A stretch of 64,000 bases of DNA from the NCBI RefSeq assembly GCF_013294015.1, contig NZ_JABSNO010000005.1, positions 1-64,000 of the forward strand, read 5' to 3'. The stretch is from Frigoriflavimonas asaccharolytica. GTDB taxonomy: Bacteria; Bacteroidota; Bacteroidia; Flavobacteriales; Weeksellaceae. The notes below the pieces were generated by a model. That model had not been told where the DNA came from. It was given only the letters and a program-made list of their open reading frames with translations, and searched no databases. Positions 1 through 64,000 of this stretch are shown in pieces. How positions within the stretch are numbered: position 1 is the first letter of the stretch; every line of letters starts with the position of its first letter. The translations under genes were made by a program, and so were the position numbers.

Positions 1-350
1 TTTTTCAAGCCAGAAGGATTATTTTTCCTAAAATCAGAAATACTATGATAATTGGGCGTTATTGCTGTCAAAAGCCATTGCAATTCTATATTTCGGACAC
101 ATTCTTTTTCGAGTTTCCGTGAACTTCGCACTCCGTTCAAATAGCCGTATAAATAGATTTTAAGAAAAACCTTTGTATTAAAACTTGGTCGACCTTCTGT
201 TTTAAGCGTTTGTACTTCAAAACCTAATGCTTTTAAATCCATACTCTCCACAAAAGCATCTACAAACCGTACAGGATTATCCTGAGAAATCGGATCTTCT
301 AAATTCGTAAAAACCATTTGGTTGCGGGCAATTCCAGTGATATGTTGCAT
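1..350 (-). CDS. IS1182-like transposase, N-terminal part (cut by window edge)
   Basis: The reverse strand reads from ATG at 350 to the window edge without a stop, about 116 codons. The translation begins MQHITGIARNQMVFTNLEDP and contains GRPSFNTKVFLKIYLYGYLN and a segment ending ITPNYHSISDFRKNNP. These are the hallmarks of the DUF772-type N-terminal domain of IS1182-family (DDE) transposases. The catalytic domain would lie outside the window. The element abuts the first cassette boundary at 438, so its insertion probably removed what lay to the left of it. I could not define a terminal inverted repeat from one end alone. Confidence 0.8.
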   Translation of the reverse strand, partial: MQHITGIARNQMVFTNLEDPISQDNPVRFVDAFVESMDLKALGFEVQTLKTEGRPSFNTKVFLKIYLYGYLNGVRSSRKLEKECVRNIELQWLLTAITPNYHSISDFRKNNPSGLK

Positions 351-430
351 CATTAAATATACGAAAATAGAAGCGAATTATTAAAATTATTTCCCTATTT
401 TTGAATATAATAAACGAAGGTTTTTTCACA

Positions 431-452
431 GACTGACGTTACCAACAAGCTG
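431..452 (+). repeat. right half of an attC-like site (5' boundary of first cassette)
   Basis: The sequence GTTACCAACAAGCT starts at 438. It is the imperfect reverse complement of AGCCTGTTGGCAAC at 1150-1163, just after the following gene (12 of 14 positions). Only the right half is present; the left half seems to have been replaced by the transposase-bearing element. Confidence 0.5.
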
Positions 453-468
453 AAAAAAAATCCTGCAA

Positions 469-1149
469 ATGAACAAACTTTCGTCTGAAAATCTAAATCT
501 TCTACCAAATCCGAGTGAATTACAAAAGATTTGTAAATCAATTTCTGCATTGGAATCAATTATTTGTCCTGAATGGGAATATAGATATTATTCTTACCAA
601 AAAGATTGGAGTAAGACCGAAGAGTTTTGCGAAATGAGAAACGGACAAGGAGACCAAATGTTAATCACTTTTAGCGAAAAGGGAACTTGTATTAACGGAT
701 TCGCTCACGAAAGTGAAATGAATGGTTGGAAAAATAATTCCCAACAAGAAATATCAAACGGAATTATAGACGAATTACCGAAAGAATTTAATGAGTTCAT
801 ATTTGGAGAACCAGTAAAAAGTATCGGAACCACATTTTGCATATGGCAAACTGAAAAGGATAAAAATTGGAAAATTGGAAAAATCGATTTACCAAAAGAC
901 GAATATAAAGATGGTTCTTCTGATTTATTACATTTATTGGACGGAAAACCATTAACATACAAAAATTGGGCAGAAGAATATTATGAGGAAAATTTTGAAG
1001 AAAACGAACTGAAATTGGAACTTGTAGAAAAAATTTATAACGGAACTATAATTACAAAAGAATTAGTTCTTGAAATAAATCCTGAATTGGATGATTTTGA
1101 ACAACTGAAATCTGATTTAGATGAAATTGGATATGAACATAAAATATAA
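469..1149 (+). CDS. uncharacterised 226-aa cytoplasmic protein (cassette gene)
   Basis: I do not recognise a named family. The protein has no signal peptide or membrane segment, is acidic, and is rich in Trp and aromatic residues in its first half (CPEWEYRYYSYQKDW). The C-terminal 60 residues are strongly charged and probably helical. It stands alone between an attC-like half site at 438 and a full attC-like site beginning one base after its stop codon, and it is read in the same direction as its neighbours. The layout suggests a mobile cassette cargo gene. The size and acidity would fit an immunity or antitoxin-like role, but nothing in the sequence proves this. Confidence 0.75.
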   Translation: MNKLSSENLNLLPNPSELQKICKSISALESIICPEWEYRYYSYQKDWSKTEEFCEMRNGQGDQMLITFSEKGTCINGFAHESEMNGWKNNSQQEISNGIIDELPKEFNEFIFGEPVKSIGTTFCIWQTEKDKNWKIGKIDLPKDEYKDGSSDLLHLLDGKPLTYKNWAEEYYEENFEENELKLELVEKIYNGTIITKELVLEINPELDDFEQLKSDLDEIGYEHKI

Positions 1150-1295
1150 AGCCTGTTGGCAACACCGTGTATAATTAATGGCTTGGTTCTCGCCTACTTA
1201 CGAAAACCCTCGCGGATTTTCTATTCGGTTTTTATTTACTAAATTAAGTGCTTAAATACGCCACTAATCATACACAAACACGTTAAATTGCATTT
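1150..1295 (+). repeat. attC-like site, class A
   Basis: This is an imperfect palindrome with AAC at 1161-1163 on the left and GTT at 1282-1284 on the right. GTGTATAATTAATGGC near the left end pairs with GCCACTAATCATACAC near the right end (14 of 16). The centre carries TCGCCTACTTACGAAA and a CCTCGCGGA block, which recur in the sites at 5597 and 6318. Confidence 0.55.
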
Positions 1296-1313
1296 GCAGA
1301 CAGCACAGAATCA

Positions 1314-2237
1314 ATGGGTACAGAGATAAAATATAAGATACTAGAATGTAAGTTTGGAGACAAACGATTCAAGATTGAGGAAGATTTGCCAGATGTTGGA
1401 TGGTATCTTTACGTTTATGACCAAAAAGGTAAATGTATCGCAGACCATTTGCAAAATGATTTAGAAACGGTAATCAATTTTGCATTCGAGGAATATAAGG
1501 TACCTATGACTAATTGGGTTGACAGCAAGGATATAAGTTTCGTACAAGAAGAAACCAATAAAATATTAGCTCAAAGAGTGTTGTCGCATTTTGATAGTAA
1601 AAAACTTATTGACTGGGCGATAATGCTTATGGGCAAGGGATTTGATTCAGAAAGTCTGATAATTCTTGCTGGACTAAATTCTGATACAACAGAAGAGCGC
1701 GAGCAATATTTTTGGCAGACAATTGACGAATTAGGACTTGACATTAACAGGACTGATTTTGAATTAATTGAGAATTATGCAATTTATGTTGCGGAATCTG
1801 TTGTAAACAAAAAGATTGCGCCAAAGGACGGACTGACAATAATGCAAGATATCGTTCGTTCCACAGATTATTCTAAAAGGTATGTTCAATTTTACGAGAT
1901 TGACGAAGACTTGGACTACTTAAAATATGATAATCATACAATTTTCAACTCAGGATTGACTTTAAAAAATGCGGACAAGTATATAACAAGAGAATTTGAA
2001 TTATTCCTTGAAACTGAGAAGTATAAAATTGATGATAAAACTAGAGAACTAGCATATTGTAAATCTTGTGACAAGATTGAGAAACCTAAGTTAAAGAACA
2101 TTAGAAACTGGTTTGGAAAAGTGAAATATCAAACTTGGGTATGTGGATTATGTGAATCTAAAAGTATACTACATTTTAGTAGTCAGAAGGGAAAAGAGAT
2201 AATCCTGAAAAGAAAAACGCAACCTAACAATGTATAA
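1314..2237 (+). CDS. uncharacterised 307-aa protein with C-terminal zinc-ribbon-like cysteines (cassette gene)
   Basis: I do not recognise a named family. The first 70 residues look like a small alpha/beta domain (GWYLYVYDQKGKCIADHL). A helical middle section includes the segment SESLIILAGL. Near the C-terminus, CKSCDK and CGLCES form two CxxC pairs about 30 residues apart, a likely zinc ribbon. There is no signal peptide or membrane segment. The stop codon lies inside the left arm of the next attC-like site, so gene end and recombination site overlap. Its upstream boundary GTTAAATTGCATTT mirrors AAACGCAACCTAAC at its own 3' end with only purine-transition mismatches. Function unknown. Confidence 0.75.
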   Translation: MGTEIKYKILECKFGDKRFKIEEDLPDVGWYLYVYDQKGKCIADHLQNDLETVINFAFEEYKVPMTNWVDSKDISFVQEETNKILAQRVLSHFDSKKLIDWAIMLMGKGFDSESLIILAGLNSDTTEEREQYFWQTIDELGLDINRTDFELIENYAIYVAESVVNKKIAPKDGLTIMQDIVRSTDYSKRYVQFYEIDEDLDYLKYDNHTIFNSGLTLKNADKYITREFELFLETEKYKIDDKTRELAYCKSCDKIEKPKLKNIRNWFGKVKYQTWVCGLCESKSILHFSSQKGKEIILKRKTQPNNV

Positions 2238-2350
2238 AAATAATAGCCGGAACAGCAGTAAATTCAAGGGTTGTAGCCCGCTTCAACTTTCTTGTGTTTT
2301 GACAGGAAAATGCCACGCAGTCGGCTACTATTCTTATACTAAACGTTAGC
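2212..2350 (+). repeat. attC-like site
   Basis: The left end is CCTAAC (2223-2228) and the right end is CGTTAG (2344-2349). Inside them GTATAAAAATAATAGCCG (2232-2249) matches the reverse complement of CGGCTACTATTCTTATAC at the right end in 16 of 18 positions. This is one of the cleanest palindromes of the set. It includes the last codons of the preceding gene. Confidence 0.55.
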
Positions 2351-2372
2351 AAGAAACCCATAACAAAAATTT

Positions 2373-2402
2373 CCTCTTCAAAAACTGAAGAGGGTTTTTT
2401 TT
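2373..2402. terminator. intrinsic terminator
   Basis: A perfect 7-bp stem, CCTCTTC at 2373-2379 and GAAGAGG at 2387-2393, is followed by a run of eight T. It would end transcription coming through the first two cassettes before the next gene. Confidence 0.75.
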
Positions 2403-2545
2403 AATAAAATTCACCAAAAAAATTCACAAAAGTGCTTATTAAATTCAATCATAACCACCATCAAAAATCCCCTAAAAAAATTAAAATTTTATTCCACAAT
2501 TAATGAAAATTATTTTATAGCTATGAGTACACAAAATTTAAAAAA

Positions 2546-3025
2546 ATGAGTACAAACAATCAAATCAGCATCGAGATCCCGCAGGGAATTTTAGATTAGG
2601 CATTGCAAGATCTACAAAAAGTGAAAGCCGCTCTTGCCCCTTATCTACAAGGCTTGACGGACAAAGAAAAACAATCGCTCTTCAAAATGGGAGACAAAAC
2701 CGTAGCCACCGTGCAGAAGGTAAAAAGCTACACCAGCACAAATCCAGAATTTAATCCAAACTATATGGATCTGGCAGAATTTGTGAAAGATGAAATCGTA
2801 GTTACCCAACTAGATCCCCTCGTAAATCTCTGCAATCAATTGGCTTCCGATCTATCAGATACCATGACGCTTGCAGGCAGCGAAGCCTTGAAGGCATCAC
2901 TTATGTATTACGGCGCTGTAAAAGAAGCGGAATCCAAAGGAGTTGCCACTGCAAAACCTATCTACGATGATCTTAGCCAAAGATTTATGCGACAAAACTT
3001 CAAGAAAGATAAACCAAAGGACTAA
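2546..3025 (+). pseudogene. conserved flavobacterial protein with an early nonsense codon
   Basis: ATG at 2546 opens MSTNNQISIEIPQGILD, then an in-frame TAG stands at 2597-2599, then the frame continues ALQDLQKVKAALAPYLQGLT for 142 codons to the stop at 3023. Both halves belong together: I recognise the joined sequence as a small soluble protein common in Bacteroidota, without a known function. The remaining frame has no stop or shift, so the lesion looks recent. TTG at 2603 could in principle restart translation and give a 140-aa product lacking the first 19 residues. A near-duplicate start, ATGAGTACACAAAATTT, lies at 2523. A terminator follows at 3049. Confidence 0.75.
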
Positions 3026-3048
3026 TCTATCTTCCCTCATTTAAAACT

Positions 3049-3090
3049 CGACCCTTTTATACTCAATGACGAGTAAAAAAGGGTCGTTTT
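3049..3090 (+). terminator. intrinsic terminator
   Basis: CGACCCTTTT at 3049-3058 pairs perfectly with AAAAGGGTCG at 3077-3086, followed by TTTT. It lies 23 bases after the stop codon of the interrupted gene. Confidence 0.7.
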
Positions 3091-3120
3091 CATTTCACAA
3101 GATTGAAGATCGAGCCTAAA

Positions 3121-3350
3121 AGATTGGATGGCGTGCCAAAAAGATTGGACGACGAGACTAAAAGACTGGATGGTGATGTAAAAAGTCTAGACAGTGAGGC
3201 AAATAGACTGGATGGCGAGACTAAAAGGCTCGATTGTCAGATGAAAGTGTGGGTAGGTCAGATAAAAGTGTGGGTATGCCAGGTGAAAGTGTGGGTGGAG
3301 AAGCTGAAAGTGTGGATGGAGAGGGAAAAAGAGTGGATTTTCAGTATTTA
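3121..3350 (+). repeat. minisatellite of about eleven 21-bp units
   Basis: Units of exactly 21 bp follow each other, the first six like AGACTGGATGGCGAGACTAAA and the last five drifted to GTGTGGGTATGCCAGGTGAAA. Because 21 is a multiple of three, reading frames stay open: one frame gives a KRLDG-type heptapeptide repeat that becomes KVWV, another gives a Ser-Val-Gly repeat. The only start for the first frame is TTG at 3103 and there is no convincing upstream signal, so I list this as a DNA repeat rather than a gene. From 3351 to about 3525 I see nothing further. Confidence 0.8.
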
Positions 3351-3551
3351 AAACTGTTTATAAGTGGTGAAAGTGGCAATTCGGATAATTATTGTGGGAT
3401 AAACAGATGCTTGATGATTTGTAGAAAAAATATTGATATATTTGTGAGTACAACAATTAAAGGAGCGCTTATACAAGCTATTTTGTGTCGATTCATTCAA
3501 GTTTGTAGCGAGTAATAACGAGTTGTATGTAATACCTAAAAAAGAAAAAAC

Positions 3552-5597
3552 ATGTATGAAATAAGACCAGAAAGTGTAAAAACTTTTGTTGAAGACAATA
3601 GCATAAAACTTCCTAGATTTCAAAGAAAACAAACTTGGGATGACAAGAAAAATTTTGAATTATGTATAAGTATTTTCAAAGAATATCCTATGGGAGTGTG
3701 TATATTAAATCTTGAAAAGCAAAATGGTGTTGAAACAAAATGGTTGTTAGATGGACGTCAAAGAAGAAACGCTTTAGCAACTATTTGGGATGATCCAGAA
3801 CAAATTTATATCTGGGCAAAAAAATGGCTTAAACTAAAAAATAATGACCAATTAGCAGATGTAGAAGAAAAATTTTGGGAAAGTATAAACGACTATTTAG
3901 AAGAGGATGTTGTTGAAAATGAAAATAATGAAATTGATTCTGATCTAAATGATGAAAATAATGAAGATTTAGATGATTCATTATCAAGTGATGAAGAAGA
4001 AGAATTTAATTTAAACTCGTCCGGTTTAGAATTTCTTTTAGAAATTATTAAGCTAATACATAATAAAACAACAAAATTTAGTGGTTTCACAAGACCTTTT
4101 GATTTCACTAAATTAATAAAAAGACTTCCATATGAGACAACTGTAAACGGAAAACGAACTCTAACTTCAAAAAAATTAAAAAGTTTTATTAATCAATATG
4201 AGACTTATTGTAAAGATGAGTTACTAGATTTAAATTCAAAAGTTTCATTTGAAAGTTTTATGTTTCAAAGATTTGATTTAGATTCAAGTACAAAACAAAG
4301 TTTAAAAGCTCAAATAACACAAAATTGGGATAATATTTATGCTAGAATTGACATTCTAAATAAAATAAGAAACATACTAATAGGAGCTAAAATTGGACTT
4401 ATTGAAGTCAAAGATATTGCTAGTACTGACTCTCAAAAGATATTCAATATTATTAACTCAAAAGGAACGAAACTTAATGCTGTTGAGATTTTATCTGCAA
4501 AACCTAGCTGGAATATTATTATTAAAAACCCAACTCAAAAGCAAATAGTTGCTACTAAAGAATTATATACTAAAATTGAAGTAAGATATGAGAATATTGT
4601 TAAATGGGATTTACCAGCAACATTCTTAAGTGTAATTCAAAATGGTTCTTCCTTTTTCAAAGAGTTTACAGACTCAAAAGCTGATTTTGAAAAACAATTA
4701 ACATTAGGTTTTAAATTAGTTAGTGGATTAATACAAGGAGGTGTAAAAAAAGAAGATATTGATGATTTAAGCAGAAACAAAGATATTAATTGGGAGGTGG
4801 ATATTGAAAACCTTGCTAATGAAGTAGACCTTTTTAGTAAAATAATATTAAGTAATGAATATTTTAAATATTTTAAATCTTGGAAGGTTTCTATAATGGA
4901 TCTTTTAACTGATGCCATTACACTAAACTTCGTCATAATTCTTTATAAAGATTGGGTAAGAAAAGGTAAACCAGTAGGCTCTGACACAAAAGCAAAGCAA
5001 TTCCAGAAAAATAGCTTCATATTAATAGATCAACTAATTTTTGAATATGTTAATAAACAATGGAGAGGATCAAGTGATTCAAAAATTGCTAAAAACCTAA
5101 ATAACTTTGGTGGTTTACCTGAATTGTTTGAACCAATTACTAAAGCGAGATGGAGAACTTTGTTAAATGAAATAATAGATTCAAATTCTATAGATTCTGA
5201 CAAAATAACTCAAAAGATGATGGAGCCAATTTTATATCACTTTTACTGTATATCGAAAATTCAAGGTCCAGATTCATTCTATAAAATAGAAGTTGATCAC
5301 ATAATTCCTCAATCAATTTTTAATAAATCTGCTTTAAGAGATAGAGACTCATTACAACATAATTTATATAACCTAGCGTTACTTCCAAAAGATGATAATA
5401 TTTCGAAGAGCAGTAAACGTTTAGTTGAAATTTCTAATCAATGGTTAAAAGATCAAATTGAAAAATATGCATTTATAAAGGAAAATCAATTTACTACATT
5501 TTCAGAATTGAATAATCTTGAACAATTAAAAAATTTACGAGGTAATATGATTCTTGATGCTTTTGATAAGAAAAGAGATAGTATTTTAAATAACTAG
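3552..5597 (+). CDS. DUF262/HNH-type protein (GmrSD-like, putative defence nuclease)
   Basis: The N-terminal DUF262 (ParB-like) domain shows the nucleotide-binding motif DGRQR at residues 67-71 after PRFQRKQTWD. The C-terminal region carries an HNH-type nuclease signature, VDHIIPQS, followed by LYNLALLP and an Asn/Lys-rich end, around residues 578-620. This pairing is the arrangement of single-chain GmrSD-type proteins, which cleave modified phage DNA using nucleotide hydrolysis. Residues about 122-157 form an unusually acidic Asn/Asp/Glu insertion. At 681 aa the length suits the family. It is the largest cassette gene; its flanks TTGTATGTAATAC and GTACTACTTACAA are near-perfect inverted repeats. 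The defence role is inferred from the family. Confidence 0.82.
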   Translation: MYEIRPESVKTFVEDNSIKLPRFQRKQTWDDKKNFELCISIFKEYPMGVCILNLEKQNGVETKWLLDGRQRRNALATIWDDPEQIYIWAKKWLKLKNNDQLADVEEKFWESINDYLEEDVVENENNEIDSDLNDENNEDLDDSLSSDEEEEFNLNSSGLEFLLEIIKLIHNKTTKFSGFTRPFDFTKLIKRLPYETTVNGKRTLTSKKLKSFINQYETYCKDELLDLNSKVSFESFMFQRFDLDSSTKQSLKAQITQNWDNIYARIDILNKIRNILIGAKIGLIEVKDIASTDSQKIFNIINSKGTKLNAVEILSAKPSWNIIIKNPTQKQIVATKELYTKIEVRYENIVKWDLPATFLSVIQNGSSFFKEFTDSKADFEKQLTLGFKLVSGLIQGGVKKEDIDDLSRNKDINWEVDIENLANEVDLFSKIILSNEYFKYFKSWKVSIMDLLTDAITLNFVIILYKDWVRKGKPVGSDTKAKQFQKNSFILIDQLIFEYVNKQWRGSSDSKIAKNLNNFGGLPELFEPITKARWRTLLNEIIDSNSIDSDKITQKMMEPILYHFYCISKIQGPDSFYKIEVDHIIPQSIFNKSALRDRDSLQHNLYNLALLPKDDNISKSSKRLVEISNQWLKDQIEKYAFIKENQFTTFSELNNLEQLKNLRGNMILDAFDKKRDSILNN

Positions 5598-5742
5598 TAC
5601 TACTTACAATACTGACTGTAAGTAATTGCTAGTTCTCGCCTACTTACGAAAGTCCTCGCGGACTTTCTTGGTCGGTAATTATTTACTAAATTAGTTGCTT
5701 GAAACACGCAACTAACTATATACAATCACGTTAGCTGTAAGC
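5597..5742 (+). repeat. attC-like site, class A
   Basis: The left core GTACTACTTACAA begins at the last base of the stop codon; the right end is CACGTTAGCTGTAAGC with GTT at 5730. The centre shares TCGCCTACTTACGAAA, CCTCGCGGACTTTC and TTTACTAAATTA with the sites at 1150 and 6318. The AAC of the left end is changed to AAT. Confidence 0.5.
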
Positions 5743-5768
5743 TTTAAGCTGAAAATAAAAATAGTAAT

Positions 5769-6314
5769 TTGGAAATTAAAGGATATAATACAGAAATTTC
5801 ACCTATAGAATTTGAGAAATTAGTAAAAGATTACTTTCTTGAAATAAGCGGAACTTTAAAAAATTTTAAAGCAACTCATAATGTTAGAATAAAATCATTT
5901 GATGGAGACTATCAAATTGATGTTTTTGCTGAATTTGAAGCGCTAGGCACAGAAATAAGAGTTCTTGTTGAATGCAAGAAACATAAAAATAAAATAAAGA
6001 GAGAGACAGTTCAAGTACTTTTTGATAAGTTAAGAGCCACAGGAAGTCATAAAGGAATTATATTCGCTACAAGTGGCTTCCAAAGTGGAGCTGAAAAATT
6101 TGCAAAAGAACACGGAATTGCTCTTATTAATGTAATTGAAGGAAAATTGACTGTAGGTGTAAAAAGTGCTGAAAAAACTGAAATCAGTGAAGAATATTTA
6201 AAATTTTTTGAAATACCAAAATATGTTGGAGAATATAATTATTCGGATAATGGTATTTGTTATTTGCAAAAAGGTTATTTAGAAACATTAGAAGATTTTA
6301 TATATGATAAGTAA
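5769..6314 (+). CDS. Mrr-like restriction endonuclease-fold protein (cassette gene)
   Basis: The fold is PD-(D/E)xK: QIDVFAEF gives the metal-binding Asp51, VLVECKKHK gives the E-x-K pair Glu68/Lys70, and VQVLFDKLRATGSHKGIIFATSGFQSGA is the typical Mrr_cat continuation (residues about 81-108). Glu15 in PIEFEKLV fits the family's N-terminal conserved acid. The start is TTG at 5769; no ATG precedes it in frame. At 181 aa it is a stand-alone nuclease domain without a DNA-recognition domain. Its cassette flanks, GTTAGCTGTA upstream and TACAGCTAAC downstream, are perfect inverted repeats. A role in DNA restriction is likely from the fold, but the target is unknown. Confidence 0.8.
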   Translation: MEIKGYNTEISPIEFEKLVKDYFLEISGTLKNFKATHNVRIKSFDGDYQIDVFAEFEALGTEIRVLVECKKHKNKIKRETVQVLFDKLRATGSHKGIIFATSGFQSGAEKFAKEHGIALINVIEGKLTVGVKSAEKTEISEEYLKFFEIPKYVGEYNYSDNGICYLQKGYLETLEDFIYDK

Positions 6315-6317
6315 GAG

Positions 6318-6448
6318 TCTACAGCTAACACCATATAAAATTTATTGCTGGCTTCTCGCCTACTTATAAAAGTCCTCTTGTACTTTCTTGTTCGGTAATT
6401 AGATGCTTATACATACAACTTATCATATACAAAAATGTTACATGTAAT
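6318..6448 (+). repeat. attC-like site, class A
   Basis: TACAGCTAACA at 6320-6330 pairs with TGTTACATGTA at 6436-6446 (9 of 11). The centre again carries CTCGCCTACTTA followed by a CCTC...TTTCTTGTTCGGTAATTA stretch shared with the two other class A sites. Confidence 0.55.
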
Positions 6449-6463
6449 ATAAACCAATAATAT

Positions 6464-7057
6464 ATGAAAAAGAAAAAAATAGTATTCAGCATATTAGCTG
6501 CTCTTGTATTAATGATATCAATATTCCTTTATATGAATAGAGATAAATTCGTCTATGTAGGTTCAGTAGATATTATTGAAGTCGATTGCAGCAAAAAACT
6601 TCAAATCTTGAGCGAAGTTTTAGAAAGTGATCAAAAGATTAGAAAAGAAAGTGATTTAATCAAATTCGCTAAAGAAGATCATAGAAATCAAGAATTAGTG
6701 ATTAGCATTATTGAAAAGTGTGGTATGCCAACATTAAAGGAGGTGGGACAAAAACATATGGATGCTATCTGGTTGGGACTGCAACATAGTTCTGAGGAAG
6801 AAATCAGAAAAAAGTATTGGCCACAAGTAGAGAAAGCGGTTGAAAATGGAGACTTATCTAAACAACAATACGCCTTGATGAAGGATAGGATTTTGATGGA
6901 CGAAGGAAAACCACAAATATATGGTTCTCAAATAGAAAATGGCAAATTGTATACATTAGAAAATCCTGAAACTGTGAACGTAAGAAGAAAAGAAATGGGT
7001 ATGGAACCAATAGAGGAATATTTAAAGTATTTCAACATTATGTTTAATCCGAAGTAA
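6464..7057 (+). CDS. DUF6624 family protein, membrane-anchored
   Basis: One N-terminal transmembrane segment (residues about 5-23) is followed by an extracytoplasmic domain of about 170 residues. The domain has the DUF6624 signature: a CGMPTLKEVG segment, IWLGLQHSS, KKYWPQVEKAVENGDLSKQQYALMKDRIL, then DEGKPQIYGSQ and a final VRRKEMGMEPIEEYLKYF. The family is widespread and its function is unknown. The charged start MKKKKIV fits a signal anchor. The gene lies alone between attC-like sites; its upstream boundary GTTACATGTAAT mirrors ACTACACGTACC just after its stop. Confidence 0.85.
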   Translation: MKKKKIVFSILAALVLMISIFLYMNRDKFVYVGSVDIIEVDCSKKLQILSEVLESDQKIRKESDLIKFAKEDHRNQELVISIIEKCGMPTLKEVGQKHMDAIWLGLQHSSEEEIRKKYWPQVEKAVENGDLSKQQYALMKDRILMDEGKPQIYGSQIENGKLYTLENPETVNVRRKEMGMEPIEEYLKYFNIMFNPK

Positions 7058-7061
7058 AAAT

Positions 7062-7200
7062 ACTACACGTACCAGCTCATATTTTTTATACTTCAATTTG
7101 AAATAGTACAAACTGACAAACATTCAGCAAACGATTTGCTACCACCGAAAAATATCTGATTTTTAGACGCACAAATCATATAAAATCACGTAATCTGTGA
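7062..7200 (+). repeat. degenerate attC-like site
   Basis: The left end TACACGTACC (7064-7073) keeps complementarity to the 5' boundary of the preceding gene, but AAC has become ACC. The right end is CACGTAATCTG at 7188, where GTT has become GTA. The internal palindrome is weak, so the site may be dead. Confidence 0.35.
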
Positions 7201-7295
7201 GAAATTCGTAAATGGCAATAATATAAGGAAAAATAGAATCTCTAAAAACTCTAAAATCTGAATTAGAGCGTAATGGAATTTACAGATTTAATTCT

Positions 7296-8258
7296 GTGAA
7301 AGAAATTAAGGATTTTTTATTAAATTATAATTCGGAAAAACGCATTGTCCTCAATTATGAAGTAGAGAAATTAGCAGTAAAACATTCTGAAACCTGCTCT
7401 AATCTTAAACAAAGAATACAGAACAAAACTGAAATAATCAATTTCGAAACTGAAAAAATTGATGATCGAATTTCTGATTTAGAGAGAAAAATTAACATCA
7501 TTAATACTAACGATATTAACTTTTTAAAAAAAATAATCTCAAGTGTAAAACTATATTCCCTAAAAAAGCAATCGAATTACCTCGTTAAAAATAGAAATGA
7601 ATTGGTAAATGCTTCAGTAAAAGAGATTACGAGAAGCATTGAAAATGATGAGATTTTCATAAGAGAATACGAAGCTGATATAGAAAATTTAATTGCAGAA
7701 AGAGCAAAATCAGAAATTCAAAGATTAGAATATACACGAAATGTTTTAGAAAACTCAAGAAATCTAATTTCTGGAGCGATAGGGGAAAATTTAGTTGTAA
7801 AAGAAATAAAGAAACTTTCAGATGACTATGTATTAATTAATAATTTCAATTTAAAATTTTCTCGTCCGATTTTTTACAAAAAGCACAATCAAAGGATATA
7901 CTCTGTACAAATAGACCACCTTTTAATTTCCAAAGCAGGAATTTTTATCATAGAAACAAAGAACTGGAGCAAATCATCTGTCGATACTATCAATTTGAGG
8001 TCGCCGATTGAACAAATTGAAAGATCTAGTTTTGCACTTTATGTGTATATCTCGGAAAATATTAGATTAAATGAGCATCATTGGGGAGAACAACAAATTC
8101 CTATAAGAAATCTTATTGTGATGATTAATAATAAGCCAATAGGTAAATTTAAATATGTAAAAATTAAACTCTTAAACGAACTTAATGATTATCTAAAATT
8201 TTTTGAACCTGTTTTAACAGAAAATCAGATTGATTTTATTACAAACAAATTGCTTTAA
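7296..8258 (+). CDS. NERD-domain protein with N-terminal coiled coil
   Basis: A long charged coiled coil fills residues about 30-155. It is followed by a NERD (nuclease-related) domain: GAIGE at 160-164, then QIDHLLISKAGIFIIETKNWS with putative catalytic Asp207, Glu220 and Lys222. The C-terminus continues with a beta-rich stretch. The first usable start is GTG at 7296, but the frame is open upstream to 7227 and reads IESLKTLKSELERNGIYRFNS, which looks like true protein. It begins at ATA (7233-7235) where an ATG would be expected. Either translation starts at ATA or the native start has been lost. NERD proteins are thought to act on DNA; the role here is unknown. Confidence 0.75.
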   Translation: MKEIKDFLLNYNSEKRIVLNYEVEKLAVKHSETCSNLKQRIQNKTEIINFETEKIDDRISDLERKINIINTNDINFLKKIISSVKLYSLKKQSNYLVKNRNELVNASVKEITRSIENDEIFIREYEADIENLIAERAKSEIQRLEYTRNVLENSRNLISGAIGENLVVKEIKKLSDDYVLINNFNLKFSRPIFYKKHNQRIYSVQIDHLLISKAGIFIIETKNWSKSSVDTINLRSPIEQIERSSFALYVYISENIRLNEHHWGEQQIPIRNLIVMINNKPIGKFKYVKIKLLNELNDYLKFFEPVLTENQIDFITNKLL

Positions 8259-8377
8259 TAAAAATTATAACCAAGAAGAATATCATTTTAAGTTTTTCGC
8301 AATCTGCCATTTGCAGTAATTTTTCACCTTTGATTTTTACTGCTCTTATTATCTAAATATTTATGCTATTTTTAACC

Positions 8378-8914
8378 ATGAAAAAAATAATTTTCTTCAT
8401 TTTAATATTGGGATTTCAATTAATTTTTGCTCAAAACGAGGGCAAAGTTGATACCATATCTGTATCTCAAGCAGATCCGCTTGTTTTTGAAAAAATCACC
8501 TTGCTGGCACATAGACCTTGCCAAAAACCTCGGTTGGAAACCAATTATTATTTAAAAAATCCTAAAAATGGCGCCTACTACATTATTTATAATGAAGAAA
8601 AACAGCTGACTTTGGAGGGTACATATGTTTTTAATGAAACCAATAAAGGTTTAGGAAAAGACGCGGGTTCTTTTTATGATTCCAAAAGCTACCACTATAA
8701 AAAGAATGGAAATATAGACTTTATCCATTATCAAAAAGAAGGTAGAAACTCTAGAACAGAATATTTTGATGGAAAAAAGCGCCTAAAAAAAATAAGATAC
8801 ATAGACAAAAAAAGTGGTGATACCGATAAAATAGAAATTTACCAAAAGGGAAAACTTAAAGAAACGCGAATATATACCGCATTTTCTACCTATCACACCG
8901 TGAAAAGCAATTGA
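8378..8914 (+). CDS. secreted protein of unknown function
   Basis: I chose ATG at 8378 because it begins a clean signal peptide, MKKIIFFILILGFQLIFAQ, with cleavage after FAQ; an earlier in-frame ATG at 8363 would add MLFLT in front. The mature part is about 160 residues, basic, and rich in Tyr and Lys, with repeated strand-like segments (YHYKKNGNIDFIHYQKEG) that resemble short MORN-type beta repeats. I do not recognise a family. It has no clear attC-like site directly before it, so it may be a resident gene rather than a cassette. Confidence 0.7.
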   Translation: MKKIIFFILILGFQLIFAQNEGKVDTISVSQADPLVFEKITLLAHRPCQKPRLETNYYLKNPKNGAYYIIYNEEKQLTLEGTYVFNETNKGLGKDAGSFYDSKSYHYKKNGNIDFIHYQKEGRNSRTEYFDGKKRLKKIRYIDKKSGDTDKIEIYQKGKLKETRIYTAFSTYHTVKSN

Positions 8915-9007
8915 GTGTAGCGCAAAAGGTCATTTGGAAAATTATTTTGAACGCGCTATTTGTAGAAAAAATAATTTTATATTTGTGAGGGGAAGGATTG
9001 AAGTAGC

Positions 9008-9078
9008 GGATATCTAACGTAATTTGTTTTGATTGGCGCTATTTTGTAGTGGGTATTAACGTGTTGTGCGATATGCTA
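9008..9078 (+). repeat. short attC-like site
   Basis: ATATCTAACGTAAT near the left end is similar to the reverse complement of ATTAACGTGTTGTGCGATAT at the right end. At about 70 bp it is the shortest of the set. A -7-like TATATTTG at 8978-8985 lies just before it and could drive the following gene. Confidence 0.4.
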
Positions 9079-9103
9079 AAACAAAGTCATTAAAAGTAAA
9101 TTA

Positions 9104-9787
9104 ATGAAAAAATTATTCAAATTATCAATTTTATTTGTATTTATTTTTACAATGAAATCTTGTGCACAAAACCCTGAATTGGGCAAAGATATAATAGATT
9201 TAAAAACATTCCCTATAAGTTTTAATGCAAATGATTTTTATAAAAATCAAATCAAAATTCACAAGAAATCTAGAGAATTACTTTCTCAAGGGAAATTTGA
9301 AGAATCAGTATCTGACGAATTACTAAAAAATTATAAATTCGTAGAAAAAATTGATACGTTGTCTATTGATGATAATGTACCACTACTTTATTATGGAATG
9401 GAAGGAATGGCTACTAAAGATACTTTAGCCATATTTGAAGGTATCAAATTTGAAAAGATAGAAATGTTTACTAATATTTCAAATGTTTTTCAGTCATTAA
9501 GAGCCATTTCTTACGCATATAAAGATGGTAAAAAAAACTTCAATACTTTAAAGCAAAAATTAGAGATTGAATATGGAAAACCTAAAATAATAAAGGAAAA
9601 CCTAGAACACAAAGAATATTATGAATGGACAACTGAAGACCTTGTTATAAACTTAATTCTGAATGTAGAAGATGAAAAAGATAACGATAAAAGTTTTGTA
9701 GCCGAATTATATTTGACAAATAAGAAAGAATATGAAAACTTTAAAAATAATGTAATTGGAAAAACTAAATATTATTGGTTTTATTGA
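9104..9787 (+). CDS. putative lipoprotein, unknown function (cassette gene)
   Basis: The N-terminus MKKLFKLSILFVFIFTMKSCAQ is a lipoprotein signal with the lipobox cysteine at about residue 20. The mature domain of about 205 residues is mixed alpha/beta and acidic; it contains LKQKLEIEYGKPK and a following YYEWTTEDLVINLIL strand pair, a pattern seen in several periplasmic Bacteroidota proteins of unknown function. Its flanks TTGTGCGAT and ATCGCACAA are perfect 9-bp inverted repeats, placing it as one cassette. Confidence 0.72.
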   Translation: MKKLFKLSILFVFIFTMKSCAQNPELGKDIIDLKTFPISFNANDFYKNQIKIHKKSRELLSQGKFEESVSDELLKNYKFVEKIDTLSIDDNVPLLYYGMEGMATKDTLAIFEGIKFEKIEMFTNISNVFQSLRAISYAYKDGKKNFNTLKQKLEIEYGKPKIIKENLEHKEYYEWTTEDLVINLILNVEDEKDNDKSFVAELYLTNKKEYENFKNNVIGKTKYYWFY

Positions 9788-9844
9788 CATTATTACTTGA
9801 TGAAATGATGTGATATATGAGGTTAAGAAACAAAATAGGTAAAG

Positions 9845-9990
9845 CACAATCGCACAAAATTAGTTTGACAATATGGCAGGTTCGGTGCTAAATCGAAGAC
9901 TTTTGCCATTTTCTAATTTTTAGTTATTACCCAAAAATTACCACATTCAAAGGCTTTATTTTTCTTATACAAAACCGTTAGCAGAATTGC
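9845..9990 (+). repeat. attC-like site, class C
   Basis: The left core ATCGCACAA lies at 9849-9857 and the right end CCGTTAGC has GTT at 9977. The centre carries GGTTCGGTGCTAAATCGAAGA, a motif that recurs at about 10630 and 23150. The palindrome is weaker than in class A. Confidence 0.42.
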
Positions 9991-10022
9991 TATAAAAAAC
10001 AGAATTGAAATTAAATCGTTAA

Positions 10023-10598
10023 ATGGAAATAAATCATATTCGAATTTTATTTTTTTGTCTAATTCCAATTGGTGTTTTCGCATTATTAAAAGGAATTAAA
10101 TTAATCCGAAAATCTTTTAGTGGAGAAGTCTTATTAGAAATTCCATTTTCACAATTAAGTGGCCAATTTTATGTTGCAAAAGCAGGAACTTTTTCTATTT
10201 GGCAGAAAGGAAAATCACTTACGCGAACCCCAATTGATAAATTAAGACCATTTATTTATAGTGAATTGACAAAGGAAGAGTTGAAGCTAAATTACTCTTT
10301 ATTAAGTCCTCGCATAAACGATTTTTCGACAGGACGAATGGAATTATTTACTTTTTATGCACCTATTGGTAGCTATAAAATAGAACTTAAAGAAGGAACA
10401 ATTTTATTTGGTTTACAAAATCTTATTGCAAAAGCGATACCTTCAAAATCAATTGATATGACTAAATTTTATGTTCAAATTAGAGAATCACAGTCACAAG
10501 TATTTACATTTTTGGCGATACCAATGATTATATCAGGAATGTTCGGAATAATTGGAGGATTTGTCTTAGGAATATTAGCAGATCAAATCATAAAATAA
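10023..10598 (+). CDS. membrane protein of unknown function (cassette gene)
   Basis: Two hydrophobic segments are seen: residues about 6-25 at the N-terminus and 164-188 at the C-terminus, the latter rich in Gly (ISGMFGIIGGFVLGIL). The roughly 135 residues between them form a soluble beta-rich domain, probably periplasmic or cytoplasmic depending on topology. No catalytic motif is visible and I do not recognise a family. The upstream boundary TTAGCAGAATTGCT mirrors AGCAATGCTA after the stop, with a short gap. Confidence 0.7.
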   Translation: MEINHIRILFFCLIPIGVFALLKGIKLIRKSFSGEVLLEIPFSQLSGQFYVAKAGTFSIWQKGKSLTRTPIDKLRPFIYSELTKEELKLNYSLLSPRINDFSTGRMELFTFYAPIGSYKIELKEGTILFGLQNLIAKAIPSKSIDMTKFYVQIRESQSQVFTFLAIPMIISGMFGIIGGFVLGILADQIIK

Positions 10599-10599
10599 A

Positions 10600-10740
10600 A
10601 GCAATGCTACTCAAACTGTATATTAAAAATAGCGGATTTAGTGCTAAATGGAAGATTTTAGCGATTGATAAGTTTTTAGCAAGTAGAAAGTTTTTGTATT
10701 TTTATCCCGCCTGCATAAATACACAGTAGTTGCAATTCAA
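10600..10740 (+). repeat. attC-like site, class C; end of first array
   Basis: The left core is AGCAATGCTA (10600-10609) and the right end is GTAGTTGCAATTC with GTT at 10729. CTGTATATT near the left pairs with AATACACAG near the right. The centre has GGATTTAGTGCTAAATGGAAGA. No matching core is found after the next genes, so the array appears to stop here. Confidence 0.45.
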
Positions 10741-10774
10741 CTATATTAAAAACGAAAAAGATTATTAGTAAAAA

Positions 10775-11260
10775 ATGAACGAAACCCAAAAAATTCTCTG
10801 GAACAAAATCAAAAATTTTGAATTGGATGAGGTAGATTCTTCACTGAGTTTCACAGATCGTTTGGCGCGAGAAAATGGCTGGTCTGTAGAATTTTCTGTG
10901 CGGGCAGTTTTAGAATACAAAAAATTTATATTTTTACTAATGATTGCAGATCATCCTTTGACGCCTTCTGATCAAGTTGACCAAGTTTGGCATTTGCACC
11001 TACTCTACACGCAATCTTATTGGGAAGATTTTTGCGAGCATACGTTGGGAAAGAAAATACACCATGGTCCAACAAAAGGAGGAAACAAAGAGATTGATAA
11101 ATTTACAAATTGGTATGAAAAAACAAAACAATTGTATATTTCCGTTTTCAAATATGCACCTAGTGCAGATATTTGGCCTTCTAGCAAAATTAGATTTTCA
11201 GAAATAAATTTTCAACGAGTGAACATGAAGAGAAATTGGATTTTAAAAAAACCTTTTTAG
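10775..11260 (+). CDS. GRDP-like protein (glycine-rich domain-containing protein family)
   Basis: The central motif VDQVWHLHLLYTQSYWEDFCE is typical of the GRDP-like family (PF07173), where His and Trp residues are strongly conserved. It is preceded by an amphipathic helical region (EYKKFIFLLMIADHPLTPS). The protein is 161 aa, close to the bacterial size, and has no signal peptide. Its stop codon is directly followed by the ATG of the next gene without a spacer, so the two are translationally coupled. Bacterial members have no established function; the constant pairing with a Cys-rich partner suggests they work together. Confidence 0.75.
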   Translation: MNETQKILWNKIKNFELDEVDSSLSFTDRLARENGWSVEFSVRAVLEYKKFIFLLMIADHPLTPSDQVDQVWHLHLLYTQSYWEDFCEHTLGKKIHHGPTKGGNKEIDKFTNWYEKTKQLYISVFKYAPSADIWPSSKIRFSEINFQRVNMKRNWILKKPF

Positions 11261-12043
11261 ATGAAACATCTTACAGAATATACACCGGCAGAAGCCATTT
11301 TGATTGTGAAGGGAAAATCTACACAAAAGGAATTGCTGAAAATCACTTTAGCTGATTTGATTTTGAAAAAGGTTTTGAAAATTTTTCAAGTAGAAATAAA
11401 AAGTAACGATCGGCAAAAGGCCTACTTGTATAAGTACATTGTTATCGACGAGAATTTTAAATCTTACCTTGCAAAACCGCATGAAAACTTTTTTCTTTCG
11501 GCCTTCCGACAAGATCCGAAGATAGAAATACAATTTAAAAATATGGTGAAGATTGGTTTTCAAAATTCTCAATCTTATTATCATTTTAAGCAAGAAATTT
11601 TTAATAATGAAAAATTTAAGACTTATATTTCTCAAAATTTTTTTCAGAAACTATTGGCGCATTTTTCTTTGAACGAGAAGGGAACTATTTTAAAAAGAAA
11701 TATTGAAACAGAATTAAAATATCTGACAGATCAATTTTCAAAAATCACCAATATAAAAGACAGAAAAGCAGCTGAAATGATCTCTGTGTTTGCTGGCAGC
11801 ATTTTTTTAATTCCAAATATCAATTATGATTTTCTAGATCAGATGGATGCAGATTTCGCATTTGAGAGAAGAACGGCAATGGCAGATGCAAGCAGTGGAT
11901 GTTCTGGTTGGGATTTTAATTTAAACGATTATTCTTCAGATTTTGATAGTGGTTGTAGCAGCGATAGTGGTAGTTCTGGTGATAGTGGATGTAGTAGTTG
12001 CAGCGGATGTTCTGGTTGTGGAGGATGTGGTGGTTGTAGTTGA
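11261..12043 (+). CDS. TIGR04222-like protein with Cys/Gly/Ser-rich tail
   Basis: The first 200 residues form an alpha-helical domain beginning LTEYTPAEAILIVKGKSTQKE. The last 45 residues are low complexity: Ser, Gly, Asp and about ten Cys, ending CSGCSGCGGCGGCS. The general plan, a helical domain with a GCGGCGG-type tail next to a GRDP-like gene, resembles the TIGR04222 group, but here no clear transmembrane segment is visible apart from a moderately hydrophobic stretch around MISVFAGSIFLIP. The tail could bind metal, form disulfides or be modified. Coupled directly to the preceding gene. Family assignment is tentative. Confidence 0.6.
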   Translation: MKHLTEYTPAEAILIVKGKSTQKELLKITLADLILKKVLKIFQVEIKSNDRQKAYLYKYIVIDENFKSYLAKPHENFFLSAFRQDPKIEIQFKNMVKIGFQNSQSYYHFKQEIFNNEKFKTYISQNFFQKLLAHFSLNEKGTILKRNIETELKYLTDQFSKITNIKDRKAAEMISVFAGSIFLIPNINYDFLDQMDADFAFERRTAMADASSGCSGWDFNLNDYSSDFDSGCSSDSGSSGDSGCSSCSGCSGCGGCGGCS

Positions 12044-12212
12044 TTTTAATTAATATGGTTTTTCTACAATCTATTATATCAAATAATTTTACGAAGTTTT
12101 TTATCTACAATTAGTAATATAAGTTGATAAATATCTATTCATTTAAATTTTCGAGATCAAGATTGTTTAAATTTATAGTATTCTTATCAACAACAACTTT
12201 TAAAATTAATAA

Positions 12213-13292
12213 ATGAAAATTACCCTAAAAAAAATAATCTTATTTGTTGTAATTATTGCAATTATCGTTATTCTTCCAGATATACCGATGCATTATGAAA
12301 AATATAAATTACAATCGCAGAAACTGCCAGAAATTTATCAATCTTACAGAGAAATTTATAATTTGGAAGATGATTTTTATGAAGAAATTGCGATCAATAA
12401 TCATTTTGATGAACCTTTACTCCAAATAAATGATAGTACGGTGGTCATCATGTCCTATAGCATGAACGATGGCAAAGACGGAGGTAAGGATATTGAAGAT
12501 ACCTGGTACAAAATAGATCTGAAAGGACAGATAAAAGATTCTCTTCATTATGCTTATAATACTCTAAAAGAAGATCATCATTACAAAACCGTAAACAATT
12601 TCATTATCGATACAGGGAAAAACACCTTCAATACGTGGCTAGAAAATGGCGATCCTGTTTGGTATTCATTCAATGTGATAGAGGAAGATAAAGTATTTTC
12701 TAAAGATGAAGCAAACGAAATTATTGGCGATAATAAGAATCTTATTGAGTCAAATTATATTTATTTAGGTGAAAATGGGCAAGATTCAAAAAATAAAGTC
12801 ATTATTTTTAAAGATGATCAATGGTTTTATTTTTACTCAGATAAACATTGGCACGAATCCGAAGGATACGCTCCTAATAAATTTACTGCAGAATATTTTT
12901 ATCCAGTTGATGAGGAACCATCAATAGCACCGGGAACAGAGGATAATGAAGAAAACAAACAAAAATTTTATAAAATTGATGACCCAAAAAGCGTTATACA
13001 TAGAGTATATTCCCAAAAGGAAGAATGGATAGGAAAATCTTTTTGGCATTTCAATTTACGTTGGGGCGGAAATGGAAATGCTGCTATTGGCTGGACAGGA
13101 TTTAGTTATTACGATATAAAAATGCCTAGAAGTACATTACATTTTAAACAAAATGTTTCTTTTTATCTGGATGATGATTCTTTAAGAGAAAATTTTACTT
13201 ATTCCTACTACAAACCTAAGAATGGAAATTATTTAATTTTATTTGATATTCAAAATGGCAATTGTTTTCTCATCAGACCAAAAATAAGATGA
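12213..13292 (+). CDS. membrane-anchored exported protein of unknown function
   Basis: An N-terminal signal anchor (residues about 5-23, IILFVVIIAIIVILPDI) is followed by an acidic extracytoplasmic domain of about 330 residues rich in Tyr, Trp, Asn and Asp. The domain has several Trp-centred strands (DDQWFYFYSDKHWHESEGY; WHFNLRWGGNGNAAIGW). I do not recognise a family or an active site. It has its own spacer of 170 bp upstream, in which I see no consensus promoter, and it ends facing the convergent cphA gene. Confidence 0.7.
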   Translation: MKITLKKIILFVVIIAIIVILPDIPMHYEKYKLQSQKLPEIYQSYREIYNLEDDFYEEIAINNHFDEPLLQINDSTVVIMSYSMNDGKDGGKDIEDTWYKIDLKGQIKDSLHYAYNTLKEDHHYKTVNNFIIDTGKNTFNTWLENGDPVWYSFNVIEEDKVFSKDEANEIIGDNKNLIESNYIYLGENGQDSKNKVIIFKDDQWFYFYSDKHWHESEGYAPNKFTAEYFYPVDEEPSIAPGTEDNEENKQKFYKIDDPKSVIHRVYSQKEEWIGKSFWHFNLRWGGNGNAAIGWTGFSYYDIKMPRSTLHFKQNVSFYLDDDSLRENFTYSYYKPKNGNYLILFDIQNGNCFLIRPKIR

Positions 13293-13438
13293 TCTTCAAG
13301 CTCAATATAATTCATAATGCTCATCTTTTTTATAGAAAGGATTGCAGAATGAAACGTAAAGATTAAAATTACAAAATAAAATTTTTCATACTATTAGTCA
13401 CTTGCATCCATTTGAATTGAAAAGAGCAAAATAATTTA

Positions 13439-13467
13439 ACAAAAAAAAAGCCTGTCAAACGACAGGC
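13439..13467 (-). terminator. intrinsic terminator of cphA
   Basis: On the reverse strand GCCTGTC (13467-13461), loop GTTT, GACAGGC, then a run of at least nine T. The stem is perfect. Confidence 0.85.
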
Positions 13468-13490
13468 TTCTTCAATATCAAAAAAATCTA

Positions 13491-16118
13491 TTATAATTCT
13501 TGTAATTCTTGCAATTCTTTTGCTTGGTATTCTTGCACCAAATCTATTGCATTGGCTATTACATCACTTAAAGCGGTGATGTACGTTCCTTCTTCCGCTT
13601 TATTGATGGCGTGTTTCAATGCTTCTATTTCTTTTGGTATAATTTCGTAGGTTACTTCGTTTTCAGAAGAATTGATGCCTTCTATCACCAAAGCACTTAT
13701 CTCTTCTTCGGTTCTGCCACGCAAATGCTTTTCATTTCTGATGATGATATGATCAAACATTCTACCTGCAATCTTGCCACATTCTCGGATGTCTTCGTCT
13801 CTTCTATCTCCTACTCCAGAGATAATTCCTATTTTTTTGGTTGCTTCTACATTTTTAAGATAATCTTCTATCGCTTCATATCCTGCTGCATTGTGCGCAA
13901 AATCTATTAAAACTTTGAAATTTTTAAATTTAAAAACGTTCAATCTTCCAGGTGTCAATTGTGCACTAGGGATGAATGTTCGTAATGCATTGGCAATATC
14001 TTCTATTTCAAAACCATACAGGTACGTAGCCAAACTTGCTGCCAATACGTTGGAAATCATAAATCTTGCTTTCCCTTCCATGGTGATAGGAATATTTTGC
14101 ACTTTTGCAATCCTAATTTTCCAATCTCCTTTTTTGATGGTAACAAAACCTTCTTCGAACACACAGGTAACTTTTCCTTCTTTTGCAAATTTTTTGATGA
14201 AAGGATTATTTTCATCTAAACTAAAAATAGCAACTTTAGAATCTAAATCTGGCATTAATCGCATAGAATATTCGTCGTCTGCATTCAAAACGCTCCATCC
14301 ATCTTTCTTCACGGCATCTAGAACGACTCTTTTTACTTTGGTAAGATCTTTTAGATTGTGAATATCACTTAAACCAAGATGATCTTCTTTTATATTCGTT
14401 AAGACTCCAATATCACATCTATTGAATCCCAAACCAGAGCGCAAAATTCCACCTCTTGCAGTTTCTAATACTGCAAATTCTACGGTTGGATCTTTTAGTA
14501 CAAATTCTGCAGAAATTGGTCCGGTTGTGTCTCCTTTCGTAAGCATTGTATTTTGGATATAAATACCATCCGATGTGGTGAAACCTACTCTGTATCCATT
14601 AGTTTTTACAATATGGGAGATAATTCTTGTAGTTGTAGTTTTCCCATTGGTTCCCGTAACCGCAATTATTGGAATTCTGAATGGTTTTCCTTGTGGATAA
14701 AGCATATCTACAACCGGAGAAGCTACATTTCTTGGCAAACCTTCGCTTGGCGCAAGATGCATTCTAAAACCTGGCGCAGCATTTACTTCTATGATGGCAC
14801 CTCCACTTTCTTTCAATGGTTGTGTTAGGTTTTCTGCCATGATGTCTATCCCGCAAACATCCAAACCAATGATTCTAGAAACGCGCTCTGCCATCGTTAC
14901 ATTTTCTGGGTGCACCATATCTGTAACGTCGATGGAAGTTCCACCTGTAGATAGATTGGCGGTAGATTTTAGATAAACTATTTCGCCTTTTTGTGGAATG
15001 GTATTTAAAGTGTAGTTTAATTTTGCTAAAAGTTCATTTGTATCTTTATCTATTCCAATTTCAGTTAATACATTTTCATGACCATATCCTCTTTTCGGAT
15101 TTTCATTTTCTTGATCTATCAAGAATTGGATGGTATTATTCCCATCTCCCACTACATTTGCGGGCACTCTTCTCGCAGCAGCTACCATTTTGTGATTGAT
15201 GACTAAAATTCTAAAATCATAGCCCGTTATGTATTTTTCTACAATTACTTTCTTACTATATTTTTGCGCGTGATCTAAACCAACCAATGCATTCTCCCAA
15301 TCATTTACATTGATAGAAGCACCTTTTCCATGATTTCCGTCCAGTGGTTTTAATACGATTGGATATCCGATTTTATTGATGGCCGAAGTCAAATCTTCCT
15401 CATCCACTACAATATCTCCAGAAGGAACAGGAATCGCAGAATCTTCTAGCATTTTTTTTGTTAATTCCTTGTTGCAAGCGATATCTACCGCAATAGAGCT
15501 CGTCAAACCAGTAATAGTTGCTTGGAATCTTTGTTGATTTACACCATATCCCAATTGCACCAGAGAATTTGTACCTAATCTTATCCATGGGATATTTCTC
15601 GCAACAGCAGATTCTACAATACTTCCGGTAGATGGTCCTAATCTTTCCCTTTCGCGAAGTACTTTTAATGTTTGTATGCAATTCTCTAAGTCGTAATATT
15701 CTCCGCTCATCAAATGTTTAGCAATATTCACAGCTTCTTCTGCCGCATATACCCCGGCTTTTTCTTCTATATAAGTGAAAACAACATTGTAAATTCCTGG
15801 TGTTTTGGTTTCTCTCGTTCTTCCGAAACCTGTATCCATTCCTGCTAATGTTTGAATTTCTAGGGCAATATGTTCTATCACGTGTCCCATCCAAGTTCCC
15901 ATTTCTATTCTCATGAAAAATCCGCCGTCTACACCTTCAGAGCATCTGTGAGATTGTAAAGAAGGAAGCAAATTTTTTATTCTTTCAAGAAATCCATCTA
16001 TTTCGTTGGTTGGAGTTTGCTCAGTTTCTTCCAAATCTAATCGCATTTGGATTAATTTTGTTCTTCTAATACTCCAAACATTTGGACCTCTTAAAATTTG
16101 TATTTTTTCAATTTTCAT
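13491..16118 (-). CDS. cphA: cyanophycin synthetase
   Basis: CphA polymerises Asp and Arg into cyanophycin, using ATP, in the cytoplasm. The three expected parts are present in 875 aa: an N-terminal domain (residues 1-160, MGHVIEHIALEIQTLAG), an ATP-grasp domain (about 215-475, with PLDGNHGKGASINV and later IEVNAAPGFRMHL), and a Mur-ligase-like domain opening with the P-loop GTNGKTTTTR near residue 488 and continuing NIKEDHLGL and DFAHNAAGYEA. Length matches the family. It diverges from cphB and an isoaspartyl peptidase across 196 bp, a complete make-and-break set. CphA in a flavobacterium points to nitrogen and carbon storage. Confidence 0.95.
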   Translation of the reverse strand: MKIEKIQILRGPNVWSIRRTKLIQMRLDLEETEQTPTNEIDGFLERIKNLLPSLQSHRCSEGVDGGFFMRIEMGTWMGHVIEHIALEIQTLAGMDTGFGRTRETKTPGIYNVVFTYIEEKAGVYAAEEAVNIAKHLMSGEYYDLENCIQTLKVLRERERLGPSTGSIVESAVARNIPWIRLGTNSLVQLGYGVNQQRFQATITGLTSSIAVDIACNKELTKKMLEDSAIPVPSGDIVVDEEDLTSAINKIGYPIVLKPLDGNHGKGASINVNDWENALVGLDHAQKYSKKVIVEKYITGYDFRILVINHKMVAAARRVPANVVGDGNNTIQFLIDQENENPKRGYGHENVLTEIGIDKDTNELLAKLNYTLNTIPQKGEIVYLKSTANLSTGGTSIDVTDMVHPENVTMAERVSRIIGLDVCGIDIMAENLTQPLKESGGAIIEVNAAPGFRMHLAPSEGLPRNVASPVVDMLYPQGKPFRIPIIAVTGTNGKTTTTRIISHIVKTNGYRVGFTTSDGIYIQNTMLTKGDTTGPISAEFVLKDPTVEFAVLETARGGILRSGLGFNRCDIGVLTNIKEDHLGLSDIHNLKDLTKVKRVVLDAVKKDGWSVLNADDEYSMRLMPDLDSKVAIFSLDENNPFIKKFAKEGKVTCVFEEGFVTIKKGDWKIRIAKVQNIPITMEGKARFMISNVLAASLATYLYGFEIEDIANALRTFIPSAQLTPGRLNVFKFKNFKVLIDFAHNAAGYEAIEDYLKNVEATKKIGIISGVGDRRDEDIRECGKIAGRMFDHIIIRNEKHLRGRTEEEISALVIEGINSSENEVTYEIIPKEIEALKHAINKAEEGTYITALSDVIANAIDLVQEYQAKELQELQEL

Positions 16119-16163
16119 ATAGTATAAATATCTGTTTTTGGGGAAATTATTTTTAAGTCAACT

Positions 16164-16171
16164 CAAAGATA
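16164..16171 (-). promoter_or_regulatory. -7 box of cphA
   Basis: TATCTTTG on the reverse strand, matching Bacteroidota TAnnTTTG. It would place the transcript start near 16157 and give a leader of about 40 nt. No TTG is seen at the usual -33 distance. Confidence 0.5.
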
Positions 16172-16300
16172 AAAGAAAAAGTAAAGAATCGGCTATTACT
16201 TTATCAATATTATTAAAATAAATGGAGAATAATCGCTTTTTATTACTAATATTTAGAAGAATATCGACATAAATAAATAAAAAGTCCCAATTATTTTTTT

Positions 16301-16308
16301 TAAATTTG
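16301..16308 (+). promoter_or_regulatory. -7 box of cphB
   Basis: TAAATTTG ends seven bases before ATG at 16315. Transcription would begin at or next to the start codon, which supports the ATG over the in-frame TTG at 16306 that lies inside the box. Confidence 0.55.
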
Positions 16309-16314
16309 CAAGTA

Positions 16315-17202
16315 ATGGAAGCAGTAGGAAAATTAGTTATAATAGGCGGTGCTGTAAATAAAGGCAGTTTTAGTGAAATAGATTTTGATCAAAACGTAGA
16401 AAAAAATCTAAATTTCTTTGAAAGAGGAATCTTAAGAAAAATAATCGACGAATCTCGATTGAAAGAAGATTCTGTGATAGAGATTATCACCACTGCTTCG
16501 CAAATCCCGCAAATTGTAGGACCAGAATACAAAAAAGCATTCGAATATTTAGGTGTAAAAACGGTGAACGTTTTGGATATTCAAAATAGAGAGCAAGCAA
16601 ATTCTGATGCTATTGTTGCAAGAGCCAATGCTGCAGATGTTGTAATGTTTACAGGTGGAGATCAACTAAGATTGACCTCTATTTTGGGTGGAACAAGATT
16701 TCACGACGCCATTTTGGTAAAGTATCAAGAAACAGATTTCGTGTATGCAGGAACTTCTGCAGGAGCTGCTGCAGCTTCGGAAAACATGATCTACCAAGGA
16801 ACAAGTGGAGAAGCATTATTAAAAGGAGAGATAAAAACAACACAAGGTCTTGGTTTCATCACGGATGTAATTATAGATACGCATTTCGTTCAACGTGGCA
16901 GAATTGGAAGGCTTTTTCAAGCTGTAGTAAACAATCCTAGAACTTTAGGCATCGGTCTTGGAGAAGATACTGGCCTTTTTATTAAAAATAATATCATGAC
17001 GGCAGTTGGTTCTGGCTTGGTAATTTTGGTAGATGGTAGATTTATAAAGGATACCAATCTTACAAATATTGAATTGGGCGAACCAATTTCTATAGAAAAC
17101 TTAGTGGTAAATGTCTTGAGTAGAGATGATCAGTTTGATTTTAATACAAAAGATCTCAAGATTTTTAAATCGCAATCCAACCCTATTTCTATTCCATATT
17201 AA
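16315..17202 (+). CDS. cphB: cyanophycinase
   Basis: CphB is a serine peptidase of family S51 that cuts cyanophycin into beta-Asp-Arg dipeptides. The nucleophile elbow YAGTSAGAAAASE is clear, as are the opening GKLVIIGGAVNKGS and the VMFTGGDQLRLTSILGGT segment. With ATG at 16315 the protein has 295 aa, the usual length. The isoaspartyl peptidase that finishes the degradation starts eight bases after its stop, so the two form an operon opposite cphA. Confidence 0.95.
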   Translation: MEAVGKLVIIGGAVNKGSFSEIDFDQNVEKNLNFFERGILRKIIDESRLKEDSVIEIITTASQIPQIVGPEYKKAFEYLGVKTVNVLDIQNREQANSDAIVARANAADVVMFTGGDQLRLTSILGGTRFHDAILVKYQETDFVYAGTSAGAAAASENMIYQGTSGEALLKGEIKTTQGLGFITDVIIDTHFVQRGRIGRLFQAVVNNPRTLGIGLGEDTGLFIKNNIMTAVGSGLVILVDGRFIKDTNLTNIELGEPISIENLVVNVLSRDDQFDFNTKDLKIFKSQSNPISIPY

Positions 17203-17210
17203 TAAAATTT

Positions 17211-18053
17211 ATGAAAATCATTATACACGGTGGCTTCTTTTCTGAAAGCGACCAAAGTGCTGAAACAAAAATTGCAAAGCAAAATTCCTTGCAAAGTATT
17301 GCTAAAAAATCTTTCGAATTTCTACAAAATCACACCGCGACGGAAACTGTAGTCTATACTGTTTCTCTATTGGAAGATGACGAATTGTATAATGCAGGAA
17401 TAGGTTCGCAAATACAAAGTGATGGCAAAATACGCATGAGTGCTGCAATAATGAATGGGGAAACAGAAAAATTTTCTGGAGTAATCAATATTCAAAATGT
17501 AAAAAATCCTATTTTAGTTGCAGAAAAACTGATGCAAGAGGACGATCGTGTTTTAGGAAGCGAAGGAGCCAAAAAATTTGCCGATGAAAATAATTTTGAA
17601 GATTTTTCTACAGAATTACCAGTGAGAAGAAAAGAATACGAAGCAAAGAAAAAAGCTTTGGGAACTGGTACAGTAGGTTGTGTAGCTTTGGATGCTGAGG
17701 GAAAACTAGCTGCGGCAACATCTACCGGTGGAAAAGGTTTTGAATTGGTAGGTAGAATTTCAGATTCTGCAACGGTTGCTGGGAATTTTGCCAATAATTT
17801 TTGCGGAGTGAGTTGTACAGGAGTTGGCGAAGATATTGTGAGCAATGCAACGGCTACCAAAATTGTAACCCGAGTTACTGATGGATTTAGTTTAAAAGAT
17901 GCATTTAAAAAAACATTTGAGGAATTGAAAGTCTACGATGGTTTCGCCGGTGCAATTGCGATAGATAAATCGGGAAATATTTTTCATCAAGATTCTCACC
18001 CTACGATGGTATTTGCCAGCTATGATGGAGAAAGTTTTGAGTGTTTTGCTTAA
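17211..18053 (+). CDS. isoaspartyl peptidase/L-asparaginase (Ntn-hydrolase)
   Basis: It is an N-terminal-nucleophile hydrolase of the plant-type asparaginase family. The autoprocessing site is seen in ALGTGTVGCVALDAEGKLAAATSTGG, where the Thr of GTVG becomes the catalytic residue. The motif GRISDSATVAGNFANN also fits. In this operon its likely substrate is the beta-Asp-Arg dipeptide released by cyanophycinase, yielding Asp and Arg. The protein is 280 aa, a little shorter than plant enzymes, and has no signal peptide, so it acts in the cytoplasm. Confidence 0.9.
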   Translation: MKIIIHGGFFSESDQSAETKIAKQNSLQSIAKKSFEFLQNHTATETVVYTVSLLEDDELYNAGIGSQIQSDGKIRMSAAIMNGETEKFSGVINIQNVKNPILVAEKLMQEDDRVLGSEGAKKFADENNFEDFSTELPVRRKEYEAKKKALGTGTVGCVALDAEGKLAAATSTGGKGFELVGRISDSATVAGNFANNFCGVSCTGVGEDIVSNATATKIVTRVTDGFSLKDAFKKTFEELKVYDGFAGAIAIDKSGNIFHQDSHPTMVFASYDGESFECFA

Positions 18054-18180
18054 AAAAATAATTCATATTTAATTCTATAAATTTTTTATTAAATAATAAA
18101 AAATTTTAACCACTCTTTGGCATAGATTTTACATATTGTATATCAACAAAATAATTTGTTAACATTAAAAATTAAATATT

Positions 18181-18447
18181 ATGGCATCTAAAAAAGGAGG
18201 ATTAATCGCATTACTAGGTCTTGGAGCATTAGCTTGGTGGAAATACAAAAACGCTACTACTGAAGAAAAGCAAATGGTAAAAGATAAAGTGAATAACGCT
18301 AAAGATAACTTGAACAAGTGGGGAAATGATATCAAAAGCAAAGCTAATGATGTTGCATCTCAAGTGCAAGAGAAAGCAAATGAATATTCTAACAAGGCCG
18401 AAAATAAAATTGACGATGTAAAATCTGACGTCAACAACGCAATGTAA
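18181..18447 (+). CDS. small YtxH-like stress protein
   Basis: 88 aa: a short hydrophobic N-terminal segment (GGLIALLGLGALAWWKY) followed by a highly charged amphipathic helix of about 60 residues rich in Lys, Asp and Asn (VKDKVNNAKDNLNKWGNDIK). This plan matches YtxH-type and similar small stress proteins. It is monocistronic, with its own terminator at 18473. Function unknown in detail; families of this kind are often induced by general stress. Confidence 0.7.
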   Translation: MASKKGGLIALLGLGALAWWKYKNATTEEKQMVKDKVNNAKDNLNKWGNDIKSKANDVASQVQEKANEYSNKAENKIDDVKSDVNNAM

Positions 18448-18472
18448 TACTTTTCACATTCTTATTACATTT

Positions 18473-18504
18473 AGACTGTTTTTCTAGGAAAACAGTCTTT
18501 TTTT
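18473..18504 (+). terminator. intrinsic terminator
   Basis: AGACTGTTTT at 18473-18482 pairs perfectly with AAAACAGTCT at 18489-18498, followed by TTTTTT. Confidence 0.85.
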
Positions 18505-18542
18505 ATGCTAAACATTGTAAATTATATTACAAAAAATAATCA

Positions 18543-19895
18543 CTAAAACTGAGCTAAAAATTCATTCTGAGAAATAGTTTTTTGTTCACCATTCAATTGA
18601 TTTTTAATTGTAATGTTACCTGCAGCAATTTCTTCTTCTCCAAGAAAAACTAAATTTTCTACCCCACGTTTTTCAGAGTAATTGAAGAATTTTTTCATTT
18701 TTTCTGCATCCGGATAAAGCTCTGCACTTATATTTTTCTCTCTCAAATTTTGAATTATTTTTAAACTTTCAAAAGCTTCTTTTTCGCCGTAATTCGCAAA
18801 TAGATATTGCAATTTTTGCACAGAATCTTTTGGAAATAAATTTAATTCTTCCATTACCAAATAAATTCTGTCCAAACCAAAAGAAATTCCAATTCCCGGT
18901 ACGTTTTTCACCCCAAAAACTTCGGTAAGATTATCATATCTACCTCCACCACCAACGGATCCCATTTGCACATTGTGCGCCTTTACTTCTAAAATTGCTC
19001 CCGTGTAATAATCTAAACCTCTTGCCAAAGTAATATCGAAAACAAGTTCATTTTCTATACCTAATTTCTTGCAATTTTCTAAAACGAACTCTAATTCTTC
19101 TACACCTTTTTTACCAATTTCTACATCTGCGAAATAAATTTTCAGCAATTCTAAAACTTCAATTTGAGACTTATTTTCAAATAAAAAGGATAGTTTTTCA
19201 ATAGCTTCTTCAGCAATATCTTTGGATAAAAGTTCCTTTATTACTCCATCTTTTCCAATTTTATCTAATTTATCTAAAGCAACCGTAAAATCTATAATTT
19301 GCTCGGGAATGTTGGCATATTCTGCCAAACCAGTCAAAATTTTTCTATTATTGATATTTATTTGAACTGGCACTTTCAAATCTTGAAATGATTTTAAATA
19401 CAATTGCACCAACTCTACTTCTTGCCACAAACTTGTGCTGCCTACAACATCTGCATCGCACTGCAAAAATTCTCTATATCTGCCTTTCTGCGGACGATCT
19501 GCACGCCAAACCGGTTGTATTTGATAACGTTTAAAAGGAAAATTTAACTGACCATGATTCATCGCAACATATCTTGCAAATGGAACTGTAAGATCATAGC
19601 GGAGCGCTTTTTCAGAAATTTCTTTGGTTAATTTTTGAGAATCTTTTCTATTCCAAAATTCATCATTCGTTTTGGCTGCAAAATCTCCAGAATTTAATAT
19701 TTTAAAAATCAGACGATCGCCCTCTTCTCCATATTTTCCGGTAAGTGTAGAAAGATTTTCAAAGCTTGGTGTTTCCAAAGGTTGAAAGCCAAAATTTTCA
19801 AAATTGTTTTGTAAGGTTTGGATAATCAGTCTTCTCCTTTGTATTTCTTCTGCAGAAAAATCTCTAGTTCCTTTAGCTAAACCGGGTTTCATCAT
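18543..19895 (-). CDS. hisS: histidyl-tRNA synthetase
   Basis: HisRS charges tRNA-His. Class II features are all visible: KGTRDF at the start, motif 2 as [23 protein letters not shown], the His-binding [23 protein letters not shown], and motif 3 [11 protein letters not shown]. The C-terminal anticodon-binding domain ends at residue 450. The protein opens with two Met codons in a row, so the exact start may be one codon later. It is transcribed alone, from a -7 box at 19947. Confidence 0.97.
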
Positions 19896-19946
19896 TTTTT
19901 ATTTTATTTAAACGTGCAATTTATTGACTGATTGCAAGTACGATGG

Positions 19947-19954
19947 CAAAAATA
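19947..19954 (-). promoter_or_regulatory. -7 box of hisS
   Basis: TATTTTTG on the reverse strand, about 52 bases before the start codon. No matching TTG at -33. The rest of 19960-20165 is AT-rich and shows nothing further. Confidence 0.4.
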
Positions 19955-20169
19955 AGGAAATGAAAAGTAAAAAAAAATTTGAAATTGAATAAAATTAACT
20001 TTTTTCCATAATTAAAAGTATGCGATTAAATTTTGCTCAATATTTTTAATATATTATCGCATATCTGTTTATTTTACAATTTTATATTGCTTTCATTATC
20101 AAATGTTATTGCTTGGAAGATTTTTTATAGTATTAGTATTTAAGAATTATATTTTTTCTAGTAAATATT

Positions 20170-20212
20170 TAAAAAAAATGCATCACCAAAATAAAATTCA
20201 GGTGACGCATTT
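20170..20212 (-). terminator. intrinsic terminator of ssb
   Basis: On the reverse strand AAATGCGTCACC and GGTGATGCATTT form a 12-bp stem with one bulge around a 13-nt loop, followed by a long T-rich run. Confidence 0.7.
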
Positions 20213-20218
20213 AGGGTA

Positions 20219-20548
20219 CTATTTAGAGCTCATCAAAAGCAATTCATCTACTTTTATTTCTGTAGAATATCTTTTCTGTCCATCTTTATCTTCGTAGGTT
20301 TTATATTGAATTTTACCTTCGATGGCAATTTCTTTTCCCTTTTCTACATATTTCTGCATTATTTCTGCTGTTTTTCCGTAGCAAACTAAATTGTGCCATT
20401 GCGTTTCTTCTACTTTTTCACCTTTTGCATTGGTATAATGATCTGTGGTTGCAAGACTAACTTTGGCAAGTTGACCGTTTTCGAATTTTAGCATTTCTAC
20501 TTCTTTCCCTGTTCTACCGATTAAGGTAACTTTGTTTCTTAATGACAT
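20219..20548 (-). CDS. ssb: single-stranded DNA-binding protein, tailless short form
   Basis: The OB-fold is typical: MSLRNKVTLIGRTGKEVEM, then ETQWHNLVCYGKTAEIMQKYVEKGKEIAIEGKIQYKTYEDKDGQKRY. The protein stops at 109 aa with LLLMSSK and lacks both the flexible linker and the acidic DDDIPF-type tip through which the main SSB recruits repair and replication enzymes. Bacteroidota often have such a short second SSB. It would bind ssDNA but probably without the usual partner contacts. It directly precedes the second cassette array, separated by 295 bp. Confidence 0.9.
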   Translation of the reverse strand: MSLRNKVTLIGRTGKEVEMLKFENGQLAKVSLATTDHYTNAKGEKVEETQWHNLVCYGKTAEIMQKYVEKGKEIAIEGKIQYKTYEDKDGQKRYSTEIKVDELLLMSSK

Positions 20549-20761
20549 AACTTTAAAATTTATTTGTTAATATTTAGAAAAGAGACGTTAATTATTTTTC
20601 TCATTTCTCTGCTGCAAAGATGTGGCGGGAAACAAAACTTATTCGGTTAGAAAACACTTATTACCATTTGTAGTCGTTTGCAAATGGATAAGTTATTGAT
20701 TTTAAATTATTTAAAATTATTCAAAACTATTTAATATTTTAATTCTGTAGATAGATATAAG

Positions 20762-20791
20762 TTGTGATAGAATAAAACTTGCTTATATTTG
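20762..20791 (+). promoter_or_regulatory. consensus Bacteroidota promoter before the second cassette array
   Basis: TTG at 20762-20764, a 19-bp spacer, and TATATTTG at 20784-20791 match the -33/-7 consensus exactly. The first cassette boundary, G|TTGTGCGA, begins at 20795, so transcription would start almost on the boundary and run into the array. Confidence 0.7.
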
Positions 20792-20843
20792 TGTGTTGTG
20801 CGACACATTGGTAGAAATCGTAAAAAAGAAATAAATCAGAAAA

Positions 20844-21476
20844 ATGACAAAAATGAAAGCACCTAATAAAGACATAAAATTTCCTCTTGAAAATTATGAA
20901 AAACTCTGCTTTCTAAAAAATATCATTAAAAATCCAAACATAATTATTGGTGATTATACTTATTATGATGATTTTGAAAATGTTAATAATTTTGAAAAAA
21001 ACGTAAAATATCATTTTGATTTTATTGGTGATAAATTAATAATCGGTAAGTTTTGTATGATTGCTTCTGATGTCAAATTCATAATGAATGGAGCGAATCA
21101 TTTGACTAAATCAATAAGTTCATATCCTTTCGCAATATTTGGAGAAGATTGGAAAGATGCAATGGAAGGAAAACAATATCCAAATAAAGGAAATACAGAA
21201 ATCGGAAACGATGTTTGGATTGGATTTAATTCTACAATCATGCCAGGTGTGAAAATTGGCGATGGAGCAATAATCGCTACGAATTCAACTGTAACTAAAA
21301 ATGTAGAACCATATACAATTGTTGGTGGAAATCCAGCAAAAGAAATAAAAAAAAGATTTTCAAAAGAACAAATTAAAAAACTATTAGGAATAAAATGGTG
21401 GAATTGGGAAATTGAAAAAATTACAGAAAATATTCACAATTTGACAAGCGAAAATTTTGATGACTTAAATGTTTAA
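20844..21476 (+). CDS. Vat/CatB-like xenobiotic acetyltransferase (hexapeptide-repeat)
   Basis: A left-handed beta-helix acyltransferase of the xenobiotic (XAT) class. The catalytic His86 sits in FIMNGANHLTKS, the residue used by Vat and CatB enzymes. The helix repeats are clear (EIGNDVWIGFNSTIMPGVKIGDG), followed by VGGNPAKEIKKRF and a helical C-terminus with WWNWEIEKI. At 210 aa it fits the streptogramin A and CatB chloramphenicol acetyltransferases. Such genes are common integron cargo. It is the first gene of the array, nearest the promoter. The substrate cannot be told from sequence and resistance should not be assumed. Confidence 0.82.
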   Translation: MTKMKAPNKDIKFPLENYEKLCFLKNIIKNPNIIIGDYTYYDDFENVNNFEKNVKYHFDFIGDKLIIGKFCMIASDVKFIMNGANHLTKSISSYPFAIFGEDWKDAMEGKQYPNKGNTEIGNDVWIGFNSTIMPGVKIGDGAIIATNSTVTKNVEPYTIVGGNPAKEIKKRFSKEQIKKLLGIKWWNWEIEKITENIHNLTSENFDDLNV

Positions 21477-21487
21477 TAAATAAAAAA

Positions 21488-21630
21488 GCGATCGCACAAC
21501 AGCGGTTTGCAAAAATGGCGAAATATGTGGTAAATTCACGTTTATCTTTCGCAAGAAATTTTATCTTAGCCGAAAATAATCGGTCACGAAGTTCGACACT
21601 TCTGCAAGCCGCGACACGTTGTAGCATTCT
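21488..21630 (+). repeat. attC-like site, class B
   Basis: Left core TCGCACAAC ends at 21500; right end CACGTTGTAGC has GTT at 21618. ACAACAGCGGTTTGC at the left pairs imperfectly with GCAAGCCGCGACACGTTGT at the right. The interior CGCAAGAAATTTTATCTTAG, followed by CCGAAAATAATCGGT, is shared almost base for base with the site at 22483. Confidence 0.55.
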
Positions 21631-21653
21631 AAAACGACACTGCAAAAAAGAAA

Positions 21654-22493
21654 ATGAGTAGAAAAAATTGGACTGACGAAAAATTAATTTTTCGGCTTAT
21701 AAATAATAAGACGGACAAATCTCGTTGGGATAATATCAGTATTTTAAGAAAGCGACCAAGTGAAGAACTTTTTCGAAAGTGTCTAGAGCTGATCAAATCT
21801 GACAACACAAAAATCAGAAAAATAGGAATTGATATTTTAGCTCAGTTTGGTTTACCTCCAAGACCATTTTTAGTTGAAACGCTTAAAATCTATTTTGAAT
21901 TACTTGAAATTGAAACAGACCCAGACGTTTTAATGTCTCTACTGTATTCTATTGGACACAATAATGACGGACTTGACAATGATCAAATTGAAAAAATATG
22001 TTCATTTATAGAGAACGAAAATAATTGGGTAAAAGAAGGTTTAGTTTATGCGTTGCTTGGAATTGATAACTTAAACGCAATTCAAACTTTAATAAAGCTT
22101 TCGTCAGACAAATTAAGTCATATTAGAAATTGGGCAACTTTTGGACTTGGAACTCAAATCCAAAATAATAATAAAAATATTCGAGAAGCTTTATGGAAAA
22201 GAGTTAACGACAAGCATCAAGAAACAAAACTTGAAGCAATTGTAGGATTGGCAAAACGAAAAGACAATCGAGTAAACGAAATAATAGAGCGTGAAGTTAT
22301 GGACGGAGAATATGGTATTTTGCTTTTTGAAGCAATTAACTATACGAAAAATAAGAATTTTTTACCCTTACTTAAGCAAAATTTAAAAAACGCAGAAGAA
22401 GATAACGCAATAAATACTGAATGGAAAGAGGAATTAAAAAACCGCATTAAAGAACTAACAAAAATAACAGAAGAAAATAGAACGACCGCATAA
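21654..22493 (+). CDS. HEAT-repeat protein (cassette gene)
   Basis: The 279-aa protein is made of paired helices typical of HEAT repeats: for example DNTKIRKIGIDILAQFG, NNWVKEGLVYALLG, LSHIRNWATFGLG and HQETKLEAIVGLAKRKD, roughly one every 35 residues. There is no signal peptide or membrane segment. HEAT proteins are binding scaffolds; no enzymatic motif is present. Close homologues of this type occur as single genes in many Bacteroidota. The stop codon forms the start of the next attC-like site. Partner unknown. Confidence 0.75.
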   Translation: MSRKNWTDEKLIFRLINNKTDKSRWDNISILRKRPSEELFRKCLELIKSDNTKIRKIGIDILAQFGLPPRPFLVETLKIYFELLEIETDPDVLMSLLYSIGHNNDGLDNDQIEKICSFIENENNWVKEGLVYALLGIDNLNAIQTLIKLSSDKLSHIRNWATFGLGTQIQNNNKNIREALWKRVNDKHQETKLEAIVGLAKRKDNRVNEIIEREVMDGEYGILLFEAINYTKNKNFLPLLKQNLKNAEEDNAINTEWKEELKNRIKELTKITEENRTTA

Positions 22494-22622
22494 CACACAT
22501 TTTGCGCTACTGCGAAATTTGTGGTAGCCGGACGTTCCTCTTTCGCAAGAAATTTTATCTTAGCCGAAAATAATCGGTTACGAAGTTCGCCACTTCTTTT
22601 AGCCGCAACACGTTTTGCTTCA
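22483..22622 (+). repeat. attC-like site, class B
   Basis: The left end is CGCATAAC (AAC at 22492-22494) and the right end CACGTTTTGCTT has GTT at 22612. The interior shares CGCAAGAAATTTTATCTTAG and the adjoining ATAATCGGT...CGAAGTTCG block with the site at 21488. Complementarity between this left core and the 5' boundary of its own cassette is weak. Confidence 0.5.
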
Positions 22623-22661
22623 TTAATCGTGAGACGCAGATAACCAGAAATAAAATTAAAA

Positions 22662-23144
22662 ATGGAATTTGAATTAATAGTAAGAGGAAATGAATGTGAA
22701 GTTCAACTGAATGTTGCTAAATTCCCTTTATTCTGCCCTTCTTGTAGAAATTATATGACTGAAATTTACGAGCATAATGGTTCTCGATATGGTCAGGTTG
22801 GTTCTATTAAATGCGATTGCGGAGAAACCTTGAATTTAACAGATAGTGATAATATTATAGAATATATAAATATTCAAGTAAGAAAACTAAAAGCGGTTGT
22901 CGATTTCAAAAAGCTATTTCTAATGGAAAAAAAAGATTTTGAAAAATTAAAAAATGACATCGGATATAATATTTACGAAAAGCATTTTAATGAAAAAATT
23001 GACTTAAACTATTTGATTTTAAATATTGAGAATTATCTTGGAGAAAAAATTTCACCTTTTGAAACTGAATTCCCAGCAACAATCGGAATTAAAAAATGGA
23101 TTGGATTAATGAAAAAAATAACGAAAGCACAACACGATAAGTAA
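22662..23144 (+). CDS. zinc-ribbon protein of unknown function (cassette gene)
   Basis: CPSC at residues about 25-28 and CDCG at about 51-54 make a zinc ribbon in the first third of the protein. The remaining 100 residues are helical and charged and end in KKITKAQHDK. There is no signal peptide. I recognise no family beyond the ribbon. The end of the coding region, AAGCACAAC, is itself the left core of the next attC-like site and mirrors GTTTTGCTT upstream of the gene. Confidence 0.7.
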   Translation: MEFELIVRGNECEVQLNVAKFPLFCPSCRNYMTEIYEHNGSRYGQVGSIKCDCGETLNLTDSDNIIEYINIQVRKLKAVVDFKKLFLMEKKDFEKLKNDIGYNIYEKHFNEKIDLNYLILNIENYLGEKISPFETEFPATIGIKKWIGLMKKITKAQHDK

Positions 23145-23262
23145 AAAATAGCGAGTTCTGTACTAAATCGAAGATTTTCGCTATTTACGAAATTTCGTTT
23201 TTATCTGAAAGTTCTCGCATTTCAAGCCGCAACTTTTCATGTTTTCAAACGTTGTATGCAAG
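23122..23262 (+). repeat. attC-like site, class C
   Basis: Left core AAGCACAAC ends at 23133 inside the gene; right end AACGTTGTATGCAAG has GTT at 23251. The interior TTCTGTACTAAATCGAAGAT matches the class C motif at 9880 and 10635. Confidence 0.45.
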
Positions 23263-23326
23263 CTTACCACAACGAATTGAAAATCAGAAATATAAAAAAA
23301 TTTTGTCCTAAAAAAAAATTAAAAAT

Positions 23327-23656
23327 ATGGTTAAACTATAACTCGATACTTGCGTTTGGTTAGACATCGCTAAAACATCAAAAAGCAAAGAAATTTTAAA
23401 TTTACTTTCTAAATTTATTGAGCAAGTTGAAGTACAATTAATTTTACCTGAAATTATTTTTTCTGAATTCGATAGAAATAGAGAGAGAATAATTTCAGCC
23501 GCACGAAAAAGTTTATCGAGCCACTTTAAAAAAGTAAAAGCTATGGTCGCTAAACATGCAAAAAACGATTTAAAGCAAGAACTTTTAATTCAGCTTGATG
23601 ATATTGATAAAAAAAATCCAACTCTCGGAGAGAATGATTTTGACCAAGGGAACTAA
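23327..23656 (+). pseudogene. decayed PIN-like (DUF4935-type) protein
   Basis: ATG at 23327 is followed by VKL and then TAA at 23339-23341, after which the frame reads LDTCVWLDIAKTSKSKEILN, the typical opening of a PIN-like ribonuclease with LDTCVWLD as its first acidic motif. The TAA takes the place of the aromatic residue usual before LDT, so one base change created it. The frame then runs to LDDIDKKNPTLGE and stops at 23654 after only 109 codons, far short of a full protein, so the C-terminal part is also lost. No restart codon lies near the N-terminus. Confidence 0.72.
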
Positions 23657-23736
23657 AAGTTGCACTTTCTACCAAAAAAGACAATTGACAACTGAGAGGA
23701 ATAGAATTATTCAACAAAATTTTTAAAACAAGTAAC

Positions 23737-24351
23737 ATGCAATACGAAATGATAAGATACGAAAATGGCAAGCACCAAATAGGCTGAGAAATTCCAACTG
23801 ATTTTACCATTCCAAATAATGAATTTTTAGCCGGTTTTCAATATTTAGGTTTTATAGATAATTATGACCCATTATTTTCTTGGTTACCTTTCTGCGTTAA
23901 CTTAATTCATCCAATTTATACTGATGAATATTTCGTATTTCTAGATTATTCAAATCCAAATAGTCCGACAATTATCGAACCTGAAGACACTTCTTCGTCA
24001 ACAAGTGCATTTGATGAAATAAACAAAAACTCAAAAATTATTTGGGAAGGAATAAAAGTAAGTTTAGCGCAAAAAGAAGAAATTGATGAATATGAAAGCA
24101 TAGGAATTTGTGGGGAACCAGAATGGTTGCAAGAAGCGGAAATTCCAAAATGTCCGAAAAGTGGTAAATCAATGAGGTTTTTGTGTCAACTGGGAAGTTT
24201 TAGTGAAATTAAATCAACATACAGCAACATAAAACCGACAAAAGGAATGGATGAATATTTTCAAAAATTAAACTTTTGGTGTGATGGAAATTTATATATT
24301 TTTATAGAACCGACAACCAAAACAATGTGCTATACAATGCAGATTTCCTAA
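23737..24351 (+). pseudogene. DUF1963-like protein with early nonsense codon
   Basis: ATG at 23737 opens MQYEMIRYENGKHQIG, then TGA at 23785-23787, then EIPTDFTIPNNEFLAGFQYLGF and an uninterrupted frame to the stop at 24349. The end carries GEPEWLQEAEIPKCPKSGK followed by MRFLCQLGS, the DUF1963-like cytoplasmic domain. Relatives have Trp after this Gly, so TGG to TGA explains the stop. The rest of the 204 codons is intact, which implies recent loss. An internal TTG at 24127 leaves only the last third. Confidence 0.72.
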
Positions 24352-24371
24352 TTTACTATCTATGTAAAAAG

Positions 24372-24440
24372 AACGAACTGCTAACAGCCGTTTGCAAAAA
24401 CTTAGAGAATTGTGGTACATTCTTGTATCAAAAGAAATAT
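24372..24440 (+). repeat. left half of an attC-like site; end of second array
   Basis: GAACTGCTAACAGCCGTTTGC resembles the left end at 21490 and carries AAC at 24383-24385. No right end with GTT and no mirrored core were found, so the site looks incomplete. From 24440 to 24668 I see only AT-rich sequence. Confidence 0.35.
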
Positions 24441-24668
24441 AATTTTAGCCAAAAAACCTGGGTGAAAAATTCGCAGTATCGTAAATCCAAAAGTATCGTA
24501 AAATTTACCGTCAGAAGTCAAATATAATTTCGATATTTCTTAATGAATAACTTTTCAAAAAGCAATATCCAGATATAACTTTAAATTCAAAAAAATCAAT
24601 AATTTATATTGCTAAAAAAATTGACTTTGCAACTTGTTTTAAAGCTTAATCACAGATATTCTTTAAAA

Positions 24669-24708
24669 TAAAAAAGGGAAAATTTTATTTAAAATCATCC
24701 CTTTTTTA
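24669..24708. terminator. bidirectional intrinsic terminator
   Basis: AAAAAAGGGA and TCCCTTTTTT enclose an AT-rich loop of about 20 nt. It serves galE on the reverse strand and could also end transcription leaving the array. Confidence 0.6.
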
Positions 24709-24717
24709 TTTGTTATT

Positions 24718-25734
24718 CTAGGCTCTACTATCCAAATACTTTTGCCATTCCCAAGTTGTTTTTAAACTTTCTTCTAGCGAAGTTTCGGATTTCCAGTTGA
24801 GCTCTTTTTCGGCTTTATCTGCGTTTGCAAAGGCAATCGTGATGTCTCCTGCTCTTCTATCGCAAATTTTGTAGGGCACTTTTACGTTGTTTCCTTTTTC
24901 AAAAGCTTGTACGACTTCCAAAACCGACGAACCTTTTCCTGTACCTAAATTATAAATATCTACAAGTTCATCATTTTGTTCCTCAATTAATTTCTGCAAG
25001 GCTTTCACATGTGCTTTTGCAAGATCTACCACATAAATATAATCACGAACTGCAGTTCCATCTTCCGTTTCGTAATCATTTCCCCAAATAGAAAGTTCTG
25101 TGCGAATTCCGGCGGCAGTTTGGGTAACGTAAGGCACCAAATTATTCGGAATTCCAAGTGGCAATTCTCCCAATTTTGCCGATGGATGCGCGCCAATTGG
25201 ATTAAAATATCGTAAAATACTCACCTTCTTTTTGTACGCTTTTGCAAAATCTGCCAAGATTTCTTCGCCCATTTGTTTTGTCTTTCCATAGGAAGATTCT
25301 GGCGTTTTCAAAGGAGTATTTTCGTCTATCGGCTGAACATCTGCTTGACCATAAACGGTGCAAGAAGAACTAAAAATAAAATTTGTAAGATCACGAATTT
25401 TAAATTCCTGCAATACATTCATTAATGTTACCAGATTATTTTCATAATATTCCAGCGGTTTCACTTGGCTCTCTCCTACTGCTTTGTAGGCTGCAAAATG
25501 GATGCAACCATCAATTTCGTGAGCATCAAATACTTGCGTTAGCAATTCTTTTCTGCGAAGATCAAAAGGATAAAAAGTTGGACGTTTCCCCGTAATTTCT
25601 TCAATATTTTTAAGGATGAATTTTTCTGTATTGGATAGATCATCGACGATCACGACTTCAAAATTATTATTTAAAAGTTCTACAACGGTGTGAGAACCGA
25701 TGTAGCCTAATCCGCCTGTTACGAGTATTGTCAT
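24718..25734 (-). CDS. galE: UDP-glucose 4-epimerase
   Basis: GalE interconverts UDP-glucose and UDP-galactose for surface polysaccharides. The NAD-binding start ILVTGGLGYIGSHTV, the active-site SSSCTVYG around residue 124, and the catalytic pair Tyr149/Lys153 (SYGKTKQMGEE) are all present, as is RYFNPIGAHPS. The 338-aa length is standard. A heptamer repeat tract lies between its start and the next gene upstream. A sugar aminotransferase lies two genes upstream on the same strand, suggesting a small envelope-sugar group. Confidence 0.95.
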   Translation of the reverse strand: MTILVTGGLGYIGSHTVVELLNNNFEVVIVDDLSNTEKFILKNIEEITGKRPTFYPFDLRRKELLTQVFDAHEIDGCIHFAAYKAVGESQVKPLEYYENNLVTLMNVLQEFKIRDLTNFIFSSSCTVYGQADVQPIDENTPLKTPESSYGKTKQMGEEILADFAKAYKKKVSILRYFNPIGAHPSAKLGELPLGIPNNLVPYVTQTAAGIRTELSIWGNDYETEDGTAVRDYIYVVDLAKAHVKALQKLIEEQNDELVDIYNLGTGKGSSVLEVVQAFEKGNNVKVPYKICDRRAGDITIAFANADKAEKELNWKSETSLEESLKTTWEWQKYLDSRA

Positions 25735-25742
25735 TTAGCTTT

Positions 25743-25789
25743 GTTGATGGTTGATGGTTGATGGTTGATAGTTGATAGTTGATAGTTGA
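25743..25789. repeat. tandem heptamer repeat, GTTGATG/GTTGATA
   Basis: Six or more copies of a 7-bp unit, first GTTGATG and then GTTGATA, lie directly upstream of galE. Confidence 0.85.
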
Positions 25790-25812
25790 ATAAAATGAAT
25801 TTTTAAAAGAAA

Positions 25813-26232
25813 TTAAATTTCTCTTTCTCCAATTTTATTTATTTCGCCAGAATTAAACTTTGAAATTTTATTTTTGTTGACAATATAAAAAGAAATTAAT
25901 AGAAAAATTATTATATAAAAAACACCGTTAATAACTTTGGTGAAACCATAATTTAAAAATTCATTTATAAGTTCATAAATAGCAATAAACAGTAAAAATG
26001 TAAGGTGAATATTTATATAAAAAATTGCCTTTCTATTATTTGTGATCAAAAGATAAGTTTGCAGAAAAGCAATTATTGAAATTAAAAATATTACAATTAA
26101 ACCTACTACGCTATTATTTATATTTTTTAATCTAACTATTATTGCCAATACATAAATAATTATTGAAAAAATTGATAAAATCATACTAACAATATAAATT
26201 ATCTTGTTAGAAAAGATTTTATTAACACTCAT
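25813..26232 (-). CDS. small integral membrane protein, four predicted helices
   Basis: 139 aa with four hydrophobic segments at residues about 10-33, 42-63, 70-88 and 99-118, short loops and a basic C-terminus. No conserved motif is visible and I do not recognise a family. It starts five bases after the stop of the aminotransferase gene upstream on the same strand, so it is co-transcribed and may serve the same envelope pathway. Confidence 0.65.
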   Translation of the reverse strand: MSVNKIFSNKIIYIVSMILSIFSIIIYVLAIIVRLKNINNSVVGLIVIFLISIIAFLQTYLLITNNRKAIFYINIHLTFLLFIAIYELINEFLNYGFTKVINGVFYIIIFLLISFYIVNKNKISKFNSGEINKIGEREI

Positions 26233-26237
26233 AATAT

Positions 26238-27362
26238 CTACTTAAAAAACTCCAAAACAGAATCTGTAATGTAAATCAATTGTTCCTCATCCATTTCTGT
26301 GTGCATTGGCAAAGAAATTACTTCTTCTAAAAGCATATCTGTATTCACAAAATCTGCATCATTACTTTCTTGAAAATAGGCTTTTTGTTTCCTTAATGCT
26401 ACTGGATAATAGATCATTGCAGGAATTTCTTTTTCTGCTAGAAATTTTTGCAGATCGTTGCGTTTTCCGTTCTTAATTTTCAAAGTATATTGATGAAAAA
26501 CGTGTGTAGAATATGCTGCTCTAGTTGGTGTTTCTATTTCTGGATGATTCGCAAATGCTTCATCATAAAAATCTGCAACCTTTAATCTTGCTTCATTGTA
26601 AGAATTTAAATGTGGCAATTTTTTTCTCAAAACTGCGGCTTGCATACTATCTAATCTAGAATTTACCCCAATTTCATCATGGTAATATCTTTCGTACATT
26701 CCGTGGTTTGCAATTCCTCTTATTTTATGCGCCAAATCGTCATCTGTAGTGAAAATTGCTCCTCCATCTCCATAACAACCCAAATTTTTTGAAGGGAAAA
26801 AAGATGTAGTTCCTAATTTTCCCATTGTTCCAGATTTTTTTACTGTTCCATCTGAAAAGTGATAATCCGAACCTATCGCTTGTGCATTATCTTCTAAAAC
26901 CACAATATTGTTGGGTGCAGCAGCATTGATAATTTCTTCCATATTGGCACATTGCCCAAATATATGAACCGGAATTATAACTCTCGTTTTATCTGTGATT
27001 GCAGCTTTCATTTTATCAATATCCATGGTAAAAGTATCTGCATCTACATCTACTAAAACCGCTTTTAAATTTAATAAATGTATTACTTCTACCGTTGCAG
27101 CGAAAGTAAAATCTGCAGTGATGACTTCATCTCCTTCTTTCAAATCCAATGCCATCAAAGCTATTTGTAGCGCATCTGTACCGTTTGCGCAAGGTATAAC
27201 GTGCGGAACATCCAAATAATCTTCTAATTCTTTTTGGAAATTTTTAACTTCTGGCCCATTGATGAAAGCCGCAGAATTCATAACGCCTGCTACAGCATTG
27301 TCTACTTCTGCTTTTATTTTATAATATTGACTTTGAAGGTCAACCATCTGGATTTTTTTCAT
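26238..27362 (-). CDS. DegT/DnrJ/EryC1/StrS-type sugar aminotransferase
   Basis: A PLP enzyme that transfers an amino group to a keto nucleotide sugar for surface glycans. Lys192 in SFFPSKNLGCYGDGGA is the Schiff-base residue. Asp158 in VLEDNAQAIGS contacts the cofactor nitrogen, and CANGTDALQIAL binds phosphate. The 374-aa length and the closing LPMHTEMDEEQ fit the family. It heads a transcription unit with the small membrane protein and perhaps galE, and diverges from the secreted subtilase gene across 49 bp. Confidence 0.92.
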   Translation of the reverse strand: MKKIQMVDLQSQYYKIKAEVDNAVAGVMNSAAFINGPEVKNFQKELEDYLDVPHVIPCANGTDALQIALMALDLKEGDEVITADFTFAATVEVIHLLNLKAVLVDVDADTFTMDIDKMKAAITDKTRVIIPVHIFGQCANMEEIINAAAPNNIVVLEDNAQAIGSDYHFSDGTVKKSGTMGKLGTTSFFPSKNLGCYGDGGAIFTTDDDLAHKIRGIANHGMYERYYHDEIGVNSRLDSMQAAVLRKKLPHLNSYNEARLKVADFYDEAFANHPEIETPTRAAYSTHVFHQYTLKIKNGKRNDLQKFLAEKEIPAMIYYPVALRKQKAYFQESNDADFVNTDMLLEEVISLPMHTEMDEEQLIYITDSVLEFFK

Positions 27363-27411
27363 ATAGAAATATTTATTGCGTAAATTTACGCATAATTGAT
27401 AATTTAAAAAA

Positions 27412-29013
27412 ATGAAAAAAGTCTTACTTTTTATAGTTATATTTTCGCTAAATTTTATTTATGCTCAAAGTGAATTAGTATTTGTTTATTTTAATGCAAA
27501 ACCCAATAAGGCTGCATTTTATGCCAATCCAAATTCAGAATTGACCCAGAAATCTTTGGATAGACGCAGCAATTTAGGCATTTCGTTAAATGATCAAGAT
27601 GCTCCGATAGAACCTACTTACATACAAAATATTGTAAATCTTGGTTTCACGGTTACAGATTATTCTAAATGGTTGAATGGTGTTGCGGTAAACGCTACTG
27701 CCGCGCAAGTTTTAGTTTTGCAAGCGCAACCTTATGTGCAAAGTGTAGAAAGTTTCGCGAAAAATTCTACGGTCGTTTTCAAAACTGAAAAGATAAATAA
27801 ATTGGAGGAATTTAATAAAAATTTATTAACGAACTTTAATTATGGACAAGCTTCTGCACAAATAGACCAAATAAACCTTCGTAGTTTGCACGTAAATGGA
27901 TTTACAGGAACAGGAATTACCATTGCCGTGTTAGATAGCGGTTTTCCAACGGTTGATACAGGATCTACTTATCAAAGAATACGAAATCTTGGTAATATAA
28001 AAGGTGGCTACAACTTCATTTCAAAAAATGCAGACATTTATAATACATCTTTAAACAACCATGGTTCTATAGTTTTTGGGGCAATTGCAGGATTTATAGA
28101 TAATTCATTTGTAGGTTCTGCACCCGATGCAGATTTCTACTTGTACGCTACAGAAAATGGCGCTGTAGAAATTCCAGAAGAACAATTGTATTGGATAGAA
28201 GCTGCCGAAGATGCGGATAGAAAAGGTGTAGATATCATCACGGTTTCTTTGGGCTACACAGTTTTTGATGATGCGAGATATAATTATACTTATGCAGATA
28301 TGAATGGTACAAGCACTTTTATTTCTAGAGCTGCACAAATAGCCGCCGAAAAGGGAATTTTTGTACTTTCTGCCGCCGGAAATTCTGGAGAAGTTCCTTG
28401 GCAATATATTTCTGCTCCTGCAGATAATGCAAAAGTTTTCACTATTGGAGCGGTAGATTCCAGCGGAATCGTATCTGGTTTTTCTTCTTTCGGGCCCAAT
28501 TTTGCAGGCGTGATAAAACCAGATGCAGCAGCGAGAGGAACTGCTACAGAAACGGTTTTTAATAATACTGCAACTGCTGCAAGTGGAACATCTCTTGCTG
28601 CACCTGTAGCAGCAGGTGGAGTTGCTTGTCTTTTGCAAGCACTTCCCTCAAATATTTCTAGAGATTTTATTAAAACAAAACTTCGGGAAACAGCTTCGTT
28701 ATTTCCAAATCCAACTGCGCAAGGTGGTTACGGAATTTTAAATTTTGGGGCAGTTTTAGCAGTTTTAAATACTGCAGAAACTACGATACATTCAGATTTC
28801 GAGATGTTTCCAAATCCTGCAAGAGATTTTGTTCAATTTAAAACAAAAGAAAAAATTTTAAGTATAAAATTATTTGATCAATTGGGAAGAATAATTAAAT
28901 CTGAAAAAATAAATGATAATAAATTAAATGTAAGTAATTTGGAAACTGGTGTTTACTATTTAATTATTAACACTGAAAAAAATTCTTACACGAAGAAGCT
29001 GATAAAAGAGTAG
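27412..29013 (+). CDS. secreted S8 subtilisin-like peptidase with type IX secretion tail
   Basis: A signal peptide of about 18 residues (ending IYAQ) precedes a prodomain of about 120 residues. The catalytic triad is visible: Asp175 in IAVLDSGFPTVD, His217 in NNHGSIVFGAIAG and Ser394 in ASGTSLAAPVAAGG; the oxyanion Asn is in VLSAAGNSGE. The last 70 residues are a T9SS C-terminal sorting domain, FEMFPNPARDFVQF to YTKKLIKE. The enzyme is therefore exported through the outer membrane and either anchored or released. It diverges from the aminotransferase gene. Confidence 0.93.
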   Translation: MKKVLLFIVIFSLNFIYAQSELVFVYFNAKPNKAAFYANPNSELTQKSLDRRSNLGISLNDQDAPIEPTYIQNIVNLGFTVTDYSKWLNGVAVNATAAQVLVLQAQPYVQSVESFAKNSTVVFKTEKINKLEEFNKNLLTNFNYGQASAQIDQINLRSLHVNGFTGTGITIAVLDSGFPTVDTGSTYQRIRNLGNIKGGYNFISKNADIYNTSLNNHGSIVFGAIAGFIDNSFVGSAPDADFYLYATENGAVEIPEEQLYWIEAAEDADRKGVDIITVSLGYTVFDDARYNYTYADMNGTSTFISRAAQIAAEKGIFVLSAAGNSGEVPWQYISAPADNAKVFTIGAVDSSGIVSGFSSFGPNFAGVIKPDAAARGTATETVFNNTATAASGTSLAAPVAAGGVACLLQALPSNISRDFIKTKLRETASLFPNPTAQGGYGILNFGAVLAVLNTAETTIHSDFEMFPNPARDFVQFKTKEKILSIKLFDQLGRIIKSEKINDNKLNVSNLETGVYYLIINTEKNSYTKKLIKE

Positions 29014-29066
29014 ATTGGTAATTGATAAATTAATTTAAAGTTTTATGAATTTAAACTGAATGATTA

Positions 29067-29074
29067 TAATTTTG
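29067..29074 (+). promoter_or_regulatory. -7 box directly before ATG at 29077
   Basis: TAATTTTG ends three bases before the start codon, so the transcript is probably leaderless. No -33 TTG at the usual distance. Confidence 0.4.
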
Positions 29075-29076
29075 CA

Positions 29077-29724
29077 ATGAGAGAAGAACAATTAATTGAA
29101 ATTATCCAACATGAACTTATAGATAAAACTTGGGGGATAACTGAACAAATTTTAAAAATCCATTCGCCAGATTATATTGATGATAAAATTCAATTTGCAA
29201 ATGTTGTAGAATTTGAAAACGAAATAACTGTCTATCTACCGATTAAAGATGAAAAATTCTATTTAATATTTTACATCGATTCTATAAAAAATGAAATTAT
29301 TGGTATTTCTACAGAAGCATACATTTCAATTTATTTTAAGGCAACTTCTGAAAATCTAACTATAAATGAACTAAAAAATTGTACGAGTATAGAAATTTCA
29401 AAAGGTTGGAATAAAGGTGATCACAGAAAATTCGGAATTGGAAATTATAATTTTAGCTGCATAATTATTAAACCTAACGTAAAACCAAGTACTTTTCAAA
29501 TAAAACTTTCCGAAATTATCAATTTATTAAATCAAGATAAAAAAGGTATAAAAAAGCTAAGTGAAATTGCAAATGGTTATATACAAGTTGTAATGGAATT
29601 TCATGATGGAAATGGAATGATTGGCGGTCCAAATTTATCAAGTTTAAATCTCAAACTTCTACACGAATTAGGCTTATCGATTGATTTTGATTTATATACT
29701 GCTGGAAATCGTTTTAAAGACTAG
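29077..29724 (+). CDS. protein with C-terminal DUF4279-like domain
   Basis: The C-terminal 110 residues resemble DUF4279: KGDHRKFGIGNYNFS, NVKPSTFQIKLSEIINLL, then GYIQVVMEFHDGNG and a closing LHELGLSIDFDLYTAGN. The first 100 residues form a separate alpha/beta part with no recognised family. The protein is cytoplasmic, 215 aa. DUF4279 proteins are often found as immunity-like or orphan proteins in Bacteroidota; function unknown. It ends facing ppc on the opposite strand. Confidence 0.65.
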   Translation: MREEQLIEIIQHELIDKTWGITEQILKIHSPDYIDDKIQFANVVEFENEITVYLPIKDEKFYLIFYIDSIKNEIIGISTEAYISIYFKATSENLTINELKNCTSIEISKGWNKGDHRKFGIGNYNFSCIIIKPNVKPSTFQIKLSEIINLLNQDKKGIKKLSEIANGYIQVVMEFHDGNGMIGGPNLSSLNLKLLHELGLSIDFDLYTAGNRFKD

Positions 29725-29825
29725 AAAAGGCTAAAAATTTTACAAACTAAATTCAATAAGTAATAAAATTTTTATAATAAATCGAATTCTAATATTCTGA
29801 TTTCAAAAATAATTCAAAAAAAACG

Positions 29826-32363
29826 CTACGCAGAATTCCTACTCGCATTGATGTTCCCAAACAAAGAACGCATTACCAATTTTTCATACATTTCGGTGTT
29901 AGCGCTTCCTTCTCCAATCTTCATTAATGCAAACTGCTGAATGCTTAAAAGTGGCAAAACAATTTTTTCGCGGATTTTTACAGATTTTTGAGAGATCGGT
30001 TCTTCCTCCATTAGCGTTTCAAAACCTGTTAATTCTAACATCAACTTTTTTGATAAGTTAAATTCTTCAAATAAAATTTTCCAAAATCCGCCAAACTTCT
30101 CATTTCTTTCCATGTAATATGTAAGTGGAAAATAAGATTTGCTCATGCTCATCATGGAATTTAAAACAAGTGTTTTGAAGAAATCCGAATTGTTGTACAA
30201 AGCTTTCACTTCATCAAATCTGCCTTCTTCTGCCATTTTATGTAACGCGAAACCAAAGCCAAAAAATCCTGGAACATTTTGCTTCAATTGGCTCCAACTT
30301 CCCACAAAAGGTATCGCACGCAAATCTTTGAAATTGAGTTGATCTCCGCCTCCACGTTTGCTTGGTCTGCTTCCTATATTGGTTTTCCCGTAGTAAGGCA
30401 AAGTGCTCATCTCTTCCAAATATGGTACGAAAAGCTTGTGGTTTTTCAAATCAACATATTTTTGATAGCTGATATTCGCCAAAGTGTCCATCAATTTTCT
30501 TTCTTCTTTGCTCAATTCCTTTTTAGAATTTTTGAATACATCATTCTCAATTCCGGCAGTAATTAATTGCTCAAAATTGTAGGTGGCTTGTTCTTTATTT
30601 CCAAAAGTAGACGTAATTGTTTGTCCTTGTATGGTAAGTTCTATCTTATTATTGGCGATTGTATTTCCTTGCGAGGCATAGAAATCATGGGTTTTTCCGC
30701 CTCCTCTTGCAGGTGGACCTCCTCTTCCATCAAAAAATGAAACTTCTATTCCAAATTCACGAGAAATTTTCGTTAAACGTTCTTTTGTAGTATAAATTTC
30801 CCAATTGGCCTTCAAATATCCACCATCTTTTGTCCCATCAGAAAAGCCAAGCATGATGGTTTGTTTGTTGCCTCTTCTTTGCAAATGTTTTTTATACAAA
30901 TCGTCTTGATAAAGCTCTCGCATTACGCTTTCGGAATTTGCCATACCTTGCATTGTCTCAAAAAGTGGAACAATATCCACACACATTTCTTCTTCCTTAT
31001 AGCCACAAATTTTAAAAAGTGCATACGTATTCATTACATCTTTCACCGCTTCGGAATTAGAAATAATGTATCTATTCATTCCTCTTTCGCCGTTTAATGC
31101 TTGAATTTTTGCAATCTGACGTATATTTTTTAAGGTGTCTTTTGCTAAACCTTCTTCATGATCTTCTAGTTTTTCCTCAGATACAAATTGAATAAGTTCA
31201 TAGAATTTTCTTTCATCATCTACTTTCTCATCTCCAAAATGTTTTTCATAGATTAAATTGATGATTTCTTGGTGTTTAGAGCTGTCTTGTCTTACGTCTA
31301 AAGTTGCAAAATGCGTCCCAAAAATCTGAACTCGATCTTTGAAATTAATTAAAATATCTAAAAATAAAGAATTGTGGTTTTCTATTAAAATACCTTTCGC
31401 TTCTTCTATTTTTAAAATAATATGTTCCGAAGAAATCGCTGCACCACTAAATATTGCCGCGTACAAATCGTCACTCAATTGTTTCAAAATTTCTGAAACT
31501 CCTCCAAAACTTAATCTTCTTCGGATAAATTTTAGATGACTGTAGTAAGATTTCAATATAGCCAAACGCAACTCTTGTGCAACTTGCCACGTAGTTTCTG
31601 CCGTTACAAAAGGGTTTCCATCTCGATCTCCTCCTGGCCAAAATCCCAATTGTATCAAGTCTTTATTGATCTGAAAACCATTTTCTCCAAAAGTGCTTTT
31701 TATTTTGGTAAACAATTCGCCAATTGTATCGTAATATACATACCTCAAATAGTAGATAATGCTCAAAGCTTCATCTACAGGTGTAGGTTTTACTTTGTTT
31801 ACGAAGGGTGTTTTCCCCAATTGCTGCAGAAGCATATCAATCTGTGTGATAGAATCATGAGATATAGCGCTGCGCAAATCATGCATAATTCTTTGCACAG
31901 AATTAGGATAAAATTGTGTAGGGTGTGCTGTAAAAACAATTTTAGTAGAAAATTTTTCCAGCATTTTTTGCACCTCTTCTTTTTGATGAAACTGCATAGA
32001 TTTTTCATCCAGATTGCTAATGGTACCACGATCTGCTTCTGTATGCAAAGAATTGAAAGCGGCGTCTTCTATACTATCAAACAAAACAACCTGCCTTTCT
32101 ATATATTGCACAATTTTGAAAAGCAATTCTATTTGCTCTTCTTCTGTTTGCAAATCGGTATGATTTGAGAAAAATTCTTCTAAAATTTCTACGGGACTTT
32201 CACGATTTTCATATCCAGCTTTACTTTCCTGATATAAAAATGGAAGCAACATGCCAATATTCGTCATTTTATCATAAGGTAAACTCATGAAAAGAGAATT
32301 ATAAATTTGAAATTTATTTTCTACTATTTGGCGAAATTTATCTTTTTGAGCTTGTTGATTCAT
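29826..32363 (-). CDS. ppc: phosphoenolpyruvate carboxylase
   Basis: PEPC adds bicarbonate to PEP to form oxaloacetate, refilling the TCA cycle. Active-site blocks are intact: VFTAHPTQFYPNSVQR with the catalytic His, GFWPGGDRDGNPFVT, and SFFDGRGGPPARGGG. The protein has 845 aa, in the range of the family. Its last residues are NINASRNSA, whereas classical plant and enterobacterial enzymes end in RNTG; I believe this ending is usual in flavobacteria. Transcribed alone; no consensus promoter box was found in the 93-bp upstream gap. Confidence 0.95.
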   Translation of the reverse strand: MNQQAQKDKFRQIVENKFQIYNSLFMSLPYDKMTNIGMLLPFLYQESKAGYENRESPVEILEEFFSNHTDLQTEEEQIELLFKIVQYIERQVVLFDSIEDAAFNSLHTEADRGTISNLDEKSMQFHQKEEVQKMLEKFSTKIVFTAHPTQFYPNSVQRIMHDLRSAISHDSITQIDMLLQQLGKTPFVNKVKPTPVDEALSIIYYLRYVYYDTIGELFTKIKSTFGENGFQINKDLIQLGFWPGGDRDGNPFVTAETTWQVAQELRLAILKSYYSHLKFIRRRLSFGGVSEILKQLSDDLYAAIFSGAAISSEHIILKIEEAKGILIENHNSLFLDILINFKDRVQIFGTHFATLDVRQDSSKHQEIINLIYEKHFGDEKVDDERKFYELIQFVSEEKLEDHEEGLAKDTLKNIRQIAKIQALNGERGMNRYIISNSEAVKDVMNTYALFKICGYKEEEMCVDIVPLFETMQGMANSESVMRELYQDDLYKKHLQRRGNKQTIMLGFSDGTKDGGYLKANWEIYTTKERLTKISREFGIEVSFFDGRGGPPARGGGKTHDFYASQGNTIANNKIELTIQGQTITSTFGNKEQATYNFEQLITAGIENDVFKNSKKELSKEERKLMDTLANISYQKYVDLKNHKLFVPYLEEMSTLPYYGKTNIGSRPSKRGGGDQLNFKDLRAIPFVGSWSQLKQNVPGFFGFGFALHKMAEEGRFDEVKALYNNSDFFKTLVLNSMMSMSKSYFPLTYYMERNEKFGGFWKILFEEFNLSKKLMLELTGFETLMEEEPISQKSVKIREKIVLPLLSIQQFALMKIGEGSANTEMYEKLVMRSLFGNINASRNSA

Positions 32364-32456
32364 GGATATAAAAATATAAAGTGAAATATTTAATGAGGAA
32401 CCGCAGAAAAGTTGTTTTAATAAATTAGCAAATTTTCAAAATTTTCAATTCTTAAA

Positions 32457-33809
32457 TTATTTCTTCCGTTTTGCTTTGCTTTTCGCTTTTTGTTGTGCTC
32501 TATTAGCTCCGTATTTTTTTGGTTCTTTCCTTGCGTTTGGTCCACCCCAGTTTTCTTTTCTATTTTTTTCTTTCTTTTCATGAAATGCTGCACCACCTTC
32601 ATTTAAGGTAACGGTAGTCGCATTTCTCATCACGATCTCATCCTGTTCCGAAGCAATTTTCTTTGGATCAATATTCACTTCCATTGGAAATTCTATCAAT
32701 TCCAGATCTTTTTTCATCAAAACTTCTATCCCTTTCAATGGAACTTCTTCCTTTTTAGTAATGAATGTAATGGCTTTTCCATCCTTTTCGGCACGTCCTG
32801 TTCTACCAATTCTGTGAATATATTGTTCTGGAACTTCTGGAACTTCAAAATTGATAACGTGGGTAATGTTTGAAATATCCAAACCTCTCGCCATAATATC
32901 AGTAGTGATTAATCCGCGGATTTCTTCTTTCTCAAATTTATTCATCGCTCGCAAACGATAATTTTGAGATTTATTGGAATGAATTACATCAAACGAATCT
33001 GGAAATAATTCTTGTAATTTTAAAAATAAATAATCTGCATGGCGCTTATTATTACAAAAGACCAAAACTTTAGAAAAATCTTCATCCGTTTTCAAGAGAT
33101 GAATTAATACATTTATTTTAGTATTGAAATTAGGAACTAAAATTCCTGTTTGCTCAATTTTTTCTAATGGCGTTCCAGATTTTGCAAGAGAAATTTCTAT
33201 AGGATTCGCAAAATATTCTACCAAAAGTGCATCTACTGCTTCCGTCATGGTTGCAGAAAACAGAATATTTTGCCTTTTTGGTTTCATCATTTCAAAAATG
33301 TGCGTCAGTTGTGGACGAAAACCAAGGTTTAGCATTTCATCAAATTCATCAATGATCAATTTCTGAACTTCTTTCAAAGAAATGGCGCTATCAATAGCAA
33401 GATCCATTATTCTACCTGGCGTTCCCACCAAAATATCACAACCATTTGCAAACATTAATTTTTGAGTTTTAATATTCACACCACCATAAATCCCTAAAAC
33501 TCTTGCAGTTAAATTTTCGCACAATTTTTCTACAATTCCTGCAACTTGAACTACTAATTCTCTGGTCGGCACTAAAATAACAACTGTTGGGTTTCCAGAT
33601 TTGTTGTATTTCCATTGCTTTAAAACAGGAAGCAAATAGGCTAAAGTTTTTCCGGTTCCAGTTTGGGCAATTCCCATAATGTCTCTTCCAGAAAGTATTT
33701 GTCCGAAACTATTTCTCTGTATTGGTGTTGGCTCAAATAAGTTTTGATCTGCTAAAACATCCAATATTTTTTCGGGCAATTCAAAATCTGCAAAAGTCTT
33801 TATTTTCAT
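32457..33809 (-). CDS. DEAD-box ATP-dependent RNA helicase
   Basis: All helicase motifs are present: the Q motif FEPTPIQRNSFG, motif I AQTGTGKT, PTREL, the motif II box which reads DEFD in place of DEAD, SAT, and HRIGRTGR. The C-terminal 70 residues are basic and end in a Lys/Arg-rich tail (KSKAKRKK), which probably binds RNA. I set the start at ATG 33809: a TATCTTTG box ends five bases upstream, so the 16-codon in-frame extension to 33857 would lie outside the mRNA. Role likely in ribosome assembly or RNA decay; the DEFD variant is notable. Confidence 0.92.
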   Translation of the reverse strand: MKIKTFADFELPEKILDVLADQNLFEPTPIQRNSFGQILSGRDIMGIAQTGTGKTLAYLLPVLKQWKYNKSGNPTVVILVPTRELVVQVAGIVEKLCENLTARVLGIYGGVNIKTQKLMFANGCDILVGTPGRIMDLAIDSAISLKEVQKLIIDEFDEMLNLGFRPQLTHIFEMMKPKRQNILFSATMTEAVDALLVEYFANPIEISLAKSGTPLEKIEQTGILVPNFNTKINVLIHLLKTDEDFSKVLVFCNNKRHADYLFLKLQELFPDSFDVIHSNKSQNYRLRAMNKFEKEEIRGLITTDIMARGLDISNITHVINFEVPEVPEQYIHRIGRTGRAEKDGKAITFITKKEEVPLKGIEVLMKKDLELIEFPMEVNIDPKKIASEQDEIVMRNATTVTLNEGGAAFHEKKEKNRKENWGGPNARKEPKKYGANRAQQKAKSKAKRKK

Positions 33810-33813
33810 TTTG

Positions 33814-33821
33814 CAAAGATA
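33814..33821 (-). promoter_or_regulatory. -7 box of the DEAD-box helicase gene
   Basis: TATCTTTG on the reverse strand, ending five bases from ATG at 33809. It implies a leaderless or nearly leaderless mRNA. From 33822 to 34141 I see no gene. Confidence 0.55.
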
Positions 33822-34141
33822 AGCATTTGATACGGGAAAATTAAATGGAAATTGCAATTACAAATTTTAAGAATTTAGCGTTTAAAATAATAATAACTTG
33901 TTGTGCATTTAGAGTTTACAATATAAAACTCATATTATCATTTAATTAAGAAAAATTAAACGCAAAATGTATTTTTTTTAGGTCATATATAAGTTAGCAA
34001 AGAGGAATCTGCAAGCAGATTTGATTAAGCGTTCGCTTCAAATGTGAATATTCGTATTCTTTGCTTACTTAAAATAAATGTAAGTGACTGAAATTCTGTG
34101 CAGTAAAAAATTTGTTCCCAAATGCAAAACAGGTAATCATA

Positions 34142-35779
34142 TTATCTTTTTATTAACCTTAAAATCAAAACTAAACCTAAAATTCCGGAAAAGAGCAATC
34201 CAAAAATGGCTAATAAAGGTAATCCAAGTAATTGTGCAGGACTATTAGAATTAATAATCAAAGCAGTTGCAATCATATTTGCACCCAAAATGATAGCGAT
34301 AATAAGATTCGTAACGCTTTGTTTGATGAGTACATTGCTGCGTTTCTGTTCTTCATTTCTACTTTTAACTTCCAGCTCTCCGTTGTTTAATTTTGAAATA
34401 ATGCTGCTAATTTCTGTCGGAATATTTGAAAACTGACTTTGAATTTCAGTAAATTTTTGCATCCCTTTTTCTAGTAAATAGTTAGGATTCAAACGTTGCA
34501 ATAGAATTTTATTGATGTAAGGTTTTGCGCTTTTTATCACATCCATTTCTGGGTTTAATTGTCTGCCAACTCCTTCTATTAAAGTAACTCCTTTAAAAAG
34601 TAATATAAAATAATCTGGCATCACGATTTTATTTTCAAACAAAATAGCTTGAAATTTTTCAATCATTTTGTTCAAATCTATATCTTGCAAAGCACTAGAA
34701 TCTACTAAATTCAAAATTTCTAAAATTTGGCTTTTCAGACGATTTTCATCTTTAATTTCAAATTTTAATGCTACTTTTTTTAAATTAATGATTAATTGAT
34801 CCGTATTTTTCAGAATTAAATTGATGATTAAATCTTCTAGAAACTGCCTATCAGACGGAAATATAATACCAACAGCACCAAAATCTATAAAAACAATTTT
34901 GCCTTCTTTGGTTACCAAAATATTACCTGCATGCGGATCTGCATGAAAAAAGCCGTGTTCTAGAATTTGGGCTAAAAACAATTGCAAAATATCGTCGGCA
35001 ATTGCGTTTCTTTTCAAATTATTCTTTTCTATTTCAGCAAAATCTGTGCATTTAAAACCATCTATAAATTCCATGCAAAGCACATCGTTGTTGCATAATT
35101 GGGAATATACTTTTGGCACATAAGTGCGAGAATCGTTTTTAAAATTTTTGGCAAATCGTTCTATATTTTCTCGTTCATTCACAAAAGAAAGCTCGGATAA
35201 TAGAGATTTTTCAAAAGTATTTATGCCTTGTTCAAGGTTTAAATTTTCGGTAAATTCAAAATAATTGGTTAAAGTTTTTACCAAATCTTTCATCAAAAGC
35301 AAATCACCTTTGATGATTTCTTCAATTTTCGGACGCTTCACTTTTAAAACTACTTCTTCTCCAGTTTTCAATTTTGCTTTGTAAACTTGCGCGATAGAAG
35401 CAGATGCGATTGGTTCTATAGAAATTTCTAAAAAATAATCTTGGTAATTTTCTCCAAAATTCTCTGATAAAACAGCTTTTAAATCAAAATTTTCTAATAG
35501 AACTTGATCTTGTAATTTTTGTAATTCTAAAGTTAATTCTTTTGGAAGCAAATCTTCTCGTTGGGAAAAAGCTTGTCCGAACTTCACAAACGTAGGTCCC
35601 ATTTCTTCCAAAGCCATCCGAATTCTCACATAAACAGATTTATTGAAAATTTCTTCCGTAGCTTCTTGCTCCTTATTTTGAACATTCATCCTTGCCAAAA
35701 CTTCTTTAAAACCGTATTTGGACAACACTGAAATGAGTTTTGCGGTTCGTTTTAATTTAAGTTGTTGGTTTTGAAACAT
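34142..35779 (-). CDS. UbiB/ABC1/AarF-family atypical kinase
   Basis: Family features are clear: the KxGQ motif in PTFVKFGQAFSQREDLLP, the Ala-rich loop that replaces the usual Gly loop (IEPIASASIAQVYKAKL), the catalytic loop HADPHAGNIL and the metal-binding FIDFGAVG. Two hydrophobic segments close the protein (residues about 495-518 and 520-541), anchoring it in the inner membrane. UbiB proteins support isoprenoid quinone synthesis; in a flavobacterium that would be menaquinone. A short GTTGGAAGTTGGATG-type repeat lies just upstream of its start. Confidence 0.9.
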   Translation of the reverse strand: MFQNQQLKLKRTAKLISVLSKYGFKEVLARMNVQNKEQEATEEIFNKSVYVRIRMALEEMGPTFVKFGQAFSQREDLLPKELTLELQKLQDQVLLENFDLKAVLSENFGENYQDYFLEISIEPIASASIAQVYKAKLKTGEEVVLKVKRPKIEEIIKGDLLLMKDLVKTLTNYFEFTENLNLEQGINTFEKSLLSELSFVNERENIERFAKNFKNDSRTYVPKVYSQLCNNDVLCMEFIDGFKCTDFAEIEKNNLKRNAIADDILQLFLAQILEHGFFHADPHAGNILVTKEGKIVFIDFGAVGIIFPSDRQFLEDLIINLILKNTDQLIINLKKVALKFEIKDENRLKSQILEILNLVDSSALQDIDLNKMIEKFQAILFENKIVMPDYFILLFKGVTLIEGVGRQLNPEMDVIKSAKPYINKILLQRLNPNYLLEKGMQKFTEIQSQFSNIPTEISSIISKLNNGELEVKSRNEEQKRSNVLIKQSVTNLIIAIILGANMIATALIINSNSPAQLLGLPLLAIFGLLFSGILGLVLILRLIKR

Positions 35780-35912
35780 TTTTATAAAGTTGGAAGTTGG
35801 ATGTTTGAAGTTCGAAGATAAGGAAAGAAAATAAATTTAATACCGAAATATAATTTTAGTATTAAAAATTGTACATTTATATTCATGAAGAAGGTGTCTA
35901 AAACAAAACTAA

Positions 35913-36371
35913 ATGAAAAAAATACTTTTACTATTAACATTGATAATTTTCACAAGTTGTATTTCAAGAAACAACGAAAAATATGTTTTGAATGAAAGTA
36001 CAGTTATTCTTAGGGCTAAATTTTTCAAAATTGAAACCAAAAATGGAATTCATATTTATCATTTTAAAAATGATGCTATTGAAGGTGTTTTCGTGAAAGC
36101 CTCAGATTCAATTTTAACGAATTCCAATTTTAGAAAAATTAAATTGAATAAAAAATACACATTGGTATTAAATAAGCAATTAAGTTATGCGAGTTGCTTT
36201 GGAACTGAAACCGAAGAGGTTTCTTATACAGAAAACAACGTTTTAGTATGGCAAACAGGAATGAAATCTTCTTATTTTGTAGACTGTGAAAATATTATAG
36301 GTAAAAAAATTAATCCACGTTTTACATTAATTAAGTACATCGATCCTAAAGAACCAAAAAATACGAAATAA
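35913..36371 (+). CDS. putative lipoprotein, first of a tandem pair
   Basis: MKKILLLLTLIIFTSC is a lipoprotein signal with the acylated Cys at residue 16. The mature 136 residues carry IYHFKNDAIEGVFVK, a Lys-rich strand pair (KIKLNKKYTLVLNKQLSY) and a closing FVDCENIIGKKI. The same blocks recur in the next protein, so the two are diverged paralogues. The stop overlaps the next start as TAATG. No family is recognised. Confidence 0.7.
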   Translation: MKKILLLLTLIIFTSCISRNNEKYVLNESTVILRAKFFKIETKNGIHIYHFKNDAIEGVFVKASDSILTNSNFRKIKLNKKYTLVLNKQLSYASCFGTETEEVSYTENNVLVWQTGMKSSYFVDCENIIGKKINPRFTLIKYIDPKEPKNTK

Positions 36372-36775
36372 TGATTGGTAAAAATCTATTAGCGGTTATT
36401 ATCTTATTTTTATTGATTAATTGCGCAACATACAAAGTGAAAGAAATTCATTTTAAATCTGAAACTATCGAACTAAATGCTACATTAGACAAAATAGATT
36501 CTACAGAAAATGATTATGTTTATTTTATAAAAAATGACACCATAAAAGCCTATTTTTCTAAAGAAAAAATATGTCAAAGTTATTTTAAGAAAAAGTTAGA
36601 TACTGGAAAAACTTATAAATTTATTGTAAAAACAGATGCAAATTTAACGTATAGATACAAAACACTTGGAGATACTCTTTTATATATTGAAGGTGAATTT
36701 TTTGGTGAAGAAGAACCAAGATTAATACTTATAGATTGCTTAAACATTTGTGGAAAAACGATTGATGAAAATTAA
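36371..36775 (+). CDS. putative lipoprotein, second of a tandem pair
   Basis: MIGKNLLAVIILFLLINC is a lipoprotein signal with Cys at residue 18. The blocks VYFIKNDTIKAYFSK, KLDTGKTYKFIVK and LIDCLNICGKTI line up with the first protein, though overall identity is low. Its start overlaps the stop of the first by one base, so the two are translationally coupled. The last four codons lie in an inverted repeat shared with the end of guaA. Confidence 0.7.
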   Translation: MIGKNLLAVIILFLLINCATYKVKEIHFKSETIELNATLDKIDSTENDYVYFIKNDTIKAYFSKEKICQSYFKKKLDTGKTYKFIVKTDANLTYRYKTLGDTLLYIEGEFFGEEEPRLILIDCLNICGKTIDEN

Positions 36776-36797
36776 CTTTTGCAAATTAATTTTCATC
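36764..36797. terminator. perfect 12-bp inverted repeat between convergent genes
   Basis: GATGAAAATTAA at 36764-36775, a 10-nt loop, and TTAATTTTCATC at 36786-36797. It covers the stop of the lipoprotein gene and lies just after guaA on the other strand. There is no long T run, so termination would depend on the AT-rich stem. Confidence 0.45.
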
Positions 36798-36809
36798 AAC
36801 ATTTAAAAC

Positions 36810-38339
36810 CTACTCCCACTCAATTGTAGCAGGCGGTTTGCTGGAAATATCATAGCAAACACGGTTTATTCCACGGACTTCGTTGATGATTCTGCTGGAA
36901 ATGAGATCTAAAAATTCGTAAGGTAATCTGCTCCAAGTTGCCGTCATGAAATCTATGGTGTTTGCAGAACGAACAACTGCGGTGTATTCGTAGGTTCTTT
37001 CATCGCCCATTACTCCTACAGATTTTACGGGAAGAAGAACCACAAATGCTTGAGAAACTTTTTCGTACAAATCGTGAGCATACAATTCTTCGATGAAAAT
37101 ATCATCTGCTTTTTGCAAAATTTCTACTTTTTCTGCATCAACTGCTCCCAAAATTCTAATCCCCAAACCTGGACCAGGAAAAGGATGACGATGCACCAAA
37201 TGATGTGGAATTCCTAACTCCTCACCTACTTTTCTCACTTCATCTTTGAAGAGTTCTCGCAAAGGTTCTAGCAAATCCAAGTTCATTTCTTCTGGTAAAC
37301 CTCCCACGTTGTGATGAGATTTTATAACTGCAGATGGTCCTTTTACAGATTGAGATTCTATCACATCTGGATAAATGGTGCCTTGTGCAAGGAATTTTGC
37401 GTCTTTAAATTTCTTTGATTCTTCATCAAAAACAGCCACAAATTCGCCACCAATTATTTTTCTTTTCTCTTCTGGATCCGAAATTCCTTCTAATTTTTTG
37501 AGGAAACGTTCTCCAGCTTCTACTTTATCAATTTTTAGGTTGAAAAAATCGCCGTAATTTTCCATTACTTTTGCGCCTTCATCTAAACGCAACAAACCTG
37601 TATCTACAAAAATACATTGCAACTGATCGCCGATTGCTTTGTGAATAAGAACTGCCGCAACAGAAGAATCTACGCCACCAGAAAGTCCAAGAATTACTTT
37701 GGATGTTCCTACTTTTTCTTTAATTTCTGCTACTGTTTTTTCTATATAATTGGTGAGTTTCCAGTTTTTTTCTGCTTTACAAATATTGAAAACAAAATTC
37801 TCCAACATTTTTCCACCTTCTTCTGTATGCGAAACTTCTGGGTGAAACTGCAAGGCGAAAATGTTTTTTTCTGAATTTGCCATCGCTGCAATTACTCCAC
37901 TTCTGCCAGAAATTTCAAAACCTTCTGGGATGCTTTCTATTTCATCAAAATGGCTCATCCAAACGGTAGAATTTTGAGAAACTCCGTCTAAAAGTGCGTT
38001 GCTTTTTTCTATGTTGAGTTGAGATTTTCCGTATTCGCCTTTTACTCCTTTAGAAACTTTTCCGCCCAAAAGATGTGCAATCAATTGCATTCCGTAGCAA
38101 ATTCCTAAAATTGGAATGCCACTTTCTAAGATTTCTTTTTCTATTAAATGTGCTTCTGCGGAATTTACAGAACTTGGTCCGCCAGAAAGGATAATTCCGA
38201 CTGGTTTTTTTTCCAAAATTTCTGATAATGGTGTATTGAAAGGGATTATTTCTGAATAGACTTCCATTTCTCGTACTCTTCTTCCGATGAGCTGGTTGTA
38301 TTGTGAGCCGAAGTCTAAGATGATGATGCCGTTTTGCAT
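36810..38339 (-). CDS. guaA: GMP synthase (glutamine-hydrolysing)
   Basis: GuaA aminates XMP to GMP. The class I amidotransferase half shows ILSGGPSSV, the nucleophile Cys in GICYGMQ, and FHPEVSHTEEG; the synthetase half has the PP-loop LGLSGGVDSSVAAV and the C-terminal dimer domain ending in TIEWE. At 509 aa it has the normal length. The gene lies downstream of the pur genes on the same strand but is separated from purD by a terminator and 648 bp of repeats, so it is probably a separate unit. Confidence 0.97.
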   Translation of the reverse strand: MQNGIIILDFGSQYNQLIGRRVREMEVYSEIIPFNTPLSEILEKKPVGIILSGGPSSVNSAEAHLIEKEILESGIPILGICYGMQLIAHLLGGKVSKGVKGEYGKSQLNIEKSNALLDGVSQNSTVWMSHFDEIESIPEGFEISGRSGVIAAMANSEKNIFALQFHPEVSHTEEGGKMLENFVFNICKAEKNWKLTNYIEKTVAEIKEKVGTSKVILGLSGGVDSSVAAVLIHKAIGDQLQCIFVDTGLLRLDEGAKVMENYGDFFNLKIDKVEAGERFLKKLEGISDPEEKRKIIGGEFVAVFDEESKKFKDAKFLAQGTIYPDVIESQSVKGPSAVIKSHHNVGGLPEEMNLDLLEPLRELFKDEVRKVGEELGIPHHLVHRHPFPGPGLGIRILGAVDAEKVEILQKADDIFIEELYAHDLYEKVSQAFVVLLPVKSVGVMGDERTYEYTAVVRSANTIDFMTATWSRLPYEFLDLISSRIINEVRGINRVCYDISSKPPATIEWE

Positions 38340-38380
38340 ATAGAGGATTATTGATGATTGAATTTTACTGCGAAAATTTT

Positions 38381-38700
38381 AACACATAAGTTTTATAATT
38401 ATGTCTTTTTATTTTAGTTTGCTTTAGTGAACATTAGTTTTAATAATCTACGATTATTTTTACTCGTTTAAAATTATTGACTTGAACTTTTTTTAACACA
38501 TAAGATTTACTTTTTATGTTTTTTATTTTAGTTTGCTTTAGTGAACATTAGTTTTAATAATCTACGATTATTTTTACTCTTTTTATAGTAGATCTGCGCT
38601 TTTGACTTGAACTTTTTTTAACACATTAGTTTAAGTTTAACTCTTTTGATTTTAGTTTATATTAGGACACATAAGTTTTAAAAATCTACGATTTTTTTTA
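38381..38700. repeat. three tandem copies of a 115-125 bp repeat
   Basis: Copies begin with AACACATAAG or AACACATTAG at 38381, 38495 and 38620. The first two share GTTTGCTTTAGTGAACATTA followed by GTTTTAATAATCTACGATTA almost exactly; the third is shorter and more diverged. No reading frame of note crosses them. Confidence 0.85.
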
Positions 38701-38712
38701 TGATTTTAAAAT

Positions 38713-38745
38713 AACCTTGTCAAGGTTTGGAACCTTGACAAGGTT
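38713..38745. repeat. palindromic element AACCTTGTCAAGGTT-TGG-AACCTTGACAAGGTT
   Basis: Two 15-bp arms (38713-38727 and 38731-38745) are perfect reverse complements, and each arm is itself a near-palindrome around one base. The intergenic REP-like form suggests a repeated element of the genome. From 38746 to 38947 I see nothing else. Confidence 0.7.
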
Positions 38746-38947
38746 GAATTTCCTAAATTTTAATTTTTAACTGATGGTTATATTGATATCTGCTTTTTAG
38801 CCCTGATTGAAGTGGCATCCTTTTTTTTGTCTGAAATTTTCTGAAAAAATATAGACTTTAAACCTGAAAAAACTTTTGAAAACATATGCGCTAGTTATAA
38901 AAAAAAGATATAACGGAAAGCAGGATTAAGCTCCTAAAAAATTTAAA

Positions 38948-38980
38948 TAAAAAAGGTCTGACTATTCGTCAAACCTTTAT
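38948..38980 (-). terminator. intrinsic terminator of purD
   Basis: On the reverse strand AAGGTTTGAC, loop GAATA, GTCAGACCTT, then a T run. One mismatch in the stem. Confidence 0.75.
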
Positions 38981-38987
38981 TTTTAAT

Positions 38988-40226
38988 CTAAAATTTTGCG
39001 ATGTCGTTTCTGTAAAATGCGTAATCGAATTTTACGGGAAGTGCATCTGCATATACTTTTTCTCTTGCTTCATCAAAAGTTTTTCCGGTTGCGATGATGT
39101 TTAACACGCGACCACCTGCTGTGAAATTTTTGCCAGCTTTGTTGGTTGCACCAGACAAAAAGACGCTAGAATGCTGTACTTTTTCTAAGCCTGTAATCTC
39201 GTATCCTGTTTCGTAATGACCTGGATATCCGCCAGATGCAAGTACCAAACAAACGGCTTTTTCGTCTTTAAACTTTAGATTTATTTCTCTCCCATCTATA
39301 CAATCTTCTATTACATCTGCAAGCTCATTATCCAAAAGTTCCATTAAAACCTGAGTTTCTGGATCTCCAGAACGCATATTGTATTCTAAAAGATGACAAC
39401 CATTTTCGGTAACTAATAGACCGAAAAACATGAAGCCTGTAAACATTAAGTAGTTGTCTTTCAGACCTTCTAGCGTTGGTTTTAGAATATTATCTAGAAA
39501 ATCTCTGTTGTGAATGAGTGTGAAATCTGGACTTGGCGCTAAACTTCCCATTCCACCAGTGTTTGCACCAATTCCGCCGTTTCCTACTTTTTTGTAATCT
39601 TTGGCAGAAATCATCGGGAAAATATCTTTCCCGTTGGAAACAGCGATGATAGAAACTTCAAATCCTTTTAAAAATTCTTCTATAACCACTTGAATTCCAG
39701 CATCTCCATAGATTTTTTCAATCATGAAATCATGAATAGTTTTTAATGCTTCATCAAAATCTTCGGCTATCACTACTCCTTTTCCTTGTGCCAATCCGGA
39801 AGCTTTGATTACCAACGGATAGCTTTCTTTTTGTAGATATTCTTTTGCTTCTACAAATGAATTGAAGACCATAGAACGCGCAGTTTTTACGCCAAATTCT
39901 TTCATGAAATTTTTTGCGTAAGCTTTGCTCCCTTCTAGTTTTGCCACCTTTTTTTCTGGGCCGAAAATACGAAGACCAGCTTTTTTAAATTCATCTACAA
40001 TACCATCTACCAAAGGTGCTTCTGGACCTACAATAGTAAGATCTATAGCTTCTCTCTTTGCAAAATGCAGTAATTCTGAAATTTCTGTGATGTATATATT
40101 TGTGCCAATATTTTCTGTAGCCGCGTTTCCTTTAGCAAAAAATATTTCTGTAATTCTTTTATCTTGAGCTAGTTTTTTTCCAAAAGCAGCCTCTCTTCCA
40201 CCATTTCCTATAATTAATACTCTCAT
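38988..40226 (-). CDS. purD: phosphoribosylamine-glycine ligase
   Basis: PurD joins glycine to phosphoribosylamine, step two of purine synthesis. The ATP-grasp protein begins RVLIIGNGGREAAFGKKL, has IKASGLAQGKGVVIAEDFDEA, and later FFGLLVTENGCHLLEYNMRSGDPETQ. It has 412 aa, a little below the E. coli length. It is the last gene of the purM-purN-purH-purD run and may also be driven by a -7 box at 40253 in the gap to purH. Confidence 0.96.
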   Translation of the reverse strand: MRVLIIGNGGREAAFGKKLAQDKRITEIFFAKGNAATENIGTNIYITEISELLHFAKREAIDLTIVGPEAPLVDGIVDEFKKAGLRIFGPEKKVAKLEGSKAYAKNFMKEFGVKTARSMVFNSFVEAKEYLQKESYPLVIKASGLAQGKGVVIAEDFDEALKTIHDFMIEKIYGDAGIQVVIEEFLKGFEVSIIAVSNGKDIFPMISAKDYKKVGNGGIGANTGGMGSLAPSPDFTLIHNRDFLDNILKPTLEGLKDNYLMFTGFMFFGLLVTENGCHLLEYNMRSGDPETQVLMELLDNELADVIEDCIDGREINLKFKDEKAVCLVLASGGYPGHYETGYEITGLEKVQHSSVFLSGATNKAGKNFTAGGRVLNIIATGKTFDEAREKVYADALPVKFDYAFYRNDIAKF

Positions 40227-40252
40227 TGGTTTTTTCTATTTTTAATATTTTA

Positions 40253-40260
40253 CAAATTTA
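40253..40260 (-). promoter_or_regulatory. possible internal -7 box before purD
   Basis: TAAATTTG on the reverse strand, about 27 bases before the purD start. No -33 TTG at the usual distance. Confidence 0.35.
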
Positions 40261-40289
40261 CAATTTTCAATCCTTAATTGGTCTTTTTT

Positions 40290-41804
40290 TTAATGAAAAA
40301 AGTGACGCATTTTTGTGAACAACATCGGAATTTTGTGCTCGTTTGCAGCATCTATAGAATCTTGATCTTTCATGCTACCTCCTGGTTGAATAATTGCGGA
40401 AATACCTTGCTCTGCACAATAATCTACCACATCTCTGAACGGAAAAAACGCATCTGAAGCCAATACTAGTTCTCCATCAAATTTTTCTTTTGCACGAGAA
40501 ATAGCTTGCTCTGTTGCCCAAATTCTATTCACTTGTCCACCACCAATTCCCAAGGCTTGCGTTCCGTTGGAAACTACTATTGCATTGGATTTCACATATT
40601 TACAAACTCTTTGCGAAAATAATAATGATTTTCTTTGCGCTTCTGTTGGTTCTATTTCGGTTACACATTCTATTTCCGCTGAAAATTGCTGATCTGTGCT
40701 TTGTACCAATAATCCACCATCTATTTTTACCAAAGTTTTGGAATCTGAAACTGGATTTTTAATTTTTAAAATTCTTAAATTTTTCTTTTTTCTTAAAATT
40801 TCCAAGGCTTCTTCTGTAAAATCTGTAGCGGCTACAATTTCTAGAAAAGTATTGTTGAGCTCTTTTGCAGTTTCTGCATCTACAGTAAAATTCATCCCAA
40901 CTATGCCGCCAAAGATGGACATTGGATCGCATTCGAAGGCTTTTTTGTAGGTTTCTATGGCAGTTGTTCCTGTTGCAACTCCGCAAGGTGTAGAATGTTT
41001 TACTGCGCAGCAAACCATTTCTTCATGAAATTCATGAACTACTTTCCAGCATAAATCTAAATCTCTTAAATTATTGAAAGACAATTCTTTACCTCCCAAA
41101 ATTTCAAAATCTTTCATCGCGCCATTTTCGAAAGTTGAAACGTAATACGCTGCTGTTTGATGTGGATTTTCTCCATATCGCAAGTCTGAAACTTTTTTGT
41201 AGGAAGCATTCAAATATTGTGGATATTCTTCTTCCAAAAGCATGGCAGAAATTGCAGCATCATAAGCTGAAGTAAGATTGAAGACTTTTCCGGCTAATTT
41301 TTTTCTTGTTTCTATTGAAGTTTCTCCGTTTTCTGTTATTTCATTTTGAACCAATTCATAATCTGAAATATCGGTAAGAACGGTTACACTTTGGAAATTT
41401 TTCGCACCAGAACGCAACATTGATGGTCCGCCAATATCTATAAATTCTACTTTTTCGGCTAAATTTATTTCTTTATTTACGTTTTCAAAAAAAGGATATA
41501 AGTTGACGATTACCATATCAATCAAACCAATTTCATATTCTTGAACGGTTTTCATGTGGTTTTCGTTATCTCTTACAGCTAAAAGTCCACCATGAATTTT
41601 TGGGTGTAAGGTTTTTACTCTTCCGTCTAACATTTCTGGAAAATCGGTTACTTCATCAATCTGAATTGGGCTTAAACCAGCTTCTTTTAGATGTTTGAAT
41701 GTTCCGCCGGTGGAAATTAATTCGTAATTATTTGTTTCTAAAAATTTTGCAACATCTGTGAGATTAGATTTATCGGAAACGGAAATTAGGGCTCTTTTTT
41801 TCAT
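40290..41804 (-). CDS. purH: bifunctional AICAR transformylase/IMP cyclohydrolase
   Basis: PurH catalyses the last two steps to IMP. The N-terminal cyclohydrolase opens [19 protein letters not shown] and has [14 protein letters not shown] and [16 protein letters not shown]. The C-terminal transformylase has AVKHSTPCG, the catalytic Lys-His motif, and closes with [25 protein letters not shown]. At 504 aa it is full length. It is separated from purN by a hairpin-rich repeat at 41817-41954, which may affect expression between the two. Confidence 0.97.
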
Positions 41805-41816
41805 ATAATAATTTCA

Positions 41817-41954
41817 TCCCTTCGGGATTTTTTTGATTATGTTTTCATTTTTCCATAGGTTTTCACCTATGGTTACTATAATTTAATCGCTTCGGGATTT
41901 TTATTATTTTTCAAAGGGCATTACCCTTTGCTTTTGATTTCGCCACTTCGTGGC
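41817..41954. repeat. cluster of five small hairpins
   Basis: Successive stems are ATCCC/GGGAT, CCATAGGT/ACCTATGG, a variant ATCGCTTCGGGAT, CAAAGGG/CCCTTTG and GCCAC/GTGGC, spaced about 25-35 bp apart. Three use the stable TTCG loop. It lies between purN and purH. Confidence 0.8.
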
Positions 41955-41961
41955 TGGATGT

Positions 41962-42528
41962 TTAGACTTTATTTAAAACTAAGTTAATTGCTTTTGGAAA
42001 TATTTCTTTCTCAACTACATGAACTTTTTTCTGCAAAATTTCTACGGTATCGCCTTCATCTATTGGAAAAGATTTTTGCAAAATAATTTCGCCTTCGTCA
42101 ATTCCATGCGTAACAAAATGTACGGTAGCTCCACTTTCTTTTTCGTTTGCATCCAAAACTGCTTGGTGAACATGATGCCCCCACATTCCTTTTCCACCAA
42201 ATTTTGGTAAAAGTGAAGGGTGAATATTGATAATCTTTCCTTCATATTTATTGCAAAATTCTTTGGTCAAAATGGATAGAAATCCGGCAAGAATAATGAA
42301 ATCTGTATTTTCTGGAATTTGATTTTCTAAATTTTCAGAAAAATCTTTTCCTCTTTTTATTAAAATATTTTCAATTCCTTCTTTTTCAGCTCTTTCCAAA
42401 CCAAAACATGGCCGATCTGCAATAACCAAATTGATTTTTGCATTTTCTATTTCACTACTTTTTGTAGCATCAATAATTCTTTGAAGATTTGTACCAGATC
42501 CAGAAATTAGTATGGTAATATTTTTCAT
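41962..42528 (-). CDS. purN: phosphoribosylglycinamide formyltransferase
   Basis: PurN transfers a formyl group from 10-formyl-THF to GAR. It begins NITILISGSGTNLQRIIDA, has the catalytic Asn and His in IINIHPSLLPKFGG, and the Asp in VTHGIDEGEIILQKSF. At 188 aa it is a little shorter than the E. coli enzyme. Located between purM and purH in the purine operon. Confidence 0.95.
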   Translation of the reverse strand: MKNITILISGSGTNLQRIIDATKSSEIENAKINLVIADRPCFGLERAEKEGIENILIKRGKDFSENLENQIPENTDFIILAGFLSILTKEFCNKYEGKIINIHPSLLPKFGGKGMWGHHVHQAVLDANEKESGATVHFVTHGIDEGEIILQKSFPIDEGDTVEILQKKVHVVEKEIFPKAINLVLNKV

Positions 42529-42540
42529 AAAAAATAATTT

Positions 42541-42676
42541 AACAATGTATTAATCTAACAGTTTACCAATTTGAAAATGTACCAGTTTAACAATTTACCA
42601 GTTTAGCAATAATTTAAAATTATAAATTTAATTATCAACATTTTACATTGTTACATTGCTACATTTTTAGATTGCT
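42541..42676. repeat. AT-rich short tandem repeats upstream of purN
   Basis: One tract repeats variants of CAGTTTACCAATTTG/CCAGTTTAACAATTTA; the next repeats TTACATTG/CTACATTT. The first tract has a close relative at 43679-43712, in the same position relative to purM. Confidence 0.75.
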
Positions 42677-42679
42677 ACA

Positions 42680-43672
42680 TTATTTAATTAAAACAATTTT
42701 CTCAGAATTTTCAGTTATTGTTCCAATTTCGTAAGCATCTGGAATTAAATTTAAAACAGAAGAAACATTACTTGGATCAACTACTACTACCATTCCAACT
42801 CCCATATTGAAGGTACCGAACATTTCCATTCTTTCTATGTTTCCGCGTTTTTCGCATTCCAACATAATGCTTGGAATTTTAATTTTAGAAATTTCTATTT
42901 GCGCAGATAAATTTTCCGGGATGATTCTTGGGATATTTTCGATAATTCCACCTCCAGTTATATGTGCAATTCCAGCAACTTCTACGTCTTTAATGATTTT
43001 AAAAACGTCTTGATAATACAATTTTGTTGGAACTAAAAGTGTTTCGTGGATTGGTTTTCCTTCAAATTCTTCATTAAAATCTGGGAAAATTTTTCTTACC
43101 AAAGAAAATCCATTGCTATGAAAACCGGAACTTGGCAAAGCGATTATTTGATCGCCAACTTTTATTTTGGAACCATCTATAATGTCTTCTTTTTCTACAA
43201 TTCCTACACAAAATCCGGCAACATCGTAATCTCCTGGTTGATACATTCCGGGCATTTCTGCCGTTTCTCCGCCTACCAAAGCACATTCGTTGTCTTTACA
43301 AGCATTTACCATGCCCAAAACTATTTCTGCGGCAACATCTGCATCCAATTTTCCACAAGCAATATAATCTAGAAAAAATAGTGGTTTTGCACCGTGACAA
43401 AGAATGTCGTTTGCACACATCGCGAAACAATCGATCCCGATAGAATCGTACTTTTTCGTGTCTAATGCTATTTTCAATTTTGTTCCAACTCCATCAGTTC
43501 CAGAAACTAAAACTGGATTATTGTATTTTCCTAATTCATAAAAAGCGCCGAAACTTCCTAAATTTTTTAGGACGTTTTTATTATGTGTTTCTGCAACTGC
43601 AGTTTTTATTTTGTCTACGGTTTTGTAACCTTCTTCTTTATCGACTCCGGCAGATTTGTAGGTGTTGCTCAT
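42680..43672 (-). CDS. purM: phosphoribosylformylglycinamidine cyclo-ligase
   Basis: PurM closes the imidazole ring to AIR. The family blocks are seen: VSGTDGVGTKLKIA, the DCFAMCANDILCHGAKPLFFLDY stretch, GGETAEMPGMYQPGDYDVAG, HITGGGIIENIPRI, and FGTFNMGVGMVVVV. The 330-aa length is normal. It is the first gene of the run purM-purN-purH-purD. A terminator stands upstream of it at 43778, so it must have its own promoter within the 100 bp before its start, where I find no consensus box. Confidence 0.96.
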   Translation of the reverse strand: MSNTYKSAGVDKEEGYKTVDKIKTAVAETHNKNVLKNLGSFGAFYELGKYNNPVLVSGTDGVGTKLKIALDTKKYDSIGIDCFAMCANDILCHGAKPLFFLDYIACGKLDADVAAEIVLGMVNACKDNECALVGGETAEMPGMYQPGDYDVAGFCVGIVEKEDIIDGSKIKVGDQIIALPSSGFHSNGFSLVRKIFPDFNEEFEGKPIHETLLVPTKLYYQDVFKIIKDVEVAGIAHITGGGIIENIPRIIPENLSAQIEISKIKIPSIMLECEKRGNIERMEMFGTFNMGVGMVVVVDPSNVSSVLNLIPDAYEIGTITENSEKIVLIK

Positions 43673-43678
43673 AATTTA

Positions 43679-43712
43679 ATTTAACAATATATTAGTGTAA
43701 CAGTTTACCAAT
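43679..43712. repeat. AT-rich repeat upstream of purM
   Basis: TTTAACAATATATTAGTGTAACAGTTTACCAATT closely matches the tract before purN at 42538-42572, again just before a start codon. Confidence 0.65.
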
Positions 43713-43777
43713 TCTTCAATATTTTAAAAATCTCAAAAGGTAAAATAGTTTATTTTTATGTTTAATAGTTTTACAAT

Positions 43778-43808
43778 AAAAAAGCCGACAATCATTCTGA
43801 CCGTCGGC
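43778..43808 (-). terminator. intrinsic terminator of the small gene
   Basis: On the reverse strand GCCGAC...GTCGGC closes a stem around GGTCAGAATGATT, followed by six T. It separates the small gene from purM. Confidence 0.8.
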
Positions 43809-43815
43809 TTTTTAT

Positions 43816-43884
43816 TTATTTTTCAGCGTCGATTACATCTCCAAGTTCTTGGAATTTATCTTTTGATAAATGTAATTTCTGCAT
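43816..43884 (-). CDS. 22-codon small protein gene or leader
   Basis: The reverse strand reads MQKLHLSKDKFQELGDVIDA followed by EK and TAA, from ATG at 43884 (a GTG two codons earlier is possible). It sits exactly between a TATTTTTG -7 box at 43910-43917 and a strong terminator at 43778-43808, so a transcript of about 125 nt carrying only this frame is likely. The peptide is amphipathic and helical, with no signal. It is too short for similarity-based calling. It might be a true small protein or a regulatory leader; no attenuator pairing with purM is evident. Confidence 0.5.
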   Translation of the reverse strand: MQKLHLSKDKFQELGDVIDAEK

Positions 43885-43909
43885 TTTCACTTTAAAAATT
43901 TTAGTTCTG

Positions 43910-43917
43910 CAAAAATA
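43910..43917 (-). promoter_or_regulatory. -7 box of the small gene
   Basis: TATTTTTG on the reverse strand, about 25 bases before the small ATG and just after the stop codon of the upstream reductase gene. Confidence 0.5.
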
Positions 43918-43923
43918 GAGATT

Positions 43924-44469
43924 TTAATTTGAGATACCCAGAGATTCCTTTACAATTTCTATTTTTTTCATAAAATCGTGATTCAATTCTTCATTTGTAA
44001 TACCTTTTCCTGCTTCAAAATTTTCTTTCCATTTCGGAAGCGAAAAATCTGCTATGATGTTTGCTCCAGAAAACGGCGCTCTTCTCATAAATTCTGCGGA
44101 AACATTTTTTCCACCTCCTGGTCCAGGTGCAGTAGAAAGTAAAAACATTGGTTTCTCCCCAAAATGTTTTCTGTCTTTTACTCTAGAAAGCCAATCAAAA
44201 GTATTTTTAAAACCTCCTGCATAAGAACTATTATATTCTGCAAGCGATATAAAAATTGCGTTGGATTCGTCGATTTTTTCTGCAAATTTTTTGGCAACTG
44301 GATGCACTCCAATCTCTTTTTCTTTATCAGAACTGAACATTTCCATCTGATAATCGTTTAAATCTAAAATTTCTATCTCCTGATTTGGAAATAGTGTCGT
44401 AACGTAGGTTACAAATTGATGATTGATAGAATCTGAAGAAATGCTTCCGGCAAATGCGAGTATTTTCAT
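43924..44469 (-). CDS. NADPH-dependent FMN reductase-family flavoprotein
   Basis: A flavodoxin-like fold of the FMN_red family: KILAFAGSISSDSINHQFV at the start forms the phosphate-binding loop, LAEYNSSYAGGFKNTFDWLSR contains the usual conserved PEYN-like segment (here AEYN), and STAPGPGGGKN follows. 181 aa, cytoplasmic. The likely role is reduction of flavin, quinones or azo compounds with NAD(P)H. The pirin gene lies 28 bp upstream on the same strand, so both are probably one operon concerned with redox stress. Confidence 0.88.
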   Translation of the reverse strand: MKILAFAGSISSDSINHQFVTYVTTLFPNQEIEILDLNDYQMEMFSSDKEKEIGVHPVAKKFAEKIDESNAIFISLAEYNSSYAGGFKNTFDWLSRVKDRKHFGEKPMFLLSTAPGPGGGKNVSAEFMRRAPFSGANIIADFSLPKWKENFEAGKGITNEELNHDFMKKIEIVKESLGISN

Positions 44470-44497
44470 ATTTTAATTTATTTATTATAATTTATTT

Positions 44498-45217
44498 TTA
44501 GTTTAATTTTGGTAAAATCATCGGGATATCCATGATTAATATTTCGGAATTTTCTGATATTTTCATTTCAAAATTTTCTACATTGGTAATTGCTAAAGCA
44601 TCTCTTTTATTTAAAACCTGACTTTCAATTTCGACAGATCCATTAATTACAAATACAAAAATACCATTTCCATTTTTCTTAACATCATAGTTTACAACAC
44701 TTGTTTTATTGAAATTTCCTAGATGAAACCAGGCATCTTGATGAATCCAACTTCCAGCATCATCTGGATTTGGGGATAGAATTTGATGCAATTCGTTTGG
44801 ACTTTGATTGATTGAAATCTGATCATATCTTGGCTCGACCTCCATCTTATTTGGGATAATCCAGATTTGTAGCATAGTAACGGGATCTTCTAAAGAACCA
44901 TTAAATTCAGAATGTTCTACGCCACTTCCAGCACTCATTACTTGAATTTCTCCTTTTTTGATGCTGCCAAAATTCCCCATAGAATCTTTGTGCTGCAACT
45001 CACCAGAAAGCGGAATGGTGATAATTTCCATATTAGAATGTGGATGTGTGCCAAATCCCATTCCTTTTTCTACAAAATCATCATTTAAAACCCGCAAAAC
45101 GCCAAAGTGCATTCTTTTAGTATTTTGATAGCTAGCAAAAGAAAAACTGTGATTTGCGATTAGCCAACCGTGATTTTGATGACCTCTTTCCTCAGATTTG
45201 TGTAAAGTGAACGACAT
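44498..45217 (-). CDS. pirin-family protein (YhhW-like quercetinase fold)
   Basis: A bicupin. The N-terminal cupin contains GTHPHSNMEIITIPLSGELQHKDSMG with metal-binding His residues, and GSGVEHSEFN completes the site. At 239 aa it is the bacterial YhhW size. YhhW-type pirins have quercetin 2,3-dioxygenase activity in vitro; the physiological substrate is unknown. It is transcribed from a -7 box at 45237 together with the FMN reductase gene and diverges from metG. Confidence 0.9.
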   Translation of the reverse strand: MSFTLHKSEERGHQNHGWLIANHSFSFASYQNTKRMHFGVLRVLNDDFVEKGMGFGTHPHSNMEIITIPLSGELQHKDSMGNFGSIKKGEIQVMSAGSGVEHSEFNGSLEDPVTMLQIWIIPNKMEVEPRYDQISINQSPNELHQILSPNPDDAGSWIHQDAWFHLGNFNKTSVVNYDVKKNGNGIFVFVINGSVEIESQVLNKRDALAITNVENFEMKISENSEILIMDIPMILPKLN

Positions 45218-45236
45218 TTTTTAAAATTTTATTACA

Positions 45237-45244
45237 CAAAAATA
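45237..45244 (-). promoter_or_regulatory. -7 box of the pirin operon
   Basis: TATTTTTG on the reverse strand, about 20 bases before the start codon at 45217. Confidence 0.45.
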
Positions 45245-45372
45245 TTCCTATATTTTGAATAAAAACGTATTAATATCAGAAGATTATCAATTATAGCAAT
45301 TTGAATTTTCTATTATATTAAAACAGCGGTTATTTGCTATCCTATCAATTCTTTTAAAATCTTAAATTACCT

Positions 45373-45380
45373 TATCTTTG
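45373..45380 (+). promoter_or_regulatory. -7 box of metG
   Basis: TATCTTTG ends 20 bases before ATG at 45401. No TTG at -33. Confidence 0.5.
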
Positions 45381-45400
45381 CAAAAATTTAGATAGAAAAT

Positions 45401-47434
45401 ATGTCAGATAGAAAGATGATTACGGCAGCTTTGCCATATGCAAACGGACCCGTTCATATTGGGCATTTAGCGGGTGTTTATATTCCGGCAGATGTTTATG
45501 CAAGATTTAATAGAAGATTGGGAAAAGATGTTGCCTTTATTTGTGGAAGCGATGAACATGGAATTCCTATTACCATTCGTGCAAAAAAAGAAGGCGTTTC
45601 TCCTCAAGATATTGTAGATCAATACCATACAGTTATTAAAAAATCTTTCGCAGATTTAGGAATTTCTTTTGATGAGTATTCCAGAACCACTTCTGCAAAA
45701 CATAAGGAAGTTAGTCAGGATTTTTTTAAAACATTATACAATAAAGACAAATTTTTAGAAGAATCTTCTGAGCAATATTATGATGAAGAGGCCAAAGAAT
45801 TTTTGGCAGATAGATATATTGTAGGAACTTGCCCAAATTGTGGGAATGAAAATGCTTACGGAGATCAATGCGAAAAGTGCGGAACTACACTTTCTCCCTC
45901 AGAATTGATCAACCCAAAATCTATGTTAAGTGGAAATATTCCCATTTTGAAGGAGACCAACAACTGGTATTTACCTTTGAATGAATATGAAGATTTTTTG
46001 AACGAGTGGATAATTGAGGGACATAAAAATGATTGGAAACCAAATGTTTACGGACAAGTGAAATCTTGGATTACAGAAGGTTTGAAACCACGAGCAATGA
46101 CGAGAGATTTGAATTGGGGTGTTCCCGTTCCGCTTCCAAATGCCGAGGGAAAAGTACTTTATGTCTGGTTTGATGCACCGATTGGTTATATTTCTTTCAC
46201 CCAAGAATGGGCAGATAAAAATGGTAAAAATTGGAAAGATTATTGGCAGAGTGATGATTCTGAATTAATACATTTCATTGGAAAAGACAATATCGTTTTC
46301 CATTGTATTATTTTTCCTGCGATGATGAAAGCGCATGGTGAATATAAAATGCCAACGAATGTTCCTGCTTTTGAATTTTTAAATCTAGAAAACGAAAAAA
46401 TTTCAACTTCTAGGAATTGGGCAGTTTGGGCACATGAATATATTGAAGAATTTCCGGGACAACAAGATGTTTTGAGATATTCTCTACTTTCTTCTGCACC
46501 AGAAACAAAGGACAACAATTTTACGTGGAAAGATTTTCAGACAAAAAATAATTCGGAATTGGTTGGAATTTTTGGAAATTTTATTAATAGAGTTGCGGTT
46601 TTAATTCATAAATATTATGATGGAATAATTCCTGCTGGAAATGAAAATGCCGAAGAACTGAATGAAATTACAAAAGCAATAACTGAAGTTGAAAATTTCC
46701 TAGAAAATTTTGAATTTAGAAATGCTTTGACTTCCATGATGAATTTGGCACGTTTTGGAAACCAGTTTTTGCAAATAGAAGAACCTTGGAAAACCATAAA
46801 AGAAAATCCTGAAAAAGCAGCTAATTCACTATTTATTGCAGTACAAATTGCAGTTGGTTTAGCGCAAATTTGCGAACCATTCTTGCCTTTCAGCGCAGAA
46901 AAATTACAGAAAATGTTTAATGTTTCTCAATTAAATTGGAGCGATCTTAAAAATGAGAAGATCTTAATTAAAACAGGACATCAAATCAATCCTTCAGAAT
47001 TATTATTTTCCAAAATTGAAGACGAGACGATAGAATTTCAATTTCAAAAATTAGAAAACACAAAATCATCAAATAAAAAAACAAACCCAAATGCAAATCC
47101 TATGAAAGACGAAATACAATTTGACGATTTTACTAAAATTGATCTAAGAACTGCCACTATTTTAACTGCAGAAAAAGTAGAAAAAGCAGATAAATTGTTG
47201 AAATTTTCTGTAGATTCTGGAATTGATGTAAGAACCGTAGTTTCTGGTGTTGCAGAAAGTTTTACTCCAGAAGAATGCGTAGGAAAACAAGTGATGCTTT
47301 TGGCAAATTTGGCTCCGAGAAAAATACGTGGAATAGAATCTCAAGGAATGTTGCTTTTAACGAATAATGCAGATGGAAAATTGGTTTTTGTGACGCCAGA
47401 AGTGAAGGTTGAGAATGGTATTGAGATTGGATAG
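45401..47434 (+). CDS. metG: methionyl-tRNA synthetase
   Basis: MetRS charges tRNA-Met. The HIGH motif is HIGH within [11 protein letters not shown]; the zinc knuckle is [18 protein letters not shown]; and the KMSKS loop appears as KISTS in [13 protein letters not shown]. The C-terminal 110 residues, after an Asn/Lys-rich linker, form the EMAP-II-like tRNA-binding domain ([20 protein letters not shown], then [17 protein letters not shown]). At 677 aa it matches the dimeric bacterial form. It is monocistronic and ends at a bidirectional terminator. Confidence 0.97.
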
Positions 47435-47493
47435 CGATTTTCTTTTTGAATAGTCGATTTTAAAAATAACCTTTTCATTTAAAATTTTAAACA

Positions 47494-47530
47494 TAAAAAA
47501 ATCCGAAATTACAAATTTCGGATTTTTTTG
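47494..47530. terminator. bidirectional intrinsic terminator
   Basis: ATCCGAAATT (47501-47510), ACA, AATTTCGGAT (47514-47523): a perfect 10-bp stem with an A run before and a T run after. It serves both metG and the convergent 47545 gene. Confidence 0.9.
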
Positions 47531-47544
47531 TTTGTATTAAAATA

Positions 47545-47922
47545 CTAAGCGTTAAAATGATCTTTTACTTCTTTCAAAAATGCATCATCACTCATTTTTT
47601 GATCTGTTGCTAAAGTCACTTTTAAATTTTTAAATTGTGCCGTTTCTGCCAAATGATTTCTAAATTGTTCTTGAATAGTACCAGTTCCAGTAATATAAAC
47701 TTCTTGAGTATTGGTTAATAAATGCTCCAATTGTTTGAAGTATTTCGCAATATTGGTTTGCTCTACATTATTTGCATTTTTCTCGCTAGAATTCCATCCT
47801 TGCACATCTCTTTCTACTGGACTGCAAATAAAAAATGCGCCTGCAGTTTCTATATCATGATTTTTCACTACCGTTGCATGTTCTGTATCCATCCAAATTC
47901 CTGCTAATTTCTTGTCGCTCAT
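47545..47922 (-). CDS. conserved small cytoplasmic protein, unknown function
   Basis: 125 aa beginning KKLAGIWMDTEHATVVKNHD, a beta-hairpin start, and containing YFKQLEHLLTNTQEVYITGTGTIQEQFRNHL and ending LKEVKDHFNA. The layout, a nucleotide-like alpha/beta fold with VYITGTG, recalls domain-2-like proteins related to release factors and host-attachment proteins, but I cannot support a family name. Transcribed alone, ends at the terminator shared with metG. Confidence 0.65.
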   Translation of the reverse strand: MSDKKLAGIWMDTEHATVVKNHDIETAGAFFICSPVERDVQGWNSSEKNANNVEQTNIAKYFKQLEHLLTNTQEVYITGTGTIQEQFRNHLAETAQFKNLKVTLATDQKMSDDAFLKEVKDHFNA

Positions 47923-47991
47923 AATATTTTATTTTTAAATTAATAATTACGAAGTTACAATAAATATGTGTTCAACATTTTACAAGATTTT

Positions 47992-48690
47992 TTATTTTCC
48001 TATCAAAAAAATTGCTGGAACTTTATGTAACTCGGGTATGTTTTTTTTCCAATCTAATATTTTTTTAGTTTTAATAAATTCAGAATTTGGATCATTTATA
48101 TTTGCAGCGATGCATAATAAGGTATTCCCAGAAATAGAACTGCACAAATCTTCAATCATGGGCATATTTCTATAGGGAGTTTCCATAAAAACTTGAGTGT
48201 AACCCGTTTTTTCCACCAATTTTTCTAATTCTAATAATTTTTTCCTTTTCTCAGATTTATCAATTGGTAAATATCCATGAAACGTGAATTGCTGACCATT
48301 AAAACCACTACTAATTAATGCTAAAATGATAGAACTTGGACCATTAATAGGAATAACTTTTATTGAATTTTCGTGACACCATTTTACAGCAATATTTCCA
48401 GGATCTGCTATACAAGGCAAGCCTGCTTCAGAAAGTAAACCAACATCAGTTCCAGATTTCATTAAGCCAAAAATTTCTTTCAAATCTGCATTGGTAGAAT
48501 TTTTATTTAATAAAAATAATTTTAATTCTGGTTGTTTTTTTTCTGGACAATAAAATTTAATCATTTTGCGCGCTGTCTTTTCATTTTCAACGATATAATG
48601 ATCTACATTTAAAATAATTTCAGAAATTTCTGGAGCAAAGGCAGATTTTGGTGAATTTTCGGAAAGATAAGCGGGGAGTAAATACAACAT
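47992..48690 (-). CDS. RsmI-like SAM-dependent methyltransferase (tetrapyrrole methylase fold)
   Basis: The protein follows the RsmI pattern: an N-terminal substrate domain with VDHYIVENEKTARKMIKF, GLLSEAGLPCIADPGN at the SAM site, NGPSSIILALISSGF, and FMETPYRNMPMIEDL. At 232 aa it is shorter than E. coli RsmI (about 286 aa) and lacks its C-terminal extension, which is typical of the Bacteroidota SAM-dependent methyltransferase group. Probable substrate is rRNA, but the shorter form may act differently. It lies 56 bp downstream of the phosphatase gene. Confidence 0.85.
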   Translation of the reverse strand: MLYLLPAYLSENSPKSAFAPEISEIILNVDHYIVENEKTARKMIKFYCPEKKQPELKLFLLNKNSTNADLKEIFGLMKSGTDVGLLSEAGLPCIADPGNIAVKWCHENSIKVIPINGPSSIILALISSGFNGQQFTFHGYLPIDKSEKRKKLLELEKLVEKTGYTQVFMETPYRNMPMIEDLCSSISGNTLLCIAANINDPNSEFIKTKKILDWKKNIPELHKVPAIFLIGK

Positions 48691-48746
48691 ATTAATAAGG
48701 TAAAAAGGTGAAAGTATAAAGGTAAATCTTTTAAAAATAATTAAAT

Positions 48747-49181
48747 TTATTTTAATAATTCAATGGCAATTCTATCGCAAGCAATATCTAACATTTGATA
48801 AACATTTTCAAAATCTTCTTCATTTCCATAATATGGATCTGGAACTTCTTGATCGTTTTCCAAAATTAAAGAAATCTTTGCCTTTTGTTCTGCTGTTTTT
48901 GCAAGTTTCAAAACGTCTTCAACATTATTTTTATCCATGCAATATATTTTATCAAATATTTCAAAATCGTCTGATTGGATTGGTCTAGATTTCTGTTGAG
49001 AAATATCTACATCATGCCGTAAAGCGACAGAAATAGAACGTTTATCTGGTTTATTTCCTTGGTGAAAATCTAAAGTTCCGGCAGAATCTATAGAAAATTT
49101 AGAATTTAATTTAGATTTTAAAATTCCTTCCGCTAAAGGGCTTCTGCAAATATTGCCAAGGCAAACCATTAATATTTTCAT
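48747..49181 (-). CDS. low-molecular-weight protein tyrosine phosphatase
   Basis: The phosphate-binding loop CLGNICRSP gives nucleophile Cys7 and Arg13, and the general-acid Asp lies in EVPDPYYG near residue 118. 144 aa is typical. No signal peptide. In bacteria such enzymes often control capsule or exopolysaccharide kinases, but no tyrosine kinase gene lies nearby. A short TTGATA-type repeat precedes the start codon. Confidence 0.93.
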   Translation of the reverse strand: MKILMVCLGNICRSPLAEGILKSKLNSKFSIDSAGTLDFHQGNKPDKRSISVALRHDVDISQQKSRPIQSDDFEIFDKIYCMDKNNVEDVLKLAKTAEQKAKISLILENDQEVPDPYYGNEEDFENVYQMLDIACDRIAIELLK

Positions 49182-49279
49182 AATTGATATTTGATAGCTG
49201 ATGATTGATATATTAAAAATAAAAATAGGGATTAAATATTTAATCCCTATTTCAAAATTTTTAGTTAAAAAATTGAAAT

Positions 49280-50734
49280 TTATTGTTTAATTTTTTCGTT
49301 TAAATCTTTTACAAATTTCTTTATTTCTTTGTCTATTTTGGAAACATCTTTAATAGTTTCGCAAGCATACATTACTGTTGAATGATCTTTACCACCCATT
49401 TCTTCTCCAATTTTTGCAAAAGTAGAGTTGGTATATTCTTTAGAAAAATACATAGCTAATTGTCTTGGCAGTGCGATTTCTCTTTTTCTTGTTTTGCTTA
49501 GTAATTGATCTAGTTTAATCCCAAAATACTCGCAAACTACATCTTGAATATACGGAATATTGATAATTTTTTTCTTGGTAGAAGCAATTTTACTAATGGT
49601 TTCTTTTAATAATTCTAAAGAAAGATCCGTTTTGTAAACTGTAGAATAAGCAATCACAGAATTAATAACTCCTATTAAATCTCTTACGCTGCTATTGACT
49701 TCTGTTGCTAGATATTCTAGCATATCGTCCGTTAATTGAATGCCATCTCTATCCAATTTATCTACAATAATTTTCTTTCTTGTATCAAAATCTGGAGCTT
49801 TTATTTCTGCGGTTAATCCCCACTTAAAACGAGAGACAATTCTTTCTTGAATATCCATCACATGAACTGGTGCTCTATCTGATGTAAGAATTATTTGTTT
49901 ACCGTTTTGATGTAAATAGTCAAAAATATGGAAAAAACTATCTTGTGTTGCCGCTTTGCCAGAAAGAAACTGGATATCATCTATTATAAGAACATCTACC
50001 ATTTGGTAAAAATTCGCAAATTCTGTTTGATTTTTCGCTCTTGCAGCTGCTACAAATTGTTGAATAAATTTTTCTGAAGAAAGATAAACAACAATTTTAT
50101 CTGGAAATAAATTTTTAACTTCCAAGCCAACTGCATGGCTAAGATGCGTTTTTCCTACACCATATCCACCATGAAGAAATAATGGATTGAAAGCAGTTGC
50201 ACCAGGTCTTTTTGCAATAGATTTTGCAACAGTAGATGCAAATTTATTACTTTCGCCTTCTATATAATTATCAAAAGAAAAATCTGCTTTTAGATTAGAA
50301 TCAATATTTACCTTTTTTATTCCTGGGAGCACGAAAGGATTTACAATATTACCCGCAAATTTTGGTGGAACGGATTCTTGCATTTTTGGGGTTGCAATAG
50401 ATTTCCCCTTCATGTTTACCGTAATAGGTTGCGTTTTACCAATTGCTTTATTTTCCATTACAGAATACCACAATTTCACACCTTTACCTAAATATTTTTT
50501 CAGAGCAGCGGAAAGTAAAGAAAGATAGTTATCTTCTATATATTCCTTGTAAAAATCACTGGGAACCATTAATGTAAGATTGTTGTCAATCAAAGATATA
50601 GGTTCTACTTTATCAAACAATAAATCGAAAGAATTTTCTAGTTTTTTTAGGTCGGAATGGTCTTCTGCGGCATTAAGATTATCCCTCATAAAGTGGAGGC
50701 AATTTTCCCAAACCAAGGCTAAATTTTCGTTCAT
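49280..50734 (-). CDS. dnaA: chromosomal replication initiator protein DnaA
   Basis: DnaA opens the replication origin. The AAA+ core has Walker A GGYGVGKTH, Walker B LIIDDIQFLSGK and sensor-type SRFKWGLTAEIKAPD; the C-terminal domain IV carries the DNA-binding signature FAKIGEEMGGKDHSTVMYAC. The N-terminal domain starts VWENCLHFMRDNL. 484 aa is normal. I looked for DnaA boxes (TTATCCACA) in the flanking gaps and did not see a cluster, so the origin is probably elsewhere, as is common in Bacteroidota. Confidence 0.97.
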   Translation of the reverse strand: MNENLALVWENCLHFMRDNLNAAEDHSDLKKLENSFDLLFDKVEPISLIDNNLTLMVPSDFYKEYIEDNYLSLLSAALKKYLGKGVKLWYSVMENKAIGKTQPITVNMKGKSIATPKMQESVPPKFAGNIVNPFVLPGIKKVNIDSNLKADFSFDNYIEGESNKFASTVAKSIAKRPGATAFNPLFLHGGYGVGKTHLSHAVGLEVKNLFPDKIVVYLSSEKFIQQFVAAARAKNQTEFANFYQMVDVLIIDDIQFLSGKAATQDSFFHIFDYLHQNGKQIILTSDRAPVHVMDIQERIVSRFKWGLTAEIKAPDFDTRKKIIVDKLDRDGIQLTDDMLEYLATEVNSSVRDLIGVINSVIAYSTVYKTDLSLELLKETISKIASTKKKIINIPYIQDVVCEYFGIKLDQLLSKTRKREIALPRQLAMYFSKEYTNSTFAKIGEEMGGKDHSTVMYACETIKDVSKIDKEIKKFVKDLNEKIKQ

Positions 50735-50815
50735 TATTCTACTGCAATTTTTCTTTCTTTTCTATGTATTTTACGGTCTACAAAGGTGCCAATTTTTAAA
50801 GTTAAAAAAAAATGT

Positions 50816-50846
50816 TTGCACTCTTGATTATTAAAAAATATATTTG
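50816..50846 (+). promoter_or_regulatory. promoter of the thioesterase gene
   Basis: TTG at 50816-50818, a 20-bp spacer, TATATTTG at 50839-50846; ATG follows at 50869. Confidence 0.6.
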
Positions 50847-50868
50847 TATGATATAAAAAACATCCACA

Positions 50869-51276
50869 ATGATACACACAATTCACTCATTAAGAGTACG
50901 TTACGTAGAGACAGACTCTATGAAATACATCTATTACGGCAATTACGCTACCTATTTGGAAGTTGCTCGTGTAGAATTATTTCGCAGTTTGGGTATATCA
51001 TATTCCGAAATTGAAGACCGTGGAATTTGGCTTCCCGTTTTAGATTTTCAGATAAAATATATCAAGCCAGGCATTTACGATGAAGTTCTAGAAATTCATA
51101 CTTTTATTAAAGAAATTCCTGGTGCAAAAATAAAATTTGAATACGAAATTTACAATGAAAAAGGTGAAAAAATTTCTATTGCTTCTACTACTTTATTTTT
51201 CTTAGAGGCAGAAAAAAATAAGGTGATAAAATGCCCCAAATTTCTCCTGGAGTTGATCGAAGAAAATTGGGAGTAA
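50869..51276 (+). CDS. acyl-CoA thioesterase, 4HBT/YbgC-like hotdog fold
   Basis: The hotdog signature is RVRYVETDSMKYIYYGNYATYLEVARVELF, with the conserved Asp of the active site in ETDSM and an EVAR at the end of the long helix. The rest has IKYIKPGIYDEVLEI and a terminal FFLEAEKNKVIKCP. 135 aa is the size of YbgC-type enzymes, which hydrolyse acyl-CoA and associate with envelope lipid metabolism. It has its own consensus promoter and diverges from dnaA. Confidence 0.88.
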   Translation: MIHTIHSLRVRYVETDSMKYIYYGNYATYLEVARVELFRSLGISYSEIEDRGIWLPVLDFQIKYIKPGIYDEVLEIHTFIKEIPGAKIKFEYEIYNEKGEKISIASTTLFFLEAEKNKVIKCPKFLLELIEENWE

Positions 51277-51383
51277 ATGATACTATCTTAGAGCATTATA
51301 AAAATACCTTATAAAGATACAAAAAATTAAATTACTTTTAGTAAAAGTGATAAATAAGGATTTATAATTTAAATTATTTTACC

Positions 51384-51391
51384 TACTTTTG
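51384..51391 (+). promoter_or_regulatory. -7 box of the 51412 gene
   Basis: TACTTTTG ends 20 bases before ATG at 51412. Confidence 0.45.
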
Positions 51392-51411
51392 TTAGATACA
51401 ATGAAACAATT

Positions 51412-51840
51412 ATGAAAAAAGTATTATTTTCTTTATTTATAGCCGCATCTTTTACGCTTTCTGCTCAAAAAGCTACAGCAGTTGTAACTGCAAATGGAAT
51501 TTTGGCTAGCTCTACTTTCATGAAAGCAAATGCTAAAAATGTAAAATCTCAAAAAACTTTTGTAGATAATGCAAAATTACCACAAGAGTTAAGTAATATT
51601 TCTGATTTTTCTAAAAAAAGCGTAATTACTATCGTTTTGAAAGATGATTATTATGATAAGATTTCTCTTGCAGATATGAATCTTCAAAATAATTTGGATG
51701 CAAATAATCCCGTTATGTACGATGGAATGAAAATTACAAACACCAGCGTTATTATATATGGTGATGTAATGCAAGATATTCAAGTAAAAACGATCGACGG
51801 CAAAAAGGTTTTGAACATCTCTTCTACACCAAAATCTTAA
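51412..51840 (+). CDS. exported protein of unknown function
   Basis: Signal peptide MKKVLFSLFIAASFTLSAQ with cleavage after SAQ. The mature 123 residues are mostly beta, with a Lys/Asn-rich middle; KKSVITIVLKDDYYDKISLADMN is the most distinctive stretch. I do not recognise a family. Its stop codon is separated by one base from the stop of rarA on the other strand, leaving no room for a terminator, so the two transcripts must overlap at their 3' ends. Confidence 0.7.
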   Translation: MKKVLFSLFIAASFTLSAQKATAVVTANGILASSTFMKANAKNVKSQKTFVDNAKLPQELSNISDFSKKSVITIVLKDDYYDKISLADMNLQNNLDANNPVMYDGMKITNTSVIIYGDVMQDIQVKTIDGKKVLNISSTPKS

Positions 51841-51841
51841 T

Positions 51842-53119
51842 TTAATATTTTCCTTTCCATTTCTTAGATAATTCTGCAGCAATTTTATTTTCTGTAGAAT
51901 TATCGGAAGGATTATAAAATTTTGTACCAGAAATTTCTTCTGGCAAGAATTCTATATTTACAAAATTGCCTTCATAAGAGTGAGCATAGGCATAATCTTT
52001 ACCATAATTCATTTCTTTCATTAATTTGGTAGGAGCGTTTCTCAAATGAAGCGGAACTGGAAGATTTCCAGTCTTCTTCACAAAGGCAATTGCTTCATCA
52101 ATTGCAAGGTATGCAGAATTGCTTTTTGGAGAAACCGCTAGATAAACGGCACATTCGCTAAGAATGATTCGAGATTCTGGATTTCCAATTACATTTACTG
52201 CTTGGAAACAAGTGTTTGCCAAAGTCAACGCTGTTGGATTTGCAAGACCAATATCTTCCGCAGCCAAAATTAACAATCTTCTCGCAATAAATTTTACGTC
52301 TTCTCCTCCACTCAGCATTCTCGCCAACCAATATACTGCGGCATTTGGATCTGAACCACGAATTGATTTAATAAAAGCTGAAATAATATCATAATGTTGC
52401 TCTCCATCTTTGTCATACAGTGCGATATTTTCTTGTAAAATAGATAACACATCTGCATCATTAATCGTCTTCTCTTCTTGATCCAAATATTGATTTAAAA
52501 CCAATTCCACTGCATTGATCAATTTCCTAGCGTCTCCACCAGAATTTTTTACTAAAGCATTTGTGGTTTCAAAAGAAAAATTTTTAGAATGGAAATTATT
52601 ATATTTTTTTACAGTTATAGTTATTAATTCTTCTAATTTTTCTAAAGTCAAGGATTGCAAAACATACACTTGAGACCGAGATAGCAAGGCAGAAACGACT
52701 TCAAAACTTGGGTTTTCTGTAGTGGCACCAATTAATACTATCCAACCTTTTTCTACAGCATGAAGTAAGGAATCTTGTTGAGATTTATTGAAACGATGAA
52801 TTTCATCTATAAAGAGAATGGGTGATTTTCCCGAAAATAAATTACTATTTTTTGCTTTATCTATAACTTCACGCACATCCTTCACACCTGAGGAAACCGC
52901 AGACAATTTATAAAATTCTCTACCAGATTTTTCAGAAATTATTTCTGCCAATGTAGTTTTGCCCGTTCCAGGTGGTCCCCAAAAAATGATTGAACTTAAT
53001 GTATTGTTTAGCAACATTTTGCGAATAGGTCCGGTTTTTCCGGTGAGATGTTCTTGCCCCAAAACTTCGTCTAAATTTTTTGGACGAAGCTGCTCTGCAA
53101 GTGGAATATTAGAAATCAA
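51842..53119 (-). CDS. rarA: replication-associated recombination protein A (AAA ATPase)
   Basis: RarA/MgsA acts at stalled replication forks. Walker A is WGPPGTGKTT, Walker B LFIDEIHRFNKSQQDSLL, sensor 1 IGATTENPSFEV, and the arginine finger region SRSQVY. The C-terminal tetramerisation part includes YDIISAFIKSIRGSDPNAAVYWLARML, then AYLAIDEAIAFVKKTGNLPVPLHLRNAPTKLM. 425 aa is standard. The start codon is TTG at 53119 within a leader set by the promoter at 53154-53185. Confidence 0.95.
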   Translation of the reverse strand: MISNIPLAEQLRPKNLDEVLGQEHLTGKTGPIRKMLLNNTLSSIIFWGPPGTGKTTLAEIISEKSGREFYKLSAVSSGVKDVREVIDKAKNSNLFSGKSPILFIDEIHRFNKSQQDSLLHAVEKGWIVLIGATTENPSFEVVSALLSRSQVYVLQSLTLEKLEELITITVKKYNNFHSKNFSFETTNALVKNSGGDARKLINAVELVLNQYLDQEEKTINDADVLSILQENIALYDKDGEQHYDIISAFIKSIRGSDPNAAVYWLARMLSGGEDVKFIARRLLILAAEDIGLANPTALTLANTCFQAVNVIGNPESRIILSECAVYLAVSPKSNSAYLAIDEAIAFVKKTGNLPVPLHLRNAPTKLMKEMNYGKDYAYAHSYEGNFVNIEFLPEEISGTKFYNPSDNSTENKIAAELSKKWKGKY

Positions 53120-53153
53120 TGTTAAAATTTATATAAATTAAAAAAACTAACTT

Positions 53154-53185
53154 CAAATTTACCAATTATTATCCTATTTTTGCAA
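53154..53185 (-). promoter_or_regulatory. promoter of rarA
   Basis: On the reverse strand TTG (53185-53183), a 21-bp spacer and TAAATTTG (53161-53154). It overlaps the -7 box of the divergent yidD gene. Confidence 0.6.
53175..53182 (+). promoter_or_regulatory. -7 box of yidD
   Basis: TATTTTTG ends seven bases before the TTG start at 53190, suggesting a leaderless or nearly leaderless transcript. Confidence 0.5.
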
Positions 53186-53189
53186 TGTT

Positions 53190-53432
53190 TTGAATAGAAG
53201 CATAAATAAAATAATAACTTTTCCTTTGGTAATTTTTATAAAATTTTATCAATATGCTATTTCGCCTTGGTTACCAAAAAATTGTAGATACCAACCTACT
53301 TGCTCTCAATACATGGTAGAATCTTTGCAAATACATGGTATATTCAAAGGTTTGTGGTTGGGTTTGAAAAGAATTTCTCGTTGCCATCCTTGGGGAAAAG
53401 AAGGTTATGATCCCGTTCCACCGAAAGATTAA
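53190..53432 (+). CDS. yidD: membrane protein insertion efficiency factor
   Basis: The family signature is complete: [33 protein letters not shown], with the two Cys, and the closing [17 protein letters not shown]. 80 aa. YidD is a small protein that assists YidC in membrane insertion. The start is TTG at 53190; the only nearby ATG (53185) is out of frame and followed by a stop after two codons. It precedes lgt by 38 bp, forming an envelope-biogenesis pair. Confidence 0.95.
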
Positions 53433-53470
53433 TTTTCTTTTATTTCAAAATTTATATTAAAAACTAAACT

Positions 53471-54754
53471 ATGAGTTCCACTTTTCTAAGATTTTATCTT
53501 CTGATTTTTGCTTTTTTTGTACAAAATTTAATAGCTCAAAATTATCCAGACGGAATGTCGGATGGAATTTTAAAAATTGAAAATAAAGAAGAAATTCCTG
53601 TAAAAATATTTTCTACAGCGTCTAATGATCAATTGAACAATAATGATTTAGGATTAGAAAAAAAATCTATTTTGGTCATTTTAAATGATTTAAACTTAAC
53701 GTTTGATAATCAAAATGGTTTTAATTATAATGCCTCTATTTTAGATAAATACAAAAATGCAGGTTTTCAGATATTGGATAAAAAATTTCATCCTTATCAA
53801 GATATTAGTTTAACTCCTGAAAATATTCTTGAGGCAAAATACCTTTTTAAAAGTGAAGAAAAAAAGCTTTCTCCCGAAGACAATGTAGAATTAGAAACAA
53901 AATTTAAAATTTGGGATCCTTCTACTGGTTTGCAGCTCGGAAAATTTAAACTTCATTTTTACAGCTTGATGTTTATTTTCGCTTTTGGTTTTGGATACAT
54001 CATCATGACAAAAATTTTCAAAAACGATGGTGTTGACGAAAAATTTGTAGAACCTTTTTTTACATGGACTTTAATTGGGACGATACTTGGAGCAAGAATA
54101 GGACATGTTGTTTTCTATCAACCAGAATTATTTAAGCAAGATTTTTGGAGTGTATTTCTTCCGATCAGAACAGTTCCAAATTTTGAATTTACCGGTTTTT
54201 CTGGATTAGCAAGTCATGGCGCTACAATTGCATTAATTTTCACAACCTTATATTACGCATACAAAATTATTAAGAAAAATCCTTTCTGGGTTTATGATCG
54301 TATCGGGATTGTAGTTGCTTTAGGAGGTGCTTTCGTAAGACTTGGAAATTTTTTCAATTCCGAAATCATCGGAAAACCTGTTGATGAAAATTCCTTTTTT
54401 GCAGTTCTTTTTCCACAAATGAGCGGTGAATATGGAGTAACTGTGCCTAGATATCCTACGCAATTGTTTGAAGCTTTCGGCTATGTGATGTTGTTCTTTA
54501 TATTGTGGTATTTTTATAAATATACGGATAAGAAAAAGCAACAAGGTTGGCTTTTTGGATTATTTTTCATCATACTTTGGGCGGTAAGGTTTTTCGTAGA
54601 ATTTTTGAAAGAAGCTCAAGGAGATGAATTCATCCATATTGGAAATCTAAACACCGGTCAAGTTTTATCAATTCCATTTATGATTGCGGGATTCGTCATC
54701 ATGTGGTACTCTCAATTTAATAAGGAAAAACCTAGCACGGAAAATATTTCTTAA
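53471..54754 (+). CDS. lgt: prolipoprotein diacylglyceryl transferase with an extra N-terminal domain
   Basis: Lgt transfers a diacylglyceryl group to the lipobox Cys of lipoproteins. The enzyme part covers residues about 155-420: FYSLMFIFAFGFGY, GARIGHVVFYQP, SGLASHGATIAL, the signature RLGNFFNSEIIGKP, and RYPTQLFEAFGY. It is 427 aa, against about 260-300 for typical Lgt: the first 20 residues form a signal peptide ending IAQ, followed by about 130 residues of an Asn/Asp-rich extracytoplasmic domain (YPDGMSDGILKIENKEEIP) of unknown function. In frame and uninterrupted, so a genuine fusion. Confidence 0.93.
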   Translation: MSSTFLRFYLLIFAFFVQNLIAQNYPDGMSDGILKIENKEEIPVKIFSTASNDQLNNNDLGLEKKSILVILNDLNLTFDNQNGFNYNASILDKYKNAGFQILDKKFHPYQDISLTPENILEAKYLFKSEEKKLSPEDNVELETKFKIWDPSTGLQLGKFKLHFYSLMFIFAFGFGYIIMTKIFKNDGVDEKFVEPFFTWTLIGTILGARIGHVVFYQPELFKQDFWSVFLPIRTVPNFEFTGFSGLASHGATIALIFTTLYYAYKIIKKNPFWVYDRIGIVVALGGAFVRLGNFFNSEIIGKPVDENSFFAVLFPQMSGEYGVTVPRYPTQLFEAFGYVMLFFILWYFYKYTDKKKQQGWLFGLFFIILWAVRFFVEFLKEAQGDEFIHIGNLNTGQVLSIPFMIAGFVIMWYSQFNKEKPSTENIS

Positions 54755-54811
54755 ATTGTGTAAATTAAATTTTACAAAATACTATAATTTAGTGTTTTAT
54801 AAAATTTAAAC

Positions 54812-55798
54812 ATGTATTCAAGAAAAAAATCTGGAAAAGGTTTCAGTTATAGAGATGAAAATAATAGCTTAGTAGATAAAAAAACAAGGAAATGGATAGA
54901 ATCTCTTATCATACCACCTGCTTGGAAATTTGTAGAAATTTCTGAAGACCAAAAAGCAAAAATTCTCGCTGTTGGTAGAGATGAAAAAAATAGAAAACAA
55001 TACATTTACCATCCTCAATTTCGTGAGGCTCAAAATCAAAAAAAATTCGATAGAATTCTAGAATTTGCAGAAAATCTAGAGCACATGAGACGTGTGACAG
55101 GCCAACATTTGCGAAAAAGAAAAATGACGCAAGAGAAAGTTTTGGCAACAATGGTCCGTCTTTTAGATACCGCATACTTTCGACCAGGCAATGATTCTTA
55201 TTCTAAAAAAAATTCTACCTATGGTTTGACAACAATCCGCAGCAAACATTTAAAAATAGAAAATGACGAACTCATATTCTCCTATGTCGGAAAATCTCAT
55301 AAAAAGCAAGAACGGCATGTGGTAGATAAAAAACTGGCAAATATTGTTGCAGAGTTAGATGAATTGCCAGGATACAAAATTTTTAAATTTTATAACGAAA
55401 ATAGTGAGTTGGTGGACGTGAACAGTCATCATCTAAACCAATACATTCATGAAGTGATGGGGGAAGAATTTTCTGCAAAAGACTTTCGGACTTGGGGAGG
55501 AACAATGGTTGCCGCACTAGCGCTAGAGGAGTTGGGAGTCTCTAGCATAGATGACCAAAAAAATTTAGATAAAAAAATAAAAGACGCAGTGATAAAGGTT
55601 TCTGAAATTCTTGGAAATACTCCGGCAGTTGCAAGAAGCTCATATATAGACCCTCGAATCATAGAAGCTTACACAGAAGGTAAAAACATGTATTATTTCA
55701 AAAAAGAGATAGAAAAATTGCTAAAAAAGGCTGAAAATTTATCCAAGGAAGAAATTGGTGTACTCTGCATATTGAAAGAAAAATTAAAGTCAAATTAA
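54812..55798 (+). CDS. DNA topoisomerase IB (poxvirus type)
   Basis: A eukaryote/poxvirus-like type IB enzyme that relaxes supercoils through a 3'-phosphotyrosine. The catalytic Tyr278 is in ARSSYIDPRI; Arg residues in GRDEKNRKQYIYH and DFRTWGGT, and Lys in the TYGLTTIRSKHL region, complete the active site. 328 aa fits bacterial TopIB. It lies alone downstream of lgt, with a 57-bp gap. Bacterial TopIB is patchily distributed and was probably gained by transfer. Confidence 0.92.
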   Translation: MYSRKKSGKGFSYRDENNSLVDKKTRKWIESLIIPPAWKFVEISEDQKAKILAVGRDEKNRKQYIYHPQFREAQNQKKFDRILEFAENLEHMRRVTGQHLRKRKMTQEKVLATMVRLLDTAYFRPGNDSYSKKNSTYGLTTIRSKHLKIENDELIFSYVGKSHKKQERHVVDKKLANIVAELDELPGYKIFKFYNENSELVDVNSHHLNQYIHEVMGEEFSAKDFRTWGGTMVAALALEELGVSSIDDQKNLDKKIKDAVIKVSEILGNTPAVARSSYIDPRIIEAYTEGKNMYYFKKEIEKLLKKAENLSKEEIGVLCILKEKLKSN

Positions 55799-55818
55799 CT
55801 TACATTTCTCATAAATTA

Positions 55819-55846
55819 TTGATTTAAATATTAATTGCTAGCTTTG
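55819..55846 (+). promoter_or_regulatory. promoter of mscL
   Basis: TTG at 55819-55821, a 17-bp spacer and TAGCTTTG at 55839-55846, matching the consensus; ATG follows at 55870. Confidence 0.6.
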
Positions 55847-55869
55847 CAATTAATAATAAACTATAAAAA

Positions 55870-56244
55870 ATGGGATTTGTAAAAGAATTTAAAGAATTTG
55901 CTATTAAAGGTAATGTAGTAGATCTAGCAGTTGCGGTAATAATTGGTGCAGCTTTTGGTAAAATTGTAACTTCATTTGTAGAAGATGTAGTCACGCCATT
56001 AATACTAAATCCAGCATTGGAAAAAGCTGGTGTATCTAATGTTGCAGAGTTAATGTGGGGAAGTGTAAAATATGGTGCTTTTTTAGCTGCCATTATAAAT
56101 TTCTTCTTTGTAGCATTAGCAATATTTATGATGGTCAAAGGTATCAACAAAATGAAAAAAGTTGAAGAAGTAGAAGAAGTTATAGCAGGACCATCACAAG
56201 AAGATTTGCTAGCAGAAATAAGAGATTTATTGAAGAATAAATAA
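55870..56244 (+). CDS. mscL: large-conductance mechanosensitive channel
   Basis: MscL protects against osmotic downshock. It begins GFVKEFKEFAIKGNVVDLAVAVIIGAAFGKIV, the TM1 pore helix, has TM2 at FLAAIINFFFVALAIFMMVKG, and closes with a charged helical bundle (PSQEDLLAEIRDLLKNK). 124 aa is close to the usual length. It has its own promoter and terminator. Confidence 0.97.
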   Translation: MGFVKEFKEFAIKGNVVDLAVAVIIGAAFGKIVTSFVEDVVTPLILNPALEKAGVSNVAELMWGSVKYGAFLAAIINFFFVALAIFMMVKGINKMKKVEEVEEVIAGPSQEDLLAEIRDLLKNK

Positions 56245-56268
56245 AATTTTCAAATATTTAATTCAAAT

Positions 56269-56303
56269 AAAATCGCCTTCAATACAAATTGAAGGCGATT
56301 TTT
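56269..56303. terminator. bidirectional intrinsic terminator
   Basis: AATCGCCTTCAAT and ATTGAAGGCGATT form a long perfect stem with a short loop, with A and T runs on either side. It serves mscL and the convergent dehydrogenase gene. Confidence 0.9.
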
Positions 56304-56320
56304 ATTTAAAATATTTTACT

Positions 56321-57283
56321 CTAATTTTTTACTTTCAGAATACTGCAAATTTGTTCTGCTAAAGAAATACCAACACGATCCTGAGCTTCGAGCGTAGATG
56401 CTCCAGTGTGTGGAGTTAAAGATATTTTCCCATGGCTCAAAATTTTCTCAGAAGGAGTAGGCTCATTTAAGAAAACATCTAAACCTGCAAAAGCAACTTT
56501 CCCAGAGTTTAAAGCATTTATAAGAGCATCTTCGTCTATCACACCTCCTCTACTGCAATTTACGATGGCAACTCCATCTTTCATCATTGAAAATTCTTTA
56601 TCACTGATCAAACTTTGCCCATTTTGCGACGGAACGTGTAAGGTGATGAAATCTGCATGCTGCAAAACATCTTCCAAAGGTTCTGTTTCAATTTCTACAT
56701 TAATATATTGATTGTTGTAGAATTTAACCTTAATACTCGCTTTTCCTATCTGGTTATCTGCAGCTATTACTCTCATACCAAGACCAAGCGCTATTTTCGC
56801 AACTTCCTGTCCTATTCTTCCCATTCCTACGATTCCGATCGTTTTTCCTCTTAATTCTATTCCTTTAGAATAAGATTTTTTCAATTTGGCGAAATCTGAT
56901 TGTCCAGAAATTGGCATTTTTCTATTGCTATCGGATAAAAATCTAGCTCCAGAGAAAAAATGTGCAAACACCAATTCCGCAACAGATGCAGAAGAAGCTG
57001 AAGGAGTATTGATCACGTGCAAACCTTTAGATCTTGCATATTCTACATCAATATTATCCATTCCTACACCACCTCTTCCAATAATTTCTAAGGTTGGACA
57101 AGCATCTATCAAATCTTTTCGAACTTCTGTAGCACTTCTTACCAATATCGTTTTTATTTGATTTTCATTAATGTAATCGACAAGATTTTCCGCAGCTACA
57201 TTTTCTGTAATTACCTGAAAACCTTCCTTTTCTAAATAATCTATACCAGATTGATCTAAGCCATCGTTTGCTAATATCTTCAT
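56321..57283 (-). CDS. D-2-hydroxyacid dehydrogenase, probable phosphoglycerate dehydrogenase
   Basis: The fold is the D-isomer-specific dehydrogenase: NAD loop GIVGMGRIGQEVAK, catalytic Arg in NCSRGGVIDEDAL, Glu in VFLNEPTPSE and His in LTPHTGAST. There is no C-terminal ACT domain; at 320 aa this is the short form. The opening VRSATEVRKDLIDACPTLEIIGRGGVGMDNIDV is typical of SerA, the first enzyme of serine synthesis, but no serC lies nearby, so the substrate is not certain. It lies 24 bp after a HAD-like gene on the same strand. Confidence 0.9.
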   Translation of the reverse strand: MKILANDGLDQSGIDYLEKEGFQVITENVAAENLVDYINENQIKTILVRSATEVRKDLIDACPTLEIIGRGGVGMDNIDVEYARSKGLHVINTPSASSASVAELVFAHFFSGARFLSDSNRKMPISGQSDFAKLKKSYSKGIELRGKTIGIVGMGRIGQEVAKIALGLGMRVIAADNQIGKASIKVKFYNNQYINVEIETEPLEDVLQHADFITLHVPSQNGQSLISDKEFSMMKDGVAIVNCSRGGVIDEDALINALNSGKVAFAGLDVFLNEPTPSEKILSHGKISLTPHTGASTLEAQDRVGISLAEQICSILKVKN

Positions 57284-57307
57284 TTAATATTTTTTTTCTA
57301 TTATTTT

Positions 57308-57709
57308 TTAATCTTCAAAAACTTCTATGGTAACTTTTTTCTCTACCAATTCTGTAAATTTACCTTTATACCTCGTTGCTTTTACCAAATGATTATCTAT
57401 CCAATGGTAATTTCCACCACGTGGTTTTCCGCACAAAACGCTATGGTATTTAAATCCATGCTTATCCAACCAATCTATGGTGATCTGCTTTAAATCTTCT
57501 GTTCTAGAGGTAAAAAAGCAAATAATATGGCCTTCATCATACCATTTGTTCAATGTTTTTAATGCATCTGGATACGGTTCACAAGTTGCCATTCTTTCAG
57601 GTTCTTCATTTGGCACATCGTCTGTGATGGTACCATCTATATCTATTAAATAGTTTTTAATATCACCTTTTAGCATTGGGCTCAAATGTTCTTGATAATC
57701 TAATTCCAT
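57308..57709 (-). CDS. small HAD-like phosphatase
   Basis: Motif I is LIDIDGTITDDV with the nucleophile Asp, motif II is CFFTSRTEDLKQI, and the closing WIDNHLVKAT supplies the last acidic residue. 133 aa with no cap domain. Proteins of this kind are sometimes annotated as phosphoheptose isomerase in Bacteroidota, which the motifs do not support. The substrate is unknown. Because it precedes the serA-like gene by 24 bp it may act in the same pathway, for example on phosphoserine, but that is only a guess. Confidence 0.75.
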   Translation of the reverse strand: MELDYQEHLSPMLKGDIKNYLIDIDGTITDDVPNEEPERMATCEPYPDALKTLNKWYDEGHIICFFTSRTEDLKQITIDWLDKHGFKYHSVLCGKPRGGNYHWIDNHLVKATRYKGKFTELVEKKVTIEVFED

Positions 57710-57727
57710 ATATTAATTTTAAAGCTG

Positions 57728-57735
57728 CAAAAATA
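57728..57735 (-). promoter_or_regulatory. -7 box of the HAD/serA-like operon
   Basis: TATTTTTG on the reverse strand, 19 bases before the start codon at 57709. Confidence 0.45.
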
Positions 57736-57876
57736 CAAAAAAGGAATGGGAATGAAAAAATTGTAAACTTTTTGTAAAAACATTAACAATTTAGTAATTT
57801 TCTGAACTTGAATTAATTTTTTAAAATTAATTTGATGAATTCTTGGTGCATATTTCTTAACTTCCATTTTAATCGT

Positions 57877-57884
57877 TAAATTTG
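57877..57884 (+). promoter_or_regulatory. -7 box of idi
   Basis: TAAATTTG ends six bases before ATG at 57890; transcription would start at or within a base or two of the codon. Confidence 0.5.
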
Positions 57885-57889
57885 TTTTT

Positions 57890-58399
57890 ATGGAAGAAGA
57901 AGTTGTATTAATAAATGAAAAAGATGAAATATTAGGTTCTATGAACAAAATGGAAGCACATGAAAATGGATTTCTTCATCGTGCATTTTCTGTTTTTTTG
58001 TTTAATAGTAAAGGTGAAGTTCTTTTGCAAAAAAGAGCCGCTTCTAAATACCATTCTCCCAACCAATGGACGAATGCAGTTTGTTCCCACCCAAGATGGA
58101 ATGAAACGTATGAAACTGGTGCAAAACGAAGATTGCAAGAGGAATTAGGAATTTCTACAGATATTGAAGAGAAATTCCATTTTATTTACAAAGCAAATGT
58201 TGGGCAGAATCTTTGGGAACACGAATTGGACTACGTATTCACTGGTATTTATGAAGGAAATTTTAATTTAAATACAGAAGAAGTGTCAGAAATTAGATAC
58301 ATTTTGATGGAAGATCTTGAAAAGGAAATGAACGAAAATCCTGAAAATTTCACCGAATGGTTTAAAATTATTTTGAAAGAGTACAAAGAAAATTTGTAG
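57890..58399 (+). CDS. idi: isopentenyl-diphosphate delta-isomerase, type 1
   Basis: Idi interconverts IPP and DMAPP for isoprenoids such as menaquinone and carotenoids. It is a Nudix-fold protein: FLHRAFSVFLFNSKGEVLLQKRA, the catalytic Cys65 in TNAVCSHPRWNE, and the catalytic Glu pair near residue 110 in LWEHELDYVF. 169 aa, standard for bacterial type 1 enzymes. It is followed by gcvT after 46 bp, perhaps in one transcript. Confidence 0.95.
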   Translation: MEEEVVLINEKDEILGSMNKMEAHENGFLHRAFSVFLFNSKGEVLLQKRAASKYHSPNQWTNAVCSHPRWNETYETGAKRRLQEELGISTDIEEKFHFIYKANVGQNLWEHELDYVFTGIYEGNFNLNTEEVSEIRYILMEDLEKEMNENPENFTEWFKIILKEYKENL

Positions 58400-58445
58400 A
58401 AAATTTGATAATTAATAATATAATTTAAAATAAAAATAAAAAAAT

Positions 58446-59525
58446 ATGAACAAAACAGCTTTGTACAATACGCACGTTTCGCTGGGAGCAAAGATCGTCC
58501 CTTTTGCAGGTTTTGAAATGCCCGTGCAATATTCTGGAATCAACGAAGAACATTTTGCCGTAAGAGAAAAAGTAGGTATGTTTGATGTTTCTCACATGGG
58601 ACAATTTTTCGTGGAAGGAGAAAAGGCCAAAGATCTTTTGCAATTTGTAACTACAAATGATGTAAATCTTCTAGAAAATGGAAAAGCACAATATACATGT
58701 TTGCCAAACGGAAACGGCGGAATTGTAGATGATTTAATCGTTTACAAAATGAGCGACGATAAATATTTTTTAGTTGTAAATGCTTCTAACATAGAGAAAG
58801 ATTGGAATCACATCTCTAAACACAATGAAAATTTTGGTGCAAAAATGACCAATTCATCCGATGCAATGTCTTTAATAGCTTTGCAAGGTCCTTTAGCAAC
58901 AGCCACTTTGCAAAAATTAACGGATACAAAATTAGAAGAAATTCCGTATTATCATTTTTCAACAGGATCTATTGATGGTGTGGATGATGTAATTATTTCG
59001 AACACAGGTTATACTGGAAGTGGTGGTTTTGAATTATACTTTAAAAATGAAGTTGCGGAAAAATTGTGGAATTCCATCTTAAAAGCTGGCGAAGAATTTG
59101 GAATTTTACCTTGCGGATTGGCTTCCAGAGATACATTGAGATTAGAAAAAGGTTTTGCTTTGTACGGTAATGATATAGACGACACTACTTCTCCACTAGA
59201 AGCAGGATTGGGTTGGATCACGAAATTGGATACTGACTTTGTAGATAAAGAGCGCATTGCAAAATTGAAGGAAGATGGAATTACAAAAAAATTAGTTGGT
59301 TTTGAAATGCAAGAAAAGGCAATTCCAAGACATGATTATGAAGTGGTAGATGCAGAAGGAAACATCATTGGAAAAGTTACTTCTGGCACAATGAGCCCTA
59401 TGAAAAAAATAGGAATTGGGATGGCTTATGTAGATAAACCTCACTTCAAATTAGGTACAGATATTTTTATCAAAATAAGAAATAAAAATGTACCTGCGAA
59501 GATTGTGAAAATGCCTTTCGTCTAA
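58446..59525 (+). CDS. gcvT: aminomethyltransferase, T protein of the glycine cleavage system
   Basis: GcvT moves the methylene group from the lipoyl H protein to tetrahydrofolate. It begins KTALYNTHVSLGAKIVPFAGFEMPVQY and has VGMFDVSHMGQFFVEG, RDTLRLEKGFALYGND and closing VTSGTMSPMKKIGIGMAYV. 359 aa, full length. The other gcv genes are not adjacent, as is usual in flavobacteria. A bidirectional terminator follows. Confidence 0.97.
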   Translation: MNKTALYNTHVSLGAKIVPFAGFEMPVQYSGINEEHFAVREKVGMFDVSHMGQFFVEGEKAKDLLQFVTTNDVNLLENGKAQYTCLPNGNGGIVDDLIVYKMSDDKYFLVVNASNIEKDWNHISKHNENFGAKMTNSSDAMSLIALQGPLATATLQKLTDTKLEEIPYYHFSTGSIDGVDDVIISNTGYTGSGGFELYFKNEVAEKLWNSILKAGEEFGILPCGLASRDTLRLEKGFALYGNDIDDTTSPLEAGLGWITKLDTDFVDKERIAKLKEDGITKKLVGFEMQEKAIPRHDYEVVDAEGNIIGKVTSGTMSPMKKIGIGMAYVDKPHFKLGTDIFIKIRNKNVPAKIVKMPFV

Positions 59526-59545
59526 TTATTTTACAAATAAATAAC

Positions 59546-59577
59546 AAAAACCGTTTAAATTATTAAACGGTTTTTTT
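59546..59577. terminator. bidirectional intrinsic terminator
   Basis: CCGTTTAA, ATTA, TTAAACGG: a perfect 8-bp stem (59551-59570) with five A before and seven T after. It ends gcvT and, on the other strand, overlaps the stop codon of the next gene. Confidence 0.85.
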
Positions 59578-59917
59578 ATGGAATATGCTGAAAACAGTAG
59601 TCGTTTCCTATCCTTGTTTTTCTTTTGCAACGTATTCCTTTTTTCGTTTTGCCTTTGCATTGGCTTAATCCATTTACTCCTTTTGCTTTTTTTGGGGAAG
59701 TACCTTTGCTTAGTTTTGTAGACGTTGGTGGTTTACAAATTTTACAAGGCATAAACCCTTTAGAAACTGCTTTTTCTACTGACGAAGAATACGATACATT
59801 TCTAGCCATTCTACAAGTTGCTAAATGATATTTTGTACCAGATGGTGTTGTAAAAACTTGCTGAGAGTATCCATTAAGACTTAAAGCAAAAAATAATAGA
59901 GAAAGAAATTTTATCAT
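59576..59917 (-). CDS. secreted small Cys-rich protein with DUF5763-like tail
   Basis: A signal peptide (ending GYSQQ) precedes a two-part mature protein. The first part, YHLATCRMARNVS ... GFMPCKICKP, resembles the small Ada-like metal-binding motif found at the ends of secreted nucleases. The second, QCKGKTKKGIRCKRKTRIGN followed by DYCFQHIP, is the DUF5763 zinc-binding pattern with C-C-C-H spacing. Between them is a Lys/Pro/Ser-rich linker. Its start overlaps the stop of the ArsC-like gene by four bases (ATGA), so they are translationally coupled. Confidence 0.72.
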   Translation of the reverse strand: MIKFLSLLFFALSLNGYSQQVFTTPSGTKYHLATCRMARNVSYSSSVEKAVSKGFMPCKICKPPTSTKLSKGTSPKKAKGVNGLSQCKGKTKKGIRCKRKTRIGNDYCFQHIP

Positions 59918-60267
59918 CTTACCCTAAAAAATTCCCGTAAGTTTTCTATATTTTCCTTCGCATTTCCTACAAAAATTTCTTTATCTGTAAGAAATACGGG
60001 TCTTTTTAAGAAACTATAATGCTTTAAAATTAAATTTTTAAAATCCTCTTCTTTGAAAGATTTTACATCTAAATTTTCGGCTTTTATTTGGGTAGATCTT
60101 TTGCTGAATAAATCTTCGTAGGAATTTGTAAAAGAATGCATTGCAGCAAGTTCATCATCCAAAATTGGCTGCGTTTTTATTTCTCGCAGTTTCCAATTAG
60201 ATAAATCAAATTCTGACATTATTTTTTTACAAGTACTGCAATTTTTTAAGTAAAAAACTTTCTTCAT
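59914..60267 (-). CDS. ArsC/Spx-family thioredoxin-fold protein
   Basis: It begins KKVFYLKNCSTCKKIMSEFDL, with the CxxC-type pair, and ends LKRPVFLTDKEIFVGNAKENIENL, the typical RPVF closing block of the ArsC/Spx/YffB family. I chose ATG 60267 over the TTG at 60273: a TACATTTG box at 60271-60278 overlaps the TTG. 117 aa. Whether it reduces arsenate is not clear; most family members of this kind in flavobacteria are uncharacterised glutaredoxin-like reductases. No arsenic genes are nearby. Confidence 0.82.
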   Translation of the reverse strand: MKKVFYLKNCSTCKKIMSEFDLSNWKLREIKTQPILDDELAAMHSFTNSYEDLFSKRSTQIKAENLDVKSFKEEDFKNLILKHYSFLKRPVFLTDKEIFVGNAKENIENLREFFRVR

Positions 60268-60270
60268 TTT

Positions 60271-60278
60271 CAAATGTA
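60271..60278 (-). promoter_or_regulatory. -7 box of the ArsC-like operon
   Basis: TACATTTG on the reverse strand, four bases from ATG at 60267. From 60279 to 60456 I see no gene. Confidence 0.45.
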
Positions 60279-60456
60279 AGAAAATTTTAATAATATTTAA
60301 ATACTTATTACAAGTATATCATTCATCTTAATTTTGCTGAAAATGTATTTTGCAATAGAATTTTGAAAGAAGAATAAATAAAAAAATCAATTATTATTTT
60401 TCCGATGCATTGAATTTAAATTGTTATAAAGCAATATAATTGGGATATTATTTAAA

Positions 60457-60489
60457 ATAAAAAATCCATCTGCAATTTAGCAGATGGAT
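60457..60489 (-). terminator. intrinsic terminator of the LysM gene
   Basis: On the reverse strand ATCCATCTGC and GCAGATGGAT form a perfect 10-bp stem around TAAATT, followed by a T run. Confidence 0.85.
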
Positions 60490-60515
60490 ATGTTTAAAAA
60501 TTTTATGCCGAAAAA

Positions 60516-60977
60516 TTATGGCAAAATCAATACTTGACCTGGATAAATTTTATCTGGACTTGTAAGCATTGGTTGGTTTGCTTCAAATATTTTGTGATAT
60601 TCATTAGCATCACCATAAGCTTCTTTTGCAATTTTAGATAGTGTATCACCACTTTCCACCGCGTGAAATCTAATCATTGGTACCACAATATCTGCAACTT
60701 GTACTTCAGCTTCTTGCACTGCAACAGTCATGTTATCCGTAACTTCTTCTATGCCTTCTACATTACCTGCAGCTACATAAATTTTGTTTTTTTCTTCCCA
60801 GTTTTTTGCATTTCCAGCAATGGTTACTTTGTCGTCTGCAACTGTAAAAGTCAATCCAGAGACATCAAAACCAAATTTTGCAACGTGATCTCTAACTTTT
60901 TGCGCTTGTTCTTCAGCAGTTTCTCCACCTCCAAAAATTTTCGAACCTACGTTCTTTAAGAATGAACCTAATCCCAT
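60516..60977 (-). CDS. kbp: BON-LysM protein, Kbp/YgaU-like potassium-binding protein
   Basis: Two domains are seen: a BON domain at residues about 25-85 (KFGFDVSGLTFTVADDKVTIAGNA, NVEGIEEVTDNMTV) and a LysM domain at about 100-152 (RFHAVESGDTLSKIAKEAYG, MLTSPDKIYPGQVLILP). There is no signal peptide, as in E. coli Kbp (YgaU), which binds K+ in the cytoplasm. 153 aa is the same size. A monocistronic gene with a -7 box at 61030. Confidence 0.88.
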   Translation of the reverse strand: MGLGSFLKNVGSKIFGGGETAEEQAQKVRDHVAKFGFDVSGLTFTVADDKVTIAGNAKNWEEKNKIYVAAGNVEGIEEVTDNMTVAVQEAEVQVADIVVPMIRFHAVESGDTLSKIAKEAYGDANEYHKIFEANQPMLTSPDKIYPGQVLILP

Positions 60978-61029
60978 TTTAAAATAGTTTTATAAATTTA
61001 ATGTGTTGCCTTTGACTATCAAAGACTCT

Positions 61030-61037
61030 CAAATTTA
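61030..61037 (-). promoter_or_regulatory. -7 box of kbp
   Basis: TAAATTTG on the reverse strand, about 53 bases before the start codon. Confidence 0.4.
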
Positions 61038-61162
61038 ACAATAAAAGTTCAAATAAATTGCTAAAGAATGTTAATTTTCTAAATACTTTTTTAATACACT
61101 GATTTAATGATACTTAACTAACAGTTCTAGTAAAAAACCCATTTTTTATTGTTTCAATTAAT

Positions 61163-62137
61163 TTAAAAAGGTAGAGAAATACTATCTGGTAGAATGAAAT
61201 CTTTGGAATATGGATTTTCTAAGAAACTTAATGGCGGCTTTTGAAATTGCAAAATATCTTCCTTTGCAATACCATATACTTGCCAGTAATTGGAAAGTAA
61301 TTGTGCAAAAATATCTTCATCCCAAAATTGAAAAGTTGGATCCGCGACAGTATCATTTACTCTTATTGTCATTATTTCCGCATTATTTTCTATTACATAT
61401 TTTCTGCTATATTGCAATATATAATCTGAATAATGGAATCTTGCATACAATTCTTCAAACTGAATTGGGTGCAGAATATGACCTTTCATTTTTTGTAAAA
61501 TATCTTTCTGATATTCCCCAAGCACGCCATTATCTTGCAAACAAGCTATAAAACCAAATCCATTTACGCCAAATGAAAATAATAAATTTACCGTATCGTC
61601 TCGGAAACTAAAAATATCCGCAGAATATTTTAAAGGGAAAACTGCAATGCTCCATGGTTTTTTACCCTCAAATTTGATGGGTTTTATGAGGGATTGCAAC
61701 ATAAAATGAAAATTACCGAATCTTTCCTTTAATCCGTCGGATATTTGAAATTCTTCACCTCTTTTTTGCAAACGATTTTTTTCATAGACCATTTCATAGT
61801 ATAAAAGCCCGTAGACCATTCTCCCACTCCATTGAAATAATAATAATTCATCAAGAGAATTTATTCCATCAAAACCATTTTTATATGCATCTTGAATTAT
61901 TTTGTCTAATTCCTCAAAAGCATTTTTTACTTTTGGCGAGCACGGTAATACTAAATCTTCGTAAGTATAGTTTTTACTTTTGTCCATTAATTCTATGTGA
62001 TCTGCGCCAAATTTGAAATGATCCATCAACCATTTTGGGAAAACCGTCATCGTATCGGTGGTTAAATCACCGGTAAGAAAGCAGAAGCGCTCATCAAATA
62101 TTAAATCTGTGAAAGGATTGTATAATTCTACATTCAT
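61163..62137 (-). CDS. conserved flavobacterial protein of unknown function
   Basis: 324 aa, cytoplasmic, without signal peptide or obvious motif. It begins MNVELYNPFTDLIFDERFCFLTG and is rich in Phe and Tyr. WSIAVFPLKYSADIFSFRDDTVNLLFSFGVNGFGF looks like the core strand region. I do not recognise a domain. It lies directly downstream of rny on the same strand, but a terminator at 62163-62198 separates them, so it is probably its own unit. Confidence 0.65.
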   Translation of the reverse strand: MNVELYNPFTDLIFDERFCFLTGDLTTDTMTVFPKWLMDHFKFGADHIELMDKSKNYTYEDLVLPCSPKVKNAFEELDKIIQDAYKNGFDGINSLDELLLFQWSGRMVYGLLYYEMVYEKNRLQKRGEEFQISDGLKERFGNFHFMLQSLIKPIKFEGKKPWSIAVFPLKYSADIFSFRDDTVNLLFSFGVNGFGFIACLQDNGVLGEYQKDILQKMKGHILHPIQFEELYARFHYSDYILQYSRKYVIENNAEIMTIRVNDTVADPTFQFWDEDIFAQLLSNYWQVYGIAKEDILQFQKPPLSFLENPYSKDFILPDSISLPF

Positions 62138-62162
62138 TTAACTAAAATTATTGTTAAAAATT

Positions 62163-62198
62163 AAAAAAATGCCTGCAAAAATTACAGGCATTTTTTTA
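62163..62198. terminator. intrinsic terminator of rny
   Basis: AATGCCTG (62168-62175) and CAGGCATT (62185-62192) with A and T runs on both sides. Confidence 0.85.
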
Positions 62199-62214
62199 TT
62201 AAAATTTAAAAAAT

Positions 62215-63786
62215 TTATCTCGCGATATTTACAGATCTTGTTTCTCTAATTACTGTAATTCTCACTTGACCAGGATAAGTCATTTCATTTTGAATTTTCT
62301 CTGAAATATCATAAGATAGCTGTGCAGCAACGGCATCGTTCACTTTTCCACTTTCTACCATTACGCGTAATTCTCTTCCTGCTTGGATTGCATAAGCGCT
62401 AGAAACGCCTTCAAAACTCATAGCTGTGGATTCTAAATCTTTTAATCTTTGAATGTAAGATTCTAGAACTTGTCTTCTAGCTCCTGGTCTTGCACCAGAA
62501 ATTCCATCTGCTACTTGAATGATTGGGGACAAAAGTGAAGTCATTTCGATCTCGTCATGATGCGCACCAATTGCATTTACAACTTCTTTATTTTCTCCAT
62601 ATTTTTCTGCCCATTGCATCCCTAAAAGTGCATGCGGTAGTTCAGATTCCTCTTCTGGTACTTTTCCAATATCATGTAAAAGACCAGCTCTTTTCGCTAA
62701 TTTCACATTCAATCCTAATTCTGCAGCCATTGTAGCAGCTATATTCGCAACTTCTCTAGAGTGTTGCAAAAGATTTTGACCGTAAGAAGATCTGTATTTC
62801 ATTCTACCAATCACCTTCACCAATTCAGGATGTACTCCGTGAATTCCTAGATCTATAACGGTTCTTTTCCCTACCTCAATTATTTCTTCGTCTATAGATT
62901 TTCTTGTTTTTTCTACAACTTCTTCAATTCTCGCTGGGTGAATTCTACCATCTGTAACCAATCTGTGTAAAGATAATCTCGCAATTTCCCTCCTCACAGG
63001 ATCAAAACAAGAGAGCAAAATAGCTTCTGGTGTATCATCTACTATTATTTCTACTCCTGTTGCAGCTTCTAAAGCACGGATGTTTCTACCCTCTCTACCG
63101 ATTATTCTTCCTTTAACATCATCAGACTCAATATTAAAAACGGATACCGAATTTTCTATTGCTTGCTCTGTACCAATTCTTTGTATGGTTTGTATCACAA
63201 TTTTTTTCGCTTCTGTTTTGGCGTTCAATTGTGCTTCTTCCATTATATTTTGCACGTGAGCTTGCGCCTTGGTTTTTGCTTCAGCTTTTAGCGCATCTAC
63301 CAATTCCGCTTTTGCTTCTTCGGCTGTAAAGTTGGCTACCTTTTCTAAAATTCCTACTTTTTGAGCAATTACAGCATCAAGATCTGTATTCTTTTTATCG
63401 ATAATTTCTTGCTTTCTACTGTAGTCTTCAACTTGTTTTTCTAAGTTAGTCTCAAGCTTTTTTGTTCTGCTTAATTCGTCGTTTAGTTTTTGTTCTTTGT
63501 CCTTTGTACGTTTTTCTATATCTGCAATCTTTTTTTCTCTTAATTGCACATCTTCGTCATGCAAAGATTTTAATTCTAAAAATTTTTCTTTCGCTTGCAA
63601 TTGTTTGTCCTTTCTTACAGATTCTGCTTCTATTTTTGCTTTATCTAGTAGATTATCTGCATTTTTCTTTGCATCTTTTATGATGTATTTTGCTTTAGAA
63701 TTAAGACCACTTCGAGAAAACATCAATCCTGCGACACCTCCAATTATCAAGCAAATAATGCTAATTATTATTCCTATACTATTCAT
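62215..63786 (-). CDS. rny: ribonuclease Y
   Basis: RNase Y is a membrane-anchored endoribonuclease that starts mRNA decay. From ATG 63786 the protein opens with a transmembrane helix ([20 protein letters not shown]), then a long coiled coil (about residues 30-200), a KH domain with [18 protein letters not shown], and the HD domain with [12 protein letters not shown]. It ends [16 protein letters not shown]. The in-frame extension to 63840 would add 18 residues before the membrane helix and was not used. The 523-aa length is normal. Confidence 0.96.
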
Positions 63787-64000
63787 ATATGTTGAGTTTA
63801 ATTTAATTATTTTAAAATAAAAAAACCTACAATAATCCAATGATATAGAGTAAACCCCGAATCAACACGTTTTGGACTGATTTCTTTGGTCTGTAATCCG
63901 AGCAAATCGGCGCGCCATTCCATAGACTTTTGTCCGGTTATAGTAATAATGTTGAGTTCACCTGTAATGTGTTAGAATTATTGTAGGCAATGTTTTCGGA
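63787..64000. other. region upstream of rny; no gene called
   Basis: Two short open frames enter from the right edge on the reverse strand: one reads SENIAYNNSNTLQVNSTLLL and stops, another ends GELNIITITGQKSMEWRADL followed by 33 more codons. Neither matches a family I know, and the usual neighbour zapA is not seen. I cannot tell whether either is the end of a real gene. Confidence 0.4.

Follow-up and report, generated by a model that had tools for sequence, protein, structure and literature searches.

A decayed, integrase-less cassette array in Frigoriflavimonas asaccharolytica, probably belonging to an integron-type system for gene capture in Bacteroidota

The window analysed here, 64,000 nucleotides of contig NZ_JABSNO010000005.1 (C5) of Frigoriflavimonas asaccharolytica, carries a broken series of gene cassettes and attC-like sites, and we are confident that this array belongs to a Bacteroidota system of gene capture of the integron type, of which it is a decayed part without an integrase. 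The system is widespread in the phylum, where canonical IntI coexists with it in some genomes, and it works like an integron; its recombinase and its sites were compared with the two defining features of integrons, IntI and the canonical attC, and differed from both. Its cassettes run from TT to G and usually hold one gene and one site, with complementary ends. Preprints aside, we found no earlier description of it in the literature searched. The features of the window are given below, where R1 is a covariance model trained on the cores of 68 sites, without their arms, all taken from other genomes, and the nhmmer values refer to an attI profile built from 41 attI regions.

1..437, minus strand: IS transposase fragment at the contig end, recognised from the sequence and abutting the first attC end
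438..1163, plus strand: cassette A, head GTTACCAACAAGCT (438-451), tail AGCCTGTTGGCAAC (1150-1163), position 11 A/C; ORF 469-1149, 226 aa, no Pfam match
1161..1284, minus strand: attC-like site A with block CTCGCCTACTTACGAAA; R1 31.9 bits, E 5e-6, bottom strand
1282..2228, plus strand: cassette B, head GTTAAATTGCATTT, tail AAACGCAACCTAAC; ORF 1314-2237
2226..2347, minus strand: attC-like site B; R1 50.8 bits, E 7e-11
3411..3524, plus strand: decayed attI platform 1, attI-like core ending AACGA|GTT; nhmmer E 2e-5
3522..5610, plus strand: cassette C, GmrSD_N/HNH protein 3552-5597 (PF03235, E 6e-14); tail ends AAT
5608..5732, minus strand: attC-like site C, class A block, by block match; weak in R1 (11.5 bits, E 0.9)
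5730..6329, plus strand: cassette D, Mrr-like restriction endonuclease 5769-6314 (PF04471, E 4e-18)
6327..6439, minus strand: attC-like site D, class A block, by block match at 6355
6437..7073, plus strand: cassette E, DUF6624 protein 6464-7057; tail ends ACC
7190..8300, plus strand: cassette F, decayed, NERD protein 7296-8258 (PF08378, E 7e-15); head GTAATC
8958..9065, plus strand: decayed attI platform 2, layout as in 3411-3524; nhmmer E 4.7e-4
9063..9858, plus strand: cassette G, lipoprotein-like ORF 9104-9787; arms TTGTGCGAT / ATCGCACAA
9856..9979, minus strand: attC-like site G, partial; R1 at 9878-9955, 18.6 bits, E 0.014
9977..10731, plus strand: cassette H, ORF 10023-10598
10614-10731: attC-like site of cassette H; R1 35.5 bits, E 6e-7
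20797..24389, plus strand: second cassette cluster without integrase, partly decayed, with R1 sites at 21498-21620 (96.7 bits), 22492-22614, 23131-23253 and 24383-24495

The initial annotation had proposed an integron-like cassette array without integrase, which agrees with the absence of any PF00589 match, and hence of an integrase, on the window contig; an Rfam search gave no match at the array. It had also drawn a single array from 438 to 10740, of which the units proved to be real; the array is broken, with several units degenerate, and is not one intact array. The non-cassette sequence 2345-3410 separates cassettes A and B (438-2347) from the following runs, each lying behind a decayed attI, one after 3411-3524 and the other after 8958-9065, and no obvious cassette was seen in 8363-8914. 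In the first platform an integrase 3' remnant, LDDL*, with its TAG at 3422-3424, is followed by the promoter-like TATATTTG, and 103 nt separate the TAG from the GTT end, exactly as they do from the TAG at 8963 in the second. These two attI remnants suggest the loss of integrase; the window holds integrase-less remnants, in which two platforms lost the integrase gene and keep attI remnants only. The covariance model, trained on other genomes, recovered the sites at 1161-1284, 2226-2347 and 10614-10731, picked up those at 5608-5732 and 9878-9955 weakly or in part, and gave no match at site D; the block of site A recurs in an integrase-linked locus (L114:13459-13581). The AAC and GTT bounds described for the units mostly held, except for the two tails ending AAT and ACC, and the tail of cassette F was sought but not found and is lost. 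The IS fragment at 1..437 looks like a member of the IS1182 family. Low-complexity, coding-like tandem repeats were noticed at 3103-3351 and at L018:527-967 (RLDGETKRLDG; HLRSHFYHLRR).

The two ends of one cassette are complementary. The four arm pairs cited for this in the initial annotation are present in the sequence, and for six units, with heads fixed at GTT and tails, located by eye, at AAC, 37 of 42 bases at arm positions 4-10 matched, where permuted pairings gave 16.8 on average; of all 720 permutations the true head-tail pairing scored best. Taken alone this test is modest, because the tails were placed by eye, and an unrestricted search of the window alone for complementary stretches near genes did not rise above background. 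The complementarity becomes firm through the A (5') and C (3') at arm position 11 in five of the six units, which is independent of the choice of tail and follows a rule learned from other genomes, which the initial annotation had not pointed out. In cassette D ten of ten arm bases match and are followed by A/C, and in cassette B each of the three mismatches is an A.C on top and a T.G at the bottom. In the other genomes A/C stood at position 11 in 87 of 110 cassettes, it marks more than 100 Bacteroidota cassettes, and the arm pattern downstream of integrases reads GTTR-N6-A-NNN / NNN-C-N6-YAAC. Perfect-arm pairs with this mark numbered 107 against 18 in the control; self-complementary pairs without it showed a weak excess. 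Over 121 cassettes the arms of the same cassette matched at 0.88 (positions 4-10) as against 0.39 when shuffled (sd 0.017), far above chance, while the two sides of one site matched at 0.42. At positions 4-9 the match still stood at 87-92% in the 76 pairs whose two members had not both served in training.

A recombinase other than IntI had been suspected, to be sought elsewhere in the genome. Contig C36 of the same genome indeed ends with an intact tyrosine recombinase of 347 aa (P0001), followed by the attI-like TATACAAG|TT and a first cassette. Eighty relatives with 52-77% identity were fetched from Bacteroidota; they sit upstream of such arrays, with cassettes directly downstream, are 345-360 aa long and share the invariant catalytic residues R204, K229, H294, R297, H320 and Y329. 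The segment from the catalytic lysine region to box II measures 60-61 aa in 25 family members and 102 aa in 11 genuine IntI proteins of the same phylum, and alignment with IntI4 likewise showed that the family lacks the ~41-aa IntI additional domain; it has an extra N-terminal domain of ~70 aa. These 70 aa gave no Pfam match and no significant fold match, the top Foldseek match being SMARCAL1 HARP (E 0.56). The closest solved relatives are the XerA proteins of archaea (fold Z 23.1); with NF040815 (XerA, cut-off 220 bits) the C36 protein scored 222, L055 217 and L116 234, and the new integrase falls far below the model cut-offs of both XerC and XerD. Xer recombinases are tied to a dif site, whereas the new integrase is tied to cassette arrays and bears the N-terminal extension. 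IntI forms one clade in the tree (98/99); on whether this clade joins the new family the p-AU was 0.106, which fits a common as well as a separate origin. Upstream of the integrase of C36 (L017, at 9070) a ~270-bp sequence is repeated in tandem, its two copies being nearly identical.

R1 gave 167 strong matches in the 80 loci, all of them downstream of the integrase (356 kb) and none upstream (716 kb). Against the preferred explanation, 14 of the 59 loci that offer 1 kb or more of sequence gave no downstream R1 site; for C36 an IS91-like end at the first site would explain this. Contigs ended within 2.5 kb of the integrase on the downstream side in 38 of 80 loci and on the upstream side in 4, as expected of repetitive arrays. 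The 121 cassettes stand in tandem with the same orientation and usually hold one ORF each; of 117 that were scored, 104 have their longest ORF on the plus strand, and the median length is 182 aa. The putative attI beside the integrase is situated 95-116 nt (about 105 nt) after the stop codon and shows the consensus TATAnAYAAG|TT (TAT...AAGTT) in 42 of 42 cases; covarying inverted repeats are present in the attI regions. Of 395 genomes sampled from the phylum, 179 contain R1 sites. The integrase is also present on two Chryseobacterium plasmids, one of which has seven sites downstream of it on the expected strand; a complete plasmid copy of the system is that of Chryseobacterium sp. SNU WT5. Site queries against plasmids returned one match, on the Chryseobacterium plasmid already found.

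The stems of the sites covary, with compensatory changes in 18 of 19 pairs. One G.T (G.U) pair, which would be A.C if the top strand folded, is conserved in 65 of 68 bottom strands, and the A/C at position 11 also turns into T.G when the bottom strand is read; it is on this strand alone that the conserved mismatches can pair, as G·T wobbles. When 121 sites were rebuilt in circular form in silico, predicted folding was stronger for the bottom strand in 113, a bias which agrees with integron polarity, since integrons recombine the bottom strand (PMC8946536). We propose that in the excised circular cassette the bottom strand of the site would fold into a hairpin with a 14-bp R arm containing a fixed G.T wobble, a short asymmetric loop, an L arm in which another G.T wobble is fixed, and, as a separate part, a variable end. 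The recombinase would join this folded site to double-stranded attI, cutting at G|TT, and excision would join attC to attC; the single-strand exchange would then be resolved by replication, as in integrons, and the promoter-like TATATTTG ahead of attI may express the first cassettes. We infer from co-location that the integrase acts on these sites, and the sequences suggest that the system is active.

Four cassette pairs with 94-99.6% identity end exactly at G|TT and have unlike flanks. A 698-bp cassette (99.6%) is common to Flavobacterium sp. LC2016-12 and F. saccharophilum, being the third of the array in one genome and the first behind attI in the other; a 1.4-kb cassette (94%) is common to Kaistella treverensis and F. 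denitrificans, and two copies of a 1088-bp cassette occur within one array. Near-identical cassettes thus follow attI in one genome and attC in another, and gene order is shuffled among arrays, contrary to what a stable order would give. The window cassettes, compared with 296 genomes of the order, gave gene- or site-level matches and no whole-cassette match.

The same data bear on the alternative that the arm complementarity is incidental and that stable gene islands carry the palindromes as transcription terminators or REP-like repeats. Hairpins between co-directional genes and the partly decayed state of the window array would suit it; but the complementarity joins the two ends of a cassette and not the two sides of a hairpin (0.88 against 0.42), and cassettes are exchanged with exact ends. 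We therefore reject it as having practically no chance of being right. Set against the refuting conditions named in the initial annotation, the shuffled gene order, the arm complementarity of other arrays and the covarying stems all spoke for its idea. A further reading, compatible with the cassette system preferred here, takes the window arrays for dead fossils captured long ago and functionally unrelated to the C36 integrase. The window holds no such integrase and has an IS at the contig end, and its attI remnants and tails are degenerate; against this, some sites are near consensus (21498-21620, 96.7 bits) and 14 sites are scattered over the source genome, which also carries the intact integrase. 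We consider this reading possible, though somewhat doubtful. In the second cluster, cassettes 2 and 4 are not self-complementary, as judged by eye, which, like the degenerate units of the window, counts against the preferred explanation; its first gene looks like a hexapeptide-repeat acetyltransferase with the promoter-like TATATTTG just before its GTT, and later cassettes are fused or frameshifted. At G000:C3:206141-206305 a degenerate integrase fragment with an in-frame TAA lies 3.1 kb from an R1 site (C3:209387) and is perhaps another decayed platform.

It may also be argued that this is an ordinary integron, whose cassettes are moved by a canonical IntI located elsewhere and whose sites are divergent attC. 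Integrons with IntI (class 1, Vibrio, Bacteroidota chromosomal) likewise have single-gene cassettes, own-end complementarity, attI beside the integrase, folded attC with bottom-strand bias, a G|TT junction and arrays that break assemblies; both kinds of site share the general plan of AAC, short spacer, stem, longer spacer and GTT, and R1 scores 8 canonical sites, if only at 19-32 bits. However, the source genome has no TIGR02249 match above cut-off, genuine IntI loci of the phylum contain no strong R1 sites, and in some of these genomes (G391, G301) the R1 arrays adjoin the other integrase and not IntI. R3, a model of the IntI-linked sites for which RNAalifold gave 6 pairs only and the known L-box pairs were added by hand, found no new-type site in 22 new-type loci, although it is narrow: run on further IntI loci, it gave two matches only, of which one had E 0.08. 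The new sites form a contiguous helix with two fixed G.T wobbles and have a 14-bp R arm with A/C at position 11, whereas IntI-linked sites have an extrahelical GTCC-type L box and a paired position 11. The departure of the cores from GTTRRRY, correctly pointed out from the window (this R box occurs in 15 of 166 new-type sites), does not tell the two systems apart, since in this phylum the canonical arrays linked to IntI depart from it as well. Taken together, the ordinary-integron reading is largely refuted and very unlikely. Sites and cassettes without an integrase on the contig also recall CALIN, which are defined with canonical attC models (PMC8618304); the window sites appear to belong to another site family.

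We are moderately inclined to regard the system as a second kind of integron, in which an Xer-like recombinase outside the IntI clade captures cassettes via folded bottom-strand sites, fixed G.T wobbles replace the extrahelical bases and possibly the N-terminal domain replaces the IntI additional domain. Such a system, found alongside canonical IntI within single genomes, might account for the uptake of genes without homology in Weeksellaceae. The additional domain is held necessary for integron recombination (Messier and Roy 2001, as cited in PMC9668308); if a system lacking it is widespread, capture through folded single-stranded sites would be achievable in another way, and the choice of strand could be tested by setting wobble against extrahelical base. 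Among Bacteroidetes genomes, that of Salinibacter was the only one for which IntegronFinder 2.0 reported a complete integron (PMC9024848), against R1-type sites in 179 of 395 genomes here. Restriction-type genes (GmrSD, Mrr, NERD) are among the window cassettes, and the arrays may thus hold a large stock of mobile accessory genes as yet unread. In Riemerella anatipestifer, also of the Weeksellaceae, aph(3')-IVb with a 27-bp 5' flank and a 140-bp attC-like 3' flank integrates site-specifically without homology, and the authors name no recombinase (PMC13148043, 2026). This bench result is an independent hint; by the likeness of the described flanks, the integration may belong to the new system.

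IS91-family ends lie at the first attC in C36 (L017:10711-10799) and in the plasmid integron of Chryseobacterium oryzae (L193:17738-17806), and IS91 elements may favour these attC sites. C36 might run directly into the window contig; an IS91-like end follows its first cassette. At L126:14656-14827 and 15254-15424 the terminal part is ~45 nt longer than in the usual 124-nt sites.
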